In this document: positions 1 through 64,000 of the stretch, piece after piece | Layout of the letters: each line of letters starts with the position of its first letter | How positions within the stretch are numbered: position 1 is the stretch's first letter | Assembly: GCA_035498035.1 (NCBI GenBank) | Contig: DATKAN010000058.1 | Coordinates: 1 to 64,000, forward strand | DNA: 64,000 nt | Source of the DNA: Nitrospiria bacterium | GTDB lineage: Bacteria; Nitrospirota; Nitrospiria; JACQBZ01 | Reading direction: 5' to 3' | The notes under the pieces: generated by a model | Told to the model about the DNA's origin: nothing | What the model saw: only the letters and a program-made list of their open reading frames with translations | Databases searched by the model: none | Program-made: the position numbers and the translations under genes

Positions 1-168
1 GCCTACGGGTATCCGATCGAGGCCGCGGCACAGATTGCGCTGGGCGTCGTGCGGGACTATCTCGAAGGTCATCGAGGAATCCGCTTGGTCCGCTTTGTCC
101 TTTTCGGCACGATGGCCTTTGAGGTGTATGAACGGGTTTTAAGGGCGATGGGAGGGGAAGGTCGATAA
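1..168 (+). CDS. Macro-domain protein, C-terminal part (5' end outside window)
   Basis: The open frame enters from the left edge and ends at a TAA. The 55 visible residues begin AYGYPIEAAAQIAL and continue with a beta strand (VRFVLFGTMAFEVYERVL). This matches the end of macro domains, which bind ADP-ribose and often act as O-acetyl-ADP-ribose deacetylases. The catalytic and phosphate-binding loops lie outside the window, so activity cannot be judged. The next gene is convergent and starts its 3' end only 7 bases away. Family assignment is fairly secure from the AYGYP turn; the specific function is not. Confidence 0.75.
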   Translation, partial: AYGYPIEAAAQIALGVVRDYLEGHRGIRLVRFVLFGTMAFEVYERVLRAMGGEGR

Positions 169-175
169 ATCCGGC

Positions 176-796
176 CTAGGTTGAATGATTCGCGGACCGG
201 CGGGGGGCTTGATCCCGGTTCACCACCCAGGTCCCGCTTTTTTCCAACATTCGCAGTAGCTGCACGGCGTTGTGGACCTTGAGCTTGGAGTAAATGTTGG
301 CCCGGTGGGTTTCGACCGTTTTGATGCTGATCGAAAGGCGCGCGGAGATCTGGCGATTGTTGGACCCCTGTGCGATCAGGCGGGTGATCTCATGCTCCCG
401 TTTTGTCAGCCGATCCGTTCCGTGGACCGAGTCGGCGCTCTTTGGCTCGTCCGCGGTCTCCGGAAATTCCCGGTCGCTCGTCAAATCGAAGGCGCGGGGG
501 TTCTTAAAGCGGCTTAAAGGGGTTGAAAGATGGATTCCGTGCGCCGTCAATCCATCCCATTCCCGCTTCCAGAGCACCCGTCCATGAAAATGCTCGATCG
601 CGACCGCTTCGGAGGGACGGCTCAGTTCAAGTTCGAGGATGACCTCCGCGTCCAGCGGAAGGGAGGTCTTCGAATAGAAGCAGAGGCCTTGGCGGCTGAT
701 GTTCGCCGTGTAGATGACCCCGCTTTCGGCCGACAAAAGCGTCGCGGCTTTTCCCCGGCTGGTCAACGGAATGCGTATCAGCGACCGTTTCTCCAT
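176..796 (-). CDS. PilZ-LuxR fusion transcriptional regulator
   Basis: A 206-residue protein with two domains. Residues about 4-100 are a PilZ domain: an RxxxR motif (R4-S-L-I-R8) and an NxSxxG motif (NISRQG) are both present, which are the two cyclic di-GMP contact motifs. Residues about 128-190 are a LuxR/FixJ-type helix-turn-helix (LTKREHEITRLIAQG, then ISIKTVETHRANIYSKL). A response-regulator receiver domain is absent. Known: PilZ domains bind c-di-GMP and LuxR C-termini bind DNA. Inferred: a one-component c-di-GMP-responsive transcription factor. It is divergent from the 6S RNA promoter to its right and convergent with the macro-domain gene. Targets are unknown; the pilus genes in this window are one candidate. 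Confidence 0.8.
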   Translation of the reverse strand: MEKRSLIRIPLTSRGKAATLLSAESGVIYTANISRQGLCFYSKTSLPLDAEVILELELSRPSEAVAIEHFHGRVLWKREWDGLTAHGIHLSTPLSRFKNPRAFDLTSDREFPETADEPKSADSVHGTDRLTKREHEITRLIAQGSNNRQISARLSISIKTVETHRANIYSKLKVHNAVQLLRMLEKSGTWVVNRDQAPRRSANHST

Positions 797-888
797 ACTA
801 TTTTAAAAGCTAACCCACTTTCTCGAATTGTCAAGCCTGCCGGATCGGCGGATCCGGAGAGTTCCGGGCGGCCGAACGGATTTTTCGC

Positions 889-917
889 TTGAATTCTTTT
901 TTGGGGTTTGTTATAGT
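889..917 (+). promoter_or_regulatory. Sigma70-type promoter for 6S RNA
   Basis: TTGAAT (889-894) and TATAGT (912-917) are separated by 17 bases, a good housekeeping-type promoter. The predicted start near 924 gives a transcript with about 35 extra bases before the closing stem of the 6S RNA, so a processed leader is possible. Confidence 0.65.
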
Positions 918-954
918 GCCAAGCGTAACGTTTTGAGTTTTACAAGGGCTGAAC

Positions 955-1142
955 ACGTCGCCCCTGCGTTGTTGGTGAGGGGTGAGAAATTTTGACCCAA
1001 CGCCTTGTCTTTGGGAGCCATGCCCTGGGAATGGTGTGCACGCCCCATCGTAACGAGGGGAAGCCTGAAATTCCCATCACGGCGCCCACCTGGAAAACCG
1101 GGTTCAAGACATTCCGCTCTGCCACGGCAATCGCGGGGGCCT
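955..1142 (+). ncRNA. ssrS: 6S RNA
   Basis: 6S RNA mimics an open promoter and sequesters sigma70 RNA polymerase. Segments 960-974 and 1123-1140 form a long closing helix (GCCCCTGCG with CGCGGGGGC, continued by TTGTTG with CGGCAA), with one bulge. The 3' half has the typical order of words: a CCCC..GGGG hairpin, GAAGCCTGAAA, then CACCTGGAAAACCGGGTTCAAG, which resembles the corresponding part of the E. coli RNA (GAGAAGCCTTAAAA, CACCTTGAACCAAGGGTTCAAG). Length of about 185 nt is typical. It has its own promoter, and it lies upstream of rny, as 6S genes do in several bacterial groups. Exact ends are estimated. Confidence 0.82.
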
Positions 1143-1540
1143 AATTAAAACGGGAGAAAACGGGTTTCGGGCAAAGGTTCCGAGGCTTCTGAACTGAGAC
1201 GATAAGGATGGGGAAGGTCTTGAATTTATGGACAGAGAATTCTTCCGGCGGTTTTATCGATTGGATCGAGGCCGGCCGGAATATCTTGGAGCTTGAAAAA
1301 AGGCGGGAGGAATGAATTCGGTTTCTATTTTGACCGGGCGGCGGGAATGGAACGATGATCGATTGTCTTGCGCCTTTCCATGGGCGACGGTCGAAACGCA
1401 TTCCGGGAACCGGTCCCCCGAACGATAGCCTTTGCTCCGCCTTCCATCCCAGCGTCGGTCTTCCTGATCAGCTGTCCTAATCGGCCCGTCTGTTTTCCCC
1501 CGTACAACAAACAGCATCGAAGGAGTTTCTTCAACAGAAT
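1143..1540. other. Intergenic stretch before rny, no gene recognised
   Basis: About 400 bases between the 6S RNA and rny. Short frames occur on both strands, but none has a convincing ribosome site or a recognisable product. No strong terminator (hairpin plus T-run) follows the 6S RNA, so readthrough into rny is possible. An AAGGAG at 1519-1524 lies upstream of rny. Confidence 0.5.
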
Positions 1541-3124
1541 GTGGAGGGGGTGACGATTATTATTACCTGGATCATTGCAGTCATCGCAGCCGCCGGGGGC
1601 GGCGCCGCCGGGGTGGCGGTCGGGTTGTATCTTCGTCGAGAGGGGATCTCCCGAAAATTACGCGAGGCCGAGGAAGGGGCCGCCCGGGTCCTCCGCAACG
1701 CCGAGCAGGAAGCGGAGAACAAGCGGCGGGAGGCCCAGATTGAAAGCAAGAGCCGCATCCTGCAGGAGCGAACCGAGTTTGAGAAGGAAATTCGGGAGCG
1801 CCGATCGGAACTGACCGCGCTGGATCGTCGGTTGAGCCAGCGGGAAGAACATCTGGACAAACGGGCCACCCAGCTGGACCGTCGCGAGGGCGACCTGAAC
1901 CGGATCGACCGGGACCAGGTGGCGCGCGAGAAAGTAATTCGCGACAAAGAAAAGACCCTGGAAGACGGGCTCCGCGAGCAACGGCAGCAGTTGGAGCGCT
2001 TGTCGGGCGTCACGGCGGAGGAGGCCAAGAAGCAGTTGATCCACGCCATGGAGGAAGAGGCGAGGTACGACGCGGCGAAGATGATGAAGCGGATCACGGA
2101 AGAAACCCGCGAGAAGGCCGAACGCGAATCGAAAGAGATCATGGTCACCGCGATGCAGCGTCTTTCACGGGATTATATCGCGGAGGCGACCATCTCGGTC
2201 GTGAATCTGCCCAATGAAGGGATGAAAGGCCGTATCATCGGCCGCGAGGGTCGGAACATCCGGGCCCTGGAAAGCGCCACGGGCATCGACCTGATCATCG
2301 ACGACACGCCGGACGCCGTCATCGTCTCCGGGTTCGATCCCTACCGTCGGGAGATCGCCAAGATCGCCCTGGAGCGTCTCATGTCGGACGGGAGGATTCA
2401 CCCGGCCCGCATCGAGGAGATGGTGGAGAAGGTCAAGAAGGAGCTGGACAAGCTGATGAAGGAAGAGGCCGAGAAGATCATTTTCGACCTCGGACTTCAG
2501 GACTTCCATCCCGAAATCGTGAAGACGCTGGGCCGCCTGAAGTACCGGACCAGTTACGGACAGAATAATCTGGCCCACGCGCGGGAAGCGGCTTTCATCG
2601 CCGGGATCATGGCCTCGGAGCTGGGCATGGATGTCAAGCTGAGCAAACGGGCGGCGCTCCTCCATGACATCGGCAAGGCCGTCAGTCATGAGGAAGAAGG
2701 CTCTCATGCGGCCTTGGGCGCCGACCTCGTGAAGCGTTACGGCGAGTCGCCGAAGGTGGTGAACGCGGTCGCCGCGCACCACGGGGAAATCGAGGCCACC
2801 TGTATCGAGTCGGTTCTGGTGATGGGTGCCGAGGGACTTTCGGCGGCGCGGCCGGGGGCGCGGAGGGAATCCGTCGAATCCTACGTGAAGCGCCTGGAAA
2901 AACTGGAACAGCTGGCCACCTCCTTCAAGGGCGTGGAAAAGGCCTATGCGATTCAGGCAGGCCGCGAGATCCGGATTATCGTCAAGCAGGACGAAGTGTC
3001 GGACGCCGAATCGGCCATGATCTCGAGGGAGATCGCCAAGAAGGTGGAACAGGAATTAACCTATCCCGGCCAGATTAAGGTGACCGTGATCCGCGAGAAC
3101 CGGTACATCGAGTACGCCCGGTAA
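1541..3124 (+). CDS. rny: Ribonuclease Y
   Basis: RNase Y is a membrane-anchored endoribonuclease that initiates mRNA decay. The 527-residue protein has an N-terminal membrane helix (about 6-30), a long charged coiled coil (about 35-205), a KH domain with the GRIIGREGRNIR loop at 230-241, and an HD domain with metal ligands including H346 and H375-D376 (LLHDIGKA). Length is close to the family norm of about 520. The start is GTG, with AAGGAG 16 bases upstream; a second GTG at 1550 directly follows GGAGGGG, so the start is uncertain by three codons. The next gene encodes a YmdB-like protein, the usual partner of rny. Confidence 0.95.
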   Translation: MEGVTIIITWIIAVIAAAGGGAAGVAVGLYLRREGISRKLREAEEGAARVLRNAEQEAENKRREAQIESKSRILQERTEFEKEIRERRSELTALDRRLSQREEHLDKRATQLDRREGDLNRIDRDQVAREKVIRDKEKTLEDGLREQRQQLERLSGVTAEEAKKQLIHAMEEEARYDAAKMMKRITEETREKAERESKEIMVTAMQRLSRDYIAEATISVVNLPNEGMKGRIIGREGRNIRALESATGIDLIIDDTPDAVIVSGFDPYRREIAKIALERLMSDGRIHPARIEEMVEKVKKELDKLMKEEAEKIIFDLGLQDFHPEIVKTLGRLKYRTSYGQNNLAHAREAAFIAGIMASELGMDVKLSKRAALLHDIGKAVSHEEEGSHAALGADLVKRYGESPKVVNAVAAHHGEIEATCIESVLVMGAEGLSAARPGARRESVESYVKRLEKLEQLATSFKGVEKAYAIQAGREIRIIVKQDEVSDAESAMISREIAKKVEQELTYPGQIKVTVIRENRYIEYAR

Positions 3125-3126
3125 TC

Positions 3127-3154
3127 GTAGGGGCGATGCATGCATCGCCCCTAC
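3127..3154. repeat. 28-bp perfect palindrome (GTAGGGGC family)
   Basis: GTAGGGGCGATGCA is followed immediately by its exact reverse complement, three bases after the rny stop. It belongs to the same family as palindromes at 45177, 47261 and 50026 in the nuo operon. As RNA it would form a strong hairpin between rny and the next gene; there is no T-run, so it does not look like a simple terminator. Confidence 0.85.
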
Positions 3155-3176
3155 ATCGTTAATGGGATAAGCTTTC

Positions 3177-3959
3177 GTGAAAATTTTAATGATCGGGGAC
3201 ATTATCGGCGAGCCCGGACGGAATATTCTGGCCCGGAAGCTCAGCCATCTGATGGAGACCTACGAAATCGATTTCGTGATCGCCAACGGAGAGAATTCCG
3301 CGGGCGGGTTCGGGATCACTCCCAAGATCGCCGAAGAGTTGTACCTTCTGGGCGTCGATGTGATCACCACCGGAAACCACGTCTGGGACAAGAAGGAGAT
3401 CGTGGACTATATCACGCAGCAGCCGCGTCTTCTTCGGCCGGCCAATTATCCCGATTCGACGCCCGGAGCCGGTTCGGCCGTGATCAGCCTCAGCCGGACG
3501 GAAAAGGTGGCGGTGCTTCAGTTAATGGGCCGGGTCTTCATGCCGACCACGGACTGTCCTTTCCAGATCGGCTGGCGCGAGGTCGCACGTCTCCGGGCCG
3601 AGACCCCGATCATCATCGTGGACATGCATGCCGAGGCCACCTCGGAGAAGCGGGCCATGGGGTGGTATCTGGACGGCGAGGTCAGCGCGGTCGTGGGAAC
3701 CCACACCCATGTCCAGACGGCCGACGAAGAGATCCTCCCGAAGGGCACCGCCTATCTCACGGATGCCGGCATGACGGGGCCGATGCATTCGGTCATCGGA
3801 ATGAATAAAGATCAAGTGATCCACCGCTTTCTGCACCAGATGCCGCAGCGGTTCGAGATGGGCGGCGGTCCGTGCGTGATTTCGGCCGCCCTCCTGACCG
3901 TCGATGTCAACGGACGGGCCCAGTCCATCGTCCGGCTGCAGGTGAAGGATACGGATTAG
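3177..3959 (+). CDS. YmdB-like metallophosphoesterase (TIGR00282 family)
   Basis: A 260-residue calcineurin-like phosphoesterase starting at GTG. Metal-binding motifs are visible in order: GDIIGEPGR (D8), ANGENSAGGFG, TTGNHVWD, VDMHAEATSEK and GTHTHVQTADE. Bacillus YmdB hydrolyses 2',3'-cyclic nucleotides, influences biofilm and motility decisions, and is encoded next to RNase Y. The same adjacency here supports a role in RNA turnover or signalling. Full length for the family (about 260). A 28-bp palindrome separates it from rny, so the two may be differently stabilised on a shared transcript. Confidence 0.9.
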   Translation: MKILMIGDIIGEPGRNILARKLSHLMETYEIDFVIANGENSAGGFGITPKIAEELYLLGVDVITTGNHVWDKKEIVDYITQQPRLLRPANYPDSTPGAGSAVISLSRTEKVAVLQLMGRVFMPTTDCPFQIGWREVARLRAETPIIIVDMHAEATSEKRAMGWYLDGEVSAVVGTHTHVQTADEEILPKGTAYLTDAGMTGPMHSVIGMNKDQVIHRFLHQMPQRFEMGGGPCVISAALLTVDVNGRAQSIVRLQVKDTD

Positions 3960-3979
3960 AGCGCACGTCCTCTTAGGCC

Positions 3980-5323
3980 ATGATGCCAAACGCTTCCCAC
4001 GCCCCGATTCTTTCGGTGTCGGCCCTGACGCGGCTCATCAAGCAGCAGCTGGAGAACCGCTTCGTCGACGTCTGGGTCGAAGGAGAAACGTCCAACCTGA
4101 GAATGCCGGGCTCCGGGCACCTTTATTTCACCCTCAAGGATGAAAGCGCGCAGCTTCGGGCCGTGCTTTTTCGATCCTCGGGACGTTCCGTCAAGTTTAT
4201 TCCAAAAGAAGGACAGCAGGTCCTGTGCCACGGTCGTATGACGGTCTACGAGCCGCGGGGGGAGTATCAGATCGTCGTCGATTCCATCGAGCCCCGGGGG
4301 ATCGGAGCCCTCCAGGCGGCTTTCGAGCAACTGAAGGAGCGCCTTCAGAAAGAAGGCCTCTTTGATCCTTCGCGCAAAAAGCCGCTCCCGGCGCTTCCGC
4401 GCCGAATCGGCATCGTGACGTCGCCGACGGGCGCGGCGATCCGGGACATGCTCAAGGTGTTGAACGGACCCCGGGCGAGGCTGGAGATCGTGATCGATCC
4501 GGTGCCGGTCCAGGGGGAAGGCGCCGCGGAGGCCATCGCCGCGGCCATCGACGAATTAAACGACCGGGGCCCGTTCGATCTCCTGATCGTCGGACGCGGC
4601 GGCGGCTCGTTGGAAGATCTGTGGGCCTTCAACGAGGAAGCCGTTGCCCGGGCGATCTTCCGGTCCAAAATTCCGGTCATCTCGGCCGTCGGTCACGAGG
4701 TGGATTATACCATTTCGGATTTCGTCGCGGACCATCGGGCCCCCACCCCGACAGCGGCGGCCGAACGGGTGATACAGGCCCGCCGGGAATGGCAGGATCG
4801 GGTCGCATTTCAAAGGGTTCGTATGGGCCACGAAATGCAACGCGGATTCGACAGGGTCCGGAGCCGTCTGAACGTTTTTCAACGGGCGCTTCGCGATCCA
4901 CGCAAGTCCATCGAAGCCCATCTGCTCCGCCTGGACGAGCTGGAGGGGCGCATCCGTCGGGGACTGTTCAACACGTTGCGGCAACAGGCCCAGCGCCTGC
5001 GGCATGCCCGTGAGAGCCTCCGGCACCGCAGCCCGGTGGACCGCCTGCACCGGCTCGGGACGCAGACTCAGGAGCTGACCAAGCGCTTTGAACTCCAGGC
5101 GGGGTATTATCTCCGCCAAAAGCGGAATCGTCTGGAATCCCTGTTGACCGCCCTGGACGGTTTAAGCCCGCTCGCCATCTTAAGCCGCGGATACAGCATT
5201 ACGCGGAAGCTTCCGGAGCTGGGGCTCATCAAAAAGGCGCAGGAAGTGGATCCGGGCGAGCGCGTGCAAGTCCGCTTGCATCAAGGCGCTTTGATCTGCC
5301 GTGTCGAAGAAACCGAGGGATAA
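3980..5323 (+). CDS. xseA: Exodeoxyribonuclease VII large subunit
   Basis: ExoVII degrades single-stranded DNA in both directions and acts in repair. The 447-residue product has an N-terminal OB-fold (about 9-110: LSVSALTRLIKQQLE, WVEGETSN), the catalytic region (GIVTSPTGAAIRDML, LIVGRGGGSLEDLWAFN, ISAVGHEVDYTISDFVADHRAPTPTAAAE) and a C-terminal coiled coil ending in the usual LSRGYSI segment. Two adjacent ATGs are possible. The small subunit gene begins 4 bases after its stop, so the two are co-translated. Confidence 0.95.
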   Translation: MMPNASHAPILSVSALTRLIKQQLENRFVDVWVEGETSNLRMPGSGHLYFTLKDESAQLRAVLFRSSGRSVKFIPKEGQQVLCHGRMTVYEPRGEYQIVVDSIEPRGIGALQAAFEQLKERLQKEGLFDPSRKKPLPALPRRIGIVTSPTGAAIRDMLKVLNGPRARLEIVIDPVPVQGEGAAEAIAAAIDELNDRGPFDLLIVGRGGGSLEDLWAFNEEAVARAIFRSKIPVISAVGHEVDYTISDFVADHRAPTPTAAAERVIQARREWQDRVAFQRVRMGHEMQRGFDRVRSRLNVFQRALRDPRKSIEAHLLRLDELEGRIRRGLFNTLRQQAQRLRHARESLRHRSPVDRLHRLGTQTQELTKRFELQAGYYLRQKRNRLESLLTALDGLSPLAILSRGYSITRKLPELGLIKKAQEVDPGERVQVRLHQGALICRVEETEG

Positions 5324-5327
5324 TCCG

Positions 5328-5606
5328 ATGGCCCAATTCAAATTTGAGGATGCGCTGGCCCGACTTGAAACCATCGTTGGACAGCTCGAAAAGGGCGATC
5401 TTCCCCTTGAAGATTCGCTGAAGATCTTCGAGGAGGGGGTCCGGCTTTCCAAAAATTGTTTGAAGTTGCTTGAAGAGGCGGAACGCAAGGTGGAGATCCT
5501 GTTGCAGGATAAGGACGGCCGGAAACGCCCCAGGCCCTTTGAAATGGAAAAGGAAGACCGGGAAGGGGTCCACGAAGACATCCCCGATGCTGAAGACCAG
5601 GATTGA
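5328..5606 (+). CDS. xseB: Exodeoxyribonuclease VII small subunit
   Basis: A 92-residue helical protein starting MAQFKFEDALARLETIV, with the XseB signature LEKGDLPLEDSLKIFEEGVRL. It forms the multimeric sheath of ExoVII around XseA. The ATG was chosen over an in-frame upstream GTG because GAGGGA lies 7 bases before it and the family begins here. The C-terminal tail is acidic and charged. Its last 20 bases overlap the ispA start, which suggests translational coupling. Confidence 0.92.
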   Translation: MAQFKFEDALARLETIVGQLEKGDLPLEDSLKIFEEGVRLSKNCLKLLEEAERKVEILLQDKDGRKRPRPFEMEKEDREGVHEDIPDAEDQD

Positions 5607-6528
5607 ACGGGAACTGAAGCAATATCTGGAAGACCGGAGGGCCCGGATCGACCGGACGCTGGAGGTTTACCTCCCGACCGCGATGACCGTTCCGGAGCGG
5701 CTTCACGAGGCAATGCGCTACAGCCTTTTCGCCGGGGGGAAACGGATCCGGCCGATTCTCGCGATCGCGGCCTTCGAAGCGGTCTCGGGAGAAGGGCGGC
5801 CCCCCGATACAATAGACTCGATACTGCCGGTCGTGGCCTCCATCGAGTTGGTCCACACCTATTCCCTGGTTCATGACGATCTTCCGGCGATGGACGACGA
5901 CGACTATCGTCGCGGTCGGCTCACCAGCCACAAAAAGTTCGGCGAGGCGGCCGCCATCCTGTCGGGCGACGCGCTTCTGAGCGCGGCCTTTGCCCTTCTC
6001 TCGGATCGAGACTTGAATCGGACGATCCCGCCGGATATACTGCTATCGGTCATTCAGGAACTCGGGCTGGCGGCCGGGAGCCTTGGGATGGTCGGGGGAC
6101 AGTTCGTGGACATGGAGTCCGAGGGCCTGATCGGATCGCAGACCGTATCGGAAGAAACCCTCCGCTATGTCCATTCCCATAAAACCGGCGCGCTGATCCG
6201 CGCCGCCGTCCGGATCGGGGCGCTTCTGGGGAGGGCCGGGACGGAAGCGCTGTCTTCCGTGACGGCCTACGGGGAGAAGGCGGGACTGGCGTTCCAGGTC
6301 GCGGACGACATCCTTGATCTGGAAGGGACGGAGAAGGAAACCGGGAAGCGTGTTCGAAAAGACGATGCCCATCGCAAATTAACCTACCCGACGGTCGTGG
6401 GCCTGGAAGCGTCCAAGCGCTTTGCCGATCGGCTAATCCGCGAGGCCGATGAGGCGTTGGCCTCTTTCGGCCCCGAGGCGGATCCCCTCCGGGCGATCGC
6501 GCGGTTCATCGTCGAGAGGAAGTCTTGA
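5587..6528 (+). CDS. ispA: Polyprenyl (farnesyl/geranylgeranyl) diphosphate synthase
   Basis: Condenses isopentenyl diphosphate with allylic diphosphates to make C15 or C20 prenyl chains in the cytoplasm. With ATG at 5587 the product is 313 residues. The first aspartate-rich motif is DDLPAMD (97-103) and the second is DDILD (240-244); GKRIRP near 51 and the GGQF region are also present. The frame is open further upstream, but the family starts here. It sits between xseB and dxs, the standard arrangement linking isoprenoid precursor supply with prenyl elongation. Chain length cannot be fixed by inspection alone. Confidence 0.93.
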   Translation: MLKTRIERELKQYLEDRRARIDRTLEVYLPTAMTVPERLHEAMRYSLFAGGKRIRPILAIAAFEAVSGEGRPPDTIDSILPVVASIELVHTYSLVHDDLPAMDDDDYRRGRLTSHKKFGEAAAILSGDALLSAAFALLSDRDLNRTIPPDILLSVIQELGLAAGSLGMVGGQFVDMESEGLIGSQTVSEETLRYVHSHKTGALIRAAVRIGALLGRAGTEALSSVTAYGEKAGLAFQVADDILDLEGTEKETGKRVRKDDAHRKLTYPTVVGLEASKRFADRLIREADEALASFGPEADPLRAIARFIVERKS

Positions 6529-6575
6529 TCCGGAAAGCCAATCGGTAAGGCGTCTTTTTATAGAAGGAGTCATTC

Positions 6576-8525
6576 ATGCGTTTGTTGGACAGGATCAACA
6601 GCCCGTCGGATCTGAAAAAACTTCCCCGGACGGACCTCCCGGCGCTGGCGCAGGAAATACGGGAAGAAATCATCCGGGTCACCTCGATCAACGGAGGCCA
6701 CCTCGCGACCAATCTGGGCATTGTCGAGCTGACGCTGGCGTTGCACGCCGTCTTCGACGCGCCGCGGGACAAGATCGTCTGGGATACCGGCAATCAGGTT
6801 TATGCGCACAAATTGATCACCGGCCGGCGGGAGCAGTTTGACACGATCCGACGATTCGGGGGGCTCAGCGGGTTCACCCGTCGCGAAGAAAGCCCGTACG
6901 ACTCTTTCAATGCCGGCCACGCCGGGACCTCGATTTCGGCTGCGCTGGGCATGGTGGAGGCGCGCGATCATCTCGGACAGAATCACAAGGTGATCGCCGT
7001 GATCGGGGACGGCGCGATGACGGCCGGAATGGTTTACGAAGGGCTCAACCAGGCCGGGGCCTCCAAAAAGGATTTCATCGTCATCCTCAATGACAACGAG
7101 ATGTCGATCTCGAAGAATGTCGGGGCGATCTCGGCCTACCTATCCCGAATCATCACGGGCCAGTTCTATACCAAGGTGAAGGAGGAGGCCAAGCACCTTT
7201 TGAAAACAATCCCCCGAATCGGGCCGCCCATGATCAAGGCCGCGCACAAGGTGGAGGAATCGGCCAAAGGGTTCATCGGGCCGGGTCTTCTGTTTGAGGA
7301 ACTGGGATTTCAATACATCGGTCCGATCGACGGAAACCGCTTCGAGCATCTCTTCCCGACCCTGGAGAATATCAGCCGCTTGAAGGGCCCGATCCTGGTT
7401 CATGTCATCACGAAAAAAGGCAAAGGATACGAGCCGGCCGAACGGAATCCGGTCACGCTCCATGCGGCCTCGCCTTTTCAAGTCCAGACAGGGCAGGCCC
7501 GCAAGACCCCCCGTTTTCCGACGTACACGCAGGTCTTCGCCTCGACATTGGGCCGGCTGGCCAAGCGGGATAAACAGATCATGGCGATCACGGCCGCGAT
7601 GCCGGAGGGCACGGGACTTTCCCGGTTCGCCCAGGAATTTCCGGATCGTTGCTATGACGTCGGGATCGCCGAGCCCCACGCCGTCACCTTTGCGGCCGGG
7701 CTGGCGGCCGCGGGTCTCCGCCCGGTGGTCGCGATCTATTCCACGTTCATGCAACGGGCCTACGATCAGATCCTTCATGATGTCTGCATTCAGAACCTCC
7801 CGGTCGTGCTTTGTCTGGACCGCGCCGGTCTCGTCGGAGAAGACGGCCACACGCACCACGGGATCTTTGATATCGGATTCCTTCGCATCATTCCCAACCT
7901 CGTGATCATGGCCCCGAAGGATGAGAACGAGCTGCAGCACATGGTCTACACCGCGACCAAACACGAGGGACCGGTGGCAATCCGTTATCCGCGCGGGGAA
8001 GGTCTCGGGGTGGGAATGGATGCGCGGTTGATGCGGCTTCCCATCGGTAAGGCCGAGTTGCTGAAAAACGGGAACGATGTGGCGATTCTGGCCTTGGGTC
8101 ACGGGGTCTACCCTTCGCTGGAGGCGGCCCGCGAGCTCGAAAAAGAGGGGATTTCGGCGGCCCTGGCGAATGTCCGTTTTGTCAAACCCCTCGATCGCGA
8201 ATTGATATCGCAGCTGGCCCGGAGGACGCGGCGCCTGGTGACCGTGGAAGAGCATGTTTTGCAGGGCGGTTTCGGCTCGGCCGTATTGGAAGTCCTGGAA
8301 GAGGAAGGCCTGTCTGGTGTGGAGGTGAAACGGATCGGCCTGCCAGACCATTTTATCCAGCACGGCGCGGTCCGAACGTTGCGCGAGCGCTTCGGTTTCA
8401 CGGCCGAAACGCTTCTTCGCGACATCCAATTCTTTGTCCAGGCCGGCCTCTCCCCCCTCCGTCTGCCGGAGGCGCAGAGACAGGCGGGCCATCCAAACGT
8501 GGAAGTGCCGCGGCGGGTGGGTTGA
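6576..8525 (+). CDS. dxs: 1-deoxy-D-xylulose-5-phosphate synthase
   Basis: Thiamine-diphosphate enzyme joining pyruvate and glyceraldehyde 3-phosphate at the first step of the MEP isoprenoid pathway. The 649-residue protein has the TPP motif GDGAMTAG at 144-151 with NDNEMS at 172-177, the N-terminal VWDTGNQVYAHK segment, a pyrimidine-binding domain with DVGIAEPHAV, and a C-terminal transketolase domain (VEEHVLQGGFGSAV). Length is slightly above the usual 620-640. AGAAGGAG-type ribosome site precedes the ATG. It follows ispA by 47 bases and precedes tlyA by 4. Confidence 0.95.
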   Translation: MRLLDRINSPSDLKKLPRTDLPALAQEIREEIIRVTSINGGHLATNLGIVELTLALHAVFDAPRDKIVWDTGNQVYAHKLITGRREQFDTIRRFGGLSGFTRREESPYDSFNAGHAGTSISAALGMVEARDHLGQNHKVIAVIGDGAMTAGMVYEGLNQAGASKKDFIVILNDNEMSISKNVGAISAYLSRIITGQFYTKVKEEAKHLLKTIPRIGPPMIKAAHKVEESAKGFIGPGLLFEELGFQYIGPIDGNRFEHLFPTLENISRLKGPILVHVITKKGKGYEPAERNPVTLHAASPFQVQTGQARKTPRFPTYTQVFASTLGRLAKRDKQIMAITAAMPEGTGLSRFAQEFPDRCYDVGIAEPHAVTFAAGLAAAGLRPVVAIYSTFMQRAYDQILHDVCIQNLPVVLCLDRAGLVGEDGHTHHGIFDIGFLRIIPNLVIMAPKDENELQHMVYTATKHEGPVAIRYPRGEGLGVGMDARLMRLPIGKAELLKNGNDVAILALGHGVYPSLEAARELEKEGISAALANVRFVKPLDRELISQLARRTRRLVTVEEHVLQGGFGSAVLEVLEEEGLSGVEVKRIGLPDHFIQHGAVRTLRERFGFTAETLLRDIQFFVQAGLSPLRLPEAQRQAGHPNVEVPRRVG

Positions 8526-8529
8526 TCCG

Positions 8530-9300
8530 GTGATCTCCCGCCCCGTCAAAAAACGCGTCAAGAATCGTTTGGACCGGGCCCTGGTTGATCGCGGCCTGGC
8601 CGACAGCCGGGAGAAGGCGCAGGCCCTGATCCTGGCCGGCGCGGTCGAGGTGGACGGGGCGCGGGCGACGAAGGCCGGGATACCGGTCGAGGATGGAGCG
8701 GCCGTCCGGATTCGGGAAGAAGAGGCCGGGACGGCCCTCCGCTACGTCGGTCGCGGCGGCCTGAAGCTCGAGGCCGCGATCGAGCATTTCGGCATCGACC
8801 TCGAAGGGAAGATCGCGGTCGATATCGGCGCGTCGACCGGGGGTTTTACGGACTGTCTCCTTCAACACGGCGCGGCCCGCGTCTATGCCGTCGATGTGGG
8901 TTACGGCCAGCTGGCCTGGTCCTTGCGCCGGGACGCGCGGGTCCGGGTGATCGAGCGAACCAATATCCGAACCCTCGCGTCCGGCCGAATTCCGGAGCCC
9001 GCCGATCTGGCGACGATCGATGTTTCCTTCATCTCACTCACCAAGGTGCTGCCGAAGGCGGCCGAACTCCTGAAGCCGGGCGGTGAAATCGTGGCGCTGG
9101 TCAAGCCCCAGTTCGAGGTGGGGAAAGGAGAGGTGGGGAAGGGGGGCGTCGTCCGGGATCCGGCGAAGCGCGAAAGCGCCTTGGACGGTGTCGTCCGCTT
9201 TGCCCGATCGGCGGGATGGATCGCCAAGGGCGTAATGCCTTCGCCGATCACGGGACAAAAAGGCAATGTCGAGTATCTCATTCACCTTGTGAAACCATGA
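8530..9300 (+). CDS. tlyA: TlyA-family rRNA 2'-O-methyltransferase
   Basis: Members methylate ribose in 16S/23S rRNA; some are also called hemolysin A. The product (256 residues from GTG 8530) has an N-terminal S4 RNA-binding domain (RLDRALVDRGLADSREKAQ) and an FtsJ-type Rossmann methyltransferase (AVDIGASTGGFTDCLL at about 95-110, VDVGYGQLAW, then LVKPQFEVG). The frame extends upstream into dxs, but the S4 domain start and the position after the dxs stop favour GTG 8530. Its stop overlaps the next ATG (ATGA). Confidence 0.9.
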   Translation: MISRPVKKRVKNRLDRALVDRGLADSREKAQALILAGAVEVDGARATKAGIPVEDGAAVRIREEEAGTALRYVGRGGLKLEAAIEHFGIDLEGKIAVDIGASTGGFTDCLLQHGAARVYAVDVGYGQLAWSLRRDARVRVIERTNIRTLASGRIPEPADLATIDVSFISLTKVLPKAAELLKPGGEIVALVKPQFEVGKGEVGKGGVVRDPAKRESALDGVVRFARSAGWIAKGVMPSPITGQKGNVEYLIHLVKP

Positions 9301-10268
9301 AGACCGTTTTGGTCACCGGCGGCGCGGGGTTTATCGGATCCCATGTGGTGGAACGTCTGCTGTCGGAGCGGAACCGGGTCGTTTGTCTGGATAACTTCGA
9401 TCCGTTTTACGATCCCGCTGTCAAACGGGGGAACCTTCGATGGGCCCTCGAACAGTCGAACTTTCGGCTGGTCGAGGGCGATATCCGGGACGAGCCGACC
9501 CTGGCCCGATTGTTCCGGGAAGAGCGCATCGAGTCCGTCTTTCACGCGGCGGCCCGGGCGGGGGTGCGTCCTTCGATTCAGGATCCGGTTTTGTATCATG
9601 ATGTGAACGTCCACGGAACCACACGGCTTCTGGAAGCGGCCCGGTCGGCCCCGGTCCAAAACTTCGTGTTTGCGTCTTCCTCCTCGGTGTACGGCGTTTC
9701 CAACCGCGTTCCCTTCTCGGAAGAAGATCCGGCCGACTTTCCGATCTCGCCCTACGCCGCCACCAAGCGGGCCGGAGAATTGCTGTGTTACACCTATCAC
9801 CATTTGTACGGAATCCCGGTGACCTGTTTGCGCTTCTTCACCGTCTACGGTCCTCGTCAGCGCCCCGAAATGGCCATCCATAAATTCACGCGGCTGGTGG
9901 ACGAGGGACTCCCGGTTCCCGTATTCGGCGACGGGACTTCGCGCCGCGATTACACCTATATCTCGGATGCCGTCGAGGGAGTCCTCCGGGCGCTGACGCA
10001 ACCCCGGCCGTATGAAATCCTGAACATCGGGGAATCCCGGACCACCGAACTGCGGGACCTGGTGGCGAAGATCGAGCAGGCCTTGAACAAGAAGGGGCAA
10101 ATTCGGGCGATGCCGTCCCAGGCCGGGGATGTGCCGCTGACCTTCGCGGATGTCGGGAAGGCCAAACGGCTTCTCGGATACGAGCCCCGGACGTCCATCG
10201 AGGACGGTCTGAGAAAATTTGTGGAATGGTATCGGAAAAATAAAAATTTCAACAAGGAGAATCCATGA
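9297..10268 (+). CDS. NAD-dependent epimerase, UDP-glucuronate 4-epimerase-like
   Basis: A 323-residue short-chain dehydrogenase/reductase. The NAD-binding GGAGFIGSH is at 8-16, the catalytic Ser region is SSSSVYG, and the Tyr-Lys pair is in SPYAATK. The pattern FFTVYGPRQRPEMAIHKF and the NFDPFYDPAVKR loop are typical of UDP-glucuronate/UDP-galacturonate epimerases. Probably supplies sugar nucleotides for surface polysaccharide. It overlaps tlyA before it and the next epimerase after it by 4 bases each (ATGA), so it is translationally coupled on both sides. Exact substrate is inferred. Confidence 0.85.
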   Translation: MKTVLVTGGAGFIGSHVVERLLSERNRVVCLDNFDPFYDPAVKRGNLRWALEQSNFRLVEGDIRDEPTLARLFREERIESVFHAAARAGVRPSIQDPVLYHDVNVHGTTRLLEAARSAPVQNFVFASSSSVYGVSNRVPFSEEDPADFPISPYAATKRAGELLCYTYHHLYGIPVTCLRFFTVYGPRQRPEMAIHKFTRLVDEGLPVPVFGDGTSRRDYTYISDAVEGVLRALTQPRPYEILNIGESRTTELRDLVAKIEQALNKKGQIRAMPSQAGDVPLTFADVGKAKRLLGYEPRTSIEDGLRKFVEWYRKNKNFNKENP

Positions 10269-11197
10269 AGGTGTTGGTGACCGGAGGAGCGGGATTCATC
10301 GGATCGCATCTTGTGGACCGGCTGATCCAGGAGGGGCACGACGTGGTGGTGGTGGATAATCTTTCCACCGGAAAAAAGAAGAATATCAACCGCGATGCCC
10401 ATTTCTACAAGGCCGATATTCTCAACCCGAGGATCGAAAAGATCTTCAAGAAGGAAAAACCGGATTTGATCAGTCACCACGCGGCCCAGATGGACGTGCG
10501 CCGGTCCGTGGCCGACCCGATCTTTGACGCCCATGTGAACGTTTTGGGTCTTCTCAATGTCCTGGAGAACGCCGTTCGGCACGGGACGAAGAAGGTGATT
10601 TTCGCCTCTTCCGGCGGCGCGGTGTACGGCGAACAGCAGGTGTTCCCGGCCCCCGAAACGCATCCGCTGCACCCCGTATCTCCATACGGGATCAGCAAGT
10701 TGGCCGGCGAACACTACCTTTACTACTACCAGCAGGTGGCCGGCCTGAATTATGTCGCCTTGCGCTACGCCAATGTCTACGGCCCGCGTCAAGATCCCTT
10801 CGGGGAAGCCGGCGTGGTGGCCATCTTCAGTCAGAAGACCTTGATGAACGACCAGCCCATCATCAACGGCAACGGAAAACAGACGAGGGACTACATCTTT
10901 GTGGAGGACGTGGTCGAGGCCCACATGGCCGTGATCGAAAACAGCATCAAGGGGATTTTTAATGTCGGCACCGGCAAAGAGACTTCGGTCAACCAGCTCT
11001 TCCGTCACTTGGTCGATATTTCAGGGGCGAAGGTCAAGGAAGTCTACGGCCCGGAGAAACGGGGCGAGCAAACCCGAAGCGTCCTGGACTATACCAAGCT
11101 CAAGAAGGCGACCGATTGGGAACCCAAGGTCGAACTCTATGACGGACTGAAGATGACGGTGGATTATTTCCGGACGGCCCTCCAATTGACAACCTAA
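10265..11197 (+). CDS. NAD-dependent epimerase, UDP-glucose 4-epimerase-like
   Basis: A 310-residue extended short-chain dehydrogenase: GGAGFIGSH at 7-15, DNLSTGKKKN loop, HHAAQMDVRRSV, SSGGAVYG and SPYGISK catalytic residues, YANVYGPRQDPFGEAGVV. The pattern fits the GalE-like group acting on UDP-glucose/galactose or their N-acetyl forms. It is a distant paralogue of the preceding gene and overlaps it by 4 bases. The pair probably makes precursors for lipopolysaccharide or glycan. A 141-base gap then separates it from the pilus motor gene. Confidence 0.85.
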   Translation: MKVLVTGGAGFIGSHLVDRLIQEGHDVVVVDNLSTGKKKNINRDAHFYKADILNPRIEKIFKKEKPDLISHHAAQMDVRRSVADPIFDAHVNVLGLLNVLENAVRHGTKKVIFASSGGAVYGEQQVFPAPETHPLHPVSPYGISKLAGEHYLYYYQQVAGLNYVALRYANVYGPRQDPFGEAGVVAIFSQKTLMNDQPIINGNGKQTRDYIFVEDVVEAHMAVIENSIKGIFNVGTGKETSVNQLFRHLVDISGAKVKEVYGPEKRGEQTRSVLDYTKLKKATDWEPKVELYDGLKMTVDYFRTALQLTT

Positions 11198-11338
11198 CCC
11201 CGTGTGCTATCTTTAATATGCATGAACGCCTGTTATTTCGCCCGGCGTTTATCTAACAACGCATAAACATTAGAAATCTAAATCCATACGCTATTCCGCT
11301 GCGTTTTACACAGGGAACGGCTCTGTGGAGGATGGACT

Positions 11339-13051
11339 ATGCCCCTGCCACAACAGAAACGGAAGATGCTCGGGGAAATGATGATCTCCGAAGGGCTGCT
11401 CAGCCGCGAACAGCTCGATCGCGCCCTCAGCGAGCAGAAGCTACACGGCGGCCGGATCGGAACGATCCTCCGGAGCATGGGCTTCGTCACCGAAGAAGAA
11501 ATCATCAAGGTGCTTGGGAAGCAGATGGGGATTCAGCCCGTGACGCTTTCCAGCATCATCATCGATCCGGACGTTGTGACGATCATTCCGGAAACGTTGG
11601 CCCGCCGGCATCAAGTCATCCCGGTCTTCAAGAAAAATCGAACCCTCACCCTGGCGATGGTCGATCCGTTGAATGTGTTTGCCATCGACGATCTGCAACG
11701 GGCGACCGGCATGGAGATCCTGCCGGTCGTCACGTCGGAGACCGAGCTGATGAAGGCCATCGATCGATTCTACAGCGCGACGTCGACCATGGAAGAAGCG
11801 GCGAAGGAGGCCGATCTCCAGGGATACGGCGTGATGCCGGAGGAACAGGTGATCGATCTCCAGCGCATCGGGGACGACACGCCGATGATCAAGCTGGTGA
11901 ATACCATGATCGCCCAGGCCGTTCGGGAAGGCGCCAGCGATATTCATATCGAACCGGACGCCGAGGTCCTGCGGATTCGCTACCGGGTGGACGGAATGCT
12001 CCGGGAGGTGATGAACCCGCCGCGGAATCTCCAGGCCGGCGTCGTTTCCCGAATCAAGATTATGGCCGATCTGGACATCGCCGAGAAGCGGGTTCCTCAG
12101 GACGGCCGGATCCAGATGAAGGTGGGCGAAAAGGACGTGGACATCCGGTTGTCCACCCTGCCCACAATCTTCGGCGAGAAGTTGGTGATGCGGCTGCTGG
12201 ACAAGGGCAGCGTCCTTTTGGGTTTGGAGGAGATGGGGCTTTCGACGGACACGTTGAAGACGTTCGAGAAAATGATTCGTCGGCCGCACGGGCTCCTGCT
12301 CGTGACCGGCCCGACCGGGAGCGGGAAGACCACCACGCTCTATGCCGCGTTGAACCGCATCAGTTCCATCGAGAAAAATGTAATCACGATCGAGGACCCC
12401 GTCGAATATCAACTCAAGTACATCAATCAGGTTCATGTGAATCCCAAGGTGGGCATTACGTTCGCCAACGGCCTGCGGTCCATCCTGCGGCAGGACCCCA
12501 ACGTGATCATGGTGGGCGAGATCCGGGATACCGAGACGGTTTCGATCGCGATCCAGGCCGCGCTGACGGGCCATTTGGTTTTTTCAACCCTGCACACGAA
12601 CGACGCAGCGGGGGCGGTGGCCCGGCTGCTGGATATGGGCGCCGAGCCGTTTCTGGTCGCCTCGTCGTTCATCGGGGTGATGGCCCAGCGATTGGTGCGA
12701 AAAGTCTGCGCCCATTGCAAGGTTCCTTACATCCCGCCGGCGGACCAGGTCAAGAGCCTGGATCTGGAGAAGCTCCTTGACGGACGGAAGGAGGTCCGTC
12801 TTGTGAAGGGGGCCGGTTGTCCGCAATGCCGGAATACCGGGTATTCGGGCCGGATCGGCATCTATGAGCTGCTCCCGATCGATGAGGCGATTCGGAACCT
12901 GATCGTCGCCAAGGCCTCTTCCAGCGCGATCCGCAATCGGGCGGTCCAGTCCGGGTTCATCGGGTTACGTCCCCAGGGACTCGCCGCGGCCGTCAAAGGC
13001 ATCACCACCGTGGAAGAGGTCTTGCGCGTCACCCAAGAAATCGAGGGGTAA
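11339..13051 (+). CDS. pilB: Type IV pilus assembly ATPase PilB
   Basis: Hexameric ATPase that powers pilus extension from the cytoplasmic side. The 570-residue protein has an N-terminal MshEN-like domain (about 8-140) with two repeats of the LGxx..GLLxxxQLxxAL type (LGEMMISEGLLSREQL and RIGTILRSMGFVTEEEI), Walker A GPTGSGKTTT (323-332), an Asp/Glu box (DPNVIMVGEIRD) and a zinc site of CAHC (457-460) and CPQC (494-497). MshEN domains bind c-di-GMP; here the first repeat has Met where Arg is usual, so binding is probable rather than certain. pilC starts directly after its stop. Confidence 0.93.
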   Translation: MPLPQQKRKMLGEMMISEGLLSREQLDRALSEQKLHGGRIGTILRSMGFVTEEEIIKVLGKQMGIQPVTLSSIIIDPDVVTIIPETLARRHQVIPVFKKNRTLTLAMVDPLNVFAIDDLQRATGMEILPVVTSETELMKAIDRFYSATSTMEEAAKEADLQGYGVMPEEQVIDLQRIGDDTPMIKLVNTMIAQAVREGASDIHIEPDAEVLRIRYRVDGMLREVMNPPRNLQAGVVSRIKIMADLDIAEKRVPQDGRIQMKVGEKDVDIRLSTLPTIFGEKLVMRLLDKGSVLLGLEEMGLSTDTLKTFEKMIRRPHGLLLVTGPTGSGKTTTLYAALNRISSIEKNVITIEDPVEYQLKYINQVHVNPKVGITFANGLRSILRQDPNVIMVGEIRDTETVSIAIQAALTGHLVFSTLHTNDAAGAVARLLDMGAEPFLVASSFIGVMAQRLVRKVCAHCKVPYIPPADQVKSLDLEKLLDGRKEVRLVKGAGCPQCRNTGYSGRIGIYELLPIDEAIRNLIVAKASSSAIRNRAVQSGFIGLRPQGLAAAVKGITTVEEVLRVTQEIEG

Positions 13052-14272
13052 ATGGCGGTTTACCAGTATCGCGCGCGGGATAAATACGGTTCATTATCCA
13101 CCGGCACCATCGAGACCTCCAACCGAGACGCCGTGGCCTCCCAGCTGGATCATCTCGGTTACCACCCCGTTTCGATCGAGGAGATCCGGGGGGAGTTCGG
13201 GGCGACCGAACTCTTCGATCGGTTCATTCGGATTTCCCCCGAGAACCTGATCATCTTTTCGCGGCAGCTCGCCACGCTCATCTCGGCCGGCCTGCCTTTT
13301 ATGACCAGCTTCGACGCCCTGATCGAGCAGACCGACAATAAACGGCTGAAGAAGGTGATCGTGCAGGTCCGCAGGGATGTGGAAGGCGGCAGCTCCTTTT
13401 CGGACGCCCTCGCGAAACATCCGACGGTGTTCAGCAACCTTTACGTGAGCATGATCCGCGCCGGGGAGACCGGCGGCGTGCTGGACGAAATCCTGCAACG
13501 CTTGGCGACCCTGGCCGAGCATGAAGCCCAAACCCGCGCCCGGATCAAGGCCGCCACCCGTTACCCCAAAATCGTGATCGGCGCCCTGGTCATCGCGTTC
13601 ATCGTCCTGCTCCATTTTGTGATTCCCCGCTTTGCGGCGTTGTATGCCAATTTCAAGGTTCAACTGCCTTTGCCGACCCGCATCCTCATCGGGATCAACA
13701 ACGCGTTTCAAAGCTATTGGTGGCTGATCCTGGCCGTCATCGTCGGGGCCGTCTTCGGGGTTCGGAGCTACATCCGGACGGAAGCGGGGAGGCTCTGGTG
13801 GGATGGAGTGAAGCTCCATCTGCCGGTCTTCGGCGCCATTTTTTTAAAGACGGCCCTTTCCCGGTTCTCCCGCGTCTTCGGCACCCTGACCCGAAGCGGG
13901 CTTTCGATCCTGCAAACGCTCGAGATCGTATCTCAGACGGTCGGCAATACCGTCATCTCGCGGGTGGTGGACAACATTCGGGACAGCGCACGGCAGGGCC
14001 GGGGCATCGTCCAGCCCATGCAGGTCAGTCGAATCTTCCCGCCGGTTGTGATCCAGATGGTCTCGGTCGGCGAGCAGACCGGAAAGATGGAAGAGATGTT
14101 GATGAAGGTGTCCGAATACTACGATCAAGAGGTGGAGTACTCCATCCGAAATCTGTCCACCGCCTTGGAACCGCTTTTGCTGGCCGTCATCGGCGGGGTC
14201 GTCCTGTTTTTGGCCCTGGCCATATTTATGCCTTGGTGGAACCTGATCAATGTCTTCAAGGGGGGCGGGTAG
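13052..14272 (+). CDS. pilC: Type IV pilus inner-membrane platform protein PilC
   Basis: A 406-residue GspF/PilC protein, the inner-membrane platform turned by the motor ATPase. Two T2SSF domains are visible: FSRQLATLISAGLPF about 68-82 in the first and FSRVFGTLTRSGLSIL about 272-287 in the second. Each is followed by transmembrane helices (about 170-190, 220-245, 375-400) and by the VSVGEQTGKMEEML motif. The ATG follows the pilB TAA with no gap. The retraction ATPase pilT is not in this window. Confidence 0.93.
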   Translation: MAVYQYRARDKYGSLSTGTIETSNRDAVASQLDHLGYHPVSIEEIRGEFGATELFDRFIRISPENLIIFSRQLATLISAGLPFMTSFDALIEQTDNKRLKKVIVQVRRDVEGGSSFSDALAKHPTVFSNLYVSMIRAGETGGVLDEILQRLATLAEHEAQTRARIKAATRYPKIVIGALVIAFIVLLHFVIPRFAALYANFKVQLPLPTRILIGINNAFQSYWWLILAVIVGAVFGVRSYIRTEAGRLWWDGVKLHLPVFGAIFLKTALSRFSRVFGTLTRSGLSILQTLEIVSQTVGNTVISRVVDNIRDSARQGRGIVQPMQVSRIFPPVVIQMVSVGEQTGKMEEMLMKVSEYYDQEVEYSIRNLSTALEPLLLAVIGGVVLFLALAIFMPWWNLINVFKGGG

Positions 14273-14603
14273 ATCCCCGGCGGGTACGGCGTATCCCTTC
14301 CCCTCTTGTGCTGCCCGATAATTGTAACGGGCATTACTCATAGTATGCCCGTTAAGCGATAAATTCTGACGGCATCCACAATTCCGCTTGTCAAAGCCGG
14401 TTTCTGTTAAAAAAAGCCGATATATATGTAATGGCGGTGACATCTGTGTGCAGGATTCCTCACTTTTTTGGGCGCCTGCTATAATAATAAGGGTTAACCG
14501 ATTGATTAATCGCACCATGACCGCCCGGGTCCGTCGGCATGGGCCTTGCTTACTTATAGAAGCGGTTTAAATACCACCCGGAGCGTGGATTCAGAAAAAA
14601 TAG
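14273..14603. other. Intergenic stretch with hairpin and possible promoter
   Basis: About 330 bases after pilC. A 10-bp stem (TAACGGGCAT with ATGCCCGTTA, 14325-14354) may end the pilBC transcript, although no T-run follows. A TATAAT at 14480-14485 could be the -10 box of a promoter for the pilin genes, but no good -35 box is seen. No coding region was recognised. Confidence 0.45.
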
Positions 14604-14996
14604 ATGCGGTTCAAAGGTGAGCAGGGCCTCGGGATTGTTGATACGCTGATCGTCGTGGTCCTGATCTCGATCTTCATCGGGGTGCTGCTCCCCAAGTACC
14701 AACGGGTGGCGCAGGAGGCTCGGGAAACGGCCATGCAGATGTCGCTGGGGAATCTCCGAAAGGCGATTCAGGTGTATCAGCTCACCCGACAAAAAATTCC
14801 CGCCGACCTGAAGGTTTTGGTGCAGGAACGGTTTATTTTTCCCATCAAAGAGGGAACCATCTTTACCGATCAATATTTGAAGACCAATGCCTTAGATGAA
14901 GCGGGCTATCCGGTTGATCCGTTCGGCCATCGATTCGGTTACGATCCCGCGAACGGCCGCGTTTATTCGACGACGAAAGGATACGAAAGGTGGTGA
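14604..14996 (+). CDS. Type II/IV pseudopilin-like protein
   Basis: A 130-residue protein with a short basic N-terminus, then a hydrophobic helix (about 11-29, IVDTLIVVVLISIFIGVLL) and a GspG-like soluble region (QMSLGNLRKAIQVYQ, later AGYPVDPFGHRFGYDP). This is the architecture of a major pseudopilin. The processing site is divergent: GLGIVDTL instead of GFTLIEL, with Asp in place of the usual +5 Glu. It precedes the main pilin gene. It could be a minor pilin or a GspG-type subunit. Ribosome site is weak. Confidence 0.7.
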   Translation: MRFKGEQGLGIVDTLIVVVLISIFIGVLLPKYQRVAQEARETAMQMSLGNLRKAIQVYQLTRQKIPADLKVLVQERFIFPIKEGTIFTDQYLKTNALDEAGYPVDPFGHRFGYDPANGRVYSTTKGYERW

Positions 14997-15105
14997 TTGA
15001 CAGTTCTTGATGACCGGTGAGACGGAGAGGACCGGTGAATGATTGAATGACAGAAAGAGCGATCATCGATTCCTAAACCCTATACCAAAACAAAGGAGAG
15101 CGAGC

Positions 15106-15540
15106 ATGAAGACGTTGAGGAATGAAAGAGGTTTCACGTTGATAGAGTTGGTATTGATTATCGTAATCCTGGGCGTCCTTGCGGCGGTGGCGATGGTCCA
15201 ATTCGGAAACGTCACGACCGATGCAAAAGACGCGGCCTTACAAGGGGCCTTTGGTGCGGCATCGGCCCAGTTGGCCATTGCCGTAAACACGGCCAAGGGG
15301 CTTCCCGCCGCAGCCAATGCCGCGAGTCCGGATTTCGGGACAGAGGTCTATGGTAAATTGCTGTATTCGACCGGAATTTCCAAGGCCAATATCGCGTGCG
15401 CCGCGAACAACTGCACGTTTGATTTGAGAACCAATGCCTGCGTCGTAGGAGTGGATCGGAAAATTACTGTTACTTATAACGGGCCCGCCAGCGCGACCCC
15501 CGGGCTTATCAACATTACTGCCGGACCGACAACCTGTTAG
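15106..15540 (+). CDS. pilA: Type IV pilin, probable major pilin
   Basis: A 144-residue prepilin with short leader MKTLRNERG, cleavage before Phe (GFTLIEL, with +5 Glu) and the hydrophobic N-terminal helix LVLIIVILGVLAAVAMV. The rest is small-residue rich and has four cysteines near the C-terminus (CAANNC, then NAC and the terminal C), which could form a D-region disulfide loop. AAGGAG lies 8 bases before the ATG. It stands alone before a strong terminator, so it can be expressed above the minor pilins; this supports, but does not prove, the major-pilin assignment. Confidence 0.85.
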   Translation: MKTLRNERGFTLIELVLIIVILGVLAAVAMVQFGNVTTDAKDAALQGAFGAASAQLAIAVNTAKGLPAAANAASPDFGTEVYGKLLYSTGISKANIACAANNCTFDLRTNACVVGVDRKITVTYNGPASATPGLINITAGPTTC

Positions 15541-15609
15541 AGGGGTTTGGCGGTGGATCCCTGTTTGAGCCCTGAAGAAGAGGGATTTTCACCCGGGGAT
15601 TAAATCTGA

Positions 15610-15643
15610 CAGGGAGAGGGGATTCCCCTCTCCCTGCTTTTTC
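15610..15643 (+). terminator. Rho-independent terminator after the pilin gene
   Basis: CAGGGAGAGGGGA pairs exactly with TCCCCTCTCCCTG (stem of about 12-13 bp, minimal loop) and is followed by CTTTTTC. Confidence 0.85.
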
Positions 15644-15746
15644 TTGAAGAAAGAGGAGCACCGCTTGCGTGCTGGGGGGGCTTGCTCCCTATGTTGCCCA
15701 TTAAATACAGACCGGGGTCGGTTGGACCGATTCGCTCGTTGGCCGA

Positions 15747-15777
15747 GGCCGCAGATGATAAACGTCTGCGGCCTTTT
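15747..15777 (+). terminator. Second terminator-like hairpin before minor pilins
   Basis: GGCCGCAGA and TCTGCGGCC form a 9-bp stem with a 9-base loop, followed by TTTT. It lies only 23 bases before the minor-pilin operon and may act as an attenuator rather than an end. Confidence 0.6.
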
Positions 15778-15800
15778 GCATGAGGTGGTATATTTATTGA

Positions 15801-16352
15801 ATGAAGACGCATCTCCAAGAAAAAATGGTGACCCTTCGAGATGAGCGCGGCTTTACCCTGATCGAGCTGGTGCTGACCATCATTATTGTCATCATCTTAA
15901 GTGTCGTCGTATCGCTCAGCCTTTCCAGTCTTTCGACCACAAGGCTCGATCAGGCCGTGAATAAGGTCGTGGGCGATCTGAGATATGCCCAGCAACTCGC
16001 CATCAGCACGCAGAGCCGTTATGGCATGACGGTCGACTCGACGGCGCAGTATACGATTTACCGGGATGCCTCCCCGAACCCGGATGTCCCCGTCGCAGAT
16101 CCATCCAGCCTAGGACAGACGCTCGTGGTCAATTTTGACACGTACCGGCAGGGTCAGTTGAACGGCGTCCGGTTCGGGTCGGCGACACCGTTTTGCGGGG
16201 GGGCGGGGGGCGTCATGGAGTTTAACAGCCTCGGGGCGCCGACAGACACGGCCGGAACGGTCCTGGCATGCAATAGCAGCGTGGCCCTGAGCTATTCGGG
16301 GAACACCCACACGATTACAATTCAACAGAACACGGGCAACTTGACTTATTAA
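15801..16352 (+). CDS. Minor pilin, GspH/FimT type
   Basis: A 183-residue prepilin. The class III cleavage motif GFTLIEL follows a basic leader (VTLRDERG), and the helix LVLTIIIVIILSVVVSLSL follows. The next part (VVGDLRYAQQLAISTQSRYGM) is the GspH/FimT signature. An in-frame ATG at 15825 gives a shorter leader and is an alternative start. It heads a run of four closely packed minor-pilin genes that prime pilus assembly. Confidence 0.83.
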   Translation: MKTHLQEKMVTLRDERGFTLIELVLTIIIVIILSVVVSLSLSSLSTTRLDQAVNKVVGDLRYAQQLAISTQSRYGMTVDSTAQYTIYRDASPNPDVPVADPSSLGQTLVVNFDTYRQGQLNGVRFGSATPFCGGAGGVMEFNSLGAPTDTAGTVLACNSSVALSYSGNTHTITIQQNTGNLTY

Positions 16353-16354
16353 CG

Positions 16355-16777
16355 ATGATAAACTCCAAAGGGCTTACATTGATTGAGGTGATTCTAACCA
16401 TCGTGATCCTCGCGGTCGCAATTCCGGGCGTGTTCTCCGCCGTTGATTTCATGACGGCCAGGCAGGTCAACACGATCGGGACGACGACCGCGGCCGATCT
16501 GGCGCAGGAAAGGATGGAGCAGATCGAAGGCGATCGGATGAACCCGGCGCGCGGTTTCGGCTATGTCACGGCCGGAAATTATCCGGCCGAGAATCCCGTG
16601 GCCGGATTTCCGAATTATAACCGAAGCGTGACGATCACCTGTTTCACGAACAGCACCCTGACGACGACGGCGCTCTGTCCGACCCATTACAAGAAGGTGG
16701 AGGTCACGGTCCAAGCGGTGGGCGTCGGAACGAACGTGCCGAGCGCCGTCCTGGTCACATTGGTCACGAACCATTAG
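16355..16777 (+). CDS. Minor pilin, PilV/GspI type
   Basis: A 140-residue prepilin with leader MINSKG, then LTLIEVILTIVILAVAIPG. The conserved GspI/PilV stretch TTAADLAQERMEQI follows at about 45-58. It has two cysteines (TCFTN, LCPTHYKK). It starts 2 bases after the preceding gene and ends 7 bases before the next. It probably acts in the pilus-tip complex with the neighbouring minor pilins. Confidence 0.8.
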   Translation: MINSKGLTLIEVILTIVILAVAIPGVFSAVDFMTARQVNTIGTTTAADLAQERMEQIEGDRMNPARGFGYVTAGNYPAENPVAGFPNYNRSVTITCFTNSTLTTTALCPTHYKKVEVTVQAVGVGTNVPSAVLVTLVTNH

Positions 16778-16784
16778 GAGAGGG

Positions 16785-17282
16785 ATGCGAAACGAGCGCG
16801 GCGTCACATTGATCGAAATGATTCTCTCGATCGTTCTGATCGGGATCGTGGGTGTCGTGGCGTCCAATGTCTTTTTCTACTCCACCGAAAGCGTCCTGAC
16901 CGGGAACAATGTCCGTGAGGCGACCCAGGTGAACCGGATGGCGATGGACCGGATGGTTCGCGAGATCCGGAATGTGGCGGACAACACGAGCGTCCTTGCA
17001 GCCGGCGCCACGACATTCCAGTTCGTGGACACGAGCAACAACACGATCAGTTTTACCCTGGCGGGAAACAACCTCAACCGGGTGACTGCGACGACCGATC
17101 CATTGGCCGCAAACATTTCGGGTCTGACCTTCACCTATTTGGACAACACCGGGGCGACGATCGCGACCCCGGCCGTCGCCCCGGCCGCGACGGATATCTG
17201 GTGGGTCCAGATCGACCTCACGGTGGGCAGCGGCCCATCGGCGGTTCAGTTCCGCTCCCGCGTCCACCCGCGGAGTTTCTGA
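16785..17282 (+). CDS. Minor pilin, PilW/GspJ type
   Basis: A 165-residue prepilin: leader MRNERG, then VTLIEMILSIVLIGIVGVV. The motif ATQVNRMAMDRMVREIRNV is typical of GspJ/PilW proteins. The rest is a Thr/Asn-rich beta domain. Its TGA shares a base with the ATG of the next gene, so the two are translationally coupled. Inferred role: tip subunit that recruits the PilX-like protein. Confidence 0.8.
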   Translation: MRNERGVTLIEMILSIVLIGIVGVVASNVFFYSTESVLTGNNVREATQVNRMAMDRMVREIRNVADNTSVLAAGATTFQFVDTSNNTISFTLAGNNLNRVTATTDPLAANISGLTFTYLDNTGATIATPAVAPAATDIWWVQIDLTVGSGPSAVQFRSRVHPRSF

Positions 17283-18235
17283 TGAAGAAAGGGAGAAAAC
17301 GTCTCATGAACGGTCCCCAGCGCGGCGCCAGCCTCATTATCGTTTTGGCGATGCTGGTGATCATTGCGATGATCGGCGCGGCATTGGTTTCACTCGTGGG
17401 CAATGAAAGCTTCACGGCCATGAATCAGTCGGCCGGTCTGTTGGCGTTCGGGATCGCGGACGGCGGATTGGAATTCGAGCAGTACAACCTGGCGCAGAAC
17501 GTGGATTGGTACCGGAGCCTGTCGGATCCCATGCCGACCTCGGTCCGGACGCTGGGCACGGCTCCGAATTCGGGCAGCTTTACGGTACAGACCGATCTGC
17601 CGGGGACTCGGCTTCGGCACCGGATTCAAGATGGGGCTACAACGGCAAACATCTGCGTTTATACGACGAACCGGTTTCCAACGAGTGGAAATCTCATGAT
17701 CGGGGATGACGGAATGGATCCCTTCGAGTATGTTCATTACACCGGCGTCGGCAACGCGGCCTGCGGCGCCCAATTCACCGGGATCACGCGTGACCAAACA
17801 ATCGCTGGAGTTTCCGGAACGGCCGGTTCTCATGAACGGGGTGAGCTGGTTTATCCGGTTACGACCCTGGTGGGTGCCCTCGCGAATAACTGCACTTCCC
17901 TGGCCTCACTTCAAATTGCGGATAATTCCAAATTTCTGACGGCCGGGTCGCTTTCGATTCTTACCGATACGACTCCGGGTTCGATCGATTGGGAGCAGAT
18001 CACTTACACCAGTTCGGTACGGGCCGGAGGAAGGATGACGTTGTACGGCGTCAAACGTTGCCAGGATGGGACTGCGTCGGCCGCCCAGGCGGCGGGAAAC
18101 CCCATCACGCCAATTTTGGTGGACGATCCGCCGAATCCTCCGGATTACGAGGCCGAGATCCTCTCAGCGGGGACAACGGCCGTTGTGGTTGTGGGAAACG
18201 CAAACCGCGTGCTTCGGAAGACGGTCCGACGGTGA
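17282..18235 (+). CDS. PilX-like pilus assembly protein
   Basis: A 317-residue protein with a basic N-terminus and one hydrophobic helix (GASLIIVLAMLVIIAMIGAALVSL split over about 14-37), the pattern of PilX/GspK-like N-termini, in which Gly-Ala replaces Gly-Phe and Glu at +5 is missing. After the helix, FGIADGGLEFEQYNL resembles the PilX 'AEAGLE' helix. The C-terminal half contains repeated short motifs around ISGIT/VHYTG-like loops and several cysteines. Gene order after PilV and PilW types supports the call; sequence support beyond the N-terminus is weaker. Confidence 0.7.
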   Translation: MKKGRKRLMNGPQRGASLIIVLAMLVIIAMIGAALVSLVGNESFTAMNQSAGLLAFGIADGGLEFEQYNLAQNVDWYRSLSDPMPTSVRTLGTAPNSGSFTVQTDLPGTRLRHRIQDGATTANICVYTTNRFPTSGNLMIGDDGMDPFEYVHYTGVGNAACGAQFTGITRDQTIAGVSGTAGSHERGELVYPVTTLVGALANNCTSLASLQIADNSKFLTAGSLSILTDTTPGSIDWEQITYTSSVRAGGRMTLYGVKRCQDGTASAAQAAGNPITPILVDDPPNPPDYEAEILSAGTTAVVVVGNANRVLRKTVRR

Positions 18236-18252
18236 CGAAAGCGGGTGCTCCG

Positions 18253-20022
18253 ATGAAGACGAAATGGATCCCTTTCGCGATGACGATAATCCTCGTCGGG
18301 TTGTGGCAGACCGGGGCCGATGCCGCCTACCACTTCAGCTCGACGGAGATCGACCCGACGCCGGTTATTTTCACCATGAAAGATACCCCCGTGTCCGTCA
18401 CGTTTCAGATTAAAAACACCAGCACCGGAGGGAACGTGAGCGAGCGGATCTATCAAGTCCGATTCCGCATCAACACCTACGGCACGGTCTTCTTGAATAC
18501 AACGGCTGCCCCGGCGGGTTGGACGCGGACGGCCTTTTCCACCACGTCAATCACATTTCGGGCCAATACGGCGAACGATGCGATCGTCTGCGCCACGGGC
18601 GGATGCGCCGCCGGGCCGACGACCGCGGTGAATTTTACGCTGAATTTGACGGCGGGAAGTTCATCCCCGGACGTGACCCAGCATTTAAGGGACGTCCGGG
18701 CCTATTTCCAGAACGCGACGAGCCCGTGGCCGCCGACGAGGTCCGATTCGAGTGCAACGTTAAACAGCGGCGCCAGTATCGGATCTTGGACCCTTAAAGC
18801 GCTTCGCGTTACCGGGTTTCAGATCACGGATCTGAGCGGGGTTCCCATTTCGTCCATCACAGCCGGTACGAGCTTTAAACTCGTGATGACCGTGCGGAAC
18901 GACTCCACGGCGACGCAGTCCACGATTACCACGAATCCCAATCCGCCGACGGCCGTAAAGACCGGGACGGTGACACAAGGTTTGACATCGACGGTGTACA
19001 GCCCCAACCCACTTACCTTGGCTGCGGGGGCCTCCGGGACAATAACGTTCACCTTCACTACCCAATCCTCAGATGCGGGAACGATCTATTTTACAGCCAA
19101 TGCGAGAAACAGTGCCAACACGTCCACATCCATCACGGCCACATCGACCACGCTGTCGGTCGGCAAGTTCGTGGCCGCTCTCAATTTATCAGCAACCTGC
19201 GTCCTTTCCGGTCAGAATTTAACCGTGACGATGACGCTGACGGACAATTATACAAACAACATCATTAATGTCACGCCCACATTGACCCCCTCCGCCGGCG
19301 CGCCGATCACGTTGATCTCCGGCCCGACCCCCGCACCGCCCAACGGACCGGTGCCGGCCAACGGCGGGACGTTTGACTTTACCTGGGTCTATCAAATCAC
19401 CGGTACTTATCCTCAACCGTCCTTTTTCTTCACCGGATCGGCCGCCGGGACCGAGCAGACCGGAGGCCCAGGAACGGCACGGACCACGCCCAGTGTGACG
19501 TCGAGTACGGTTACGTACGGAGGGTATTCGCCGACAGTGAGTCCGGCCACCGTCAACGCCAACAGCACCAATCAGGAGTTGAGCTGGGCGATCACGAACA
19601 ACGGCTGCGCCGACGTCAAGCAGGTCCAGATCTCGGTCCCCGCAGGCTGGGGTCTGCCGGCCACGGAGACCTATTCGATGGTCGAGCAGTTTAATCCGCC
19701 CAATCCTGGGACGACCCCCATCGAGGATGTCTGGACGGTATCCGGCGCCAATCCCGTCAACTTCACCGCGACGATCTTACCTCCCAGCGCGAGCACGAAT
19801 ATCCTTCCCCTCGTCGCGGGCTCGGCCAAGGACGGCACCTTCAATCTGGCCTTTCCCACGACGCCCGCTTCGGCTGGAACCGCCACCTTCCAGATTACCA
19901 TTACAGATACGAACAATATATCCGTCACCCGAACAACGGATGTCACCGTCAACGCGTTTAACACCGGAAGTCCGAATCCAAACTCGATTGGCACCGGCGC
20001 CACGCGGGAGGATTTTCCATGA
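18253..20022 (+). CDS. Large secreted Thr/Ser-rich protein with tandem beta domains
   Basis: A 589-residue protein with a clear signal peptide (MKTKWIPFAMTIILVGLWQ then TGADA). The mature part is rich in Thr, Ser, Asn and Pro. It has Ig-like or CARDB-like segments of repeating style (VTFQIKNTSTGGN, KLVMTVRNDSTATQ, LTVTMTLTDNYTNN). No C-terminal anchor or PilY1 beta-propeller is seen. It ends the minor-pilin operon, where PilY1 usually sits, so a tip adhesin or pilus-associated role is inferred. An alternative GTG at 18232 would overlap the preceding stop. Function unknown. Confidence 0.65.
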   Translation: MKTKWIPFAMTIILVGLWQTGADAAYHFSSTEIDPTPVIFTMKDTPVSVTFQIKNTSTGGNVSERIYQVRFRINTYGTVFLNTTAAPAGWTRTAFSTTSITFRANTANDAIVCATGGCAAGPTTAVNFTLNLTAGSSSPDVTQHLRDVRAYFQNATSPWPPTRSDSSATLNSGASIGSWTLKALRVTGFQITDLSGVPISSITAGTSFKLVMTVRNDSTATQSTITTNPNPPTAVKTGTVTQGLTSTVYSPNPLTLAAGASGTITFTFTTQSSDAGTIYFTANARNSANTSTSITATSTTLSVGKFVAALNLSATCVLSGQNLTVTMTLTDNYTNNIINVTPTLTPSAGAPITLISGPTPAPPNGPVPANGGTFDFTWVYQITGTYPQPSFFFTGSAAGTEQTGGPGTARTTPSVTSSTVTYGGYSPTVSPATVNANSTNQELSWAITNNGCADVKQVQISVPAGWGLPATETYSMVEQFNPPNPGTTPIEDVWTVSGANPVNFTATILPPSASTNILPLVAGSAKDGTFNLAFPTTPASAGTATFQITITDTNNISVTRTTDVTVNAFNTGSPNPNSIGTGATREDFP

Positions 20023-20080
20023 GGCGCGGACCGAACGTTGAGACATGGCAATGCATGCACACATGACATAGGAGGGAATC

Positions 20081-20299
20081 ATGGGCTGGATAATTTTTAT
20101 GGGTCTGATCGCACTGGTCGTAGGCGGGTTGCTGATCGCTTCGCCGCAGGCGTTACTTAATATTAGCAACCAAATGAACCGGATGGTGACCCGGATAGAC
20201 GAGCAGGTCATCAAGTATCGCTTTGGCTTCGGGGTCAGCCTGATACTGGCGGCGGTATTCCTCTTCTTTTATGCTTATCTTCTGGGCCGGCTACGATAA
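20081..20299 (+). CDS. Small two-helix membrane protein
   Basis: A 72-residue protein with two hydrophobic helices (about 3-20 and 50-66) separated by a polar loop that contains NQMNRMVTRIDEQVIKYR. It has a strong ribosome site (AGGAGG 7 bases before the ATG). It sits between the minor-pilin operon and the pilMNOPQ operon. Family not recognised; a small pilus-associated membrane protein is possible. Confidence 0.65.
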   Translation: MGWIIFMGLIALVVGGLLIASPQALLNISNQMNRMVTRIDEQVIKYRFGFGVSLILAAVFLFFYAYLLGRLR

Positions 20300-20357
20300 A
20301 GCGCCGGTTTCTGGAACCGAAAGGGTGGAAAAGGACGAAACAGGACCTGGGGTGCGC

Positions 20358-20385
20358 TTGACAGCCCCCCTTATTTTGGTACACT
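20358..20385 (+). promoter_or_regulatory. Sigma70-type promoter upstream of MerR-like gene and pilMNOPQ
   Basis: TTGACA (20358-20363) and TACACT (20380-20385) with 16-base spacing. It gives a start about 45 bases before the MerR-like gene and could drive the whole pilM-pilQ run. Confidence 0.6.
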
Positions 20386-20435
20386 CAACCTTAGAAAAAT
20401 AAATTTACAATTAGATTAATACCCGAGATTTATAC

Positions 20436-20711
20436 ATGGACCGCGGGAATAAGACAATGAAAACCGCCGAAATTCTAAAGAAAGTCGATATTCCCCGACA
20501 CAAGCTCTACTACCTTGAACAAAAGGGATACATTACGCCCAAACGGGTTCCGATGGGCGATCTGGAGGCGCGTGAATATTCGGAAGAGGACACACTGAAG
20601 ATCAAACTGATCTGGAAATATCTAAAACGGGGATTCAAGCACAAGATAGCCTATCAAAAGGCGATCGAGGAGTTGGATGGAAGCGGCGTCCCGGTCGGTG
20701 AGTCGTCTTGA
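20436..20711 (+). CDS. MerR-like helix-turn-helix protein
   Basis: A 91-residue protein consisting only of a MerR-type winged helix: MKTAEILKKVDIPRHKLYYLEQKGYI, split by the HTH turn, then the wing EYSEEDTLKIKLIWKYLKRGFKHKIAYQKA. There is no effector or dimerisation coil of normal length. A second ATG at 20457 matches the usual domain start better. It lies first in the operon with pilM and may autoregulate it; that is inference. Confidence 0.7.
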   Translation: MDRGNKTMKTAEILKKVDIPRHKLYYLEQKGYITPKRVPMGDLEAREYSEEDTLKIKLIWKYLKRGFKHKIAYQKAIEELDGSGVPVGESS

Positions 20712-20733
20712 TGGATGGCATCAGGTGGAAACC

Positions 20734-21837
20734 ATGACGGGATCTTTTCTGGCTTGGGTGAAACCGAAGCGGCATCTCCTGGGATTAGACATCGGCCGAA
20801 GCGCGATCAAGGTGGTCCAATTGGCCTCGACCCGGAAGGGTTTGGTTCTAAAGTACGCCGGGCTGACCGAGTTGCCTCCCCCAGACCGAACCGCTCAACC
20901 GGACCCGGTAGGGGACGCGCCTCTGGTTCTTCTCGATGTGCTTCAAAAAGGCCGGCTCAAACGACAGAAGATCGTGATCAACTTTGGCGGGCGAAACCCG
21001 ATCATCCGATATATCTTGCTGCCGAAGATGCCCAAAGATGAATTGGCGGAGGCGGTTCGTTGGGAGGCCAAGAAACTGATCCCGTTTCCGATCGAGGAGG
21101 CCGTGCTGGATTATCTCGTGGTCGGAGAAACTCAGGAGCGCGATCTCAAACGGATCGAAGTATTGTTGGTCGCGGCCGAACGGACGGCCGTTATGAACCA
21201 ACTCGGATCCCTCAAGCGGATCAATCTTCCCGTCACGGCGATGGACGTCAATCCCATGGCGCTCTTCAACACCGTCAAATTAAATTACAAATCGGATCTG
21301 GATGAAAACCTGGTCTTTGTGGATATCGGCGCCGAAAAGATGGACATCAGCATTTCGAAACGGGGTGTTTTGCGTTTCACTCGAAATGTTCAGCTCGGAG
21401 GGGAGGAAATTACCCGGGCGGTCGCGCAGGGGCTGGGGGTCGAACGCGAGGAGGCGGAGCAGCTGAAACGGCAAAAAGGGCTCTCCGGCGCAGGGTCGGG
21501 CGAAGGCGCAGCCGCCTCCACCGTGGATCGGGACGGCCGGCGGCTCGAGATCATCAAGGCCGAGGTGGACCGGATGGTCCTGGAAACGCAACGATCCATG
21601 GATTACTACCGGGCCCAGTTCCGCGAGGGCTCGGTCAAGAAGATCGTGCTGATGGGCGGAGCCGCGCTCATGCCGGGATTCCAGGAATACTTCGCGTCGT
21701 ATTTTGACTCCCATGTGGAACTGGATGACCCGTTCGCCGAGATCCTCTGCGATGAAACGGCGTTCCGGGAGGTTCGGTTGATGTCCCCCCGATTCTCGAC
21801 CGGCGTGGGCCTGGCCCTGAGGACAATGGATGGGTGA
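20734..21837 (+). CDS. pilM: Type IV pilus assembly protein PilM
   Basis: A 367-residue actin-like ATPase of the cytoplasmic alignment complex, which binds the N-terminus of PilN. Nucleotide-binding motifs are seen as LLGLDIGRSAIKVVQL (phosphate 1), VFVDIGAEKMDISI (phosphate 2) and VLMGGAALMPGFQEYF (adenosine). The stretch PKMPKDELAEAVRWEAKKLIPF is typical of PilM. The upstream frame is open, but the ATG at 20734 fits the family start. It is followed by pilN after 30 bases. Confidence 0.92.
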   Translation: MTGSFLAWVKPKRHLLGLDIGRSAIKVVQLASTRKGLVLKYAGLTELPPPDRTAQPDPVGDAPLVLLDVLQKGRLKRQKIVINFGGRNPIIRYILLPKMPKDELAEAVRWEAKKLIPFPIEEAVLDYLVVGETQERDLKRIEVLLVAAERTAVMNQLGSLKRINLPVTAMDVNPMALFNTVKLNYKSDLDENLVFVDIGAEKMDISISKRGVLRFTRNVQLGGEEITRAVAQGLGVEREEAEQLKRQKGLSGAGSGEGAAASTVDRDGRRLEIIKAEVDRMVLETQRSMDYYRAQFREGSVKKIVLMGGAALMPGFQEYFASYFDSHVELDDPFAEILCDETAFREVRLMSPRFSTGVGLALRTMDG

Positions 21838-21867
21838 GAGAATTAAACATCTGAGCGTGAAGGATCC

Positions 21868-22467
21868 ATGAAGTCGCATATCAATTTGATCGCGGCCGAG
21901 ATTTTGCTGGGGGAGAAACCTTTTTCCTTCAAACAGAAGGCCGGTCCGATGGGCGTGGCCGCCGGCGTTTTTTTTCTGGGCGTTTTTTCCTTGGGCCTTC
22001 TTTGGAAAGAGAGCCTGCTCAAGAAAGACGTTCGGGACCTCACCGTTCAACGGGACAAAACCCAACTGGAATTGACCCGGCTCAACGAGGAGGTCGGTGG
22101 CTTGGCCAAGGAGACGCAGGCCGGCCAAGAAATCACGGCGCAGCAACTGGCGGCGATGAAGGACCTTCTGAAAAACCGCATCCTTTGGTCGAATGTCCTG
22201 CGGGAGACAAGCTATCTGGTGCCGGAGGGGGTCTGGCTGACGCGAATGGAAAGCACGGATCCGAAATCCGGCGGTCTTATGCCCGTTTCCGCAACCGAAA
22301 ACGGGCTTCGCTTCGTCGGCGTGGCCCAATCGCAGGCCGCGATCAACCGTTTTATTTCGGCCCTGGAGCGGTCGCCCCATTACGGGTATGTTGCATTGGT
22401 TTATGCTGAAAAGGGAAGCGCCGGCGCCCAGGGGATGAATTTTGAGTTGACGGCAAATTTACATTAA
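21868..22467 (+). CDS. pilN: Type IV pilus assembly protein PilN
   Basis: A 199-residue single-pass inner-membrane protein. The N-terminal MKSHINLIAAEILL carries the INL PilM-binding motif of PilN. The membrane helix is at about 32-50, followed by a coiled coil (about 55-95) and a ferredoxin-like periplasmic domain. Pairs with PilO to connect PilM with PilP and PilQ. pilO begins 12 bases later. Confidence 0.85.
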   Translation: MKSHINLIAAEILLGEKPFSFKQKAGPMGVAAGVFFLGVFSLGLLWKESLLKKDVRDLTVQRDKTQLELTRLNEEVGGLAKETQAGQEITAQQLAAMKDLLKNRILWSNVLRETSYLVPEGVWLTRMESTDPKSGGLMPVSATENGLRFVGVAQSQAAINRFISALERSPHYGYVALVYAEKGSAGAQGMNFELTANLH

Positions 22468-22479
22468 TTCGGGCAAACC

Positions 22480-23070
22480 ATGACGTTGACCGGCACACTT
22501 GAAAAACTGGACTTTGGAAAACTCACGGTGCGGGAACGCGGTCTGGCGGTCCTGACCGTCGGCGCGGTTTTATTCATTTTCTTGAGTTATTTCTTGATCC
22601 CGACGGTCCGCAGCGCCAAAGAGTTGGCGGCGCAAAAAATTTCTCTCAAGGCCGAGATCGACCAGGGAATGGCGCAGATCCCCTTGCTCCGAGAACGGGC
22701 CGAAAAACTTCGTCAATCGGCGCAGGGCCAGGAGACCCACCCCGAGTTGGCGGGAAACGCGGGGGATCTCTTTCCGAAGGGGAGCCGGCTTTCGGCGCTG
22801 TTGGAGGAAATAACACGCTTGGCCCATCTGCGGCAGATCGAATTCGTCTCGATACGTCCGGATTCGGTCGAGGACAAGGGGGCCTATCTTCAGATGACGC
22901 TTCAAATCGACGTCCAGTCCCGCTTTCGCGAATTGGGAGACTATCTCCTGATGTTGGAAGACCTGCCGCGCGCGGTCGTCGTGAAAGAGATCAAAATCGA
23001 GGCGCAGCCCGACACGACCCCATCGGTATTGGCGCATTTGAAGACGATAACGTATTTAGGGAAAGAGTGA
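22480..23070 (+). CDS. pilO: Type IV pilus assembly protein PilO
   Basis: A 196-residue inner-membrane protein with a membrane helix at about 22-42 (LAVLTVGAVLFIFLSYFLI), a periplasmic coiled coil (about 43-80) and the PilO ferredoxin-like domain (LSALLEEITRLAHLRQIEF, SRFRELGDYLLMLEDLPRAV). It forms heterodimers with PilN in the alignment subcomplex. Position between pilN and pilP supports the call. Confidence 0.88.
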   Translation: MTLTGTLEKLDFGKLTVRERGLAVLTVGAVLFIFLSYFLIPTVRSAKELAAQKISLKAEIDQGMAQIPLLRERAEKLRQSAQGQETHPELAGNAGDLFPKGSRLSALLEEITRLAHLRQIEFVSIRPDSVEDKGAYLQMTLQIDVQSRFRELGDYLLMLEDLPRAVVVKEIKIEAQPDTTPSVLAHLKTITYLGKE

Positions 23071-23080
23071 AGCGTGGGGA

Positions 23081-23166
23081 GTGAGGAGTAAGGGGTGAGG
23101 TGAAAAAGATGAACATGATGGGATCTTTGATCATTCTATTCCTGCTCCTAACCCCTTACTCCTTAC
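23081..23166. repeat. Inverted repeat spanning the pilP start
   Basis: GTGAGGAGTAAGGGGT (23081-23096) pairs with ACCCCTTACTCCTTAC (23151-23166), 15 of 16 positions with the other a G-T pair. The 54-base loop contains the pilP GTG, and the left arm contains its AAGGGG ribosome site. The right arm encodes part of the PilP signal peptide. The sequence style (GTGAGGAGTAAGGGGTGAGG) looks like a dispersed repeat that has been recruited here. Confidence 0.75.
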
Positions 23167-23498
23167 TCCTTACCCCTGCTTCTCTTGGGGCCCAGCCGCA
23201 TTCAGAGATCAGCACCCAACGGCTGGAACGTCAGGAGAAAGCCCTGCAGTGGGGCCGGGATCCGTTTGTGCTTCCCAGCCGATCGGGCGTTGCGGGATCG
23301 GAGACGGGGGAGTTCCATCTCAGCGCTATAATCTACCGGTCGGGAGGGGGGGTGGCGATCATCAACGACAAGATTCTGCGAACGGGTGATACGATTGAAG
23401 GAAACCAGATCACCGAGATCCTGGAGGATCGCGTGATATTGCAAGGACCCTCGGGGGAGAAGGAATTGCGGGTCAATAAATTTGTTTTGGGCCATTAG
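23100..23498 (+). CDS. pilP: Type IV pilus assembly lipoprotein/periplasmic protein PilP
   Basis: A 132-residue exported protein that links PilNO with the PilQ secretin. Signal peptide about 1-31 includes an unusual repeat LLLTPYSLLLTP, encoded by the right arm of the inverted repeat noted separately; no lipobox Cys is seen, unlike many PilP proteins. The C-terminal beta domain (DPFVLPS, FHLSAIIYRSGGGVAIINDK, ILRTGDTIEGNQITEI) matches the HR/PilP domain. Start is GTG. pilQ follows after 18 bases with its own strong ribosome site. Confidence 0.85.
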   Translation: MKKMNMMGSLIILFLLLTPYSLLLTPASLGAQPHSEISTQRLERQEKALQWGRDPFVLPSRSGVAGSETGEFHLSAIIYRSGGGVAIINDKILRTGDTIEGNQITEILEDRVILQGPSGEKELRVNKFVLGH

Positions 23499-23516
23499 AC
23501 CTGAGAGGAGGTCCCC

Positions 23517-24938
23517 ATGGGGTTGGGGCGTCATAAAATAACGGTTCGGATGATTTGGATCCTGATCGTCATGGTTTGGATGATGAGCCATTCGATGGTC
23601 GCGGCGGCTCCAACCGGACCGGGGACGATCAATGTAATCAAGGAGTCAAGCGAGGGGGGCGAAACCATCTTTACCATGGAATTCCGGGATGCGGATCTGA
23701 AAGATGTCCTCCGGGCGTTGGGGCAGGAGGAGGGGCTCAACGTGATTATCAGGGATGATGTGGGTGGGCGGCTGACCTTAAGTTTCCAGCGGGTCACCGT
23801 GCGCGAAGCGTTTGCCGCCATCCTTAAGATCAACAACCTGGTCTCATTTCAGGATGGGACGATCGTGCGGGTGGTAAAGTCGCCCTTTGCGGAGGGCGTA
23901 AATAATATGACGACGGAGATCATTCCGGTAAACTTTGGCGATGCGAAAATAAACGCCGAGGCCATCAAGAATTTTTTAAGTCAACAGGGCAGCGTATCCG
24001 TCGATCTGCGGACCAATTCGCTGATTGTCCGTGATCTTCCGGATAACGTCGCTAAGATCGTGTCCATCATGAAAAGCCTCGATACCAAAACGCCGGAAGT
24101 GATGATCGAAGCGCGCATTGTGGAGGCCAGCACGAGTTTTGCGCGGGAACTCGGGATCCAATGGGGGGGCAAATTCACCAATCAGACGAACGGGGGAACC
24201 TATACCGCAACCGGAGGCATTACAAACCCAGGCGGTTCGAGTTCGACGCCGTCGCCGATGACCGGAGGTTTGGGATTGAGCGGCAACCCCTTTGTGGTCA
24301 ATCTCCCGGCGGCCGTCACACTGGGGTCCGGCGGCGTGGGCGCGTTTTCCTTTGGAAACGTGTCCAACACCCGACAATTGGATCTTCAATTATCGGCCAT
24401 GGAAACCTCCGGCAACGGCCGGATCCTATCCAATCCCCGCGTGTTGACCATGGATAATAAAGAGGCTATGATTGCAACCGGGACAGAGATCTTCGTTCAA
24501 AGCGTGGTGATTGCCGGGACGACCGTATCGACCTCATCCGGGGGCGGGTCGACGGGCGGGATAACCCCGGTCGGCGGCGGCAACGGCGTGGTTCAGATCG
24601 ACGCAAAGTTGGAGCTGACCGTCAAGCCCCACATCACGCCGGACAACCAAGTCATCATGCATGTGAAAGCTGACAAGAAAGATCCCGATTTCACCCGGGA
24701 GGTCCAGGGCATCCCCCCCCTGGATACGCGGACGGCTGAGACGGATCTTATGGTCAAGGACGGGGAAACGATCGTCATCGGCGGAATCTATACTCGAAAT
24801 GAATCGAAGGCCGTCTCGGGGGTTCCTTTCCTGGACCGCATCCCGATCATAGGATGGCTGTTCAGGCATGACAGCAAGAACGACATCCAAAATGAGCTCT
24901 TGATCTTCATCACACCCTCGATCTACAAACGGAGCTGA
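23517..24938 (+). CDS. pilQ: Type IV pilus secretin PilQ (short form)
   Basis: The outer-membrane channel for the pilus. It is 473 residues: signal peptide (about 1-30), an STN-like N0 domain (about 48-100: FRDADLKDVLRALGQEEGLN), an N1 domain (about 125-185: VNFGDAKINAEAIKNFLS) and the secretin core (about 195-473), which ends in VPFLDRIPIIGWLFRHDS and LLIFITPSIY. Typical PilQ proteins are over 600 residues because of N-terminal AMIN domains, which are missing here. Core includes a Gly/Ser-rich insert near 325-345. GGAGG precedes the ATG. Confidence 0.92.
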   Translation: MGLGRHKITVRMIWILIVMVWMMSHSMVAAAPTGPGTINVIKESSEGGETIFTMEFRDADLKDVLRALGQEEGLNVIIRDDVGGRLTLSFQRVTVREAFAAILKINNLVSFQDGTIVRVVKSPFAEGVNNMTTEIIPVNFGDAKINAEAIKNFLSQQGSVSVDLRTNSLIVRDLPDNVAKIVSIMKSLDTKTPEVMIEARIVEASTSFARELGIQWGGKFTNQTNGGTYTATGGITNPGGSSSTPSPMTGGLGLSGNPFVVNLPAAVTLGSGGVGAFSFGNVSNTRQLDLQLSAMETSGNGRILSNPRVLTMDNKEAMIATGTEIFVQSVVIAGTTVSTSSGGGSTGGITPVGGGNGVVQIDAKLELTVKPHITPDNQVIMHVKADKKDPDFTREVQGIPPLDTRTAETDLMVKDGETIVIGGIYTRNESKAVSGVPFLDRIPIIGWLFRHDSKNDIQNELLIFITPSIYKRS

Positions 24939-24941
24939 ACC

Positions 24942-25259
24942 TTGCCGAAAGAGGTGGTCGTCATGATTACGACCCCAACATTGAAGGAAGCCCGGGCCAT
25001 CGGGAAAAAACTGGTCGAGGAAAAACTGGCGGCCTGCGCCAATATCATCCCCCGGGTCGAATCGGTCTTCTTCTGGCAGGGTCGGATTCACCAAAAACGG
25101 GAAGCGTTGATGATTGTCAAGACCCGGCGGGCCGCCTTCGAGCGTCTCGTGAAACGCGTTAAATCTCTCCACCGTTATTCCGTTCCGGAGATTATTGCCC
25201 TGCCGATCAGTCGGGGTTCCAAGGAGTACCTCCGGTGGATCCGTGAAACCACACGGTAG
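24942..25259 (+). CDS. cutA: CutA1-like divalent-cation tolerance protein
   Basis: A 105-residue trimeric CutA1 family protein: MITTPTLKEARAIGKKL, EEKLAACANIIPRVESVFFWQG, KTRRAAFERLVKRVKSLHRYSVPEIIALPI. The family signature (LAACaNI and HpYevPEiialpi) is plain. Apparent start is TTG, 3 bases after pilQ; an internal ATG at residue 8 is also possible. Metal-tolerance roles in E. coli are debated, so the function is only a family label. Confidence 0.88.
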   Translation: MPKEVVVMITTPTLKEARAIGKKLVEEKLAACANIIPRVESVFFWQGRIHQKREALMIVKTRRAAFERLVKRVKSLHRYSVPEIIALPISRGSKEYLRWIRETTR

Positions 25260-25273
25260 CGGTCCGACCTTCC

Positions 25274-25954
25274 ATGAAGCAAAAAAAGCGAACCACCCCC
25301 CCACTGGAGCGGTATTATCGGCGGCTGCTGAACGCTTACGGCCCCCAGCACTGGTGGCCCGCGGACAGTCGGTTTGAAATCATGATCGGGGCGATCCTGA
25401 CCCAAAATACCGCTTGGAGAAATGTCGAACGGGCCGTGGCCAATTTAAAACGGGAGGGGCTCATGACGCCGCAGGCGCTCCGTAAGGTCTCCGTGAGGCG
25501 CTTGGCCGAGGCGATCCGTCCATCCGGTTACTTCAGGGTCAAGGCCGGTCGGGTAAAGGCGTTCGTGCGGTTCCTGATTCAACAATATGAGGGTGATTTA
25601 TTACGCATGATGTCTGAGCAGTCCGGGGTCCTCCGTTCCCAATTGCTTTCCGTGAAAGGTATCGGGCCTGAAACCGCCGATTCGATTCTTCTGTACGCAT
25701 TGGATGTGCCCATTTTTGTCATCGATGCCTACACGCGGCGGGTTTTAAACCGGCACCGCTTGACCCCTGCCAAGGTATCTTACGATCGCCTGCAACGATT
25801 CTTCATGGATCAACTTCAACCGCGGGTCGCTGTCTATAATGAGTACCATGCACTGCTGGTCAAGGTTGGTAAGGAGCATTGCAAACCAACGCCGGTTTGC
25901 CAGGAATGTCCTCTAAAGGTTTACCTGAATGGAAAACACCCCAAAATAGGGTAG
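25274..25954 (+). CDS. Endonuclease III-like DNA glycosylase (possible MagIII type)
   Basis: A 226-residue HhH-GPD protein. The helix-hairpin-helix is LLSVKGIGPETADSILLYAL and the catalytic Asp is in VIDAYTRR. Two differences from bifunctional endonuclease III: the lyase Lys after the hairpin (GVGRKTA in E. coli) is Glu (GIGPETA), and the C-terminal iron-sulfur region has only three cysteines (CKPTPVCQEC), the fourth being lost. This suggests a monofunctional glycosylase, as in Helicobacter MagIII, which excises 3-methyladenine. It starts 14 bases after cutA. Confidence 0.78.
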   Translation: MKQKKRTTPPLERYYRRLLNAYGPQHWWPADSRFEIMIGAILTQNTAWRNVERAVANLKREGLMTPQALRKVSVRRLAEAIRPSGYFRVKAGRVKAFVRFLIQQYEGDLLRMMSEQSGVLRSQLLSVKGIGPETADSILLYALDVPIFVIDAYTRRVLNRHRLTPAKVSYDRLQRFFMDQLQPRVAVYNEYHALLVKVGKEHCKPTPVCQECPLKVYLNGKHPKIG

Positions 25955-26090
25955 TTTTTGATAAAATATGTCTATATATAGTATCTTAAGCCCTATAATG
26001 GTGCTTGCCGGAATCGGAATTTCTGCTATCTTAAATACATAAAGATGGTAGCAAAATGGAAAAAGGGGTACTATAATGAGCAAAAAATTC

Positions 26091-26119
26091 TTGACAAGCC
26101 TCTTAGTGTATGTTACCAT
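26091..26119 (+). promoter_or_regulatory. Promoter for the M23 peptidase gene
   Basis: TTGACA (26091-26096) and TACCAT (26114-26119), 17-base spacing. The surrounding 190-base gap is AT-rich and has an imperfect inverted repeat (GCTATCTT with AAGATGGTAGC, about 26031-26053) that may mark the end of the preceding transcript. Confidence 0.5.
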
Positions 26120-26146
26120 CTGCCGGCATTTTTGTGAGGTTACTAT

Positions 26147-27061
26147 ATGAAAACATTGAAGGATTCGTACACTGTAATGATCATACCGACGCCCACCTCC
26201 AGGGCGTACAGATTCAGCCTTAGCAAGCAGGCCCTCAGGACCATCATAGGAAGCACGATAGTCTCGGCCATTCTTCTCGTGGTTTTTGTTATTCAGTATT
26301 TTTCCATGGTCCGTGATATGTGGGAATTGAAGTCGCTCCGGAAAGAAACAAAGGCCCAGAAGATCCAAATTCAGACCTTCGCTTCCAACATTACCGATCT
26401 GGAAAAACAGATGACGCGCATAAAGGATTTGGACACCAAGCTGCGGGTGATCGCGGATATCGGTCCGCCCCCTGAAAACGACCAGCTCAAGGGCATGGGT
26501 GGGCCGGAAGAGCCCGGGACGGATTCGGTGTCTGAAACCGGAAATGTTCAGCCGGAGGACCTCCGTAAAATGGACCAGGACCTCAGCCGGCTCAGGTCGG
26601 ATGCGGCGGTTCAGGAATTGAGCTTCGCGGAACTGACCGAGGCCATGAAAGACCGACGTTCCTTGTGGGCCTCCACCCCGTCTATCTGGCCCGTCCGAGG
26701 CTGGTTGACTTCGGGATTTGGAAACCGGATCTCTCCGTTCACCGGAAGCGTCGCGATGCACAACGGGATCGATTTGGCTGCCCGCCGCGATACGCCGGTC
26801 ATGGCGTCGGCGGCCGCGGTGGTCAGTTATGAAGGATTCGACAGCGGTCTGGGCAAGATGGTCAAGCTCAATCACGGGTACGGCATGCAGACGGTCTACG
26901 GACACCTGTCCAAGGTCAATGTCCGGATCGGGCAAAAAATCAAGCGGGGGGACGTGATCGGTTTTGTCGGCAATACCGGATTGTCGACCGGTCCCCATCT
27001 TCATTATGAAGTCTTGGTCAATAGTGTCCCGGTTAATCCCTTGAGGTACATCCTTAATTAG
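26147..27061 (+). CDS. M23 (LytM) family metallopeptidase
   Basis: A 304-residue envelope protein. One membrane helix (about 31-53) is followed by a coiled coil (about 60-105) and the LytM domain (about 185-304), which cleaves peptidoglycan cross-links. Zinc ligands are intact: H205 and D209 in HNGIDLAA, and H284/H286 in GPHLHYEV. The active site therefore appears functional, in contrast to regulatory LytM proteins that lack ligands. Likely cell-wall remodelling; targets are unknown. Confidence 0.88.
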   Translation: MKTLKDSYTVMIIPTPTSRAYRFSLSKQALRTIIGSTIVSAILLVVFVIQYFSMVRDMWELKSLRKETKAQKIQIQTFASNITDLEKQMTRIKDLDTKLRVIADIGPPPENDQLKGMGGPEEPGTDSVSETGNVQPEDLRKMDQDLSRLRSDAAVQELSFAELTEAMKDRRSLWASTPSIWPVRGWLTSGFGNRISPFTGSVAMHNGIDLAARRDTPVMASAAAVVSYEGFDSGLGKMVKLNHGYGMQTVYGHLSKVNVRIGQKIKRGDVIGFVGNTGLSTGPHLHYEVLVNSVPVNPLRYILN

Positions 27062-27187
27062 CCCATTTCCATTGAATAAAATCATTTTGGCGGGGAGCAG
27101 GTGGACTATTGCATGGCCCGCTTGCTCGATTATCAATCGCGGTTCCGGTCTGGGTTCCGGAGCGCGTTGTAGGGAGGGGTCAGCGTA

Positions 27188-27391
27188 ATGAGTAAAGGAA
27201 AGGTGAAGTGGTTCAACGAGAAGAAAGGGTACGGGTTTATCGAACAAGAAGGCGGCGGAGACGTCTTCGTCCATTTCTCGGCGATTCAGGGAGATGGATT
27301 TAAAACATTGACCGAGGGTCAGGAGGTGGAGTTCGATGTCGTGGAAGGAAAAAAAGGTCCGCAGGCATCGAATGTGACCAAGGCGCAATAA
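27188..27391 (+). CDS. Cold-shock domain protein
   Basis: A 67-residue single cold-shock domain with both nucleic-acid motifs (KGYGFI as RNP1, VFVHFS as RNP2), and the N-terminus [19 protein letters not shown]. Acts as an RNA chaperone or single-strand binder. A ribosome site (GGGAGGGG) lies about 10 bases upstream and a strong terminator follows the gene, so it is transcribed alone. It could be constitutive rather than cold-induced; a long structured cold-box leader is not evident. Confidence 0.93.
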
Positions 27392-27416
27392 CCAACCAAA
27401 CGAATGATGATGTATG

Positions 27417-27454
27417 AAAACCCCGACAAGGCGTCCGCTTTGTCGGGGTTTTTT
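27417..27454 (+). terminator. Rho-independent terminator after the cold-shock gene
   Basis: CCCCGACAA (27421-27429) and TTGTCGGGG (27440-27448) form the stem, with A and T runs on the two sides (AAAA before, TTTTTT after), so it may work in both directions. Confidence 0.85.
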
Positions 27455-27525
27455 ATCCCCGTCGTCTTTTTGCGTTCTTTTTTCGTGTTGTGGTAGTATA
27501 ATAGAATCGTTTTTTAACGGACTTC

Positions 27526-30222
27526 ATGATGTTGGGACTACTGATCCGAAAAGTCATAGGAACGAAGAACGACCGGGAGCTGAAACGACTGGCTCCGAAG
27601 GTGGAGCAAATTTCCGCCTTCGAACCGGCCGTCGCATCCTTGGACGATCAGCAACTGCGGTCGAAAACGGAAGCGTTCCGGTCCCGTTTGGCGGCCGGCG
27701 AGTCGCTGGAGGATCTCCTCCCGGAGGCCTTCGCCGTGGTGAGGGAAACATCGAAACGCCGTTTGGGGATGCGGCATTTCGACGTGCAACTCCTGGGCGG
27801 AATCGTTCTGCACGAGGGCAAGATCTCCGAGATGAAAACGGGCGAGGGCAAGACGCTCGTGGCCACGCTCCCGCTGTATCTGAACGCGCTGCCGGGGCTC
27901 GGAGCCCATCTGGTGACGGTAAACGACTACCTGGCCAAACGCGATGCCCAGTGGATGGGTCCGATCTACCATGCCCTGGGATTATCGGTGGGGGTGATTC
28001 AGCACGAGGCCGCCTTTCGTTTCGACCCGTCCTACCAGGCGGCCGACCGCCGCCTCCAATACCTGCGGCCGGTGAGTCGACCCGAGGCCTACCAATCCGA
28101 TATCACCTACGGGACCAACAACGAGTTCGGATTCGACTATCTCCGGGACAACATGACGGTCGACTTGAATCAGGGCGTTCAACGGGAGCTTCACTATGCC
28201 ATTGTGGATGAGGTCGACAGCATCCTGATCGATGAGGCCCGGACGCCGCTGATCATCTCCGGCCCGACCGAAGAGTCCACCGACAAATACTATCGGATCA
28301 ATCAAATCATACCGTCCCTGAAGGAAACCGAGGATTATACCGTAGAGGAAAAAACCAAAACGGTGACCCTGACGGAGGAAGGCAACGCAAAGGTCGAGCG
28401 GCTTTTGGGGGTTTCGAATCTGTACGACCTGTCGAACATCGATCTGGTGCATCACGTCATTCAAGGCCTGAAGGCCCACACGCTTTTCAAGCGGGACGTG
28501 GACTACGTCGTCAAGGACGGCGAGGTTATGATCGTCGATGAATTCACCGGCCGGCTGATGCCGGGCCGCCGCTGGAGCGACGGGCTGCACCAGGCGGTCG
28601 AGGCGAAGGAAGGGGTGAAGATCGCCAACGAAAACCAGACGCTGGCCTCGATTACCTTCCAAAACTACTTCCGGCTGTACAAAAAACTGGGCGGGATGAC
28701 GGGTACGGCCGATACCGAGGCGGCGGAGTTTGCAAAAATCTACAATCTCGACGTGATGGTGATCCCGCCCAACCGGAACATGATCCGGAAGGATTTTGCC
28801 GACGTCGTGTACCGGACCGAACGCGAAAAATTCAATGCGATCGTCGAAGAAGTGGGCGAACTCCATCAAAACGGTCAGCCGGTTCTCGTGGGCACGATCT
28901 CCATCGAAAAATCCGAACGGTTGAGCGGGCTCCTCAAGCGCCAGGGCATCAAGCACTCCGTCTTGAACGCCAAATACCATGAAAAGGAGGCCGAGATCAT
29001 CGCGCAGGCCGGGAGCAAAGGGGCCGTGACGATCGCGACCAACATGGCCGGGCGCGGCACGGACATTCTCCTGGGAGGGAACCCTGATTTTCTCTTCAAA
29101 CGGCATCTCATCCAGCAACCCGAGATGCCCCCGGACGAGCAGGCCCGGCTTTTTGAGCGGATCAAAAAGGAATGCGAGGCCGAAAAAGCGGATGTGGTCA
29201 CGCTGGGCGGGCTTCACATCCTGGGCACCGAGCGCCATGAGAGCCGCCGGATCGACAACCAGTTGCGGGGACGGGCCGGCCGGCAGGGGGATCCGGGATC
29301 GTCGCGCTTTTACCTTTCCCTGGAAGACGATCTCATGCGGATTTTCGGCTCGGAGCGGATTTCGGGCCTGATGCAACGGCTCGGCATGGAGGAAGGGATC
29401 CCGATCGAGCACCGCATGGTCACCCGCGCCATCGAGAACGCCCAGAAGAAGGTGGAGGCGCATAATTTCGATATCCGGAAGCAGCTGCTCGAATACGACG
29501 ACGTGATGAACAAACAGCGCGAGGTGATCTACGAACAACGGCGGCGGATCCTTCGCGGTGAAAATCTGACCGATCTGTTTCTGGGCATGATCGATGACCG
29601 TTTGGACGAGATCCTGGAACTGTACTGTCCGGAAGGGGTTTATCCCGAGGAATGGGATCTCAAAGGGCTCAACGAAGCGCTCGCCCGCCAGTTTGCGATG
29701 AATCCCGAGTCCGAATCGGAGATGAAAGACCTGGGACGAACGGCCCTGCGCGAGCATCTCATCCAGAAAATTGACGAGGCTTACAAAAATAAAGAGGCCG
29801 AATTGGGCGAGCCGTTGATGCGGCAGCTGGAAAAGATGGTGACGCTTCGGGTGATCGACACCCAATGGAAGGATCATCTCCTCGCGATGGATTACCTGAA
29901 GGAGGGAATCGGCCTGCGCGGTTACGGGCAGAAGGACCCCTTGGTGGAATACAAACGGGAAGGGTTCGGGATGTTCTCGGCCTTGATGGACCGCCTCAAG
30001 ACCGATGCGGTGGAACATCTCTTCAAGATCCAGGTGGTCAAGGATCAGCCCGCGCCGGCGGCCCGGCCGGCGGCGCTACCCCAACCGCCCCGCCTTCAGT
30101 TCAGCCGGGGCGATGCCGCGGCCCAGCCCAAAACGGTGCAGCGGGAGGTTCAGAAGGTCGGCCGGAACGACCCCTGCCCCTGTGGAAGCGGAAAGAAATA
30201 TAAAAAATGCCACGGACAATGA
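27526..30222 (+). CDS. secA: Preprotein translocase ATPase SecA
   Basis: Motor that drives unfolded preproteins through SecYEG. The 898-residue protein has the DEAD motor (Walker A GEGKT at 106-110; [19 protein letters not shown]), the preprotein cross-linking domain, NBD2 ([30 protein letters not shown]), the helical scaffold, and a C-terminal zinc motif [13 protein letters not shown] (C884, C886, C895, H896) that binds SecB and phospholipid. An insert containing [17 protein letters not shown] near 175-195 is not in all SecA proteins. A TATAAT box at 27497-27502 lies just upstream. Confidence 0.96.
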
Positions 30223-30232
30223 TCGGGAGCCC

Positions 30233-31048
30233 ATGCTGAAGATCGCCGGCATCCAGATGCGATGCTCCAAGGACCCCGACTCTAATCTCCGAAAAGCCAT
30301 CGAGATGATCGCCCTGGCCGCGGAACGGGGGGCCGGAATCATCTCCACACAACAGCTTTTCAACCTGCCCTGGTTTGCCTTCGAGAGCCGGGAGGATCAT
30401 TTTCGGTGGGCCGAGCCCATCGACGGGCCGACCGTTTCAGCCCTTCGGGCGGAAGCCCGGAAACACGCCGTGGTGTTGATCGGAACTTTTTTCGAAAAAG
30501 ACGGGGATGCCCACTACAACACGTCGGCCGTGATCGAGAAAGACGGGACCTTGGTCGGCCGTTACCGAAAGGTGCATCTTCCCCAGATCCCGTTGTGGGA
30601 GGAGAAGTATTATTTCAAGGCGGGGGATCTCGGATTCCCGGTCTTTGAAACCTCCCTAGCGCGGATCGGCATTCAGATCTGCTGGGACAATTTTTTCCCG
30701 GAGGGCAGCCGGATCATGGCCCTGCAGGGCGCGCAGATCCTCTTCGCCCCCACGGCGGCCGCCTTCGCTTCCCAGTCCCGCTGGGAGAAGATGATCTGCG
30801 CCAACGCCATCGCGAACAACGTCTTCATTCTTCGGATCAACCGCGCCGGCCAGGAGGAACGGCAAACGTTCTACGGTCGGAGTTTCTGCGTCAATCCCTT
30901 CGGAGAACTGATCGCCTCGCCCGCCGGGGAAAACGACGCCGTCGTGTTTTCGGAAGTTAACCTGAACGAGGTTCAGGAAACGCGAGACATCTGGACCTTT
31001 TTCCGGGACCGTCGGCCCGAACTCTACGGGGAACTCGCACAACCATGA
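30233..31048 (+). CDS. Carbon-nitrogen hydrolase (nitrilase superfamily), Glu replaced
   Basis: A 271-residue protein close to N-carbamoylputrescine amidases. Superfamily catalytic residues are Glu, Lys and Cys. Lys113 (RKVHLPQ) and Cys150 (GIQICWDNFFPEG) are present, but the Glu of the usual LQELF segment is Gln41 (STQQLFNLPWF; codons CAA CAG). The rest is well conserved, including WEEKYYF and TFYGRSF. It may be inactive, or it may use another residue, or act as a binding protein. It follows secA by 10 bases and overlaps the next gene by 4 bases. Confidence 0.82.
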   Translation: MLKIAGIQMRCSKDPDSNLRKAIEMIALAAERGAGIISTQQLFNLPWFAFESREDHFRWAEPIDGPTVSALRAEARKHAVVLIGTFFEKDGDAHYNTSAVIEKDGTLVGRYRKVHLPQIPLWEEKYYFKAGDLGFPVFETSLARIGIQICWDNFFPEGSRIMALQGAQILFAPTAAAFASQSRWEKMICANAIANNVFILRINRAGQEERQTFYGRSFCVNPFGELIASPAGENDAVVFSEVNLNEVQETRDIWTFFRDRRPELYGELAQP

Positions 31049-32148
31049 AGACGCTGGACCTTCTCAATCGTTACCGGACCGAGAACGGCCGTCTGCGCAG
31101 CGCCCTCGCCCAACGCTCCAAGGAACTGTCCTTCTTCATCAACAGCGGGAAGGCCCTGACCTCCACGTTGGAATTCAACAAGATCCTCCGGGTCATCATG
31201 GAAAGGGCGCAGCGGCTGATCAAGTGCGACGCCTGGTCGTTGCTGCTCTTGGATGAGGAGGTTCAGGAGCTCCGTTTTGTCGCGGCCAAGGGGACCAAGG
31301 GCGTCAACAAGGTTCGCTTAAAAGTGGGCCAGGGCATCGCCGGTTGGGTCGCCAAGACCGGCCAGCCCTTGATCATCCGGGATATCCGGAAGGACCGGCG
31401 CTTCAGCCGTGCCGCGGACCGCATCACCCGGTTCAAGACCCGCTCCGTTCTGTGCGTGCCGATCGTCAACAAAAAGCGGACGATCGGCGTCCTGGAAATG
31501 ATCAACAAACAGAACCGAAAACCCTTCGATGAAACCGACCAGGATCTCCTCCGGAAACTCGTGGATCAGGCCGCGATCGCGCTGGAGCGGGCCAGCCTCT
31601 ATGAGCGCATGTCGAATCTGGCGATCACGGACGACCTGACCAAGCTTTATAATTTCCGTTACCTGGACCAAATCCTCGACCGCGAAATCAATCGCTGCCG
31701 GCGCTACGGGTCCATTCTCTCGCTCATCTTTTTCGACATGGACTACTTCAAACACGTGAACGATGTCCATGGGCATCTCATGGGCAGCAAGGTCCTGGTG
31801 GAGGTGGCGCGTATCCTGGTTGAAAACCTCAGGGACGTGGACATCATCTCGCGCTACGGCGGCGACGAATTCGTCGTGGTCCTTCCGGAAACCGATGTCG
31901 AGACGGCCGCCCGGATCACCCACCGCTTGCACAAAAGCCTGAAGGCTCACGAGTTCTTGAAGGACGAAGGATTGCAGATCAATATGTCGGCCAGCTTCGG
32001 GATCGCGGGGTATCCGGAGCATGCGATGACGAAGCGGGATCTTGTCCGGATGGCCGACCAGGCGATGTATCTGGCCAAGAACAGCGGGCGCGACCAGGTT
32101 TGCATCGCCGAGAAGCGCGCCGCGCGGACCCGGGCCCGCGCCCACTAA
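31045..32148 (+). CDS. GAF-GGDEF diguanylate cyclase
   Basis: A 367-residue cytoplasmic signalling protein: N-terminal coiled coil (about 1-35), GAF sensor domain (about 36-185, CDAWSLLLLDEEVQEL through ALERA), and a C-terminal GGDEF domain. The active site is intact (RYGGDEF, G272-F276), and the product-inhibition I-site RxxD (R263-D-V-D266) lies five residues before it. Known: such proteins make c-di-GMP with feedback inhibition. It overlaps the nitrilase-like gene by 4 bases. The GAF ligand is unknown. Possible effectors in this window are the two PilZ proteins and PilB. Confidence 0.92.
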   Translation: MKTLDLLNRYRTENGRLRSALAQRSKELSFFINSGKALTSTLEFNKILRVIMERAQRLIKCDAWSLLLLDEEVQELRFVAAKGTKGVNKVRLKVGQGIAGWVAKTGQPLIIRDIRKDRRFSRAADRITRFKTRSVLCVPIVNKKRTIGVLEMINKQNRKPFDETDQDLLRKLVDQAAIALERASLYERMSNLAITDDLTKLYNFRYLDQILDREINRCRRYGSILSLIFFDMDYFKHVNDVHGHLMGSKVLVEVARILVENLRDVDIISRYGGDEFVVVLPETDVETAARITHRLHKSLKAHEFLKDEGLQINMSASFGIAGYPEHAMTKRDLVRMADQAMYLAKNSGRDQVCIAEKRAARTRARAH

Positions 32149-32164
32149 TTGAAGCACCCCGCCT

Positions 32165-33295
32165 TCACGGGGAGGGGTTGCGCTCGCCGTGCGGATTGAG
32201 GCTTAGCGGATCGTCTTTCAATTCTCCGGGCAACGCGTCCCCCTGGCCCGCCGAGATCAAGCGCTCCCCGAACCGATCCAGACGGATCGAGGCCTCCTCA
32301 TACCGGCCCTTGGCGTTGGTGAGGTGCGTGCCGATCACCTCGAATTCCTTCCGGAACCGCTCGAAGTCCCCCCGCAGACGTTCCAGGTGGCTGATGATGA
32401 TCTGGGCGCTCTTCTCGATCTGAAGCCCCTTGAGGCCCATCACGATCGCCTGGAGATACGCGTACAGACTGTTGGGCGAGACGGGGATCACCTTGCGTTC
32501 GAGGGCGTAGGCCGACAGGCTCTTTTCGTCGCCGAGGTTTTCATCCTTGATGATGGTTTCATAGTAGACATTCTCGGCCGGGATGTACATCAGCGCGAAG
32601 GGAAAGGTTCCCTCGTCCGGCAGGATGTATTTGTCGGCGATGGCGTCGGCGTGTTTCTTGACGTCCGCGTTGAATTTTTTTCGGGCGGCCTTCCGCTCCT
32701 CGTCGTTTTTGGATTCGACCACCCGCCGGAAATTCTCCAGCGGAAACTTCGAATCCACCGGCACCAGGAATTGGCCCAGCCGGATCACCGCGTCCACCGC
32801 CTCGCCGCTTTTGAAGCGGTGTTGAAGCGTGAAATGGTTGGGCGGGAGGATCTGGGCCAGGAGGTCTCCCAAGAAAAGCTCGCCCAGAATCCCGCGGAGT
32901 TTCGGGGCCCGGAGAATTTCCTGCAGGCTGGCGATGTCCTTCCCGACATCGAACACCTGCTGGGTGGCCTTCGAAAGCTCGCCCAGGTTCTGTTTCACCT
33001 CGCCCACCACCCGGGCGGCGTTGTCGAGGCGCGTCCCAATCTGTCCCGTCGCGTTCTGGAGCTGCTGGACCATCGCGGCGAGCTGCTGGTTGACCTGCTG
33101 CGTGACGGAGGAGAGCTGCTGGTTGAGGGCGGTTGTGTTCCCCGCGATCGTTTCGGTGATCTGCTGCCGCAGCGCGTCCACCTGCTGCTGCATCACCAGC
33201 ATCCCGGTGTCCGGCGGCTTGTTTTTGCCCTGCAGCAGGACGACGATCAACAGCCCGATGACGGCGACGATCCCGATGACGAGAACAATTTCCAT
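32165..33295 (-). CDS. rmuC: RmuC-family DNA recombination protein
   Basis: A 376-residue protein with one N-terminal membrane helix (EIVLVIGIVAVIGLLIVVLL), a Gln-rich coiled coil (about 35-130) and the RmuC nuclease-like core (about 145-340: LRGILGELFLGDLLAQIL, VPVDSKFPLENF, YETIIKDENLG, VIPVSPNSLYAYLQAI). RmuC limits inversion at short repeats in E. coli. The frame is open well upstream, but ATG 33295 begins the membrane helix. It is convergent with the diguanylate cyclase gene, 16 bases apart. Confidence 0.9.
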   Translation of the reverse strand: MEIVLVIGIVAVIGLLIVVLLQGKNKPPDTGMLVMQQQVDALRQQITETIAGNTTALNQQLSSVTQQVNQQLAAMVQQLQNATGQIGTRLDNAARVVGEVKQNLGELSKATQQVFDVGKDIASLQEILRAPKLRGILGELFLGDLLAQILPPNHFTLQHRFKSGEAVDAVIRLGQFLVPVDSKFPLENFRRVVESKNDEERKAARKKFNADVKKHADAIADKYILPDEGTFPFALMYIPAENVYYETIIKDENLGDEKSLSAYALERKVIPVSPNSLYAYLQAIVMGLKGLQIEKSAQIIISHLERLRGDFERFRKEFEVIGTHLTNAKGRYEEASIRLDRFGERLISAGQGDALPGELKDDPLSLNPHGERNPSP

Positions 33296-33371
33296 GCGCC
33301 CGATTCTATCCGCGCGGGTCCGAGAAGTCAACCCGCGTGCGTTCCGTCGAAAATTCGGAGGACCGGCGATT

Positions 33372-33869
33372 CTATCGGGGTGGATCTTCGTGGGGCGGGT
33401 TCGTTCTTTCCCGGACGGCCTTCGCGTGGACGATCGTGGTCCTCGTGTTGTAAATCCCCAGGATGGAGAAATAACGCTCGTCGACCCGGATGTCGTACAG
33501 ATGGCGAACGTCGTATCGCTTCTGGGCATCCGCAATGGCCGCGCGGATGCTTCGATCCTCCATATCGACCGAAAAACCGGACATGGGCCCGAGGCCGATG
33601 AACAATCCGACCGGGATGAAAAACCCCGTCATCCTGCTTGAGCCTTCGACCTCGATCACCTCGTCCTCCTGAATCAGCGGAATGAGATCCCGACGGGTCA
33701 TCGAGGGATAAGCGTAAGGGGCGTCGTAGTCCTGATAAATGGGAAACCCCCGCGGAAGCTCCGCACGGTCCATCATGCTGCCAATGGCTCCATCGCCGTG
33801 CGGTCCGACGGCCCGCGCCGGATAGGAACAGAATAAGATGAAAAGAATCAGGACGATCGTGCGGATCAC
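33372..33869 (-). CDS. Exported protein related to TRL-like family
   Basis: A 165-residue protein with a signal peptide (IRTIVLILFILFCSYPARA). The C-terminal half (ADAQKRYDVRHLYDIRVDERY then FSILGIYNTRTTIVHAKAV) resembles the end of its neighbour (DVKTDQRVFNVLGLYISRT, IIVTAKA). The two are therefore divergent paralogues of the TRL-like envelope family, whose function is unknown. The middle part has Gly-rich hydrophobic FFIPVGLFIGLGP, which differs from the neighbour. A weaker family member; the start is supported by the signal peptide. Confidence 0.65.
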   Translation of the reverse strand: MIRTIVLILFILFCSYPARAVGPHGDGAIGSMMDRAELPRGFPIYQDYDAPYAYPSMTRRDLIPLIQEDEVIEVEGSSRMTGFFIPVGLFIGLGPMSGFSVDMEDRSIRAAIADAQKRYDVRHLYDIRVDERYFSILGIYNTRTTIVHAKAVRERTNPPHEDPPR

Positions 33870-33890
33870 GGGAGCCGTACCCTCCTGCGT

Positions 33891-34259
33891 TTAATGCGCC
33901 GCCTTGGCGGTGACGATGATGGTTCGGCTGATATACAAGCCGAGAACGTTGAACACCCTCTGGTCGGTTTTTACATCATAAACCTCCTTGACCTCGACCC
34001 CGGCCTTCCGCTTCGCATCCTCCAGGGCCGCATCGAGCCCCGCGTCTCCCCACGAGATCATTCCGAAGAGCAGGGCATGGGCGGTGGATTGACCCACGAT
34101 CTCTTGATTATCCAAGGTCAGGTCTTTCACGTCCAGGCGGGTGTTGGAAATCCAGGCCAGGGGCATCGTGGTATTGGCATAAATGCAGCCGGCCAGACCT
34201 GCCGTAAGCACCGCCAGGGCGGCGGTTCTCCAAATCACGTTGACGGATTTCGTCGACAT
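33891..34259 (-). CDS. TRL-like lipoprotein
   Basis: A 122-residue lipoprotein: signal ends at LAGC (Cys25), so the mature protein is lipid-anchored. The core IYANTTMPLAWISNT, HALLFGMISWGDAGLDAAL and the final ILGLY-like strand are typical of TRL-like proteins, a family of small envelope proteins of unknown role. It is transcribed towards its shorter-related neighbour 21 bases away and is probably in one operon with it. An AT-rich promoter region (TTGATT and TTATAT on the reverse strand) precedes it. Confidence 0.75.
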   Translation of the reverse strand: MSTKSVNVIWRTAALAVLTAGLAGCIYANTTMPLAWISNTRLDVKDLTLDNQEIVGQSTAHALLFGMISWGDAGLDAALEDAKRKAGVEVKEVYDVKTDQRVFNVLGLYISRTIIVTAKAAH

Positions 34260-34323
34260 CGATTTGCCCTCCGTTTATCCGTAGAATAATACTTTAAATA
34301 TAAAATATACCACGTTTATAAAT

Positions 34324-34342
34324 CAAAAAACCCGTTTCGGGC
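34324..34342 (-). terminator. Short terminator-like hairpin on the reverse strand
   Basis: Read on the reverse strand, CCCG-AAA-CGGG is followed by TTTTTT. The stem is only 4-5 bp. It faces antisense transcription coming from the kinase gene and would shield the TRL promoter. A second small hairpin (CCGGGA with TCCCGG) is at 34359-34376. Confidence 0.35.
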
Positions 34343-34385
34343 AACTCTTTTGGTTGAACCGGGAGAAATTCCCGGACCGGCCTCT

Positions 34386-34414
34386 TTGACTTTCTATCGA
34401 TAACTGACTAAAAT
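34386..34414 (+). promoter_or_regulatory. Promoter for the APH-kinase gene
   Basis: TTGACT (34386-34391) and TAAAAT (34409-34414), 17-base spacing. The predicted start near 34421 excludes the in-frame ATG at 34413 and supports ATG 34440. Confidence 0.65.
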
Positions 34415-34439
34415 GATATCGATTGAAAGGGAGGCGCGG

Positions 34440-35996
34440 ATGATCTGGTATCGCTCGCTCATGGACCCTGCGGCTTACCCGCATCCCGTCCGGGAGATCC
34501 GGCATCTGGCGACGCATATCTCGGACGTCTTCCTGACCGGGCCGTTTGCCTACAAGATCAAAAAACCGGTCGATTTGAAATTCCTCGATTTCTCTACACT
34601 GGAAAAACGGCGCTATTATTGCGAGCGGGAAGTGGCCTTGAACCGCCGCTTGGCGCCGGAGATCTACCTGGGGGTGGTGCCGATCACGCGGGACGGCGAG
34701 CGTTTCCGCGTCGATGGGAAAGGGGAGCCGGTGGAGTACGCCGTGAAGATGGTCCAGTTCGCCCAGGAAGGACTCCTGGATGCGATGGCCGAGCGGGACG
34801 AACTGTCGCGCGGGACGATCGTGGAACTGGCCTCCCGGATCGCCCGCTTTCACCGGTCCGCCGAGCGCGCCGACGACGTATTCGGGACACCGGAGGCGGT
34901 CGGGGAGAATGTGCTCCGGAACTTCGAGCAGACGGCGAAATTCCAGGAGAGCGTCGTGCCACCGAAGCGATTTTCGAGGCTCCGGGAGTATTCGGAACAT
35001 TTTCTGACCCAGAAAGCGCTCCTGTTCCGTGAGCGGATCAAGCGCGGCGCGATCCGCGTCTGTCACGGCGACCTGCACCTTCAGAATATCTGCCTCGATG
35101 GGGGCCGCTTGATCGTCTTCGATTGCATCGAGTTCAACGACGCCCTGAATCATATCGACGTCGTCAACGAGATCGCTTTCTTGTTGATGGATCTGGACCA
35201 TCGCGGCCTTTCGGCGCCGGGCGGTCGCTTCCTCAACGCCTATCTGGAGCAAACCCAGGACTACCAGGGACTGTCGATGCTGGATTTCTATCTCGTCTAC
35301 CGGGCCTGCGTGAGGGCGAAGGTGGCCTGCATTCTTATCGAGGACCCCGATATCACCGAGGTGGAAAAGGCCATGGCCCGGGAGCGCGCCTCGTCCTACT
35401 TCGAGCTGGCCGAGCGTTATCTGGCCGACCGCCGCCCCGGTCTGATTTTAATGGCGGGGGTGAGCGGAACGGGAAAGAGCACCGTCGCGTGGGAAGTCGC
35501 GGAGTCGTTGGAGGGGGTCGTGATTCGTTCGGATGCCGTGCGCAAATCGCTGGCCGGGGCGGGTCCGGAGGCGCGAAGCGCGACGGATTACGGCCGCGGC
35601 ATCTACACGTCCGAGATGACCGAACGAACCTATGACGGCCTTCTGGAACGGGCCGAATACGTGATCGCGAGCGGGCGCTGGGCCGTTCTCGACGCCACAT
35701 ATGCCCGGATGCGGCACCGATCGGTCGTAAGTTCGTGGGCCAAAAAAAAGACCCTGCCTTTCGTGATCCTCCATTGCACCGCGCCCCCCGCCGTTCTTGA
35801 AGCCCGTCTGGCGCAAAGGACGGCCGAGGGGACGGACGTTTCGGATGCCGATGCCGGGATCATGCGGCGGCAACTCTCGGCGTTCGAGCCCTTCGGTCCG
35901 GAGGAGGCGGGGTCCGTGGTCGCGGTGGATACGGAAAAGCCGTGGAACGGGAAGGAGATCGTGGCCGTATGCCGGACGAGGGCCGAGCCCCACTGA
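34440..35996 (+). CDS. Aminoglycoside phosphotransferase-like / P-loop kinase fusion
   Basis: A 518-residue two-domain protein. The first part (about 1-320) is an APH-type phosphotransferase fold with the Brenner motif HGDLHLQN at 209-216 followed by VFDCIEFND (catalytic and metal Asp). The second part has a Walker A GVSGTGKST (340-348), IRSDAVRKSL and a P-loop kinase fold like gluconate or zeta-toxin-type kinases. This fusion is known as a widespread bacterial protein of unknown substrate. ATG 34440 was chosen because GGGAGG is 5 bases upstream and the promoter overlaps the earlier ATG. It overlaps the next gene. Confidence 0.85.
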   Translation: MIWYRSLMDPAAYPHPVREIRHLATHISDVFLTGPFAYKIKKPVDLKFLDFSTLEKRRYYCEREVALNRRLAPEIYLGVVPITRDGERFRVDGKGEPVEYAVKMVQFAQEGLLDAMAERDELSRGTIVELASRIARFHRSAERADDVFGTPEAVGENVLRNFEQTAKFQESVVPPKRFSRLREYSEHFLTQKALLFRERIKRGAIRVCHGDLHLQNICLDGGRLIVFDCIEFNDALNHIDVVNEIAFLLMDLDHRGLSAPGGRFLNAYLEQTQDYQGLSMLDFYLVYRACVRAKVACILIEDPDITEVEKAMARERASSYFELAERYLADRRPGLILMAGVSGTGKSTVAWEVAESLEGVVIRSDAVRKSLAGAGPEARSATDYGRGIYTSEMTERTYDGLLERAEYVIASGRWAVLDATYARMRHRSVVSSWAKKKTLPFVILHCTAPPAVLEARLAQRTAEGTDVSDADAGIMRRQLSAFEPFGPEEAGSVVAVDTEKPWNGKEIVAVCRTRAEPH

Positions 35997-37123
35997 TTCA
36001 TAAAATCCAGGAGGAGATCCGACAAAAAGGGCGGATGACCTTCGCCCGGTTCATGGAGCGGGCGCTGTATGATCCGGAAGAAGGTTATTATACCTCATCG
36101 GGAGAGCGCATCGGGCTCGGCGGGGATTATTACACCAGCCCCGAGGTGCATCCGATCTTCGGCCGCCTGCTGGCCAAGCAGATCCGGCAGATGGAAACGC
36201 TCCTACCGGGGCCGGGGCCTTTTACGATCCTGGAGATGGGGGCCGGAAAGGGGCTGCTCGCCAGGGACATCCTGGCCGGATTGAAGACGGATGCGCCGGA
36301 GGATTTTAGGCGGTTTCGTTACGCCGTGATCGAGCGCAGCCCGGCGATGGCCGCCCGGCAGAAAGCGCTGCTGGCCTTCTCCGATTTGGCGTCGCCGGTC
36401 CGCTGGTATTCGGATATCGAGGAGGTCCAGGCCGGGGGTTCCCTCGTCGGGTGCGTCCTTTCCAACGAACTTGTGGACGCCTTCCCGGTCCATCGGGTCG
36501 TTGCGACCAAAGACGGGCTGGATGAAATTTATGTCGATGTCGACGGGGACCGCTTCGTTGAGACGAGAGAGGTTCCCTCGACGCCGGATCTGGAGGCCTA
36601 TTTCAAGCGGCTGAAAATCCGCTTGGCCGAGGGCCAGCGGGCCGAGGTGAATCTGGAAGCGGCCCGGTGGATTCGTGAAGTCGGAAAGGCCTTGGACCTG
36701 GGTTTTGTGATCACGATCGATTACGGCTACCCGGCCTCGGAACTGTTCGCGCCGCACCGGAAAAAGGGGAGCCTTCTCTGCTATTACCGTCATACCGTCA
36801 ACGACGATCCCTACGCCCGGATCGGCGAGCAGGATATCACGGCCCATGTTGATTTCACCGGGCTGGCCCGGGCCGGCGCCGAGGCCGGGCTGTCCGTGAC
36901 CGGGTTTACGAATCAGCTCAATTTTCTGATGAGCCTCGGGATCGCCCGGGAGATGGAACGGTTCGATCCGGAGAGTCCCGAGATGCTGTCCGTAAAACGC
37001 CTGCTGGCGCGGGAGAGCATGGGCGGGGTGTTCAAGGTCCTCATCCAGCACAAGGGGCTCACCCCTCCCCCGCTGGAGGGATTGACCTTCCGCCCGTATT
37101 TTAACGATGTACTGGCCGGGTGA
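35969..37123 (+). CDS. midA: MidA/NDUFAF7-family SAM methyltransferase
   Basis: A 384-residue Class I methyltransferase. Family motifs are complete: GGDYYTSPEVHPIFGRLLAKQI, LEMGAGKGLLARD (about 88-100), VLSNELVDAFPVHRV, and DYGYPASELFAPHRKKGS with CYYRHTVNDDPYARIGEQDITAHVDF. The eukaryotic members methylate an arginine of the complex I subunit NDUFS2 and are needed for its assembly. A complete complex I operon lies 5 kb downstream. A bacterial role in NuoD methylation is inference. It overlaps the kinase gene by 28 bases; the ATG was preferred over an upstream GTG. Confidence 0.9.
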   Translation: MPDEGRAPLIHKIQEEIRQKGRMTFARFMERALYDPEEGYYTSSGERIGLGGDYYTSPEVHPIFGRLLAKQIRQMETLLPGPGPFTILEMGAGKGLLARDILAGLKTDAPEDFRRFRYAVIERSPAMAARQKALLAFSDLASPVRWYSDIEEVQAGGSLVGCVLSNELVDAFPVHRVVATKDGLDEIYVDVDGDRFVETREVPSTPDLEAYFKRLKIRLAEGQRAEVNLEAARWIREVGKALDLGFVITIDYGYPASELFAPHRKKGSLLCYYRHTVNDDPYARIGEQDITAHVDFTGLARAGAEAGLSVTGFTNQLNFLMSLGIAREMERFDPESPEMLSVKRLLARESMGGVFKVLIQHKGLTPPPLEGLTFRPYFNDVLAG

Positions 37124-37150
37124 TGGATTTGATTAAACTGCGGGGAGATT

Positions 37151-37546
37151 ATGGCGACGGACGAGAACCAAAATAACCCGGAAAACCAGGAGGCCAGGGA
37201 GACGCCTAAAAAGGCCGCGGACAAGCGCAAATATTTGCGTTACCCCATAATCATTCTCAAGGTGACCAGCGGGGGGCAAAAGCAGCATTTGTTCGGATAC
37301 GCAAAGAACATCAGCCGCGGGGGACTTTTTATTCAATCGGTCAATCCCCGCGAGCCCGGGGAGCGCTTCATCATCTCCTTCCATATTCCCGATACCGAGA
37401 TTCAGGTCCGTTGCAAGTGCGAGGTGGTCTGGATGCGAAAATACCATCCCAAGGATAAATTGGAGCCCGGTTACGGCATCCGCTTTCTCGACCTGCCGCC
37501 GGGCGCGGGAAATGCGATCGAAGACTGGATCAAGAAGCGGCTCTGA
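37151..37546 (+). CDS. PilZ-domain protein
   Basis: A 131-residue protein made of a polar N-terminus (about 1-24) and one PilZ domain. The c-di-GMP motifs are RxxxR (RKYLR, about 26-30) and NxSxxG (NISRGG). The strands that follow are also typical (VRCKCEVVWMRK, PGYGIRFLDLPP). It resembles the group found in gliding/pilus systems (TIGR02266). No output domain; it probably acts through a partner protein after ligand binding. It follows midA by 27 bases. Confidence 0.87.
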   Translation: MATDENQNNPENQEARETPKKAADKRKYLRYPIIILKVTSGGQKQHLFGYAKNISRGGLFIQSVNPREPGERFIISFHIPDTEIQVRCKCEVVWMRKYHPKDKLEPGYGIRFLDLPPGAGNAIEDWIKKRL

Positions 37547-37549
37547 TTT

Positions 37550-37733
37550 GTAAGGGCTCGCGCCGCCGCTTATCTTATCTGGGGGCCCGTGCGGGCTTCG
37601 CGTCCTCCGATGCCCCCAGACCCCGCGCTCGGACAGGCCAAGCCTGATCCTCGCTTAATCCACCGGCCAAGCCGGATGGAGCCTCTCCCTCCCAGCCTGT
37701 CCGGCAGGCAGGTCGCTCGCTTTGCTCGCTGGA
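37550..37733. repeat. Composite repeat element between convergent genes (copy A)
   Basis: A stretch with several hairpins: TCTGGGGGC (37578-37586) pairs with GCCCCCAGA (37612-37620), and GCCTG-TCCGG-CAGGC is at 37695-37709. Its left end GTAAGGGCTCGCGCCGCC resembles ATAGGGGCTCACGTCGCC at 57626-57643 and the reverse complement at 43332-43349. Its right part (GGATGGAGCCTCTCCCTC, CGCTCGCTTTGCTCGCTG) resembles the reverse complement of the nuoB-nuoC spacer. It may act as a two-way terminator. Confidence 0.65.
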
Positions 37734-37739
37734 ATCGTT

Positions 37740-38522
37740 TTACAGCGGGATTAAATCGGATAAGAGCTTGCAGCCGGTCCGATCAAAGCGGCCGCTTCGT
37801 GTGCGAAGAATCCGCAGGGCGATGGACGGAAGGCCGAGCGCCCGCCCGAGTTCGTGGGCGATGGATCGAACGTAGGTCCCCGACCCGACCGTCATCCGGA
37901 TCGCGGCGACCGAGAAGCGGCCGTTGGGATGACCGGCCAGCGCGGTTTGCCACCGTTCCTTGATTCTGTCCTGGCGGAAGTCGCCCTCGACCGAGCCGAC
38001 ATTCTTCATGATCAACCCTTCAAGATCCCTTTTTGTAATCTCGCTCCGCCTCACCAACCCGGCCTCGAAAACCTCGATCTCCCGCACCGGCAGGCCGACC
38101 TCATGAATCCGGCCCTCCCTCGCCCACCAGAACAGCGGTTTCCCCCGGATGACCGCGGACGAAAAGGGCGGAAGTTCCTGTTCTTTTTTCCCGACCCACC
38201 GGGCGAGGAGATCGTTTAACTTATTCTCCGGAAAATTTTCCGGTTCATAGGCGGCGGCATCGGTAACGAGTCCGAGTTGGTCGTAGGAATCGGTCGAAAA
38301 CCCGAACAGAAGATCGAATTCGTATTCCTTATCGACGGCCTGAAGTTCGGCCTGCCTTCTCTTGGCCACCGGCCCGACGAGGAGCACGAGAACTCCCTCG
38401 GCCATGGGATCGAGACTGCCCGTGTGCGTAACGACCGTGCCGAGCTTCTCGCTCAGACGAATCGCCACTTGATGGCTTGTGATCCCGATCGGCTTATAAA
38501 CGGCGAATATTTCGTCCGGCAT
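37740..38522 (-). CDS. truB: tRNA pseudouridine synthase B (TruB family, short)
   Basis: A 260-residue TruB/Cbf5-type pseudouridine synthase, which makes pseudouridine 55 in tRNA. The catalytic motif HTGSLDPMAEGVL contains Asp38; KEYEFDLLFGFSTDSYD, PPFSSAVIRGKPLFWWAREG and GTYVRSIAHELG are further family motifs. Bacterial TruB is about 300 residues with a C-terminal PUA-like domain; here it stops after the catalytic core. Start ATG 38522 is preferred. No ribosome site is visible before it. It is divergent from the P-type ATPase gene. Confidence 0.87.
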   Translation of the reverse strand: MPDEIFAVYKPIGITSHQVAIRLSEKLGTVVTHTGSLDPMAEGVLVLLVGPVAKRRQAELQAVDKEYEFDLLFGFSTDSYDQLGLVTDAAAYEPENFPENKLNDLLARWVGKKEQELPPFSSAVIRGKPLFWWAREGRIHEVGLPVREIEVFEAGLVRRSEITKRDLEGLIMKNVGSVEGDFRQDRIKERWQTALAGHPNGRFSVAAIRMTVGSGTYVRSIAHELGRALGLPSIALRILRTRSGRFDRTGCKLLSDLIPL

Positions 38523-38529
38523 GGAAAAG

Positions 38530-38558
38530 ACCCTACAACAAGTATACGGGGCTGTCAA
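38530..38558 (-). promoter_or_regulatory. Possible truB promoter, giving a nearly leaderless mRNA
   Basis: On the reverse strand TTGACA (38558-38553) and TAGGGT (38535-38530) are 17 bases apart. Transcription would begin at about 38523, one base before the ATG. Confidence 0.4.
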
Positions 38559-38632
38559 TGATAACCGAAGCCTTTAGTTGTGCCTGAGTTATGAGACCTG
38601 TTAGAATAGCGGTAGAAAGAAGAGGGAGGGGA

Positions 38633-41101
38633 ATGAAGGACGAAGCCCATCGGCATTCCAAAAGTGAAGAGGATCCGGTCGGGACGGGAACGACGCCGAG
38701 CGTGACGGACCCCGTCTGCGGGATGGACATCGCACCGTCGGATGCGGCCGGGGCGTATCCCTATAACGGCCGGACGTATTATTTCTGCAACGAATCCTGC
38801 CTCGAACGGTTCCGCGAAGATCCTCGACGCTATCTGGAGCCGTCGACAGCCGAACCCCGGCCCGATGCGGCGGCAGGCAGCGACTACGTGTGCCCGATGG
38901 ATCCGGAAGTCCGTCAACCGGAGCCCGGCGCCTGTCCGAAATGCGGGATGGCGCTCGAGCCGGAAACCGTGGCGGCACCGGCGACGCGCATGGAATACGT
39001 CTGCCCCATGCATCCCGAAGTGGTCCAGGATCATCCGGGCGCCTGTCCGATCTGCGGGATGGTCCTCGAGCCCCGGACGGTCACGGTCGAGGAGGTCAAT
39101 CCGGAGCTGATCGATATGTCGCGCCGGTTTTGGATCGGCCTGGGCCTGACCGTGCCGCTGCTTCTCTTGGCGATGTCGGAACTCATCCCGGGTGACATGG
39201 AAATGGAGGCCGTCCCGTCGCGGATTCTGGGTTGGATCGAATTGGCGCTCGCGACGCCGGTCGTGCTCTGGGCCGGTTGGCCGTTCTTCGAGCGAGGGTG
39301 GCGGTCGATCGTGAACCGGAGCCTGAACATGTTCACGCTGATCGCGATCGGGACCGGAACGGCCTACCTCTACAGCGTTGTCGCGACGCTCTTCCCGGAC
39401 TTTTTTCCGCCATCCTTTCGCCTTGCAAACGGGCAGGTCGGAGTCTACTTCGAAGCGGCCGCCGTGATCACGGTCCTGGTCCTTCTGGGTCAGGTCCTGG
39501 AGCTTCGCGCGCGATCCAGAACCAGCGCCGCGATCCGTTCTCTCCTGAATCTTGCACCGAAGACCGCGCGGCGCTTTCGCGAGGACGGAACGGAGGAGGA
39601 TGTATCGCTCGATCTCGTGAAGCCCGGCGACCGGCTGCGGGTCCGGCCGGGCGAGGGGATCCCCGTGGACGGGGTCGTCATCGAAGGAAGCAGCTCCGTC
39701 GACGAAGCGATGATCACGGGGGAGCCGATTCCGGTCGAGAAGGGGCCGGGAAACCTCGTCACGGGCGGGACGATCAACGGCACCGGCGGATTCGTCATGC
39801 GCGCGGAACGGGTCGGCGGCGACACGCTTCTGGCCCGTATCGTACGGATGGTGAGCGAGGCCCAGCGCTCCCGCGCGCCGATCCAGCGGCTGGCCGATAC
39901 CGTCTCGGGTTACTTTGTCCCCATCGTCGTCCTGACGGCCGTGGTCACCTTCATGGTCTGGGCCCTGGTCGGCCCCGAGCCGAGGATGGTCTATGCGCTG
40001 GTGAACGCCGTCGCCGTGTTGATCATCGCCTGTCCCTGCGCGCTGGGTCTGGCCACGCCGATGTCGATCATGGTCGGGACCGGGCGGGGCGCGACGGCGG
40101 GCGTGCTGTTCAAGAACGCCGAGGCGCTGGAGCTTCTGGAAAAGGTGGACACCCTCGTGCTGGACAAGACCGGCACCCTGACCGAGGGCCGGCCGCGGCT
40201 CGATACGGTCCTGGCGCTTTCGGGTCACGACGAGAACGAGGTCTTGAGACTCGCGGCCGGGCTTGAGCGGGGCAGCGAGCATCCCTTGGCGGCGGCCATC
40301 GTGGCCGGAGCGAAGGAGAAAAACCTTCCGCTCGAGTCGCCGCAGGATTTCCGGTCGATCACGGGAAAAGGCGTGGTCGGGAAGATCGGCGGCCGTGGCG
40401 TCGCGCTCGGCAACCGCGCGCTCTTTGACGAGCTGGGGGTCAGGCCCGGCGATCTGGCCGAACGGTGCGAACCCTTCCGAGAGGAAGGCCAGACCGTGGT
40501 CTGGCTTGCGGTGGAAGGGCGGCCGGCCGGTCTGATCGGTGTTTCGGACCCGGTCAAAGCGTCGACGCCCGAAGCGATCGCAACCTTGAAAAGCTATGGC
40601 ATACGGACCGTGATGCTGACCGGGGACAACCGGACCACGGCCGAGGCGGTGGCACGGAAGCTGGGACTGGACGAGGCGCTGGCCGAGGTGCTCCCGGATC
40701 AGAAGGCCGACACGATCAAACGTCTTCAGGCCTCCGGCCGGGTCGTCGCGATGGCCGGGGACGGGATCAACGATGCGCCGGCGTTGGCGCAGGCGCAGGT
40801 CGGAATCGCGATGGGCACCGGCACGGACGTCGCCATCGAGAGCGCCGGCGTGACGCTGGTCAAGGGCGATCTTCGCGGGATCGTTCGCGCGATCCGGCTC
40901 TCCCGAGGCACGATGGGCAACATCCGCCAGAACCTTTTTTTCGCGTTCATCTATAACAGCCTGGGCGTCCCAGTCGCGGCCGGCGTTTTGTACCCGGCCT
41001 TCGGCCTGCTCCTAAGCCCGATGATCGCCGCGGCCGCGATGAGCTTCAGCTCGGTCTCGGTCATCACCAACGCCCTCCGCCTCCGGCGCTTGTCGCTCTG
41101 A
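38633..41101 (+). CDS. copA: Copper-translocating P1B-type ATPase
   Basis: An 822-residue metal pump. N-terminus: a YHS domain (about 24-68, [16 protein letters not shown]) and two heavy-metal-binding CPM[D/H]PEV..CP[K/I]CGM modules (about 86-106 and 123-143). The usual HMA (GMxCxxC) domain is absent. The core has eight predicted membrane helices, the TGEP loop ([11 protein letters not shown]), CPC at 467-469 (Cu-type site), DKTGT with D511, and [11 protein letters not shown]-terminal YN..MxxS residues are present ([20 protein letters not shown]). Known role: Cu(I) export from the cytoplasm. GAGGGAGGGG precedes the ATG. Confidence 0.93.
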
Positions 41102-41138
41102 TCGTTTGCGACGTTTGAGAACCGCAGACGAAATATCC

Positions 41139-41167
41139 TTGACAATAATTATCATATAAGATATCTT
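41139..41167 (+). promoter_or_regulatory. Promoter for the toxin-antitoxin pair
   Basis: TTGACA (41139-41144) and TATCTT (41162-41167), 17-base spacing. The spacer is an AT-rich near-palindrome (ATAATTATCATAT), which could be the autoregulatory operator of the pair. Confidence 0.6.
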
Positions 41168-41185
41168 TAACGTAATGACGATCGG

Positions 41186-41548
41186 ATGAAAGCGGCCGGC
41201 TCTTATATAGTCCGTGAGTATCTTACGGCAAGCGGGAGGAGCCCCTTTCGAGACTGGCTGGACCGTCTGGATGTTCCCGTGAAGGCCCGCATCCAGGCCC
41301 GGATTCTGCGATTTGAATCTGGAAATTTGGGCGATTGCAAACCCATCGGCGAAGGGGTACGGGAAGCTCGGTTGGATTTCGGCCCGGGATTCCGGATTTA
41401 TTTCGGGATGGAGGGGCTGAATTTGCTTTTGCTTCTCTGTGGGGGCACAAAGAGCACCCAAAGTCGGGACATCGATCAGGCCAGAAAATTTTGGTCGGAA
41501 TATTTAGAGCGAGGGAGACATGGCAAGACGCGCGAAAGATTGGAATGA
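41186..41548 (+). CDS. RelE/HigB-type toxin (phage-derived Gp49-like)
   Basis: A 120-residue protein of the addiction-module killer family: YLTASGRSPFRDWLDRLD, ARIQARILRFESGNLGD, then LDFGPGFRIYFGMEG and LLLLLCGGTKSTQSRDIDQARKFW. These are the usual beta-sheet and catalytic regions of RelE-like ribosome-dependent mRNA interferases. Toxin-first order and a 29-base overlap with the antitoxin are typical of HigBA-like modules. Located between a metal pump and the nuo operon, where base composition drops in GC. Confidence 0.87.
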   Translation: MKAAGSYIVREYLTASGRSPFRDWLDRLDVPVKARIQARILRFESGNLGDCKPIGEGVREARLDFGPGFRIYFGMEGLNLLLLLCGGTKSTQSRDIDQARKFWSEYLERGRHGKTRERLE

Positions 41549-41828
41549 AGGCCTGGCGAAAGATCTCCGTGATCCTAAATTCGTCAAGGAGTTCATACAA
41601 GCGGCTTTGGAAGAGGGTTTGCCGATACAGGTTGTGCTCGGCAAAGTCATTCGTGCGTACGGGATAAAGGAATTTTCGAGAAAGACAAAGATTCCCGGTC
41701 CCAATATCGTCCGGGCGATCGATCCAAGACACAATCCGACGCAAGAAACGCTCAATCGTTTGCTTCGGCCGTTCGGATTGAAACTTTCGGTCAGCCTGAT
41801 CGATAAAAAAGCGAAGTCCGCGGCGTGA
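41520..41828 (+). CDS. HigA-type antitoxin with HTH domain
   Basis: A 102-residue protein with N-terminal RDPKFVKEFIQAALEEGLPIQ and a Cro-like helix-turn-helix (VIRAYGIKEFSRKTKIPGPNIVRAI split over about 46-70), then NPTQETLNRLLRPFGLKLSV. This is the pattern of Gp49-associated antitoxins. It would neutralise the toxin and repress the operon promoter. The toxin gene overlaps its start. Confidence 0.87.
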   Translation: MARRAKDWNEGLAKDLRDPKFVKEFIQAALEEGLPIQVVLGKVIRAYGIKEFSRKTKIPGPNIVRAIDPRHNPTQETLNRLLRPFGLKLSVSLIDKKAKSAA

Positions 41829-41928
41829 ACTAAAGACCGGAATAGCCATAAAGCAAGCCTGCCCCGGATTTCGAATTCATCTAAGAACAAATGAAGGCAA
41901 TAACTGGTGGTGAAGAGGATTTAGGAGG

Positions 41929-42099
41929 GTGAAAATCTTACCAACGACATACCAAATTATAGGTGGAGTACTTATTTTTACAGCAGTGGCCATTAATACG
42001 CTAAGACCACGAACTATTTACCATATGATTGGAGGAGGAGTGATATGCATCGTAGGCCTTTGGTTTTTATCTAAAGGCAGAAAAGATTTAAAAAGATAG
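41929..42099 (+). CDS. Small AT-rich two-helix membrane ORF
   Basis: A GTG-initiated frame of 56 codons encodes two hydrophobic helices (QIIGGVLIFTAVAINTL and MIGGGVICIVGLWFLS) with the basic end KGRKDLKR. AGGAGG lies directly before the GTG, closer than normal, so the start is uncertain; an ATG further in would give only the second helix. Composition is markedly AT-rich compared with flanking genes. It may be a real horizontally acquired small membrane protein, but evidence is limited to composition, reading frame and ribosome site. Confidence 0.42.
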   Translation: MKILPTTYQIIGGVLIFTAVAINTLRPRTIYHMIGGGVICIVGLWFLSKGRKDLKR

Positions 42100-42203
42100 A
42101 ATGGAAAAAGGGTCACGCTTGGATAATTGTCGTGTGACGATAGAGGCATGAGATGCACGCAGATCGATTGCATGCAGCTCTGGCGCGTCCCTACGCTCAG
42201 GGC

Positions 42204-42223
42204 AGGCCACCGGCCTCTTTTTC
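42204..42223 (+). terminator. Probable terminator upstream of nuo promoters
   Basis: AGGCC-ACC-GGCCT, a 5-bp GC-rich stem with a 3-base loop, is followed by CTTTTTC. Confidence 0.45.
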
Positions 42224-42248
42224 ATCCCCTTCGATCCCCCCTTCTCCC

Positions 42249-42277
42249 TTGACAATATCGTCGTGATTTCTTATGAT
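42249..42277 (+). promoter_or_regulatory. nuo operon promoter P1
   Basis: TTGACA (42249-42254) and TATGAT (42272-42277), 17-base spacing, a near-consensus sigma70-type promoter. Start near 42284. Confidence 0.7.
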
Positions 42278-42285
42278 ATTCGCTC

Positions 42286-42314
42286 TTGTTTAAGCTCCCG
42301 GCCTGTTTTATACT
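42286..42314 (+). promoter_or_regulatory. nuo operon promoter P2
   Basis: TTGTTT (42286-42291) and TATACT (42309-42314), 17-base spacing. It is weaker at -35 than P1 and begins 8 bases after it. Confidence 0.45.
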
Positions 42315-42354
42315 GAACTCAATGAGTTAGAGAGAATTTCATCTTTTCAAACGA

Positions 42355-42378
42355 GTCAATTTCCCGCAGGGAATTGAC
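42355..42378 (+). promoter_or_regulatory. Leader hairpin before nuoA
   Basis: GTCAATTTCCC pairs with GGGAATTGAC (one bulged T) around GCA. It ends 23 bases before the nuoA ATG and has no T-run, so it could affect translation or mRNA stability. Confidence 0.45.
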
Positions 42379-42401
42379 CCGGATATAACACAGGTTTTAC
42401 G

Positions 42402-42773
42402 ATGCCCGGAGAATTTGTACCGACTAATTATCTTCCGATCGTGGTCTTCATCGCGATCGCGCTCGCGTTCGGGGGCGTGACGCTGCTGCTCGGAAAAATC
42501 CTGCGGCCCAGCCGGATCTACAAGGCCAAGCTGACGCCTTATGAGAGCGGCAGCATCCCATTTTCGGACGCCCGCGCGCCGTTTCCGCTTCGCTACTACA
42601 TCATCGCGATGATCTTCGTCATCTTCGATATCGAGACGGTCTTCCTGTATCCCTGGGCCGTGGTTTACAAAGAGCTGAAGCTGTTCGGCCTGATCGAGAT
42701 GGTGCTGTTCATCCTGGTTCTGCTGGTCGGCTATTTCTATGCCTGGAAGAAAGGGGCGTTGGAATGGGATTGA
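42402..42773 (+). CDS. nuoA: NADH-quinone oxidoreductase subunit A
   Basis: First gene of a complete nuoA-N operon for proton-pumping complex I. The 123-residue protein has three membrane helices (about 10-30, 65-85, 92-115) and the conserved loop [20 protein letters not shown], part of the quinone-site surroundings, followed by [15 protein letters not shown]. Its end overlaps the nuoB start by 10 bases, so the two are translationally coupled. Confidence 0.96.
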
Positions 42774-43243
42774 TCGACCGACAGCTCGAGGCCAACTTTA
42801 TCACCACCAATGTCGATTCCGTGATCAGCTGGGCCCGGAAGGGCTCGCTCTGGCCGATGACCTTCGGCCTGGCCTGCTGCGCGATCGAGATGATGGCGAC
42901 GGTCTCCTCCCGCTACGACATCGACCGCTTCGGCGCGGGGGTCTTCCGCGCCTCGCCCCGGCAGTCGGACCTGATGATCGTCGCCGGAACGGTCTGCCGG
43001 AAGATGGCGCCGGTGATCCGGCGGATTTACGACCAGATGCCCGAGCCGCGCTACGTCATCGCGATGGGCTCCTGCGCCACGTCGGGGAATCATTACAACA
43101 GCTACAGCGTCGTTCAGGGGGTGGACCAGATCGTTCCGGTGGACGTCTACGTTCCCGGGTGTCCGCCCCGTCCGGAGGCGCTCCTTCAGGGCTTGATGAT
43201 GCTTCAGGAAAAGATCCGGCATGAGAAGGTGTTTGTAAAGTAG
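42764..43243 (+). CDS. nuoB: NADH-quinone oxidoreductase subunit B
   Basis: A 159-residue peripheral-arm subunit that carries the terminal N2 [4Fe-4S] cluster. All four ligands are visible: the tandem Cys38-Cys39 ([10 protein letters not shown]), Cys104 (MGSCATSG) and Cys133 (PGCPPRPE). The [15 protein letters not shown] loop is typical. The TAG stop lies inside a hairpin (43240-43273), the first of a series of palindromes in this operon. Confidence 0.97.
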
Positions 43244-43352
43244 ATGCCTACGGGTAAGCCCGTAGGAATCTACTCAGCGAGCAACGCAAGCGAGAGGGGG
43301 AGGCTCCATTCCGCCTCAGGCGGATGGAGGGGGCGACGTGAGCCCCTATAAA
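43240..43352. repeat. Palindromic element in the nuoB-nuoC junction (copy B)
   Basis: GTAGATGCCTACGGG and its approximate complement CCCGTAGGAATCTAC (43240-43273) form a hairpin that contains the nuoB stop. A second hairpin, CTCCAT-T-CCGCC-TCA-GGCGG-ATGGAG, is at 43304-43329. The right end GGCGACGTGAGCCCCTATA is the reverse complement of the sequence at 57626, and the element as a whole is a reverse-oriented relative of the one at 37550. The 16-mer TCCGCCTCAGGCGGAT also occurs within nuoC. Confidence 0.75.
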
Positions 43353-43354
43353 TT

Positions 43355-43882
43355 ATGACTCAGGAAATCACCCAGAAGATCCAGGAAAAGTTCCCGAGAG
43401 AATTTGTCGGGACGAATGAATTCCGGAACGAATGGACCGTGACCGTGAAGCCGGACCGGATCGTCGAGATCGCGCGGTTTTTGCGGGACGATCCTTCGAC
43501 GGAGTTCGATCACCTTTCGGACATCTACTCGGTGGACAACTCCGTGCGGTCCTCCGCCTCAGGCGGATCGGGCGAAGAGCGGTTCGAGGTGGTCTATCTG
43601 CTGAACTCCATCCCGAAGCGCCATCGTCTGCGGCTCAAGACCCTCCTCCGGGAAGACCGCTGCGAGATCGATTCGGTCTATACGGTCTGGCGGGCGGCCG
43701 GTTTTCTGGAGCGCGAGGTGTACGACCTCATGGGGATCCGGTTCCGGAACCATCCCGACCTCCGGCGGATCTTCCTCCCGGAGGATTTCGACGGGCATCC
43801 CCTTCGGAAGGAGTATCCCGCCGAGGGAAAAGGGTGGCGCAACACCTTCGAGTTCCTTCCCACCGAGGAGCCGCAGACGTAG
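43355..43882 (+). CDS. nuoC: NADH-quinone oxidoreductase subunit C
   Basis: A 175-residue 30-kDa-type subunit of the peripheral arm. Motifs: FDHLSDIYSVD, FEVVYLLNSIPKRHRLRLK, and ERE..YDLMGIRFRNHPDLRRIFLPEDFDGHPLRKEYP, the family signature, here split across about 121-156. NuoC and NuoD are separate, unlike the fused protein of E. coli. A small insert SASGGSGEE (about residues 67-75) contains the same 16-base palindrome as the preceding spacer, so it looks like a recent insertion within the reading frame. Confidence 0.95.
   Translation: MTQEITQKIQEKFPREFVGTNEFRNEWTVTVKPDRIVEIARFLRDDPSTEFDHLSDIYSVDNSVRSSASGGSGEERFEVVYLLNSIPKRHRLRLKTLLREDRCEIDSVYTVWRAAGFLEREVYDLMGIRFRNHPDLRRIFLPEDFDGHPLRKEYPAEGKGWRNTFEFLPTEEPQT
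43553..43568. repeat. 16-bp palindrome inside nuoC
   Basis: TCCGCCTCAGGCGGAT is identical to 43310-43325 in the spacer before nuoC. It is read in frame as Ser-Ala-Ser-Gly-Gly. Arms TCCGCCT and AGGCGGA are perfect around one C. Confidence 0.7.
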
Positions 43883-43889
43883 CCGCAGG

Positions 43890-45155
43890 ATGGAATTCAA
43901 AACCCCACAGAACCCCGCGACGGGCCTGAACGAGGGTCCCCTTCACGACACCGAGCCGCGGCCGATCACCGAGGACCTTCCGCTCCGCCGGAGCGAGGAG
44001 CTTCTCCTGAACCTCGGCCCCCAGCATCCCGCGACCCACGGCGTCCTCCGCGTGGTGCTGGAACTGGAGGGCGAGAAGATCATCCGGGCGACCCCCGACC
44101 TGGGCTATCTCCATCGGGGCGTCGAGAAGCTCTGCGAAGGCCTGACCTATCAGCAGATCATTCCCCATACCGACCGGCTGGACTACATCTGTTCCATGAC
44201 GAACAACTTCGCGTACGTCCGCGCGGTCGAGAAACTCCTCGGGGTTTCGATCCCGGAGCGCGGGGAGCACGTCCGGACGATCATCGCCGAGATGCAGCGG
44301 ATCGTGGGCCATCTCTTCTGGCTGGGGACGCAGGCGTTGGACATCGGAGCGATGACGATTTTTTTCTGGACCTTCCGCGAGCGCGAGGTCCTGCTCGACC
44401 TGTTCGAGCGGACCTGCGGCGCGCGGCTGACGATGAACTATTTCCGGGTCGGGGGCGTGAACGGCGATCTGAAGCCGGAGGTGATCGCGCCGCTCCGTAA
44501 GTTCCTGGCCGACTTTCCGTCCAAGATCGACGAGTACGACCGGCTATTGATGAACAACCGGATCTGGATCTCGAGGATGAAGGACGTGGCCGTGATCTCG
44601 GCCGAAGACGCCGTCAATTTCGGCCTGACCGGCCCGACGCTCCGGGGCTCCGGCGTTTCCTATGACGTGAGGAAGGCCGAGCCCTACGCGGCCTACGGCA
44701 AGGTGGAGTGGGAGGTCCCGCTCGGAACCAACGGTGACACCTACGACCGGTACTGGGTCCGGATGCAGGAGATGAAGCAGAGCGCGCGGATCATCCGGCA
44801 ATGTCTGGATCAGCTTCCGGAGGGACCGGTCCTGACCGACGTTCCGCAGGTGGTCGCCCCGCCCAAGGAAAAAGTGATGCAGGACATGCAGAGCCTCATC
44901 CACCATTTCATCATCTTTACGGAGGGGTTCCGGCCGCCCAAAGGGGAGGTCTACTGCGCGACGGAGGCCCCGAAGGGCGAGCTCGGCTTCTCGATCGTGA
45001 GCGACGGCGGGCCCAAGCCCTACCGGCTCAAGATCCGTTCGCCTTCCTTCGTTCACATGGGGGCCTTCGATCACATGGCGCGCGGATACATGATCGCCGA
45101 CATCATCACGATCTTCGGAACCTACGACATTGTAATGGGGGAATGCGATCGTTAA
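43890..45155 (+). CDS. nuoD: NADH-quinone oxidoreductase subunit D
   Basis: A 421-residue 49-kDa subunit that forms the quinone site together with NuoB. The N-terminus has about 35 extra polar residues before LLLNLGPQHPATHGVLR. Typical motifs include DLGYLHRGVEKL, PHTDRLDYICSM, and the C-terminal GELGFSIVSDGG..PYRLKIRSPSF and MGECDR. The arginine methylated by NDUFAF7 in mitochondria is, to my knowledge, in this quinone-site region (LHRG-like); a MidA gene is encoded upstream. It starts 7 bases after nuoC. Confidence 0.97.
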   Translation: MEFKTPQNPATGLNEGPLHDTEPRPITEDLPLRRSEELLLNLGPQHPATHGVLRVVLELEGEKIIRATPDLGYLHRGVEKLCEGLTYQQIIPHTDRLDYICSMTNNFAYVRAVEKLLGVSIPERGEHVRTIIAEMQRIVGHLFWLGTQALDIGAMTIFFWTFREREVLLDLFERTCGARLTMNYFRVGGVNGDLKPEVIAPLRKFLADFPSKIDEYDRLLMNNRIWISRMKDVAVISAEDAVNFGLTGPTLRGSGVSYDVRKAEPYAAYGKVEWEVPLGTNGDTYDRYWVRMQEMKQSARIIRQCLDQLPEGPVLTDVPQVVAPPKEKVMQDMQSLIHHFIIFTEGFRPPKGEVYCATEAPKGELGFSIVSDGGPKPYRLKIRSPSFVHMGAFDHMARGYMIADIITIFGTYDIVMGECDR

Positions 45156-45176
45156 AAGCCGTGAGGCGTAATGGGA

Positions 45177-45264
45177 GTAGGGGCGCACGGCGTGCGCCCA
45201 AAATAATGTAGGGACGGACCCATGTGCCCGCCCGACAGTAGCGGCGTGATTCATCACGCCCGAT
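45177..45264. repeat. Cluster of three palindromic units in the nuoD-nuoE junction
   Basis: Three units in a row, each starting GTAG: GTAGGGGCGCAC-GGC-GTGCGCCC (45177-45199), GTAGGGACGGAC..CCGCCC (about 45208-45233) and GTAGCGGCGTGAT..ATCACGCCC (about 45238-45261). Stems of 8 bp are exact in the first and third. Confidence 0.75.
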
Positions 45265-45269
45265 TGTGA

Positions 45270-45800
45270 ATGATGAATCCCGAAACGAAAAAACTGGAAT
45301 TCTCCGAGAAGACCCGCAAACAGATCGAGGAGATCCTGACGCATTATCCCGACAAACGCTCGGCGCTGCTCCCGGTCCTGAACCTGGCCCAGGCCGAGTT
45401 CGGCTATATCAGCGAAGAGGTGATGGTCCTGGTCGCGCATTGGCTCGACCTCACGCCCCCGAAGGTGTACGAGGTGCTGACCTTCTACACGCTGCTGAAC
45501 GACCGGCCGGTGGGAAAGTTCCTGATCCAGCTCTGCCGGACGCTCTCCTGCGCCCTGGTCGGGTCCGAGAATATCCTGGGCCACCTCAAACAGCGGCTGG
45601 GGATCGAGGTCGGCCAGACGACGCCGGACGGGCTGTTCACGCTGAGAACGGTGGAATGCCTGGCCTCCTGCGGGACGGCGCCGGTGATGCAGATCAACGG
45701 GGCGTTCTACGAAAAGCTGACGCGTGAGAAAGTGGACCGGATTCTGGAGGATTTGAAGGGCGGCGATGCGCCGGCGCTGAAACCGATGGGGGAGAATTGA
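45270..45800 (+). CDS. nuoE: NADH-quinone oxidoreductase subunit E
   Basis: A 176-residue thioredoxin-like 24-kDa subunit with the N1a [2Fe-2S] cluster. Ligands are a CRTLSC pair (C-X4-C) and CLASC (C-X3-C) after LRTVEC. The N-terminal helix region is LTHYPDKRSALLPVLNLAQAEFGYIS. It belongs to the NADH-oxidising module with NuoF and NuoG. Its TGA is inside a 12-bp hairpin. The start could be either of two adjacent ATGs. Confidence 0.95.
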   Translation: MMNPETKKLEFSEKTRKQIEEILTHYPDKRSALLPVLNLAQAEFGYISEEVMVLVAHWLDLTPPKVYEVLTFYTLLNDRPVGKFLIQLCRTLSCALVGSENILGHLKQRLGIEVGQTTPDGLFTLRTVECLASCGTAPVMQINGAFYEKLTREKVDRILEDLKGGDAPALKPMGEN

Positions 45801-45828
45801 GGCAAACGCGCCTTGTGCGTTTGCCTCA
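45798..45828. repeat. 12-bp hairpin containing the nuoE stop codon
   Basis: TGAGGCAAACGC (45798-45809) pairs exactly with GCGTTTGCCTCA (45817-45828) around a 7-base loop. The first three bases are the nuoE stop. No T-run follows. Confidence 0.75.
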
Positions 45829-45925
45829 GAGCAATGGAGCAATAGAACAGTGGAGAATCGGATAGGGAAAAAAGACTCCGTTGCGGTCTAATGTTCCAAT
45901 GCTCCAATGTCAGAGCAAAAAAAGA
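45829..45925. repeat. Imperfect inverted repeat in the nuoE-nuoF junction
   Basis: GGAGCAATAGAACA (about 45837-45850) is roughly complementary to TGTTCCAATGCTCC (about 45892-45905), 11 of 14 positions. The GGAGCAAT word recurs at 63330-63448. Confidence 0.5.
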
Positions 45926-45940
45926 AGCGGACTCGGTTGA

Positions 45941-47251
45941 ATGAAATACGAAAAGGTCCTGCATAAAAATTTAGAGACCCCCGGATACACCGGAAGCCTG
46001 GCCGACTACGAAGGGCAGGGGGGGTATCGGGCGATCCGAAAGGCCCTCAAGGAGTATGCCCCGGCGCAGCTGACCGATCTGGTCAAGCGGGCCGGCCTTC
46101 GCGGCCGCGGCGGCGCCGGCTTTCCCGCCGGGATGAAATGGGACTTCCTTCCGAAGGACCCGGCCCTGACCAAATATCTCTGCTGCAACGCCGACGAGAG
46201 CGAGCCGGGAACCTTCAAGGACCGCGAGCTGATCGAACGGGACCCGCATCAGCTGATCGAGGGGATGATCCTGGCGGCCTACGCCATCGGCGCCAAGGTC
46301 GCCTACATCTATGTCCGCGGGGAATTCGTCTACGGCGCCCGGGTGCTTGAGCGGGCCCTGGCCGAGGCCTACCGGGCCGGCTATCTGGGGGAAAAAATTC
46401 TGAAAAGCGGCACGGACGTCGAGATCTACCTTCATCGCGGCGCCGGGGCCTACATCTGCGGGGAGGAGACGGCGCTTCTGGAGTCGATCGAGGGAAAGCG
46501 CGGCCTTCCGAGAAACAAGCCGCCCTTTCCGGCCATCCACGGCCTGTACGGAAAGCCGACCGTGATCAACAACGTCGAGACGCTGAGCAACCTCCCGCAC
46601 ATCGTGAACCGGGGCGCGGAATGGTTCGGCTCCATCGGATCGCCGCCCAAGAGTCCCGGGATGCGGATCTTCTCGGTGAGCGGCCATGTGAACCGGCCGG
46701 GCAATTACGAGGTGCCGATGGGGATCACGCTCCGGGAGCTGATCTTCGAGCAGGCCGGCGGCGTCCGCGGCGGCAAGAAGATCAAGGCGATCATTCCCGG
46801 CGGCGCCTCGGCCGCCTTCCTGACCGAAAGTTCGCTCGATGTGAAGATGGACTTCGAGGCGATCGCGCAGGTCGGATCGATGCTCGGCTCCGGCGGCGTC
46901 ACCGTGATGGACGAGGATACCTGCATGGTCTGGGCCGCGCTCAACCTGATGGAATTCTTCGCCCACGAGACCTGCGGAAAATGCTCCCCCTGTCGGGAAG
47001 GCTCCTCCTGGCTCGTTCAGATGATGCGGCGGATCGAGCACGGACACGGACGAACGGAGGATCTCGATCATCTGGTCCGGATCTGCAACAACATCGGCGG
47101 CAAGACGGTCTGCGCGTTCGGCGATGCCGAGATCGCCCCGATTCTGAGCACGCTCAGGCACTGGCGGTCGGAATACGAATACCACGTCAAGGAAAAAAAA
47201 TGCGTGGTCGGAAATCGCGGCGGGGAATTGCTGACGATTGGAAAACATTGA
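45941..47251 (+). CDS. nuoF: NADH-quinone oxidoreductase subunit F
   Basis: A 436-residue 51-kDa subunit that binds NADH and FMN. Motifs: RGRGGAGFPAGMKWDF (FMN), CNADESEPGTFKDR, GAGAYICGEETALLESIEGKRG, and CGKCSPCREG with a later Cys for the N3 [4Fe-4S] cluster. Full length. Preceded by an 140-base spacer with repeats; the ribosome site before the ATG is weak. It should take NADH and pass electrons to NuoE/NuoG. Confidence 0.97.
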   Translation: MKYEKVLHKNLETPGYTGSLADYEGQGGYRAIRKALKEYAPAQLTDLVKRAGLRGRGGAGFPAGMKWDFLPKDPALTKYLCCNADESEPGTFKDRELIERDPHQLIEGMILAAYAIGAKVAYIYVRGEFVYGARVLERALAEAYRAGYLGEKILKSGTDVEIYLHRGAGAYICGEETALLESIEGKRGLPRNKPPFPAIHGLYGKPTVINNVETLSNLPHIVNRGAEWFGSIGSPPKSPGMRIFSVSGHVNRPGNYEVPMGITLRELIFEQAGGVRGGKKIKAIIPGGASAAFLTESSLDVKMDFEAIAQVGSMLGSGGVTVMDEDTCMVWAALNLMEFFAHETCGKCSPCREGSSWLVQMMRRIEHGHGRTEDLDHLVRICNNIGGKTVCAFGDAEIAPILSTLRHWRSEYEYHVKEKKCVVGNRGGELLTIGKH

Positions 47252-47260
47252 ATCCCTGTA

Positions 47261-47288
47261 GTAGGGGCGACGCATGCGTCGCCCCTGC
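47261..47288. repeat. Palindrome between nuoF and nuoG
   Basis: GTAGGGGCGACGCATGCGTC continues into GCCCCTGC. The 22-bp core 47264-47285 is perfect and extends to 28 bases with one G-T pair. Same family as 3127-3154. Confidence 0.82.
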
Positions 47289-47314
47289 CGGAATCAGGGT
47301 GAGGAGAAACACGG

Positions 47315-50029
47315 TTGTCTGACGCGGTCCAAATCAAAACCGACACGGTGAAGTTATCGATCGACGGCCGGACGGTGGAGGTCCCGAAGGGCACGCTGGT
47401 GATCGAGGCCGCCCGGAACCTGGGGATCGAGATCCCCTTCTTCTGCTATCACCAGAAGTTGAAATCCGACGGCAACTGCCGCATGTGTCTGGTCGCGGTC
47501 GAAAAGATGCCGAAGCTCCAGGTCTCCTGCTCCATCCCGGCCACCGAGGGCATGGTCGTCCACACCAACACGACCGTCGTGCAGGAGGCGCGAAAGGGCG
47601 TCCTGGATTTTCTCCTGGCCAATCACCCGCTGGACTGTCCGATCTGCGACGAGGGCGGCCGGTGCCCCCTCCAGAACTATTCCCAGAAATACACCGCCTA
47701 CGGGCAGTACAGGGAAGAGAAGCGGATTTATGAAAAGGAGTTTTTCAGCCCGCTGATCGAGAAGGAGATGAACCGCTGCATCCAGTGCATGCGCTGCGTC
47801 CGCTATTGCGACGAGGTGATCGATTCGAAGGCCCTTTCCTCCGTCAACCGGGGCTACCAAATCGAGATCGGCCACTACGCCGACAAGCAGCTCGACTGCG
47901 AGTTCTGCGGCGGCTGCGTCCAGATCTGTCCGGTCGGCGCGCTCCTCAACCGTCTTCCGCTGTATGAATACCGGCCATGGATGCTGACCCGGACCGAGAC
48001 GACCTGCGCCTACTGCGCCGACGGCTGCTCGCTCCGGCTCGAAAGCCGGCCGCAGACCCGCGAGGTGATCGAGGTGACCTCGTTCTGGGGAAACGAGACG
48101 AAGAGCGTCTGGGGAAAGGGACGGAACGAGGGCGATCTCTGCGCGAAGGGGTATTTCGGCTATCCCTTCGTCAACAGCCCGAACCGTCTCACGAAGCCGC
48201 TGGTGCGCCAGGACGGCCGTCGGGACGCCCCGCTGGTCGAGGCGTCCTGGGAAGAAGCCCTGGAACGCGTGGCGGAAGGGTTCGGCCGGATCAAAAGCCG
48301 GCACGGCGGCGCGGCCTTCGGGGCGCTGGCCTCGGCCCGTTGCACGAACGAGAATCTCTATGTTTTCCAGAAATTCGTCCGGCTCGTCCTCGGAAGCCCG
48401 AACATCGACAGCAGCGTGCGCTACGGGATGGCGAACGCCGCCCGCGCGATGACCGAGCTGACCGGAACGCCGCGATGGCTTCCCTCGTATGAGGAGATCG
48501 CCGGGGCCGATCTGGTCTTCGTGATCGGGACGGACATCACGCATTCCAACCCGATCGTCGGGCTGAAGGTGAAGGCCGCCGCGAAGAGGGGCGCGAGGCT
48601 TATCGTCGCCTCGCCGCTGCGGCCGAGGGTCGGCACCTTGAGCCACATCGTCAATCTGGCGACGTGCCATCTGGCCCACCGCCCGGGCGCGGAGCGGGCC
48701 GTCGCGATCGGAATGGTGAAGGCCGCGTTGGAGCCGGGAAGGGCGGCCGCGGGATCCGCCGAGCCCTCTTCAAGCGCCCGGCTGCGCGAGATGGTTTCGA
48801 AAATTTCCCAAAAACAGATCGAATCCGCCACGGGTCTGAGCTACGAGCGGATCCGGGCCGCCGTCGAGGAATGGGCCGCGGCCGCACGGGCCGTGATCGT
48901 TTTCGGCGAGTCGATCGTACGGGCGCGGGACGGCTACGATACCGTACGCGTTCTGGGCGACCTGGCCTGGCTAGGCGGAAAGCTCGGCGCGGAGGGCTGC
49001 GGTCTGGCCCCGTTGTACGAGGAAAATAACGAGATGGGCGCCTACGAGATGGGCGTCGTTCCCGACCGTCTGCCCGGCCTCGGCCGTGTGGATCGGGAAA
49101 CGGATCGGGATCGCGTCCGCCAATCCTGGCGGGAAGCGATCCCGGCCGGCCCCGGTCTCACGATGATCGAAATGCTCGGAGCGGCCCGCGAGGGGAGGAT
49201 CCGCGCGCTCTACCTGATGGGCGAGAATCCGGTCGGAACGCTTCCGGCCTCGGTCGCCGCGGCCGAGGCGCTTGCGACCGCCGAGTTCGTCGTCTGCCAG
49301 GACCTGTTTTTGACCGAGTCCGGGAATTTAGCCGATGTGGTATTGCCGGCCGCCAGCTTCGCCGAGCAGAACGGAACTTTCACGAACCAGGAAGGACGCG
49401 TCCAGGCGGTGCGGAAGGCCATCGAGCCGATTCACGGGACACGGCCGGACTGGGAAATCCTCTCCCAGCTCGCGGTCGAGATGGGTCATCCGATGGAATA
49501 CCAGGACGGCGCCGAGGTCTCGCACGAAATCGCGCGCCTCTGGCCCGGCTGGCGGGAAATTCAGGGACGGTCGGGGCCGGCCGTCGCGGCGGAGCGCTAC
49601 GGGGCCGAGCGGCTGGCCGAGGGGATTTCGGAGCGGTATCGCGTCGATTCCGTGGAAAGGGTTTCGCCGCCCTCCGACGGGCGTTTTCATCTGGCGGTGG
49701 GGCCCTTGTTGTTCCATTCCGGAAAAATGTCCCTCCAGGCCGGAGGGTTGACCACGATTCAGGACCGGTCCTTTCTCTACATGTCGCCGGAGGATGCCGG
49801 GCGGCTGGGGGTGGGAGACGGGGGGTCGGTGCGGCTCCGTTCGCCCCAGGGTCCGGGATCGGTCGAGGTCGCGGTCAAGATCGACGCGAAATATCCGCCC
49901 GGGATGGTCTTCTTCCCCGAATCCTTCAACGAGCCTCCGGTGAAGGATCTGCTGACGGTCGAGCTGGACAAGGCGTCCCGGGTCCCGGCCTTCAAGACGG
50001 CCGAGGTCATCATTGAGAAGATAACGTAG
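47315..50029 (+). CDS. nuoG: NADH-quinone oxidoreductase subunit G
   Basis: A 904-residue 75-kDa subunit that contains several iron-sulfur clusters. Visible are the N1b [2Fe-2S] region ([20 protein letters not shown]), the His/Cys N5 motif ([14 protein letters not shown]), two [4Fe-4S] motifs ([23 protein letters not shown]), and the molybdopterin-oxidoreductase-like domain that begins [11 protein letters not shown] and ends near residue 900. Start is TTG with GAGGAG upstream. The TAG lies within the palindrome that follows. Confidence 0.95.
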
Positions 50030-50053
50030 GGGCAGGGCTTGCCCTGCCCCTAT
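50026..50053. repeat. Palindrome containing the nuoG stop codon
   Basis: GTAGGGGCAGGGCTTGCCCT continues into GCCCCTAT: stem GTAGGGGCAGGGC/GCCCTGCCCCTAT with one G-T pair. The TAG at 50027-50029 is the nuoG stop. Same family as 3127 and 47261. Confidence 0.82.
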
Positions 50054-50100
50054 CCGGGCGCAGTCGGCGGGGCCCCTACAAGAATTTGGAGACGGATGAC

Positions 50101-51123
50101 ATGGTGAATATCGCGCTGAATTTAATCGTGGTGCTCGTGACGATCGGCGTCGTGATGGTCACGGTGCTGCTCCACGTGGCGTACCTGACCTATTTTGAAC
50201 GGAAAATCCTCGGTTGGATGCAGGACCGGATGGGTCCGATGGAGGTGGGCTACCACGGGCTGCTGCAGCCGATCGCGGACGGGCTGAAACTTTTTTTCAA
50301 GGAGGACATCGTCCCGGCCCAGGCCAACAAGATCATATTCACCCTGGCGCCGATATTGGTTTTGGTCCCGGCCCTCATCGGTTTTGCGGTGATCCCCTTC
50401 GGGCGTGACACGATTTCTATTTTCGGCCTGACCTTCCGCCCGTTCGTCACCGACATCAATATCGGAATCCTCTACATCCTGGCCTTCGCCTCGATCGGCG
50501 CGTACGGCGTCCTGCTGGGCGGCTGGGCCTCGAACAACAAATATTCGCTCCTGGGCGGACTGAGGTCCGCGGCCCAGGTGATCAGCTACGAGCTGTCGCT
50601 GGGCCTGGCGATCGTCGGCGTGCTGCTGATGGCCGGCTCGCTGAGCCTCGTCAAGATCACGGAGGCGCAGGGCGGGGGGCTGCTGCACTGGTTCATCCTG
50701 CCCCAGTTCGTGGCCTTCGTGATCTATCTCATCTCCGCGATCGCCGAGACCAACCGGCTGCCCTTCGACCTTCCGGAGGCCGAAAGCGAATTGGTGGCCG
50801 GCTTCTTCACCGAGTACAGCGGCATGCGATTTGCCTTTTTCTTTTTGGCCGAGTATGCTAACATGATCCTCGTTTCTTGCATCGCCACGATCCTGTTTCT
50901 GGGCGGATGGCACGCGCCCTTCGAAGCGCTGGGGTTCATCCCCCCGATCCTCTGGTTCGTGATCAAGGTCTACTTCTTTTTGTTCTTCTATATCTGGATT
51001 CGGGGAACGCTTCCGCGCCTGCGCTACGATCAGCTGATGATGTTCGGGTGGAAGGTGATGATTCCGCTGGCGCTGGCCAACATCCTGGTCACGTCCACGG
51101 TTCTGTATTTTGTCAGGGGGTGA
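50101..51123 (+). CDS. nuoH: NADH-quinone oxidoreductase subunit H
   Basis: A 340-residue membrane subunit that connects the two arms at the quinone entry. About eight helices are seen. Conserved loops: [39 protein letters not shown] and [27 protein letters not shown]. The ATG was preferred over an in-frame TTG 15 bases upstream because TTGGAG lies 9 bases before it. nuoI begins 1 base after the TGA. Confidence 0.96.
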
Positions 51124-51124
51124 G

Positions 51125-51658
51125 ATGAAAGGCCTGCGACGGTTCATCCAACAGGTCCTGTTTCTGGAAATCCTCGTGGGTCTCGCGTCGACCTTCCGTC
51201 ATCTGTTCACCCGGCCCGTCACGATCCAGTATCCCCACGAAAAACGGGTGCTCCCCAACGGCTATCGCGGCTTCATCGCGCTGCTGCGCTACGACGACGG
51301 AACCGAGAAATGCGTCGGCTGCGACCTGTGCGAGGCGGCCTGTCCGTCCCGCGTGATCACGGTGATCAGCGCCGAGGTGGAGGGCCAGCCGCTCAAACGC
51401 TACGCCAGGGAATACACCATGGACATGACCCGCTGCGTCTTCTGCGGGTTGTGCGTGGAGGCCTGCCCTGTCAACGCGCTGGGCATGACCAAAGAGTACG
51501 AATACGCGACGTATGACAAGCGCAGGCTCAAGCTCAACAAGGAACAGTTGCTGGCCATCGGGGACAGGGCCTTCCCGGCCCGGGAGACGCGCGTCGAATT
51601 CCAACATCCCCATGCGGCCTTCTTCAACGTGGCGCATCGGGGCTATCCCGCCAAATGA
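51125..51658 (+). CDS. nuoI: NADH-quinone oxidoreductase subunit I
   Basis: A 177-residue ferredoxin-type subunit with N6a and N6b [4Fe-4S] clusters. Both motifs are complete: CVGCDLCEAACP and CVFCGLCVEACP. The N-terminus has an amphipathic helix for membrane attachment, followed by RHLFTRPVTIQYP. It starts immediately after nuoH. A C-terminal tail after the second motif is typical in length. Confidence 0.96.
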   Translation: MKGLRRFIQQVLFLEILVGLASTFRHLFTRPVTIQYPHEKRVLPNGYRGFIALLRYDDGTEKCVGCDLCEAACPSRVITVISAEVEGQPLKRYAREYTMDMTRCVFCGLCVEACPVNALGMTKEYEYATYDKRRLKLNKEQLLAIGDRAFPARETRVEFQHPHAAFFNVAHRGYPAK

Positions 51659-51772
51659 TGCGCCGCGCCTGTCGGGCCTGGTCCTTCCAGGTCGGATCAA
51701 AACCATCGGTTCGTTTCAAGCGGCGTCGGGCGAGACCCCGCGGGGCCGCCGCGCGCCGTTGAAGACAACACC

Positions 51773-52297
51773 ATGACAACCGTCTTGTTCTTGTATTTCG
51801 CAGGCGTGATCGTGTCGACGGCGGTCCTCGTGGTCGCGTCGCGGAAGCCCGTCAACAGCGCGCTATCGCTGCTGGTCATGTTCTTTCACGTGGCCGGCCT
51901 GTTCGTGCTGCTGAACGCCGAATTCATCGCGGCCGTTCAGATCATCGTCTATGCCGGGGCCATTCTGGTCCTGTATCTCTTCGTGGTGATGCTGCTCAAT
52001 CTGCGCGCCGAAGAGGGTTATAACAAGCAATATCTCGTCGGCATGATGGTCGGGCTGGCGATTCTGATCGAGGCCGTCCTGATCCTGAACCGCTCCGGAT
52101 TCGCGGACCGTGCGCTGCCGGCCGCGGGGCCGGCGCCCGACGTCCTCCCCGGCAACACCGAGGGGATCGGGCGGGCCCTGTACACCATCTATCTGTTTCC
52201 TTTCGAGGTGGCCTCCCTGATCCTGCTGGTCGCGATGATCGGGGCCATCATCCTGGCGAAGAAGGGAATGTTCGGTAAGGAAGAGAGGCGATTCTGA
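51773..52297 (+). CDS. nuoJ: NADH-quinone oxidoreductase subunit J
   Basis: A 174-residue membrane subunit with five helices. The key helix [25 protein letters not shown] is split by the conserved YAGAI pi-bulge region, and the LNLRAEEGY loop follows. A 114-base spacer with GC-rich hairpins separates it from nuoI. Its start ATG lacks a clear ribosome site (CACCATGAC). Confidence 0.94.
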
Positions 52298-52310
52298 ATC
52301 AAAGAGATTT

Positions 52311-52419
52311 GAGAAGCGGGTGGCCACAGGCGGGGCGCCCCACCGAGCGGAGCCGGGGTCCCTACACCGGGCGGGGTGGCGAGCACGGTGGGGCTGGCGA
52401 AGGACAGGACCCGCTTCTC
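52311..52419. repeat. Inverted repeat in the nuoJ-nuoK junction
   Basis: GAGAAGCGGGT (52311-52321) and ACCCGCTTCTC (52409-52419) are exact complements, 87 bases apart. The interval is rich in GGGGCG and CCCC words that can form inner stems. Confidence 0.7.
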
Positions 52420-52439
52420 CGTCGATTTCTGGAGACTTA

Positions 52440-52742
52440 ATGGTTCCGTTGTTGTATTACGTGATTCTCGGCACGATCGTATTCCTGATCGGCGTCGTCG
52501 GCGTCCTGATCCGGAGGAACATCATCATCATCCTGCTCTCGATCGAGCTGATGCTGAACGCCGCGAACATCAACTTCGTCGCCTTTTCGCACTATCTTCG
52601 GAACATCAACGGCCAGGTCTTCGTCTTTTTCGTCCTGACGGTGGCCGCGGCCGAGGTGGTCGTCGGATTGGCCATCATCATCGCGCTCTATCGCGGGAAG
52701 GCCACGGTCGATATCGAGAACGTCAACCTGATGAAATGGTGA
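52440..52742 (+). CDS. nuoK: NADH-quinone oxidoreductase subunit K
   Basis: A 100-residue membrane subunit with three helices. Proton-channel glutamates are at their usual positions: Glu36 ([17 protein letters not shown]) and Glu72 ([10 protein letters not shown]). Length equals that of E. coli NuoK. GGAGA lies about 6 bases upstream of the ATG. The TGA overlaps the nuoL ATG by one base, so the two are coupled. Confidence 0.96.
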
Positions 52743-54658
52743 TGACGGACGCGCTCATTCCACTGCTTCCCTTCGCGGCCTTCGCGGTCCTCGGACTGGG
52801 CGAGCTCTTCGGCCCCGGATTCGGGCCCCGCGCCCATTGGATCGCGGTGCCCGCCGTGTTCGGCTCGCTGCTGTTTTCGGTCGTCGCCTTCGGCTCGGTC
52901 CTCTCAGGCGGCCCGCACGACCTGCCCCTGTACACCTGGGCGGTTTCGGGAACCTTCCAGGCCTCGATCGGGATCCACGTCGACGCCCTGACGGCCGTGA
53001 TGCTGCTGCTGGTCACGATCGTGAGCGCCCTCGTTCATCTCTACACCGTCGGCTACATGCACGGCGACCGCGGCTACGCCCGGTTCTTCGCCTATATCGG
53101 ATTGTTCACCTTTTCGATGCTGATGCTGGTGACGGCCGGAAACCTGCTTCAGCTGTACATCTTCTGGGAAGCGGTCGGCCTCTGCTCCTATCTTCTGATC
53201 GCGCATTGGTATGAACGGCCCCCGGCCGCCGCAGCCGCCACCAAGGCCTTTGTCGTCAATCGAATCGGAGACTTCGGGTTCGCGCTCGGGATCTTCCTCG
53301 TCTTCCGCCTCGTCGGCTCGCTGGACTACGGCCAGGTCTTTGCCGAGCTTCCGAAGCACGCGGCCGAAACGATCCCGATCGCCGGGCTCGAACTGCCGGC
53401 CGTCACGCTGATCGCGCTGCTGCTTTTCATGGGCGCGGTCGGAAAATCGGCCCAGCTACCGCTTCACGTCTGGCTGCCCGACGCGATGGAAGGACCGACG
53501 CCCATCTCCGCGCTGATCCATGCCGCCACAATGGTGACGGCCGGCGTCTTCATGATCGCGCGGCTGATCCCGATCTTCAATCTATCCCCCGCGGCGATGG
53601 AAGTGATCGCGACGACCGGGGCGGCCACGGCCCTGTTCGCGGCCACGATCGCGCTGACCCAGAACGATATCAAACGCGTCGTGGCCTATTCCACCGTGAG
53701 CCAGCTGGGCTACATGGTCATGGCCTGCGGCCTGGGGGCGTCGATCGCCGGTATCTTTCACCTCCTCACCCACGGCGCCTTCAAGGCGCTTCTTTTTCTC
53801 GGCTGCGGGAGCGTGATCCACGCGATGGGGGGGGAACAGGACCTGAGAAAGATGGGGGGGCTGAAATCTCGCCTGCCCGTGACCTACGCCACGTTTTATA
53901 TCGGCGCGCTGGCCCTGGCCGGGATTCCGCCGCTGGCCGGTTTTTTCAGCAAGGATGAAATATTGTTCCGGGCCTTTTTTTCCGGCGGGGCCGGGATCCT
54001 TTTCTGGGGGGTGGGGGTCGCGACCTCTTTCCTGACGGCCTTCTACAGTTTTCGTCTCATTTATACCGTATTTCACGGTCCGTCCCGCGTCGATCCCAAG
54101 GCGGCCGCCTCACTGCACGAATCCCCCCTCGTGATGACGATTCCCCTGGTCGTGCTGGCGGCTCTGTCCGTCACGGCGGGATGGGCGGGGCTGCCGGTGG
54201 ACGGTTGGAACGGGATCGCGGCCATCCTGGGCCCGGTCCTCTCGCCCGGCGAACCGTCCGAACCGGATGCCGGACTCCTGTGGGTGTTGATGGGGGTCTC
54301 GGTCGCGGTGGCTTTGGGCGGATGGATGACGGCCCGGTATTTTTATCTGACCCGGCCGGAGCTGCCGGGACGGCTGGCGACGCGGGCGGCCGCGCTCTAC
54401 CGGCTTTCGCTCAACAAATGGTACGTCGATGAACTGTACGACTGGCTCTTCGTCCGCCCGACGACCCGCCTCGCGGACCGGCTTTGGCGGACGGTGGATG
54501 TCCGGACTATCGACCAGGCGGTCAACGGGGTGGGGGGATCGACCCTGGCCGGTGCACGGATCCTCCGGCTTCTCCAGAGCGGCCAGCTCCAGCATTACGC
54601 CCTGGCGATGATGGTGGGCACTTTCGTGATCCTGACGGTCTACTTGATCATTCGATAA
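52742..54658 (+). CDS. nuoL: NADH-quinone oxidoreductase subunit L
   Basis: A 638-residue antiporter-like subunit at the distal end of the membrane arm, with about 16 helices and the long C-terminal lateral helix. Motifs: LQLYIFWEAVGLCSYLLI (key Glu), AFVVNRIGDFGFALG, LPDAMEGPTPISALIHAATMVTAG split over the channel, and LALAGIPPLAGFFSKDE. The frame remains open upstream, but the nuoK overlap fixes ATG 52742. nuoM begins 20 bases later. Confidence 0.96.
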   Translation: MTDALIPLLPFAAFAVLGLGELFGPGFGPRAHWIAVPAVFGSLLFSVVAFGSVLSGGPHDLPLYTWAVSGTFQASIGIHVDALTAVMLLLVTIVSALVHLYTVGYMHGDRGYARFFAYIGLFTFSMLMLVTAGNLLQLYIFWEAVGLCSYLLIAHWYERPPAAAAATKAFVVNRIGDFGFALGIFLVFRLVGSLDYGQVFAELPKHAAETIPIAGLELPAVTLIALLLFMGAVGKSAQLPLHVWLPDAMEGPTPISALIHAATMVTAGVFMIARLIPIFNLSPAAMEVIATTGAATALFAATIALTQNDIKRVVAYSTVSQLGYMVMACGLGASIAGIFHLLTHGAFKALLFLGCGSVIHAMGGEQDLRKMGGLKSRLPVTYATFYIGALALAGIPPLAGFFSKDEILFRAFFSGGAGILFWGVGVATSFLTAFYSFRLIYTVFHGPSRVDPKAAASLHESPLVMTIPLVVLAALSVTAGWAGLPVDGWNGIAAILGPVLSPGEPSEPDAGLLWVLMGVSVAVALGGWMTARYFYLTRPELPGRLATRAAALYRLSLNKWYVDELYDWLFVRPTTRLADRLWRTVDVRTIDQAVNGVGGSTLAGARILRLLQSGQLQHYALAMMVGTFVILTVYLIIR

Positions 54659-54678
54659 AGGCGGGAACAAAACGACCG

Positions 54679-56190
54679 ATGATTGAGAATCCGGGCCATC
54701 TCCTGAGCATCCTGATCTTCCTTCCGCTGGCGGGGGCCGTCGTCCTGGCCTTCTTCCCGGGCAACGACGCCGGCGTCCGCCGGATGGCCTTGGGCCTGAC
54801 CGCCGCCGCCTTCCTTTTCTCGCTTACCCTTCTCCCGTCCTTCGATCCCTCCAGTCCGGCGATGCAGTTCGTCGAGCGGGTTCCGTGGATTCCGGCGTTT
54901 CATATCGAATACGCCGTGGGCGTGGACGGGATCAGCCTCCTGTTCGTCCTGCTGACCACGCTCCTGTCGCCGATCTGCGTCCTGGCCTCCTGGACCTCCG
55001 TGGCCGTGCGGGTGAAGGAGTTCATGATCGCCCTCCTGGTGATGGAGGGCGCCATGATCGGCGTCTTCGTCTCGCTGGACTTCGTCCTGTTCTACGTGTT
55101 CTGGGAGGCGATGCTGATCCCGATGTACCTGATCATCGGGGTGTGGGGCGGCCCCAACCGGATCTATGCCGCGATCAAGTTTTTCCTGTATACCCTGGCG
55201 GGAAGCCTCCTGCTGCTTGTGGCGATTCTCGTCCTGTACTTCAACGGCGGTCGGACCTTCGACATCCTCCGGCTGATGGGTCAGCCCTATCCGGCCGCGA
55301 TCCAGTTCTGGATCTTCTGGGCCTTTTTCCTGGCCTTCGCGATCAAGGTCCCGATGTTTCCGTTCCACACGTGGCTTCCGGACGCCCACGTCGAGGCGCC
55401 CACCGCCGGCAGCGTGATCCTGGCCAGCATCCTGCTGAAGATGGGCGGCTACGGCTTCCTGCGCTTCGGCCTGCCGATGGTGCCCCAGGCCTCGCGCTCC
55501 TTTACCGGCTTCATCCTGGCCCTCTCGGTGATCGCGATCCTGTACGGCGCGTACATGGCCCTGGCGCAGACGGATCTCAAGAAACTGATCGCGTATTCCT
55601 CGGTCTCCCACATGGGATTCGTGACGCTGGGGATCTTCGTCCTGAACGCCCAGGGCATCGAGGGCGCGCTGCTCCAGATGGTCAACCACGGGATCACGAC
55701 CGGGGCCCTCTTCCTCCTGGTCGGGATGATCTACGACCGGACGCACAGCCGGCTGATCTCGGACTACGGCGGGATCGCGCGGCCGATGCCCCGCTACGGG
55801 ACGATGCTGGCGATCTTCGCCCTCTCCTCGCTGGGCCTCCCGGGGATGAACAGCTTCGTGGGCGAGTTTCTGGTGCTCCTGGGGGCCTTCATGAGGCATG
55901 CCGGCCTGGCCGTCGCGGCCACGCTGGGGGTCATCCTGGCCGCGGTCTATCTCCTCTGGATGGTTCAGCGCATGCTGTTCGGGCCGATCACCCGGTCCGA
56001 CCCTGCGCGGCTGACGGATCTGGGGACGCGCGAGATGGCGATCCTCGCCCCGCTGTTCGTCCTGGTGTTCGCGATCGGGGTCTATCCCGACCCGCTGCTG
56101 TCTCTGATGCACGCCAGCGTGGATCACCTCCTGTCGCAGGTCAACGCGGCCGCGCCGTTTCAGCTCTCGGAGGTCTGGACGCGGCCATGA
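54679..56190 (+). CDS. nuoM: NADH-quinone oxidoreductase subunit M
   Basis: A 503-residue antiporter-like proton-pumping subunit. The key Glu143 is in FWEAMLIPMYLIIGVWGG; further motifs are FHTWLPDAHVEAPTAGSVIL and YSSVSHMGFVTLGI, and LSSLGLPGMNSFVGEF. Length is typical. Stop overlaps the nuoN ATG by 4 bases (ATGA). Confidence 0.96.
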   Translation: MIENPGHLLSILIFLPLAGAVVLAFFPGNDAGVRRMALGLTAAAFLFSLTLLPSFDPSSPAMQFVERVPWIPAFHIEYAVGVDGISLLFVLLTTLLSPICVLASWTSVAVRVKEFMIALLVMEGAMIGVFVSLDFVLFYVFWEAMLIPMYLIIGVWGGPNRIYAAIKFFLYTLAGSLLLLVAILVLYFNGGRTFDILRLMGQPYPAAIQFWIFWAFFLAFAIKVPMFPFHTWLPDAHVEAPTAGSVILASILLKMGGYGFLRFGLPMVPQASRSFTGFILALSVIAILYGAYMALAQTDLKKLIAYSSVSHMGFVTLGIFVLNAQGIEGALLQMVNHGITTGALFLLVGMIYDRTHSRLISDYGGIARPMPRYGTMLAIFALSSLGLPGMNSFVGEFLVLLGAFMRHAGLAVAATLGVILAAVYLLWMVQRMLFGPITRSDPARLTDLGTREMAILAPLFVLVFAIGVYPDPLLSLMHASVDHLLSQVNAAAPFQLSEVWTRP

Positions 56191-57629
56191 ATTTTTCGGT
56201 CACCGAAATCGGGGCGGTGCTTCCCGAAATCCTCGTGGCGGTCTACGCCTGCGCCATCCTTCTGATCGAGCCCTTCCTTCCGAAAGAGCGTCGGGAGGTG
56301 CCGGCCTACTTCGGGTTCGCGGCGCTGGGCCTGGGCTTCTGGGGGACGTCGCGGATCCTGTGGGCCGATCTGACGGTGATGAACGGGATGTTCGTCCTGG
56401 ATCCGTTCGGCAATTTCTTCAAGCTGATCCTCTACGTTGCGGCGGCGATGACGATCCTGCTTTCGATGGGCTATCTCAAGCGCGAGAGGATCGAGCTGGG
56501 GGAGTACTACGCCTTCGTCCTTTTCGCCACGTGCGGGATGATGATCCTGGTGTCCGCGTCCGACTTGATCACGGTTTTCCTGGGGCTGGAGCTGATGTCG
56601 ATTTCGTTTTACATCCTCGCCGGCTTCAAGCGCTTCGAGGAAAAATCGCTCGAGGCGGCGGCCAAGTATTTCATACTGGGATCTTTTTCCTCCGGAATCC
56701 TTCTGTTCGGCATCTCGCTGCTGTACGGGCTGTCCGGGACGACCAACCTGCAGGCCCTGGCCGCGCACCTCCACGGGGGGGAGCTCCAGAACCCGGGCTG
56801 GATCCTGGCGATGATCCTGCTCGTCGTGGGTTTCGGGTTCAAGGTCGCGGCCGTGCCGTTCCACATGTGGGCGCCGGACGTCTACGAAGGGGCCCCCACG
56901 CCGGTCACCGCCTTCCTCTCGGTCGGTTCCAAGGCCGCCAGCTTCGCCGTCTTCCTCCGGGTCTTCATCGAAGCCCTGGGCGGGATACAGGCCGAATGGC
57001 GCATCCTGCTCATTTTCCTGGCGGTCGTCACGATCATCACGGGCAATGTGGTGGCGCTGGTACAGACCAACGTCAAGCGGATGCTGGCTTACTCCGGCAT
57101 CGCCCATGCGGGTTACGCGCTGATCGGGCTGATCGTCGGGGATTCGCTCGGGGTCTTCAGCCTGATGGTTTACATGCTGGTCTACGCCTTCATGACCGTG
57201 GGGGCCTTCGGGGTCGTGATGCTGCTCCGCCGGGAGGGGGTCGAGGGGGACGAGCTCCGCGACTTCGCTGGGCTGGCCCGCAAAGACAAGCTGACGGCCT
57301 TCGCCATGCTGGTCTTCATGTTCTCGCTGGCCGGGATCCCGCCGACGGCCGGCTTCGTCGCGAAGTTTTACATTTTCATGGCGGCCGTGCACGCGCACCT
57401 GACCTGGCTGGTCGTCCTCGGGGTGGCCTTCACGGCGGTCTCGGCCTATTTCTATCTGAGGGTCGTGATGGTGATGTACATGAAGGAACCCGACGAGGCG
57501 GTTCAGGTGGCGGCCCCGCCCGGGGTGGTCATGGTCCTGGCCGCCGCGGCCGCGGTGGTGCTGTTGCTGGGGATCTATCCCGGCCCGTTCCTGGATTATG
57601 CGCAGGAGGCCGTGCTTCGATTAAGATAG
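56187..57629 (+). CDS. nuoN: NADH-quinone oxidoreductase subunit N
   Basis: A 480-residue antiporter-like subunit and last gene of the operon. Key residues are in VFLGLELMSISFYILAGF, FHMWAPDVYEGAPTPVTAFL and YSGIAHAGYALIGL, MFSLAGIPPTAGFVAKFY. Fourteen helices are expected. The operon ends here with all 14 standard subunits, one copy each, and no accessory NuoL/M duplication. The TAG is followed at once by a repeat with no T-run terminator. Confidence 0.96.
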   Translation: MNFSVTEIGAVLPEILVAVYACAILLIEPFLPKERREVPAYFGFAALGLGFWGTSRILWADLTVMNGMFVLDPFGNFFKLILYVAAAMTILLSMGYLKRERIELGEYYAFVLFATCGMMILVSASDLITVFLGLELMSISFYILAGFKRFEEKSLEAAAKYFILGSFSSGILLFGISLLYGLSGTTNLQALAAHLHGGELQNPGWILAMILLVVGFGFKVAAVPFHMWAPDVYEGAPTPVTAFLSVGSKAASFAVFLRVFIEALGGIQAEWRILLIFLAVVTIITGNVVALVQTNVKRMLAYSGIAHAGYALIGLIVGDSLGVFSLMVYMLVYAFMTVGAFGVVMLLRREGVEGDELRDFAGLARKDKLTAFAMLVFMFSLAGIPPTAGFVAKFYIFMAAVHAHLTWLVVLGVAFTAVSAYFYLRVVMVMYMKEPDEAVQVAAPPGVVMVLAAAAAVVLLLGIYPGPFLDYAQEAVLRLR

Positions 57630-57755
57630 GGGCTCACGTCGCCGCCCTCGCATCATGATTTCGAGGGTTCAAGGTTCCCTATGTACGATTTACCATTTTC
57701 GATTCTCCAAAATTCCCCGCTGAGGGAAGTAAATCGTAAATGGTAAATAGGGGAA
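57626..57755. repeat. Repeat remnants after nuoN
   Basis: ATAGGGGCTCACGTCGCC (57626-57643) is the reverse complement of the right end of the nuoB-nuoC element and similar to 37550. It is followed by an inverted repeat: CCCTAT..ATTTACCATTT (about 57677-57699) against AAATGGTAAATAGGGG (about 57738-57753). It may serve as the operon end. Confidence 0.6.
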
Positions 57756-57842
57756 AATCCCCCTCCCCCTCGCCTGGCTCGCAAGGGGGAAACAGGTACG
57801 GATTGTCCAATATAAGAGGAGGGCGGATTGAAAGGGGAAAGC

Positions 57843-59261
57843 ATGAGGCCTTTGTTCTATTTTCTCATTTTTCTGGGACTGTTTTTGACCGCGTCGCCTT
57901 GGACGGCCGGGGCCGCCGATATGAGTTTCGGGGGCGAGTTCCGCGCGCGGTATTTTTACGACGACAACCTGACCGACGCCCACAGCGGCGGGAAGACCTG
58001 TCGCGGGCCGGACGGCGTTCCGGGAACGACCGACGACACATGCAAGGACGGCGAATCCTTCGCCGACGCCCGGTTCCGCCTGAAGATCATGGCCACCCAG
58101 GACATCATGACGGGCGTGGTCATCGTCGATTTCTTCAACGGTCCCAACGGTCAGGACGCGGCCACGCTGAACGCCGCGTCGACGGCCGCCGCCACCGGGA
58201 ACCGGATCCTGGGGAGCGACGGGTTCGGACAGAGCTTGGACACCGTGCGACTGAGGGAGGGATACCTCCGGGTCAGCTGGCCGGCGGCCCATCTCGTGAT
58301 CGGCCGCCAGGCCGTCACACTGGGCCATTCGCTGATCCTGGACGACACCGCGGACGCGGTCACGGTGGCCATTCCGATGGGATGGGCCAGCCTGACCCTC
58401 ATGGACATGTTTCTGGTCAACACGGCCAGCGGGACGTCGAGCACCTCGGCCTATCTGGCCGATCTGAACGTCGACCCGACGGCCGCTTTCAAATCGAGTC
58501 TTTTCATGATGGTGTTGAAAGACCGCGGCCCGAACCTTTCCTTCAACCAGAGCGCCTTCTTCGCCCCCTGCGGGTTCGGGACGCCCTCCAACTGTCCGCT
58601 CACCGATTTCGGGACCAATCAGGCGACGCTGGCGACGGTGGGCCTGGCATTGGATCAGCAGTTGACGGCCTTTCGCTGGGCCGCCGAGCTGGATTACCTC
58701 ACCGGGTCGATCACCACCCATGATCCCACCGTCCAGAATCCGTCGGCGAAAAAGATCTCGATGCAGGGAATGAACGCCCTCGGCCAATTCGGCTGGACCG
58801 GAAACCGCTACGACAGCCTCGTCACTGCACTGTACGCGACCGGGCAGAAGGCCGGAAACCTTCCTCCGGGCGGGGAAAAATTGAACATCAACTCCGTCTC
58901 GCCCAATTTCGTGCTGGGCGACATCCTGGTGAACAACGACAGCACGAGCGACCGGGACGGCGGGAACGTCGGGGGCCTCACGGCGGCCAAACTCGCGCTC
59001 GGCTGGAAACCCACCGCGCTGTTCCGCGCCGAGCTGGCCGCGATCTGGGCCCGGTTGTCGGAGGCGCCGGCAAACAATGCGCCTCGCAATCTCGGGCAGG
59101 AGATCGATCTCAACGCCTCCTGGCAGCTGGAGCCGCGACTGCTACTGACCGGCGGGGCCGGGATCCTGTTTCCCGGCCAAGGCTGGAGGACGCTGTTCGT
59201 CGATCCTCAGGCAAACGACAACATGATTAAGATCTCGACGAAGCTGACCTACACTTTCTAA
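57843..59261 (+). CDS. Outer-membrane beta-barrel (porin-like) protein
   Basis: A 472-residue exported protein. Signal peptide about 1-25 (MRPLFYFLIFLGLFLTASPW then TAGA). The mature chain alternates polar and hydrophobic residues, with Gly, Asp and aromatic pairs typical of barrels (GGEFRARYFYDDN, RLREGYLRVSW, LVIGRQAVTLG), and ends in Phe (KLTYTF), the outer-membrane assembly signal. It resembles alginate-export or other large porins, but the substrate is unknown. A TTG at 57828 has a better ribosome site (AGGAGGG) and is an alternative start. Confidence 0.75.
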   Translation: MRPLFYFLIFLGLFLTASPWTAGAADMSFGGEFRARYFYDDNLTDAHSGGKTCRGPDGVPGTTDDTCKDGESFADARFRLKIMATQDIMTGVVIVDFFNGPNGQDAATLNAASTAAATGNRILGSDGFGQSLDTVRLREGYLRVSWPAAHLVIGRQAVTLGHSLILDDTADAVTVAIPMGWASLTLMDMFLVNTASGTSSTSAYLADLNVDPTAAFKSSLFMMVLKDRGPNLSFNQSAFFAPCGFGTPSNCPLTDFGTNQATLATVGLALDQQLTAFRWAAELDYLTGSITTHDPTVQNPSAKKISMQGMNALGQFGWTGNRYDSLVTALYATGQKAGNLPPGGEKLNINSVSPNFVLGDILVNNDSTSDRDGGNVGGLTAAKLALGWKPTALFRAELAAIWARLSEAPANNAPRNLGQEIDLNASWQLEPRLLLTGGAGILFPGQGWRTLFVDPQANDNMIKISTKLTYTF

Positions 59262-59277
59262 TATTGAATCGCGAACC

Positions 59278-59301
59278 GATGAAAAACCGGTTTTTTTCAT
59301 C
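59278..59301 (+). terminator. Terminator-like hairpin between the two barrel genes
   Basis: GATGAAAAAACCGG is followed by TTTTTTTCATC, a near-perfect palindrome ending in a T-run. It may reduce readthrough to the next gene. Confidence 0.5.
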
Positions 59302-59324
59302 AACAACAAGAGGAGGAAAGGCGT

Positions 59325-59858
59325 ATGAAAATCATAAAGGTCTTCATCATTACGGTTGGAATGAGTCTGTTAACCGTCGGGGCCGCGATGGCCGACAACA
59401 GCCTTGAAACGGGCGCGAAGGCCCTTTCGTTCGGGGTGGCCAACGGGGACATCGAGATTTCCGGAAGGTATTTTCTGGGGTCCGACCTGGCGCTCCTCGC
59501 CGGGGCCGGGTTCTCGCACGCCAGCAACAACGACAGCACGAGCGATTACAGCCTGACGGCCGGGATCCGAAAGTATTTCAAGAAGACCGACCTGGCGCCG
59601 TTCGTCGGCGGAATCGTCTCGTTCCGCCGAAACGACATCATCGTTTCTGCGCCCGGAGGGAACGATGTCGAGTCGGAGAAAACCTACTCCATAGACGGGG
59701 TCGGGGGTCTGGAGTATTTCTTCGCCAAGCAGGTCAGCGTCGAGGCCCAGGTCGGAATCGGGCTTTCCAGCATTCATAATGTCGACGGAACCGGGGACGA
59801 CCAGACGCAATTTGGAACGTTCAGCTCCGGGATCACCGTGAATTTTTATTTTCCGTGA
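59325..59858 (+). CDS. Small outer-membrane beta-barrel protein
   Basis: A 177-residue protein with signal peptide (MKIIKVFIITVGMSLLTVG then AAMA) and an OmpA/OmpX-like eight-stranded pattern: ISGRYFLGSDLALLAGAGFS, LTAGIRKYFKK, GGLEYFFAKQVSVEAQVGIG. It ends FYFP. AGGAGG precedes the ATG. It probably follows the large barrel gene in the same region, but with its own hairpin upstream. Function unknown. Confidence 0.78.
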   Translation: MKIIKVFIITVGMSLLTVGAAMADNSLETGAKALSFGVANGDIEISGRYFLGSDLALLAGAGFSHASNNDSTSDYSLTAGIRKYFKKTDLAPFVGGIVSFRRNDIIVSAPGGNDVESEKTYSIDGVGGLEYFFAKQVSVEAQVGIGLSSIHNVDGTGDDQTQFGTFSSGITVNFYFP

Positions 59859-59919
59859 GGGATCTTGATCGAGAGCGGGCCGCAGGGGTTTGGGAGAACA
59901 AGCCCCTGCGGCGCCGCGA

Positions 59920-61170
59920 TCACATCGTTGCGATTTGTCGGATCTGAGCCACCGAACCGCTGGAATAGCGCACCACGTACAACTCCCCGTCCTGTCCCTG
60001 CCCGAACGAGCTCAAGTCATTCAACGTGGTCGAAAAAATTTCCGTGCGCATCCAGTGATGCTGTGAATCCTGTGTTAGGGTCCAGACGCGCCCGCTGAGG
60101 AAATCGCCGAATATGTAGGCGCCGGCGAGCTGGGTGAGTTGCGTGCCGTGATAGACGTAGCCCCCGATGACGGTGCCGTCGCCCAGGTGGGGATCGTGCG
60201 GGTAGTCGAAGATCGGCAATGTGAGATTGGCCGTCGGACAGTTAGCGGGGGGATTGAAACAGTGGGTTCCTTCCATGATGTTCCAGCCTAGGTTGGCGCC
60301 GCCCTGCCGGGGCGTGATCCGGTCCACCTCCTCAAAGCTGTCCTGTCCGACGTCGCCGATCCAGAGATCACCCGTCGCGGAATCGACGGAGAAACGGAAC
60401 GGATTGCGCAGGCCATAGAGCCAGATCTCGTCGAGACCAGCCTTGTTTACGAACGGATTGTCCGGCGGGATGGCGTACTGAAGGCCGAGGTCGGGAGTCG
60501 AGTCCACGTCGATCCGAAGGATTTTGCCGAGAAGGGTATTGGTGTCCTGGCCGTTGCCCAGTGGATCGCCGCCGCTCCCCCCGTCGCCAAGGCCGATGTA
60601 AAGGAAGCCGTCATTGCCGAAGGCGAGGCCGCCGCCGTTGTGATTGGTGTACGGCTGGTCGACGGTCAGGAGGATCCGCTCGCTCGTCGCGTCGGCCAGA
60701 TTGGGGTCCCCGGTCGAGGCGGCGTACTCGGCGATAACAGTCTGTAGCCCGCCGCCGCAGTTTCTGGTGTAATTCACGAAGAATCGCGCGTCCGTCGCGT
60801 AATTCGGATGGAAGGCCAGGCCCAGCAGCCCCTCTTCCCCGGAACAGCCGATTAACTTGCCGCTGATATCGAGAAAGGGAGTGGAGAGCACTTGTCCGTT
60901 GGAGGAAATGATCCGGATTTTTCCTCCCTGCTCGACCACGAAGAGACGACCGGTGTCATCGTCGGGCGCCTGAAGGTCCAGGGGTTGGGAAAAGCCGGTT
61001 GCGACCGGGACGAGTTCGAGCTGAAGGGGTGGCGTACTTTTCAAGGCAGTATTATCCTTCATGCAGCCGTCCAGAGATGCGCAAACCACGGCCGCCAGTC
61101 CCAGGATGATTAGACGTACGCCCGGGAGGATTTTCCGTGATTCTGACGGCAAGGATGCGGGGATTTTCAT
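59920..61170 (-). CDS. PQQ-type sugar dehydrogenase, probable lipoprotein
   Basis: A 416-residue protein of the glucose/sorbosone dehydrogenase (soluble PQQ beta-propeller) family. Signal peptide is followed by a weak lipobox LDGC (Cys36). Motifs include GLLGLAFHPNYATD, YTNHNGGGLAFGNDGFLYIG, DGGSGGDPLGNGQDTNTLLG, and GLRNPFRFSVD, all typical. Such enzymes oxidise sugars or other alcohols in the periplasm with PQQ. No PQQ-synthesis gene is in the window, so the cofactor source is unknown. It is on the opposite strand to its neighbours. Confidence 0.87.
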   Translation of the reverse strand: MKIPASLPSESRKILPGVRLIILGLAAVVCASLDGCMKDNTALKSTPPLQLELVPVATGFSQPLDLQAPDDDTGRLFVVEQGGKIRIISSNGQVLSTPFLDISGKLIGCSGEEGLLGLAFHPNYATDARFFVNYTRNCGGGLQTVIAEYAASTGDPNLADATSERILLTVDQPYTNHNGGGLAFGNDGFLYIGLGDGGSGGDPLGNGQDTNTLLGKILRIDVDSTPDLGLQYAIPPDNPFVNKAGLDEIWLYGLRNPFRFSVDSATGDLWIGDVGQDSFEEVDRITPRQGGANLGWNIMEGTHCFNPPANCPTANLTLPIFDYPHDPHLGDGTVIGGYVYHGTQLTQLAGAYIFGDFLSGRVWTLTQDSQHHWMRTEIFSTTLNDLSSFGQGQDGELYVVRYSSGSVAQIRQIATM

Positions 61171-61282
61171 CGGATTTCTATCCTAACATACGGGACTGAA
61201 ATCCGTCCACATTCGTAAATCCCGGGTTCTCTCCAAGTCGTACCCACCTCCCGTTAAGTTGAAGGGAGGGGGTTGGAAACCC

Positions 61283-61310
61283 TTGACAATATCACGATCA
61301 GTGGTACTCT
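61283..61310 (+). promoter_or_regulatory. Promoter for the secreted unknown gene
   Basis: TTGACA (61283-61288) and TACTCT (61305-61310), 16-base spacing. The sequence CCCTTGACAATATC is shared with the nuo P1 promoter. Confidence 0.55.
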
Positions 61311-61349
61311 AAAAAATAAGGAGACAAGGACCGAATAGAGCAAGACCTG

Positions 61350-61796
61350 ATGGTTCCGATAATCAGACAGAAGACGAACCGAATCCTCTTCGCCTCTTTC
61401 TTTTTCCTACTGATCCTGGCTAATGGTCCGGGAGCCGAAGCGGAGGATCATCCCAAATTCACAATCGAGACCCATCCCGCCGCTCAGGGACCCGTCGATT
61501 CGAATATCTGGGCCATCGGAGATTCGATCAGGATCGTCGAGCCCCTTACCCTTCCAAATTCCTGCGACGGTGTCGATGGAACGGTGGATTTTCATAATTA
61601 CGACACCGAAATTTCCGTAAAACTTAAACCCAAGGGCATGGATCTTAGCACTGGAAACGGTTGCACCCAGGTGAATACCCCGGTTGTGGTATCGGTGACG
61701 ATCCCCAACATGCCCTTCGTGCCGGGTTGCCATCATTATATTACGCTCGAAACGCCCCAAAGGGTCACCACACACACCGTCCGGATACTCTGGTAA
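61350..61796 (+). CDS. Hypothetical exported protein
   Basis: A 148-residue protein with a signal peptide (about 1-32, RILFASFFFLLILANG then PGAEAE). The mature part is small and beta-rich, with three cysteines (NSCDGV, GNGCTQ, PGCHHY). No family was recognised. It starts after a promoter and stands alone, between a dehydrogenase gene on the other strand and a methyltransferase-like gene. Ribosome site is weak. Cysteine pattern suggests at least one disulfide in the periplasm. Confidence 0.6.
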   Translation: MVPIIRQKTNRILFASFFFLLILANGPGAEAEDHPKFTIETHPAAQGPVDSNIWAIGDSIRIVEPLTLPNSCDGVDGTVDFHNYDTEISVKLKPKGMDLSTGNGCTQVNTPVVVSVTIPNMPFVPGCHHYITLETPQRVTTHTVRILW

Positions 61797-62003
61797 TCCA
61801 TTATCGATCCCACCCCCGTTTCCTCGCCGGATTGACCCGCAACCTCTAAAGGGATATAATCCGTCGTCATATTCCTCCGTCGCCGACCGACTTCGGCGAG
61901 ATCAGTCGAGCCATGGCTCCCGAATCGAATTCATACACGCGGCTCCTTCGCCATCCCCCTTTTCCAAGTATTTGACGGCGTGAGGCGATCGAGAGACTCA
62001 AAG

Positions 62004-62486
62004 ATGCGGGGCAATCATGGCGAACATCCGCTAAGCCACATAGGCCAGCTCATCGGCCTTGGTTTGTTTCTGGCCCTCTGGATCGGGGACTCATTTGTTC
62101 TCCATTTATCGACCTCCCTCTCGAATTTCGTGCCGATGTATGTTCGTCTGGTATTGCTGGGAATTTTTTGGGGCACCGGCGTCTATTTAATCCGTTCCGG
62201 ACACGTTGTCGTCCGGCCGGAGGAACGTCCGGCCGGAGTGGTCACGACCGGGGCCTTCCAGTACGTAAGGCATCCCATCTATTTGGGAACCCTCCTAACC
62301 TACCTCGGACTTGCGATTTCCACGGGATCGATCCTCTCCCTCGTATTGCTGGCGGGAATATTTATTTTTTATAATTTCATTGCGACCTATGAGGAGGAGG
62401 TGCTTCAGGAAAGATTTGGAGAGGAGTATGAGCGATATAAGAGAAGAACGGGAAAATGGGTTCCGAGAATCGGCTGGAAGGAATGA
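62004..62486 (+). CDS. Isoprenylcysteine carboxyl methyltransferase-like membrane protein
   Basis: A 160-residue membrane protein of the ICMT/PEMT group. Three to four helices are seen, and the cofactor motif FQYVRHPIYLGTLL (RHPxY) plus the C-terminal EEEVLQERFGEEYERYKRRTGKWVP split over about 133-157 is typical. Bacterial homologues methylate phospholipids or unknown substrates. It could also start at GTG 61980. It has no obvious operon partner. Confidence 0.83.
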   Translation: MRGNHGEHPLSHIGQLIGLGLFLALWIGDSFVLHLSTSLSNFVPMYVRLVLLGIFWGTGVYLIRSGHVVVRPEERPAGVVTTGAFQYVRHPIYLGTLLTYLGLAISTGSILSLVLLAGIFIFYNFIATYEEEVLQERFGEEYERYKRRTGKWVPRIGWKE

Positions 62487-62729
62487 CGAAACCGGGGAGC
62501 TTTAAACCCCGCGGCCGCGAATATTGACCCCTCCCACCTAAACCGGTATAATCCCCCTCATTTCCCCGTCGCGGGACGGTGTAACGGGGCCCCTCCCCCA
62601 TGCCTGCCGTTTCCAACCTTCACGCGGCGCCATCTGGCGGAGGGAGAAGGGGTATCCATGCCCGGCATTAAATTTTCCCTTTCTTGTAACCTATTTTCCC
62701 GCCGCCGGTCTCGTTATCCAGGAACTTTT

Positions 62730-63185
62730 ATGAAGAGGTTGATCGTTATACCAATACTGGTCATAATCAGCCTCGGCGCGGCACCCGTGTTTTCAATAGT
62801 TGGGGTTGAGAATGATCCATGTAAGGTGCTTGTTCCCACTGAACTTATTTCTCAATTGAAGGCCATGAAGAGCCCGTTTCCATCCAATCCGAACTTCATT
62901 GCAGAAGGAAAAGCTGTCTATGAGGGCAAGGGAACATGTTTTACCTGCCATGGTTTGGACGGCAAAGGCAATGGGGATGCTGCAAAGGCTCTGGATCCAG
63001 CCCCTCGAAACATGACGAATCCAAAATTTCATGATTGCAAAACAGATGGAGAAATATTCTGGGTTATCAAGTTCGGAATCCTAGGGGCTGGCAAAATCCC
63101 ATTGACAAACTTACATGCTCCACCTGAAGGAGCTCTTATTACTGATAAGGAGGCGTGGATGCTCACCCGATACGTTCGATGGTAA
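62730..63185 (+). CDS. Small c-type cytochrome
   Basis: A 151-residue periplasmic cytochrome. Signal or anchor helix about 3-24 (RLIVIPILVIISLGAAPVF), one haem-binding CFTCH at 70-74 and the usual DGKGNGDAAKALDPAPRNMTN after it. The normal axial Met motif (GxxMP) is GAGKIPLTN here, Ile in place of Met; Met144 or His129 could replace it. A second ATG upstream (62658) exists, but ATG 62730 fits the signal peptide. Electron-transfer partner unknown. Confidence 0.82.
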   Translation: MKRLIVIPILVIISLGAAPVFSIVGVENDPCKVLVPTELISQLKAMKSPFPSNPNFIAEGKAVYEGKGTCFTCHGLDGKGNGDAAKALDPAPRNMTNPKFHDCKTDGEIFWVIKFGILGAGKIPLTNLHAPPEGALITDKEAWMLTRYVRW

Positions 63186-63546
63186 AAAAATGAATGCAGA
63201 TTAGAGATACCTTTAGATGGCTTGTTTGTGACCAGGACTTGAAATATAAGTTTGATTACACGAGGGCCGGCAAAGCCGAGAGCGCCGGTGGAAAACTGAT
63301 AATTCAAGACTCGACCCTAAATCTTGTTCTTATTGCTCCATAAAAATTGAATTCCGGAAACATTTTCTCAATGCCCAGTAGCCCCCCCTCCGGCCTCGCG
63401 CGCGGGGGAAAGGCTGGAAAATGGAGCCATGGAGCCGTGGAGCAATAAAAAAGGCATCTGGCGGGTTCCGACAGTTTTGATCTTGTGCCGCTATACTTTT
63501 ATGATAAAGTAAAGGCCGATTCGGTCGGTTCAACGGGAGGGAGGCC
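63186..63546. other. Intergenic stretch with inverted repeat and promoter, no gene recognised
   Basis: About 360 bases. TTATTGCTCCAT (63330-63341) and GTGGAGCAATAA (63437-63448) are near-exact complements, 11 of 12. A promoter-like pair TTGATC (63477-63482) and TATGAT (63500-63505) with 17-base spacing precedes the AbrB-like gene. No coding region was recognised. Confidence 0.55.
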
Positions 63547-63774
63547 ATGGCTTATCTGAAGCTGTCTTCGAAAAATCAGATCGTGCTTCCCAAGGAGGCG
63601 CGGTCGGCGATGAAGGTCAAGGGCGGCGATTCGCTCCTCGCGGTCGTCAAAGGCGGCATCACGATCTTGATGCCTAAACCCAAGAAGTATGCCGAGGCGC
63701 TTTCCGGTTTGGGGAAGAGCCTCTACACTAAAAATTATTTGAAATGGGAACGTCAATCATGGGGGACACGCTGA
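63547..63774 (+). CDS. AbrB/MazE-type antitoxin (SpoVT-like domain)
   Basis: A 75-residue swapped-hairpin DNA-binding protein: MAYLKLSSKNQIVLPKEARSAMKV followed by GGDSLLAVVKGGITILMPKP. This is the VapB/MazE-type antitoxin fold. A tail (ALSGLGKSLYTKNYLKWERQS) suggests a toxin-binding region. GGGAGG lies upstream. Its partner gene, just downstream, is broken, so it may be an orphan. Confidence 0.85.
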   Translation: MAYLKLSSKNQIVLPKEARSAMKVKGGDSLLAVVKGGITILMPKPKKYAEALSGLGKSLYTKNYLKWERQSWGTR

Positions 63775-63912
63775 TTGCGCGCCGAGTACGAGTTAATAAC
63801 GCCCGATGCGGTTCTGTTGGCCACCGCGCTCCATTCCCGCGCGGCCTGTTTTATCGGTAATGACTCGAAGTTAAAACGGGTAAAAGGGATTGAGATACTG
63901 ACCCTGTCGTGA
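63759..63912 (+). pseudogene. PIN-domain toxin remnant (VapC-like)
   Basis: An ATG overlapping the antitoxin end begins MGDTLIA and soon runs out of family similarity. In another frame, EYELITPDAVLLATALHSRA (split) and CFIGNDSKLKRVKGIEILTL follow to a TGA, which is the C-terminal half of a PIN domain (the ITPDAxxLATA and NDxxLKRV motifs). The first half and the reading frame are lost, so this is an internally deleted and frameshifted toxin gene. Confidence 0.75.
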
Positions 63913-64000
63913 CGAATGACCGGCCGGACCGGCCATCGGGTCGGCCATGCCTGTGCGCCGATCAGGGGGCGCGGGCCGAAAAGCTGGAAATCGGGGCAAT

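Follow-up and report, generated by a model that had tools for sequence, protein, structure and literature searches.

A PilZ–LuxR fusion protein from a Nitrospirota family, predicted to be a c-di-GMP-responsive transcription factor and preceded in relatives by a c-di-GMP-I riboswitch

A gene near the start of the window, the 64,000-nucleotide stretch of a Nitrospiria genome analyzed here, encodes a protein of 206 amino acids in which an N-terminal PilZ domain is joined to a C-terminal LuxR/NarL-type helix-turn-helix (HTH). Our data point to a one-component c-di-GMP-responsive transcription factor that was ancestrally also under the control of a riboswitch, predicted to be an OFF switch; we assign this reading a probability of about 0.7. 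The larger finding is that a single gene appears to sense one messenger at two levels, RNA and protein, and that its relatives preserve stages in the loss of this double sensing. As the window species has deleted the riboswitch, this RNA layer is visible only through its relatives and not from the window DNA alone.

Domain organization and fold of the PilZ–LuxR protein

The coding sequence (176-796, minus strand, stop codon included) reads from an ATG at 796 down to 176, and its assignment draws on the open reading frame, Pfam matches and orthologues. The reading frame is closed by a stop a few codons 5' of M1, so that M1 is the only start that keeps the RxxxR motif; five orthologues begin at the same aligned position. 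The PilZ domain comprises residues 1-107 (476-796, minus strand) and the HTH residues 126-188 (233-421, minus strand); both were assigned from Pfam, AlphaFold and Foldseek, the former also from hhalign. Between them, residues 108-125 (422-475, minus strand) form a flexible linker, recognized by low pLDDT and relaxed dN/dS. The protein carries both motifs of the c-di-GMP-binding PilZ type, RxxxR and (D/N)xSxxG, as R4SLIR8 (773-787, minus strand) and N32ISRQG37 (686-703, minus strand), and the residues R4, R8, N32, S34 and G37 do not vary across six orthologues. The GerE profile (PF00196, the LuxR HTH) matches residues 129-183 with an E-value of 5e-20 over profile positions 2-56 of 57, scoring 71.3 bits against a cut-off of 23.5; the HTH is complete, with all four helices. 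No receiver (REC) domain was found by Pfam, AlphaFold or Foldseek, residues 1-107 being PilZ; with no N-terminal REC, the protein is not a two-component response regulator. The first-pass annotation had described a fusion of PilZ and a LuxR-type HTH with both c-di-GMP motifs intact, a complete HTH and no receiver domain, and this anatomy is borne out by the profile comparisons, the modelled fold and the orthologues.

The PilZ match (PF07238) of the window protein, at 17.6 bits, falls below the Pfam cut-off of 22.5, and those of two orthologues, at 25.3 and 26.0 bits, lie above it. Comparison of the N domain by hhalign with a set of stand-alone PilZ proteins gave a probability of 99.2% (E 9e-20), and the N-domain profile matches stand-alone PilZ proteins from other Nitrospirota families with E-values of 1e-13 to 1e-7. 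The nearest stand-alone PilZ proteins also keep the R, R, S and G of the signature. A chance PilZ match was considered and rejected on the strength of motif invariance, the N-domain profile matches, hhalign and Foldseek.

An AlphaFold model built with 25 aligned rows has a mean pLDDT of 87, compared with just 47 when only the six close orthologues were aligned. It places barrel strands at residues 14-90, a helix at 100-107 and the HTH helices at 126-187, and leaves the linker disordered (pLDDT below 50 at 114-122). When searched against the PDB with Foldseek, the N domain matches the c-di-GMP-bound PilZ structure 4xrn (TM 0.77 by target length) and also the c-di-GMP-bound PilZ domains of Alg44 (4rt1), BcsA (4p00), YcgR (5y6g) and VCA0042 (3kyg); the C domain superimposes on the DNA-binding domains of VraR and LiaR with an rmsd of about 0.8-1.0 Å. 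A structural model lacking a PilZ barrel had been named beforehand as a result that would speak against the first-pass annotation; the barrel is present, at the confidence and similarity given above, and the profile comparison and AlphaFold model together settle the predicted fold of the N domain as PilZ. The PilZ domain has a dN/dS of about 0.2 or lower and the HTH one of about 0.04-0.16, compared with roughly 0.35-1.8 in the linker: selection is purifying on the two domains, and the linker is nearly free and fast-evolving.

Genomic context and distribution of the fusion

Our family sample consists of seven genomes, all seemingly metagenome-assembled, and the fusion gene is present in six of them; the window protein shares 63-73% identity with its five orthologues. 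Within the stretches available, the orthologous loci retain the gene order small gene / PilZ–LuxR / 6S RNA / rny / ymdB / xseA / ispA / dxs. On the 3' side of the fusion the window holds the end of a convergent short gene which, by our reading, resembles a macro-domain protein. The fusion promoter (TTGACA-N16-TAGCTT; 807-834, minus strand) is conserved in position with the orthologues in the alignment. Its -10 is weaker in the window (TAGCTT versus TATACT) and too divergent for a consensus scan, in which the promoters of the orthologous loci L063 and L064 score 11/12. The same scan detects a divergent 6S RNA promoter (TTGAAT-N17-TATAGT; 889-917, plus strand), conserved in L063 and L064, and the 6S RNA itself (RF00013; 958-1143, plus strand) occupies the same position in all orthologous loci. 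Inspection by eye of the aligned intergenic region between PilZ–LuxR and 6S revealed no conserved operator, only the two promoters being conserved. Across the orthologous loci the 6S promoter is strongly conserved and the intergenic core towards the fusion promoter is not (window 889-957).

No PilZ–LuxR fusion was found outside this family in the sampled Nitrospirota (270 genomes for the class and 396 for the phylum); the phylum was searched separately with the N-domain profile and with the full-protein profile, and the loci examined from the class and phylum searches encode only GerE-only, response-regulator or stand-alone PilZ proteins. Beyond Nitrospirota the search covered close relatives only, by peptide patterns in genome contigs and by tblastn in plasmids, and the plasmids gave only weak matches, with no more than about 32% identity, to proteins annotated as response regulators or HTH regulators. 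Among the genomes sampled, the fusion was found only in one Nitrospirota family, and we found no description of a PilZ–LuxR or PilZ–HTH fusion in the open-access literature. Very short proteins of about 78-130 amino acids, with little beyond a LuxR-type HTH, are common in Nitrospirota (L051-L057). Beyond the family, some of the strongest HTH matches to the fusion are proteins of this kind, and they are possible donors.

The messenger should be available to the protein: the six genomes that keep the gene have 17-29 GGDEF matches each, and there are 19 PilZ matches in the window genome. The window itself encodes a GAF-GGDEF diguanylate cyclase (31045-32148, plus strand) and a stand-alone PilZ protein (37151-37546, plus strand), and a further PilZ match lies just beyond it at C58:64716-65000.

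A c-di-GMP-I riboswitch in the leaders of three orthologues

In three orthologous loci a c-di-GMP-I riboswitch (RF01051) lies between the TTGACA promoter and the ATG of the fusion, with Rfam scores of 37.9 bits in L062 (genome G003), 44.6 in L063 (G004) and 45.8 in L064 (G005) against a gathering score of 35. The ligand-discriminating position 11 is G, the c-di-GMP type, in all three aptamers, and each aptamer is followed on its 3' side by a terminator hairpin and a T run (-16.6, -23.0 and -27.8 kcal/mol, in the same order). Between aptamer and terminator the three leaders share an alternative helix, (G/A)CC-GAA-GUGGUG ... GCCAC-G(A/U)A-GGU, with a folding energy of -14.6 to -15.8 kcal/mol and z-scores of -2.8 (L062), -1.2 (L063, weak at -1.16) and -2.1 (L064). 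The 5' strand of this candidate antiterminator includes the 3' strand of the aptamer closing helix P1, and its 3' end overlaps the opening bases of the 5' arm of the terminator. Because the candidate antiterminator shares bases with P1 and overlaps the terminator, c-di-GMP should favor termination, and the riboswitch is predicted to be an OFF switch. In these three orthologues the mRNA and its protein product should thus both read c-di-GMP; we found no report of a c-di-GMP riboswitch preceding a PilZ regulator in the open-access literature.

Most other RF01051 riboswitches of the family have A, not G, at the ligand-discriminating position (CAGAGCAAACC), which we take to be equivalent to G20A. 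These include all five that are left in the window genome (L067, L073, L078, L081 and L084) and, in relatives, L068, L069, L072, L074, L075, L076, L077, L080, L083, L085 and L087. The substitution suggests that the A-type members may be 3',3'-cGAMP riboswitches. Several of them precede genes with CxxCH haem motifs or genes for predicted outer-surface proteins, a context that is reminiscent of Geobacter.

Decay and loss of the riboswitch

The leaders of L060 and L061, from the same genus as the window, give no riboswitch match in Rfam even at E 10. A lineage-specific covariance model (R1) built from the intact aptamers nevertheless detects relics in both, at 45.9 bits (E 6e-11) in L060 and 32 bits (E 5e-7) in L061. 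Both relics have broken pairs; that of L061 is full-length but degenerate, and that of L060 additionally lacks the terminator. A short repeat, ATAATTATG / ATAATATGG, is found at the deletion edges in L060 and is consistent with a slippage deletion.

The -35-to-ATG distance is 38 nt in the window, compared with 158-287 nt in the orthologues, which have about 120-250 nt extra between the -10 and the ATG; the site of the deleted leader is 797-806 (minus strand). We considered a riboswitch hidden in this leader and rejected it, as neither Rfam (RF01051, up to E 10) nor the lineage model R1 gives a match there. As judged from these leaders, the riboswitch has decayed in the genus of the window and is deleted in the window species. 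With the leader deleted and the ATG lying 10 nt after the -10 hexamer, the window mRNA is probably leaderless, and expression of the fusion would probably be constitutive.

The seventh genome of the family (G006, locus L092), a streamlined one of 1.7 Mb that is 96% complete, lacks the fusion, and a gene that we read as proC lies directly upstream of 6S. No c-di-GMP-I riboswitch was found anywhere in this genome, nor did the lineage model R1 give a match. It has 5 GGDEF matches, against 17-29 per genome in the six that keep the fusion. This single case fits a history in which the entire circuit disappeared together with c-di-GMP signalling.

Discussion

LuxR/NarL-type HTH domains are normally dimeric DNA binders. 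We propose that c-di-GMP binds the N-terminal PilZ barrel via RxxxR and NxSxxG, that the ligand-bound PilZ domain would alter the disposition or dimerization of the C-terminal HTH, and hence its engagement of promoters, and that this would set the transcription of target genes. In the ancestor of the family the c-di-GMP-I aptamer of the leader would have controlled an intrinsic terminator, the messenger being read both by the mRNA and by the protein that it encodes; if the aptamer is OFF at high c-di-GMP, synthesis of the factor would be self-limiting. Relatives with an intact riboswitch would still limit synthesis of the factor additionally through RNA. The riboswitch being deleted in the window species, regulation in that species should depend only on the protein. 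The full scenario, in which one gene senses c-di-GMP twice, through an OFF riboswitch and through PilZ, in a self-limiting circuit whose RNA layer decays or is deleted within the family until, in the window species, the mRNA is probably leaderless and the protein is the only sensor, strikes us as an evenly balanced proposition.

PilZ domains with intact motifs usually work via protein contacts, and some bind no ligand. The PilZ part of the fusion may be a mere protein-docking or dimerization module, the HTH binding DNA under the regulation of a partner instead of c-di-GMP; the sub-threshold Pfam score in the window protein would suit this, and PilZ itself and other xPilZ domains are non-binding scaffolds (PMC10333796). 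We nonetheless consider such a role unlikely, given that six orthologues all keep the five signature residues, with R, R, S and G kept in the nearest stand-alone proteins, that the best Foldseek PilZ matches include c-di-GMP-bound structures, and that relatives place the fusion gene under a c-di-GMP riboswitch. It could also be argued that the pairing of riboswitch and PilZ is an ordinary one and that the protein works like any other LuxR-type regulator, lacking special feedback, since genes for c-di-GMP signalling, and also some transcription regulators, are often found behind c-di-GMP-I riboswitches (PMC7266159; norR, PMC11124144). That account leaves the intact ligand motifs in a DNA-binding protein unexplained, and the pairing of a riboswitch with a PilZ regulator appears in no open-access report that we found; we regard this account as rather unlikely.

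The sign of the switch is a prediction. Both signs occur among c-di-GMP riboswitches (PMC6366702) and minimum-energy folding alone leaves the kinetics unsettled, so that an ON switch, with c-di-GMP promoting read-through and positive feed-forward in place of self-limitation, retains an appreciable minority of our confidence; against it, the conserved antiterminator and P1 draw on the same bases, and ligand should therefore remove the antiterminator. It is very unlikely, in our judgement, that the missing leader of the window is an error in a metagenome-assembled genome and that the real organism retains the riboswitch. The deletion site is 0.8 kb from the contig end, and the repeat at the L060 deletion edges could in principle collapse in assembly, but at about 8 bp it is too short for this, and decay in the genus is stepwise, from the degenerate full-length element of L061 through L060 without its terminator to the window without everything.

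We therefore favor a c-di-GMP-responsive transcription factor that has lost its riboswitch in the window species. A c-di-GMP-to-DNA switch made of a PilZ sensor and one of the commonest bacterial HTH types would be simple and portable, worth understanding and of use as a biosensor. The intact, decayed and deleted riboswitches form a natural comparison series for asking why one messenger is read at both the RNA and the protein level, and what follows when one sensing layer is lost.

The only PilZ transcription factor named in the reviews consulted is MrkH of Klebsiella pneumoniae (e.g. PMC12564702), a c-di-GMP-dependent activator that binds its promoter strongly only with c-di-GMP and has no obvious HTH (PMC3161979); a 2025 review calls its DNA-binding domain novel (PMC12564702). 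Like MrkH, the window protein is predicted to combine a c-di-GMP site in a PilZ domain with direct activation of transcription. It is not of the MrkH type, however: MrkH has a novel N-terminal DNA-binding part and a C-terminal PilZ domain, whereas in the fusion a canonical LuxR/NarL HTH follows an N-terminal PilZ domain. VpsT of Vibrio cholerae, a c-di-GMP-responsive regulator of the LuxR/CsgD type, shares the C-terminal LuxR-type HTH and is among the Foldseek matches (3kln), but its N-terminal domain is receiver-like, in contrast to the PilZ barrel of the window protein. In E. coli PdeL, too, a LuxR-type HTH is joined with a domain that binds c-di-GMP (PMC12564702), although this is an EAL enzyme C-terminal to the HTH, and the N-terminal PilZ domain is predicted to be a pure sensor. 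At the RNA level the orthologous leaders resemble other RF01051 (GEMM-I) elements in their aptamers above the gathering score, the G at the discriminating site and the terminator platform; they differ in that the regulated gene is itself predicted to encode a c-di-GMP-sensing transcription factor, and in that the element is deleted in the window species.

Follow-up and report, generated by a model that had tools for sequence, protein, structure and literature searches.

Background

Several described systems place short palindromes at the ends of bacterial genes. The GTAG REPs (Di Nocera et al. 2013, PMC3733652) are dispersed short stem-loops with a GTAG end, located mostly between unidirectional or convergent genes near the upstream stop codon, and their termini often supply the TAG stop itself; in their classical form the GTAG is left unpaired. 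The double-foot REPs associated with subclass 2.4 of the TnpAREP transposases (Quentin et al. 2018, PMC6006769) carry a GTAG 5' foot, a CTAC 3' foot and a G-C stem base, and they not only border the tnpAREP gene but are also inserted in its reading frame, between the HuH and Tyr motifs of an enzyme characterised by the motifs NH[IFV]H, WQ and YIxNNP. In Escherichia coli, REP/BIME palindromes of operons go back to Higgins et al. 1982, as cited in PMC12306157, and the latter article summarises reports that REPs at most 15 nt from a stop codon stall ribosomes.

We analyse here the nuo operon of an uncultured Nitrospirota, contained in a stretch of 64,000 nucleotides (the window), together with its draft genome (G000) and related genomes, designated by G numbers. 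A sequence-only reading of the window had described hairpins between the nuo genes and had proposed either a regulation setting the subunit ratios or mobile palindromes inserted at gene ends. As in the E. coli REP/BIME, the palindromes lie between genes of one operon and could affect the mRNA of the upstream gene; their stem sequences are unrelated to the E. coli ones.

Results and discussion

Inverted repeats at the nuo junctions

Inverted repeats or palindromes occupy six of the 13 nuo junctions (B-C, D-E, E-F, F-G, G-H and J-K), exactly those listed by the sequence-only reading, whose "nearly every junction" is nevertheless an overstatement. The A-B, C-D, H-I, K-L and L-M junctions are tight, and no repeat was found in the I-J junction (about 114 nt). 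Arms could be located in all six cases and the codon coordinates place the stops of nuoB, nuoE and nuoG within the left arm, as previously claimed:

43239..43274, + strand: nuoB-nuoC hairpin GTAGATGCCTACGGG/CCCGTAGGAATCTAC, arms 43239-43254 and 43259-43274, 94% complementary; nuoB TAG at 43241-43243
43275..43347, + strand: element A, a dispersed repeat of 73 nt whose frame is conserved and whose central hairpin varies
43553..43567, + strand: palindrome TCCGCCTCAGGCGGA, in frame within nuoC, at a place where NuoC varies in length
45177..45199, + strand: nuoD-nuoE GTAG REP of the GTAGGGGC type, with one foot; G002, G003 and G005 have a tight junction here, with no element
45208..45260, + strand: two more GTAG-headed hairpins at nuoD-nuoE, 45208-45233 (degenerate) and 45238-45260, read from the sequence
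45798..45828, + strand: perfect nuoE-nuoF hairpin TGAGGCAAACGC/GCGTTTGCCTCA, arms 45798-45809 and 45817-45828; nuoE TGA (45798-45800) in the left arm
45829..45925, + strand: loosely repeated short inverted units at nuoE-nuoF, AATGGAGCAATAGAAC... / ...GTTCCAATGCTCCAATG, recognised by reading the letters
47261..47288, + strand: nuoF-nuoG double-foot REP GTAGGGGCGACGCATGCGTCGCCCCTGC, arms 47263-47274 and 47275-47286, 3' foot mutated from CTAC to CTGC
50026..50053, + strand: nuoG-nuoH REP GTAGGGGCAGGGCTTGCCCTGCCCCTAT, arms 50027-50038 and 50041-50052; its TAG (50027-50029) is the nuoG stop
52311..52419, + strand: element B, a 109-nt MITE-like repeat with ends AGCGGGT...ACCCGCT, filling the nuoJ-nuoK junction

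Chance inverted repeats are ruled out by Markov controls: the window holds eight perfect hairpins with arms of at least 11 nt, three of them in nuo, whereas ten order-2 Markov copies gave 0-2 apiece. The folding z-scores of the spacer RNAs are strong for B-C (-4.9), E-F (-4.2) and F-G (-3.9) and weaker for D-E and G-H (about -2) and J-K (-0.8). A known structured RNA was rejected as their identity, no Rfam covariance model matching positions 42000-57000 above its gathering score.

Five of the six palindrome-bearing junctions hold elements present at many other loci, namely a GTAGGGGC...GCCCCTAC family at D-E, F-G and G-H, element A at B-C and element B at J-K. The earlier view that the junctions share a structure and not one sequence holds only in part, because three of the six junctions have the GTAGGGGC family in common.

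A dispersed family of REPs

Counting the palindrome per genome, as had been suggested, revealed a dispersed family: 24 perfect GTAGGGGC...GCCCCTAC palindromes are present in the genome and none for the reversed control pattern. Seven related genomes of two families contain 7-30 of them and G008 contains 2, and none was found in two Nitrospiraceae genomes. The 24 perfect copies carry many different, matching inner arms, that is, complementary stem changes. The family shares with the GTAG REPs of PMC3733652 the GTAG-ended stem-loop (stem of 5-13 bp, loop of 2-20 nt, GTAG at one end), the dispersal, the placement and the supply of TAG stops. It departs from them in the foot: among the 20 GTAGGGGC-headed hairpins of a 459-kb sample of the genome most pair GTAG with CTAC, and only the remaining minority leave it unpaired as the classical elements do, a difference that we count against the mobile-repeat account. 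All the matches listed by a literature text search for GTAGGGGC were unrelated.

The location statistics, drawn from the same 459-kb sample, argue against random placement and for the preference for gene ends. None of 35 elements lies in a divergent spacer, where 7.9 would be expected by length (p = 1.3e-4); over three genomes the count is 5 of 70 (p = 0.003). Most GTAGGGGC copies (26/31) are closer to a stop than to the next start, and 8 of 38 supply a TAG stop, one of them providing both stops of a convergent pair. The repeat elements of the nuo junctions are also found between unrelated genes.

Within nuo, the GTAG-headed hairpins of D-E together form a small REP cluster, an arm pair being located there at 45245-45256/45271-45282. 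The F-G REP has kept a perfect copy at the same place in G002 and is missing in G003 and G005, and the copy of the present genome has lost outer pairs without compensation. At G-H, three inner-arm sets occupy the same insertion point (own genome and G001, G002, and G004); in G003 and G005, nuoG ends with TAA and the junction has no palindrome.

Cognate transposase genes

In related genomes, GTAGGGGC palindromes flank genes of REP-associated tyrosine transposases and also sit in frame inside them. Most of the 18 transposase loci examined in the relatives have a GTAGGGGC site at the stop codon or within about 40 nt after it, several also have one upstream, and in most of the genes an internal palindrome separates the HuH motif from the Tyr motif, a short distance past the NHxH codons. 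In one of these genes (G001, contig C30) the internal palindrome agrees with that of nuoG-nuoH at every position over 24 nt. The proteins display the motifs NHxH, WQ and YIxxNP; in an alignment of ten of them N80, H81, H83, W136, Q137, Y157, N161 and P162 are invariant, L, V, I and C all occur between the two histidines, and the position preceding NP is variable. By pattern and not by tree, this system resembles subclass 2.4 (PMC6006769) in its feet, its stem base, its flanking and in-gene REPs and its NHxH/WQ/YIxxNP motifs. It differs by its occurrence in a new lineage, in several families of the class Nitrospiria, and by the in-frame TGA carried by the copy on contig C11, the only cognate transposase found in the draft genome; this counts against the mobile-repeat account, as mobility may not be current here.

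These cognate genes surfaced among the weaker matches. Two Y1 transposases on contig C55 were rejected as mobilisers because the sequences at their flanks are inverted ends of the GGGGTCAG type, and not A, B or GTAGGGGC.

Elements A and B and the single-copy hairpins

Element A has 30 matches in its own genome, 17-31 per family member and 11-34 in each of five genomes drawn from three other families; about 29 best candidates were scored per genome, and values near 30 are therefore lower bounds. Compensatory change affects 5 pairs among 20 copies, and the orientation is weakly biased, 18 of 24 copies lying with transcription (p = 0.02). No match to it was found in plasmids and phages, nor were two stretches of its sequence found in the literature searched. 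The palindrome TCCGCCTCAGGCGGA within nuoC is identical in sequence to the middle of the B-C copy of element A, and NuoC is at this stretch 4 residues longer than in G002.

The J-K "hairpin" corresponds to the two ends of element B (outer arms 52311-52321/52409-52419), which has 26 matches in its own genome, 31 in G001 and none in G002. Variable outer arms were rejected as a rule for this element, the flanks being complementary in some copies only. Elements A and B may be undescribed so far. At 73 and 109 nt they resemble MITEs in being short, dispersed and non-coding, with inverted ends in B; no consistent target duplication was seen, nor, for B, a consistent duplication in the flanks.

Two hairpins are single-copy, not repeats, and count against the mobile-repeat account. 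That of nuoB-nuoC has GTAG/CTAC at both feet; it was rejected as a repeat family, since its pattern occurs once in its own genome, and was not found in the five relatives searched. That of nuoE-nuoF had no repeat match within the 459-kb sample, and was likewise discarded as a family, its pattern GAGGCA-N4-24-TGCCTC (3 in the genome) being no commoner than its reversed control (5).

Turnover of the junctions among relatives

As the sequence-only reading had proposed, spacers were compared in related genomes, and positions turn over fast. Among 87 orthologous junctions in common with the congener G002, 13 are occupied in either genome and 2 in both; for the 49 in common with G003, 9 are occupied and none is shared. 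Orthologous junctions are mostly empty or filled with a different element. In nuo, B-C and J-K are occupied in the present genome alone: the five relatives that cover B-C all lack its hairpin there, and the five that cover J-K all show a tight junction. Independently different elements fill E-F in the own genome, G001, G002, G004 and G006, this junction being empty in G003 and G005. In the latter two genomes nearly all these nuo junctions are tight and palindrome-free, with no evident loss of the operon.

Dispersed families, junction turnover, preference for 3' ends and cognate transposase genes together support the proposal of mobile palindromes at gene ends. The nuo junctions have very probably gathered copies of several short dispersed families by REP/MITE-like insertion and turnover, tolerated at gene ends. 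The TnpAREP/RAYT transposases would move the GTAGGGGC REPs through single-stranded hairpins, and insertions would survive mainly after gene ends, because the G-TAG foot closes the frame and each downstream nuo gene is served by a ribosome-binding site of its own. The mobilising enzyme, and not any requirement of the nuo mRNA, would maintain the hairpin shape. Elements A and B are presumably non-autonomous repeats separate from the GTAGGGGC REPs.

Possible roles in nuo expression

Occupancy of the nuo junctions (5/14) exceeds that of the rest of the sample (25/316; Fisher p = 0.005, uncorrected for choosing nuo), so that a local cause is conceivable, and the hairpins may act locally on the translation of the upstream gene or on the decay of the mRNA. 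The repeats could have been recruited in this lineage after arriving as mobile elements, the hairpins at nuoB, nuoE and nuoG now lowering translation or protecting the upstream message and so tuning subunit ratios, at junctions that would differ by species. The repeated filling of E-F and the retention of a hairpin at G-H despite three inner-arm sets are in line with such a recruitment; we nevertheless hold it to be unlikely, as neither position nor arm sequence is conserved and both junctions are empty in G003 and G005, whose operon shows no evident loss.

Somewhat less probable still is a designed set of hairpins fixing subunit ratios through mRNA processing, stability or translational control. 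It could draw on the strong folds predicted for B-C, E-F and F-G, on the three stop codons within arms and on the ribosome stalling by stop-proximal REPs that PMC12306157 summarises for E. coli. Structured spacers are however ordinary, given that 56% of codirectional spacers have z < -2 in an E. coli stretch, against 20% here, the same elements stand between unrelated genes, and the outer pairs lost from the F-G copy were not compensated. Since the junctions of G003 and G005 are nearly all palindrome-free and only the present genome has B-C and J-K occupied, the data do not support a conserved mechanism in which the hairpins set subunit ratios.

Intrinsic terminators or attenuators, evoked by GC-rich hairpins at intergenic positions, are very improbable, as no T-run follows on the sense strand (in agreement with the sequence-only reading), terminator-like matches (50052-50027 and 43266-43247) are antisense only and the elements in five of the six junctions recur at many other loci.

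Conclusions

The nuo hairpins are mostly mobile palindromes and small dispersed repeats which, coming and going between related species, are mainly ordinary genomic passengers and not a conserved control system. Intergenic hairpins should accordingly not be taken as conserved regulation before junctions are compared across species. In an uncultured Nitrospirota, several small repeats unrelated to one another have settled in a single conserved operon. The main family among them is linked to the system of double-foot REPs and in-gene REP transposases reported mainly from Cyanobacteria and Bacteroidetes.

Inverted repeats in the nuo junctions

The genes of the respiratory complex I and two further features of the window are located as follows.

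~42402 to ~57629, + strand: nuo genes, from nuoA to nuoN
43553-43567: palindrome TCCGCCTCAGGCGGA, in frame within nuoC, in a stretch of species-variable NuoC length
41186-41828, just 5' of nuoA: two small adjoining ORFs whose translation reads like a putative HigB/HigA-type toxin-antitoxin pair

Inverted repeats are present in all six junctions named by the sequence-only reading, but its wording that they occupy nearly every junction was too strong, as none was found in 7 of 13. The location of the nuoB, nuoE and nuoG stop codons within the left arms of hairpins was borne out. The window contains 8 perfect hairpins with arms ≥11, versus 0-2 per Markov copy, and among the nuo junctions with inverted repeats predicted RNA folding is clearly unusual at B-C, E-F and F-G only. 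Structured spacers (z < -2) amount to 20% in the source genome versus 56% in an E. coli control stretch of only 18 spacers, ordinary terminators included.

The repeats had been thought to share a structure and not one sequence, an impression due to the mixing of several families and two singletons: junctions D-E, F-G and G-H carry a single family of GTAGGGGC palindromes, whereas the others do differ. The 73-nt element A, in junction B-C, is conserved in its frame, and its central hairpin shows compensatory change from copy to copy; its counts near 30 per genome mean at least that number, a capped set of the best candidates having been scored. The 109-nt element B occupies junction J-K, and each of the hairpins containing the nuoB and nuoE stop codons is single-copy. 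The source genome, a draft of 2.67 Mb in 67 contigs, harbours 24 perfect GTAGGGGC-N0-20-GCCCCTAC palindromes (none with the reversed control), and the inner arms of GTAGGGGC copies are variable yet mutually matching.

The TCCGCCTCAGGCGGA palindrome of nuoC is also the centre of the element A copy in the neighbouring junction. Single copies of element A with 95-96% identity were retrieved from G162 (C2:257947-258019), a genome of the family f2 to which G028 and G030 belong, and from G091 (C93:7001-7074), which belongs to a different class of the phylum; their sequences suggest recent transfer or contamination. A different organization was observed in G030, a member of the Nitrospiraceae, where most nuo junctions (locus L044) and some other spacers (L109, L114) contain ~75-100 nt of short, loosely repeated facing units (GATGAATGATGA.../TCATCATTCATC, AAAGTC.../GACTTT, GGCCTATGGC.../GCCATAAG) sharing no sequence with the GTAGGGGC family. 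Spacers in which direct as well as inverted 6-mers are enriched number 6/69 in G030, 2/139 in the source genome and 0/18 in E. coli.

Placement relative to genes

Locations were analysed with a home-made gene caller over 459 kb, ~17% of the source genome. The gene-end preference proposed earlier is real across this sample, given that none of the 35 A, B and GTAGGGGC copies located between genes lies in a divergent spacer (7.9 expected by length, p = 1.3e-4), that 26 of 31 GTAGGGGC copies in codirectional spacers are closer to the stop than to the next start (median 19 nt past the stop) and that the GTAGGGGC TAG is the gene's stop codon in 8/38 copies. With three genomes pooled, divergent spacers hold 5/70 copies versus 14 expected (p = 0.003). 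At L053:19110-19133 (source contig C25), one palindrome provides the TAG stops of both convergent genes, one per foot. Occupancy of the nuo junctions exceeds the background (5/14 versus 25/316 codirectional junctions), with an uncorrected p = 0.005 for an operon picked because of its palindromes.

Turnover between species

The junctions were compared with draft genomes of two congeneric relatives (G001, G002) and four others of the same family (G003-G006). Junction B-C is empty in 5/5 relatives covering it, and the J-K insert is likewise absent in 5/5, nuoJ and nuoK almost touching there. D-E is empty in three relatives and F-G in G003 and G005; E-F is tight in the latter two and differs in sequence among the source genome, G001, G002, G004 and G006. 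The F-G palindrome is perfect in G002, the source copy having lost outer pairs without compensation, and G-H displays one insertion point with three different inner-arm sets. Among orthologous neighbour pairs, 13/87 with G002 hold a copy of A, B or the GTAGGGGC palindrome in at least one genome and only 2, both in nuo, in both genomes; with G003, 9/49 are occupied and none in common.

Association with REP-associated transposases

The strongest Y1 transposase genes of the source genome, on contig C55, were rejected as the mobiliser of these repeats, having other ends. There are two of these REP-type tyrosine transposase genes, nearly identical to each other and bounded by GGGGTCAG inverted ends; with the 620-aa ORF between them, which reads like an RHS/YD-repeat protein, they span L055:13582-17403 and could possibly form a composite mobile unit.

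GTAGGGGC palindromes are located at weaker matches to the NCBI model for REP-associated transposases. Most of 18 such loci (from the source genome, G001-G005, G008, G010, G013, G016 and G029) have an in-frame palindrome at a homologous internal site and a second one at or right after the stop codon, which its TAG often constitutes; the sole two perfect palindromes of G008 sit within and directly after such a gene. Ten aligned proteins share the NHxH, WQ and YIxxNP motifs. The nuoG-nuoH palindrome and the one inside the transposase gene on G001:C30 agree at every position over 24 nt, and the source copy of the cognate transposase has an in-frame TGA.

GTAG REPs mainly lie 3' of coding regions, in spacers separating unidirectional or convergent genes, their termini often providing the TAG stop (PMC3733652), and in TnpAREP subclass 2.4 double-foot REPs (GTAG...CTAC) flank the transposase gene and also occur in frame inside it, in the segment that separates the HuH motif from the Tyr motif (PMC6006769). 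The GTAGGGGC family presents both sets of features, which make it a candidate for subclass 2.4.

Conclusions

A conserved control system of nuo is not supported. REPs lying ≤15 nt from a stop codon reportedly influence translation in E. coli (PMC12306157), and a local effect on nuoB, nuoE or nuoG is therefore possible. The nuo palindromes are real and are mostly mobile or dispersed repeats, which extend the known biology of REPs to a new lineage and include two small, apparently undescribed repeat families, A and B.
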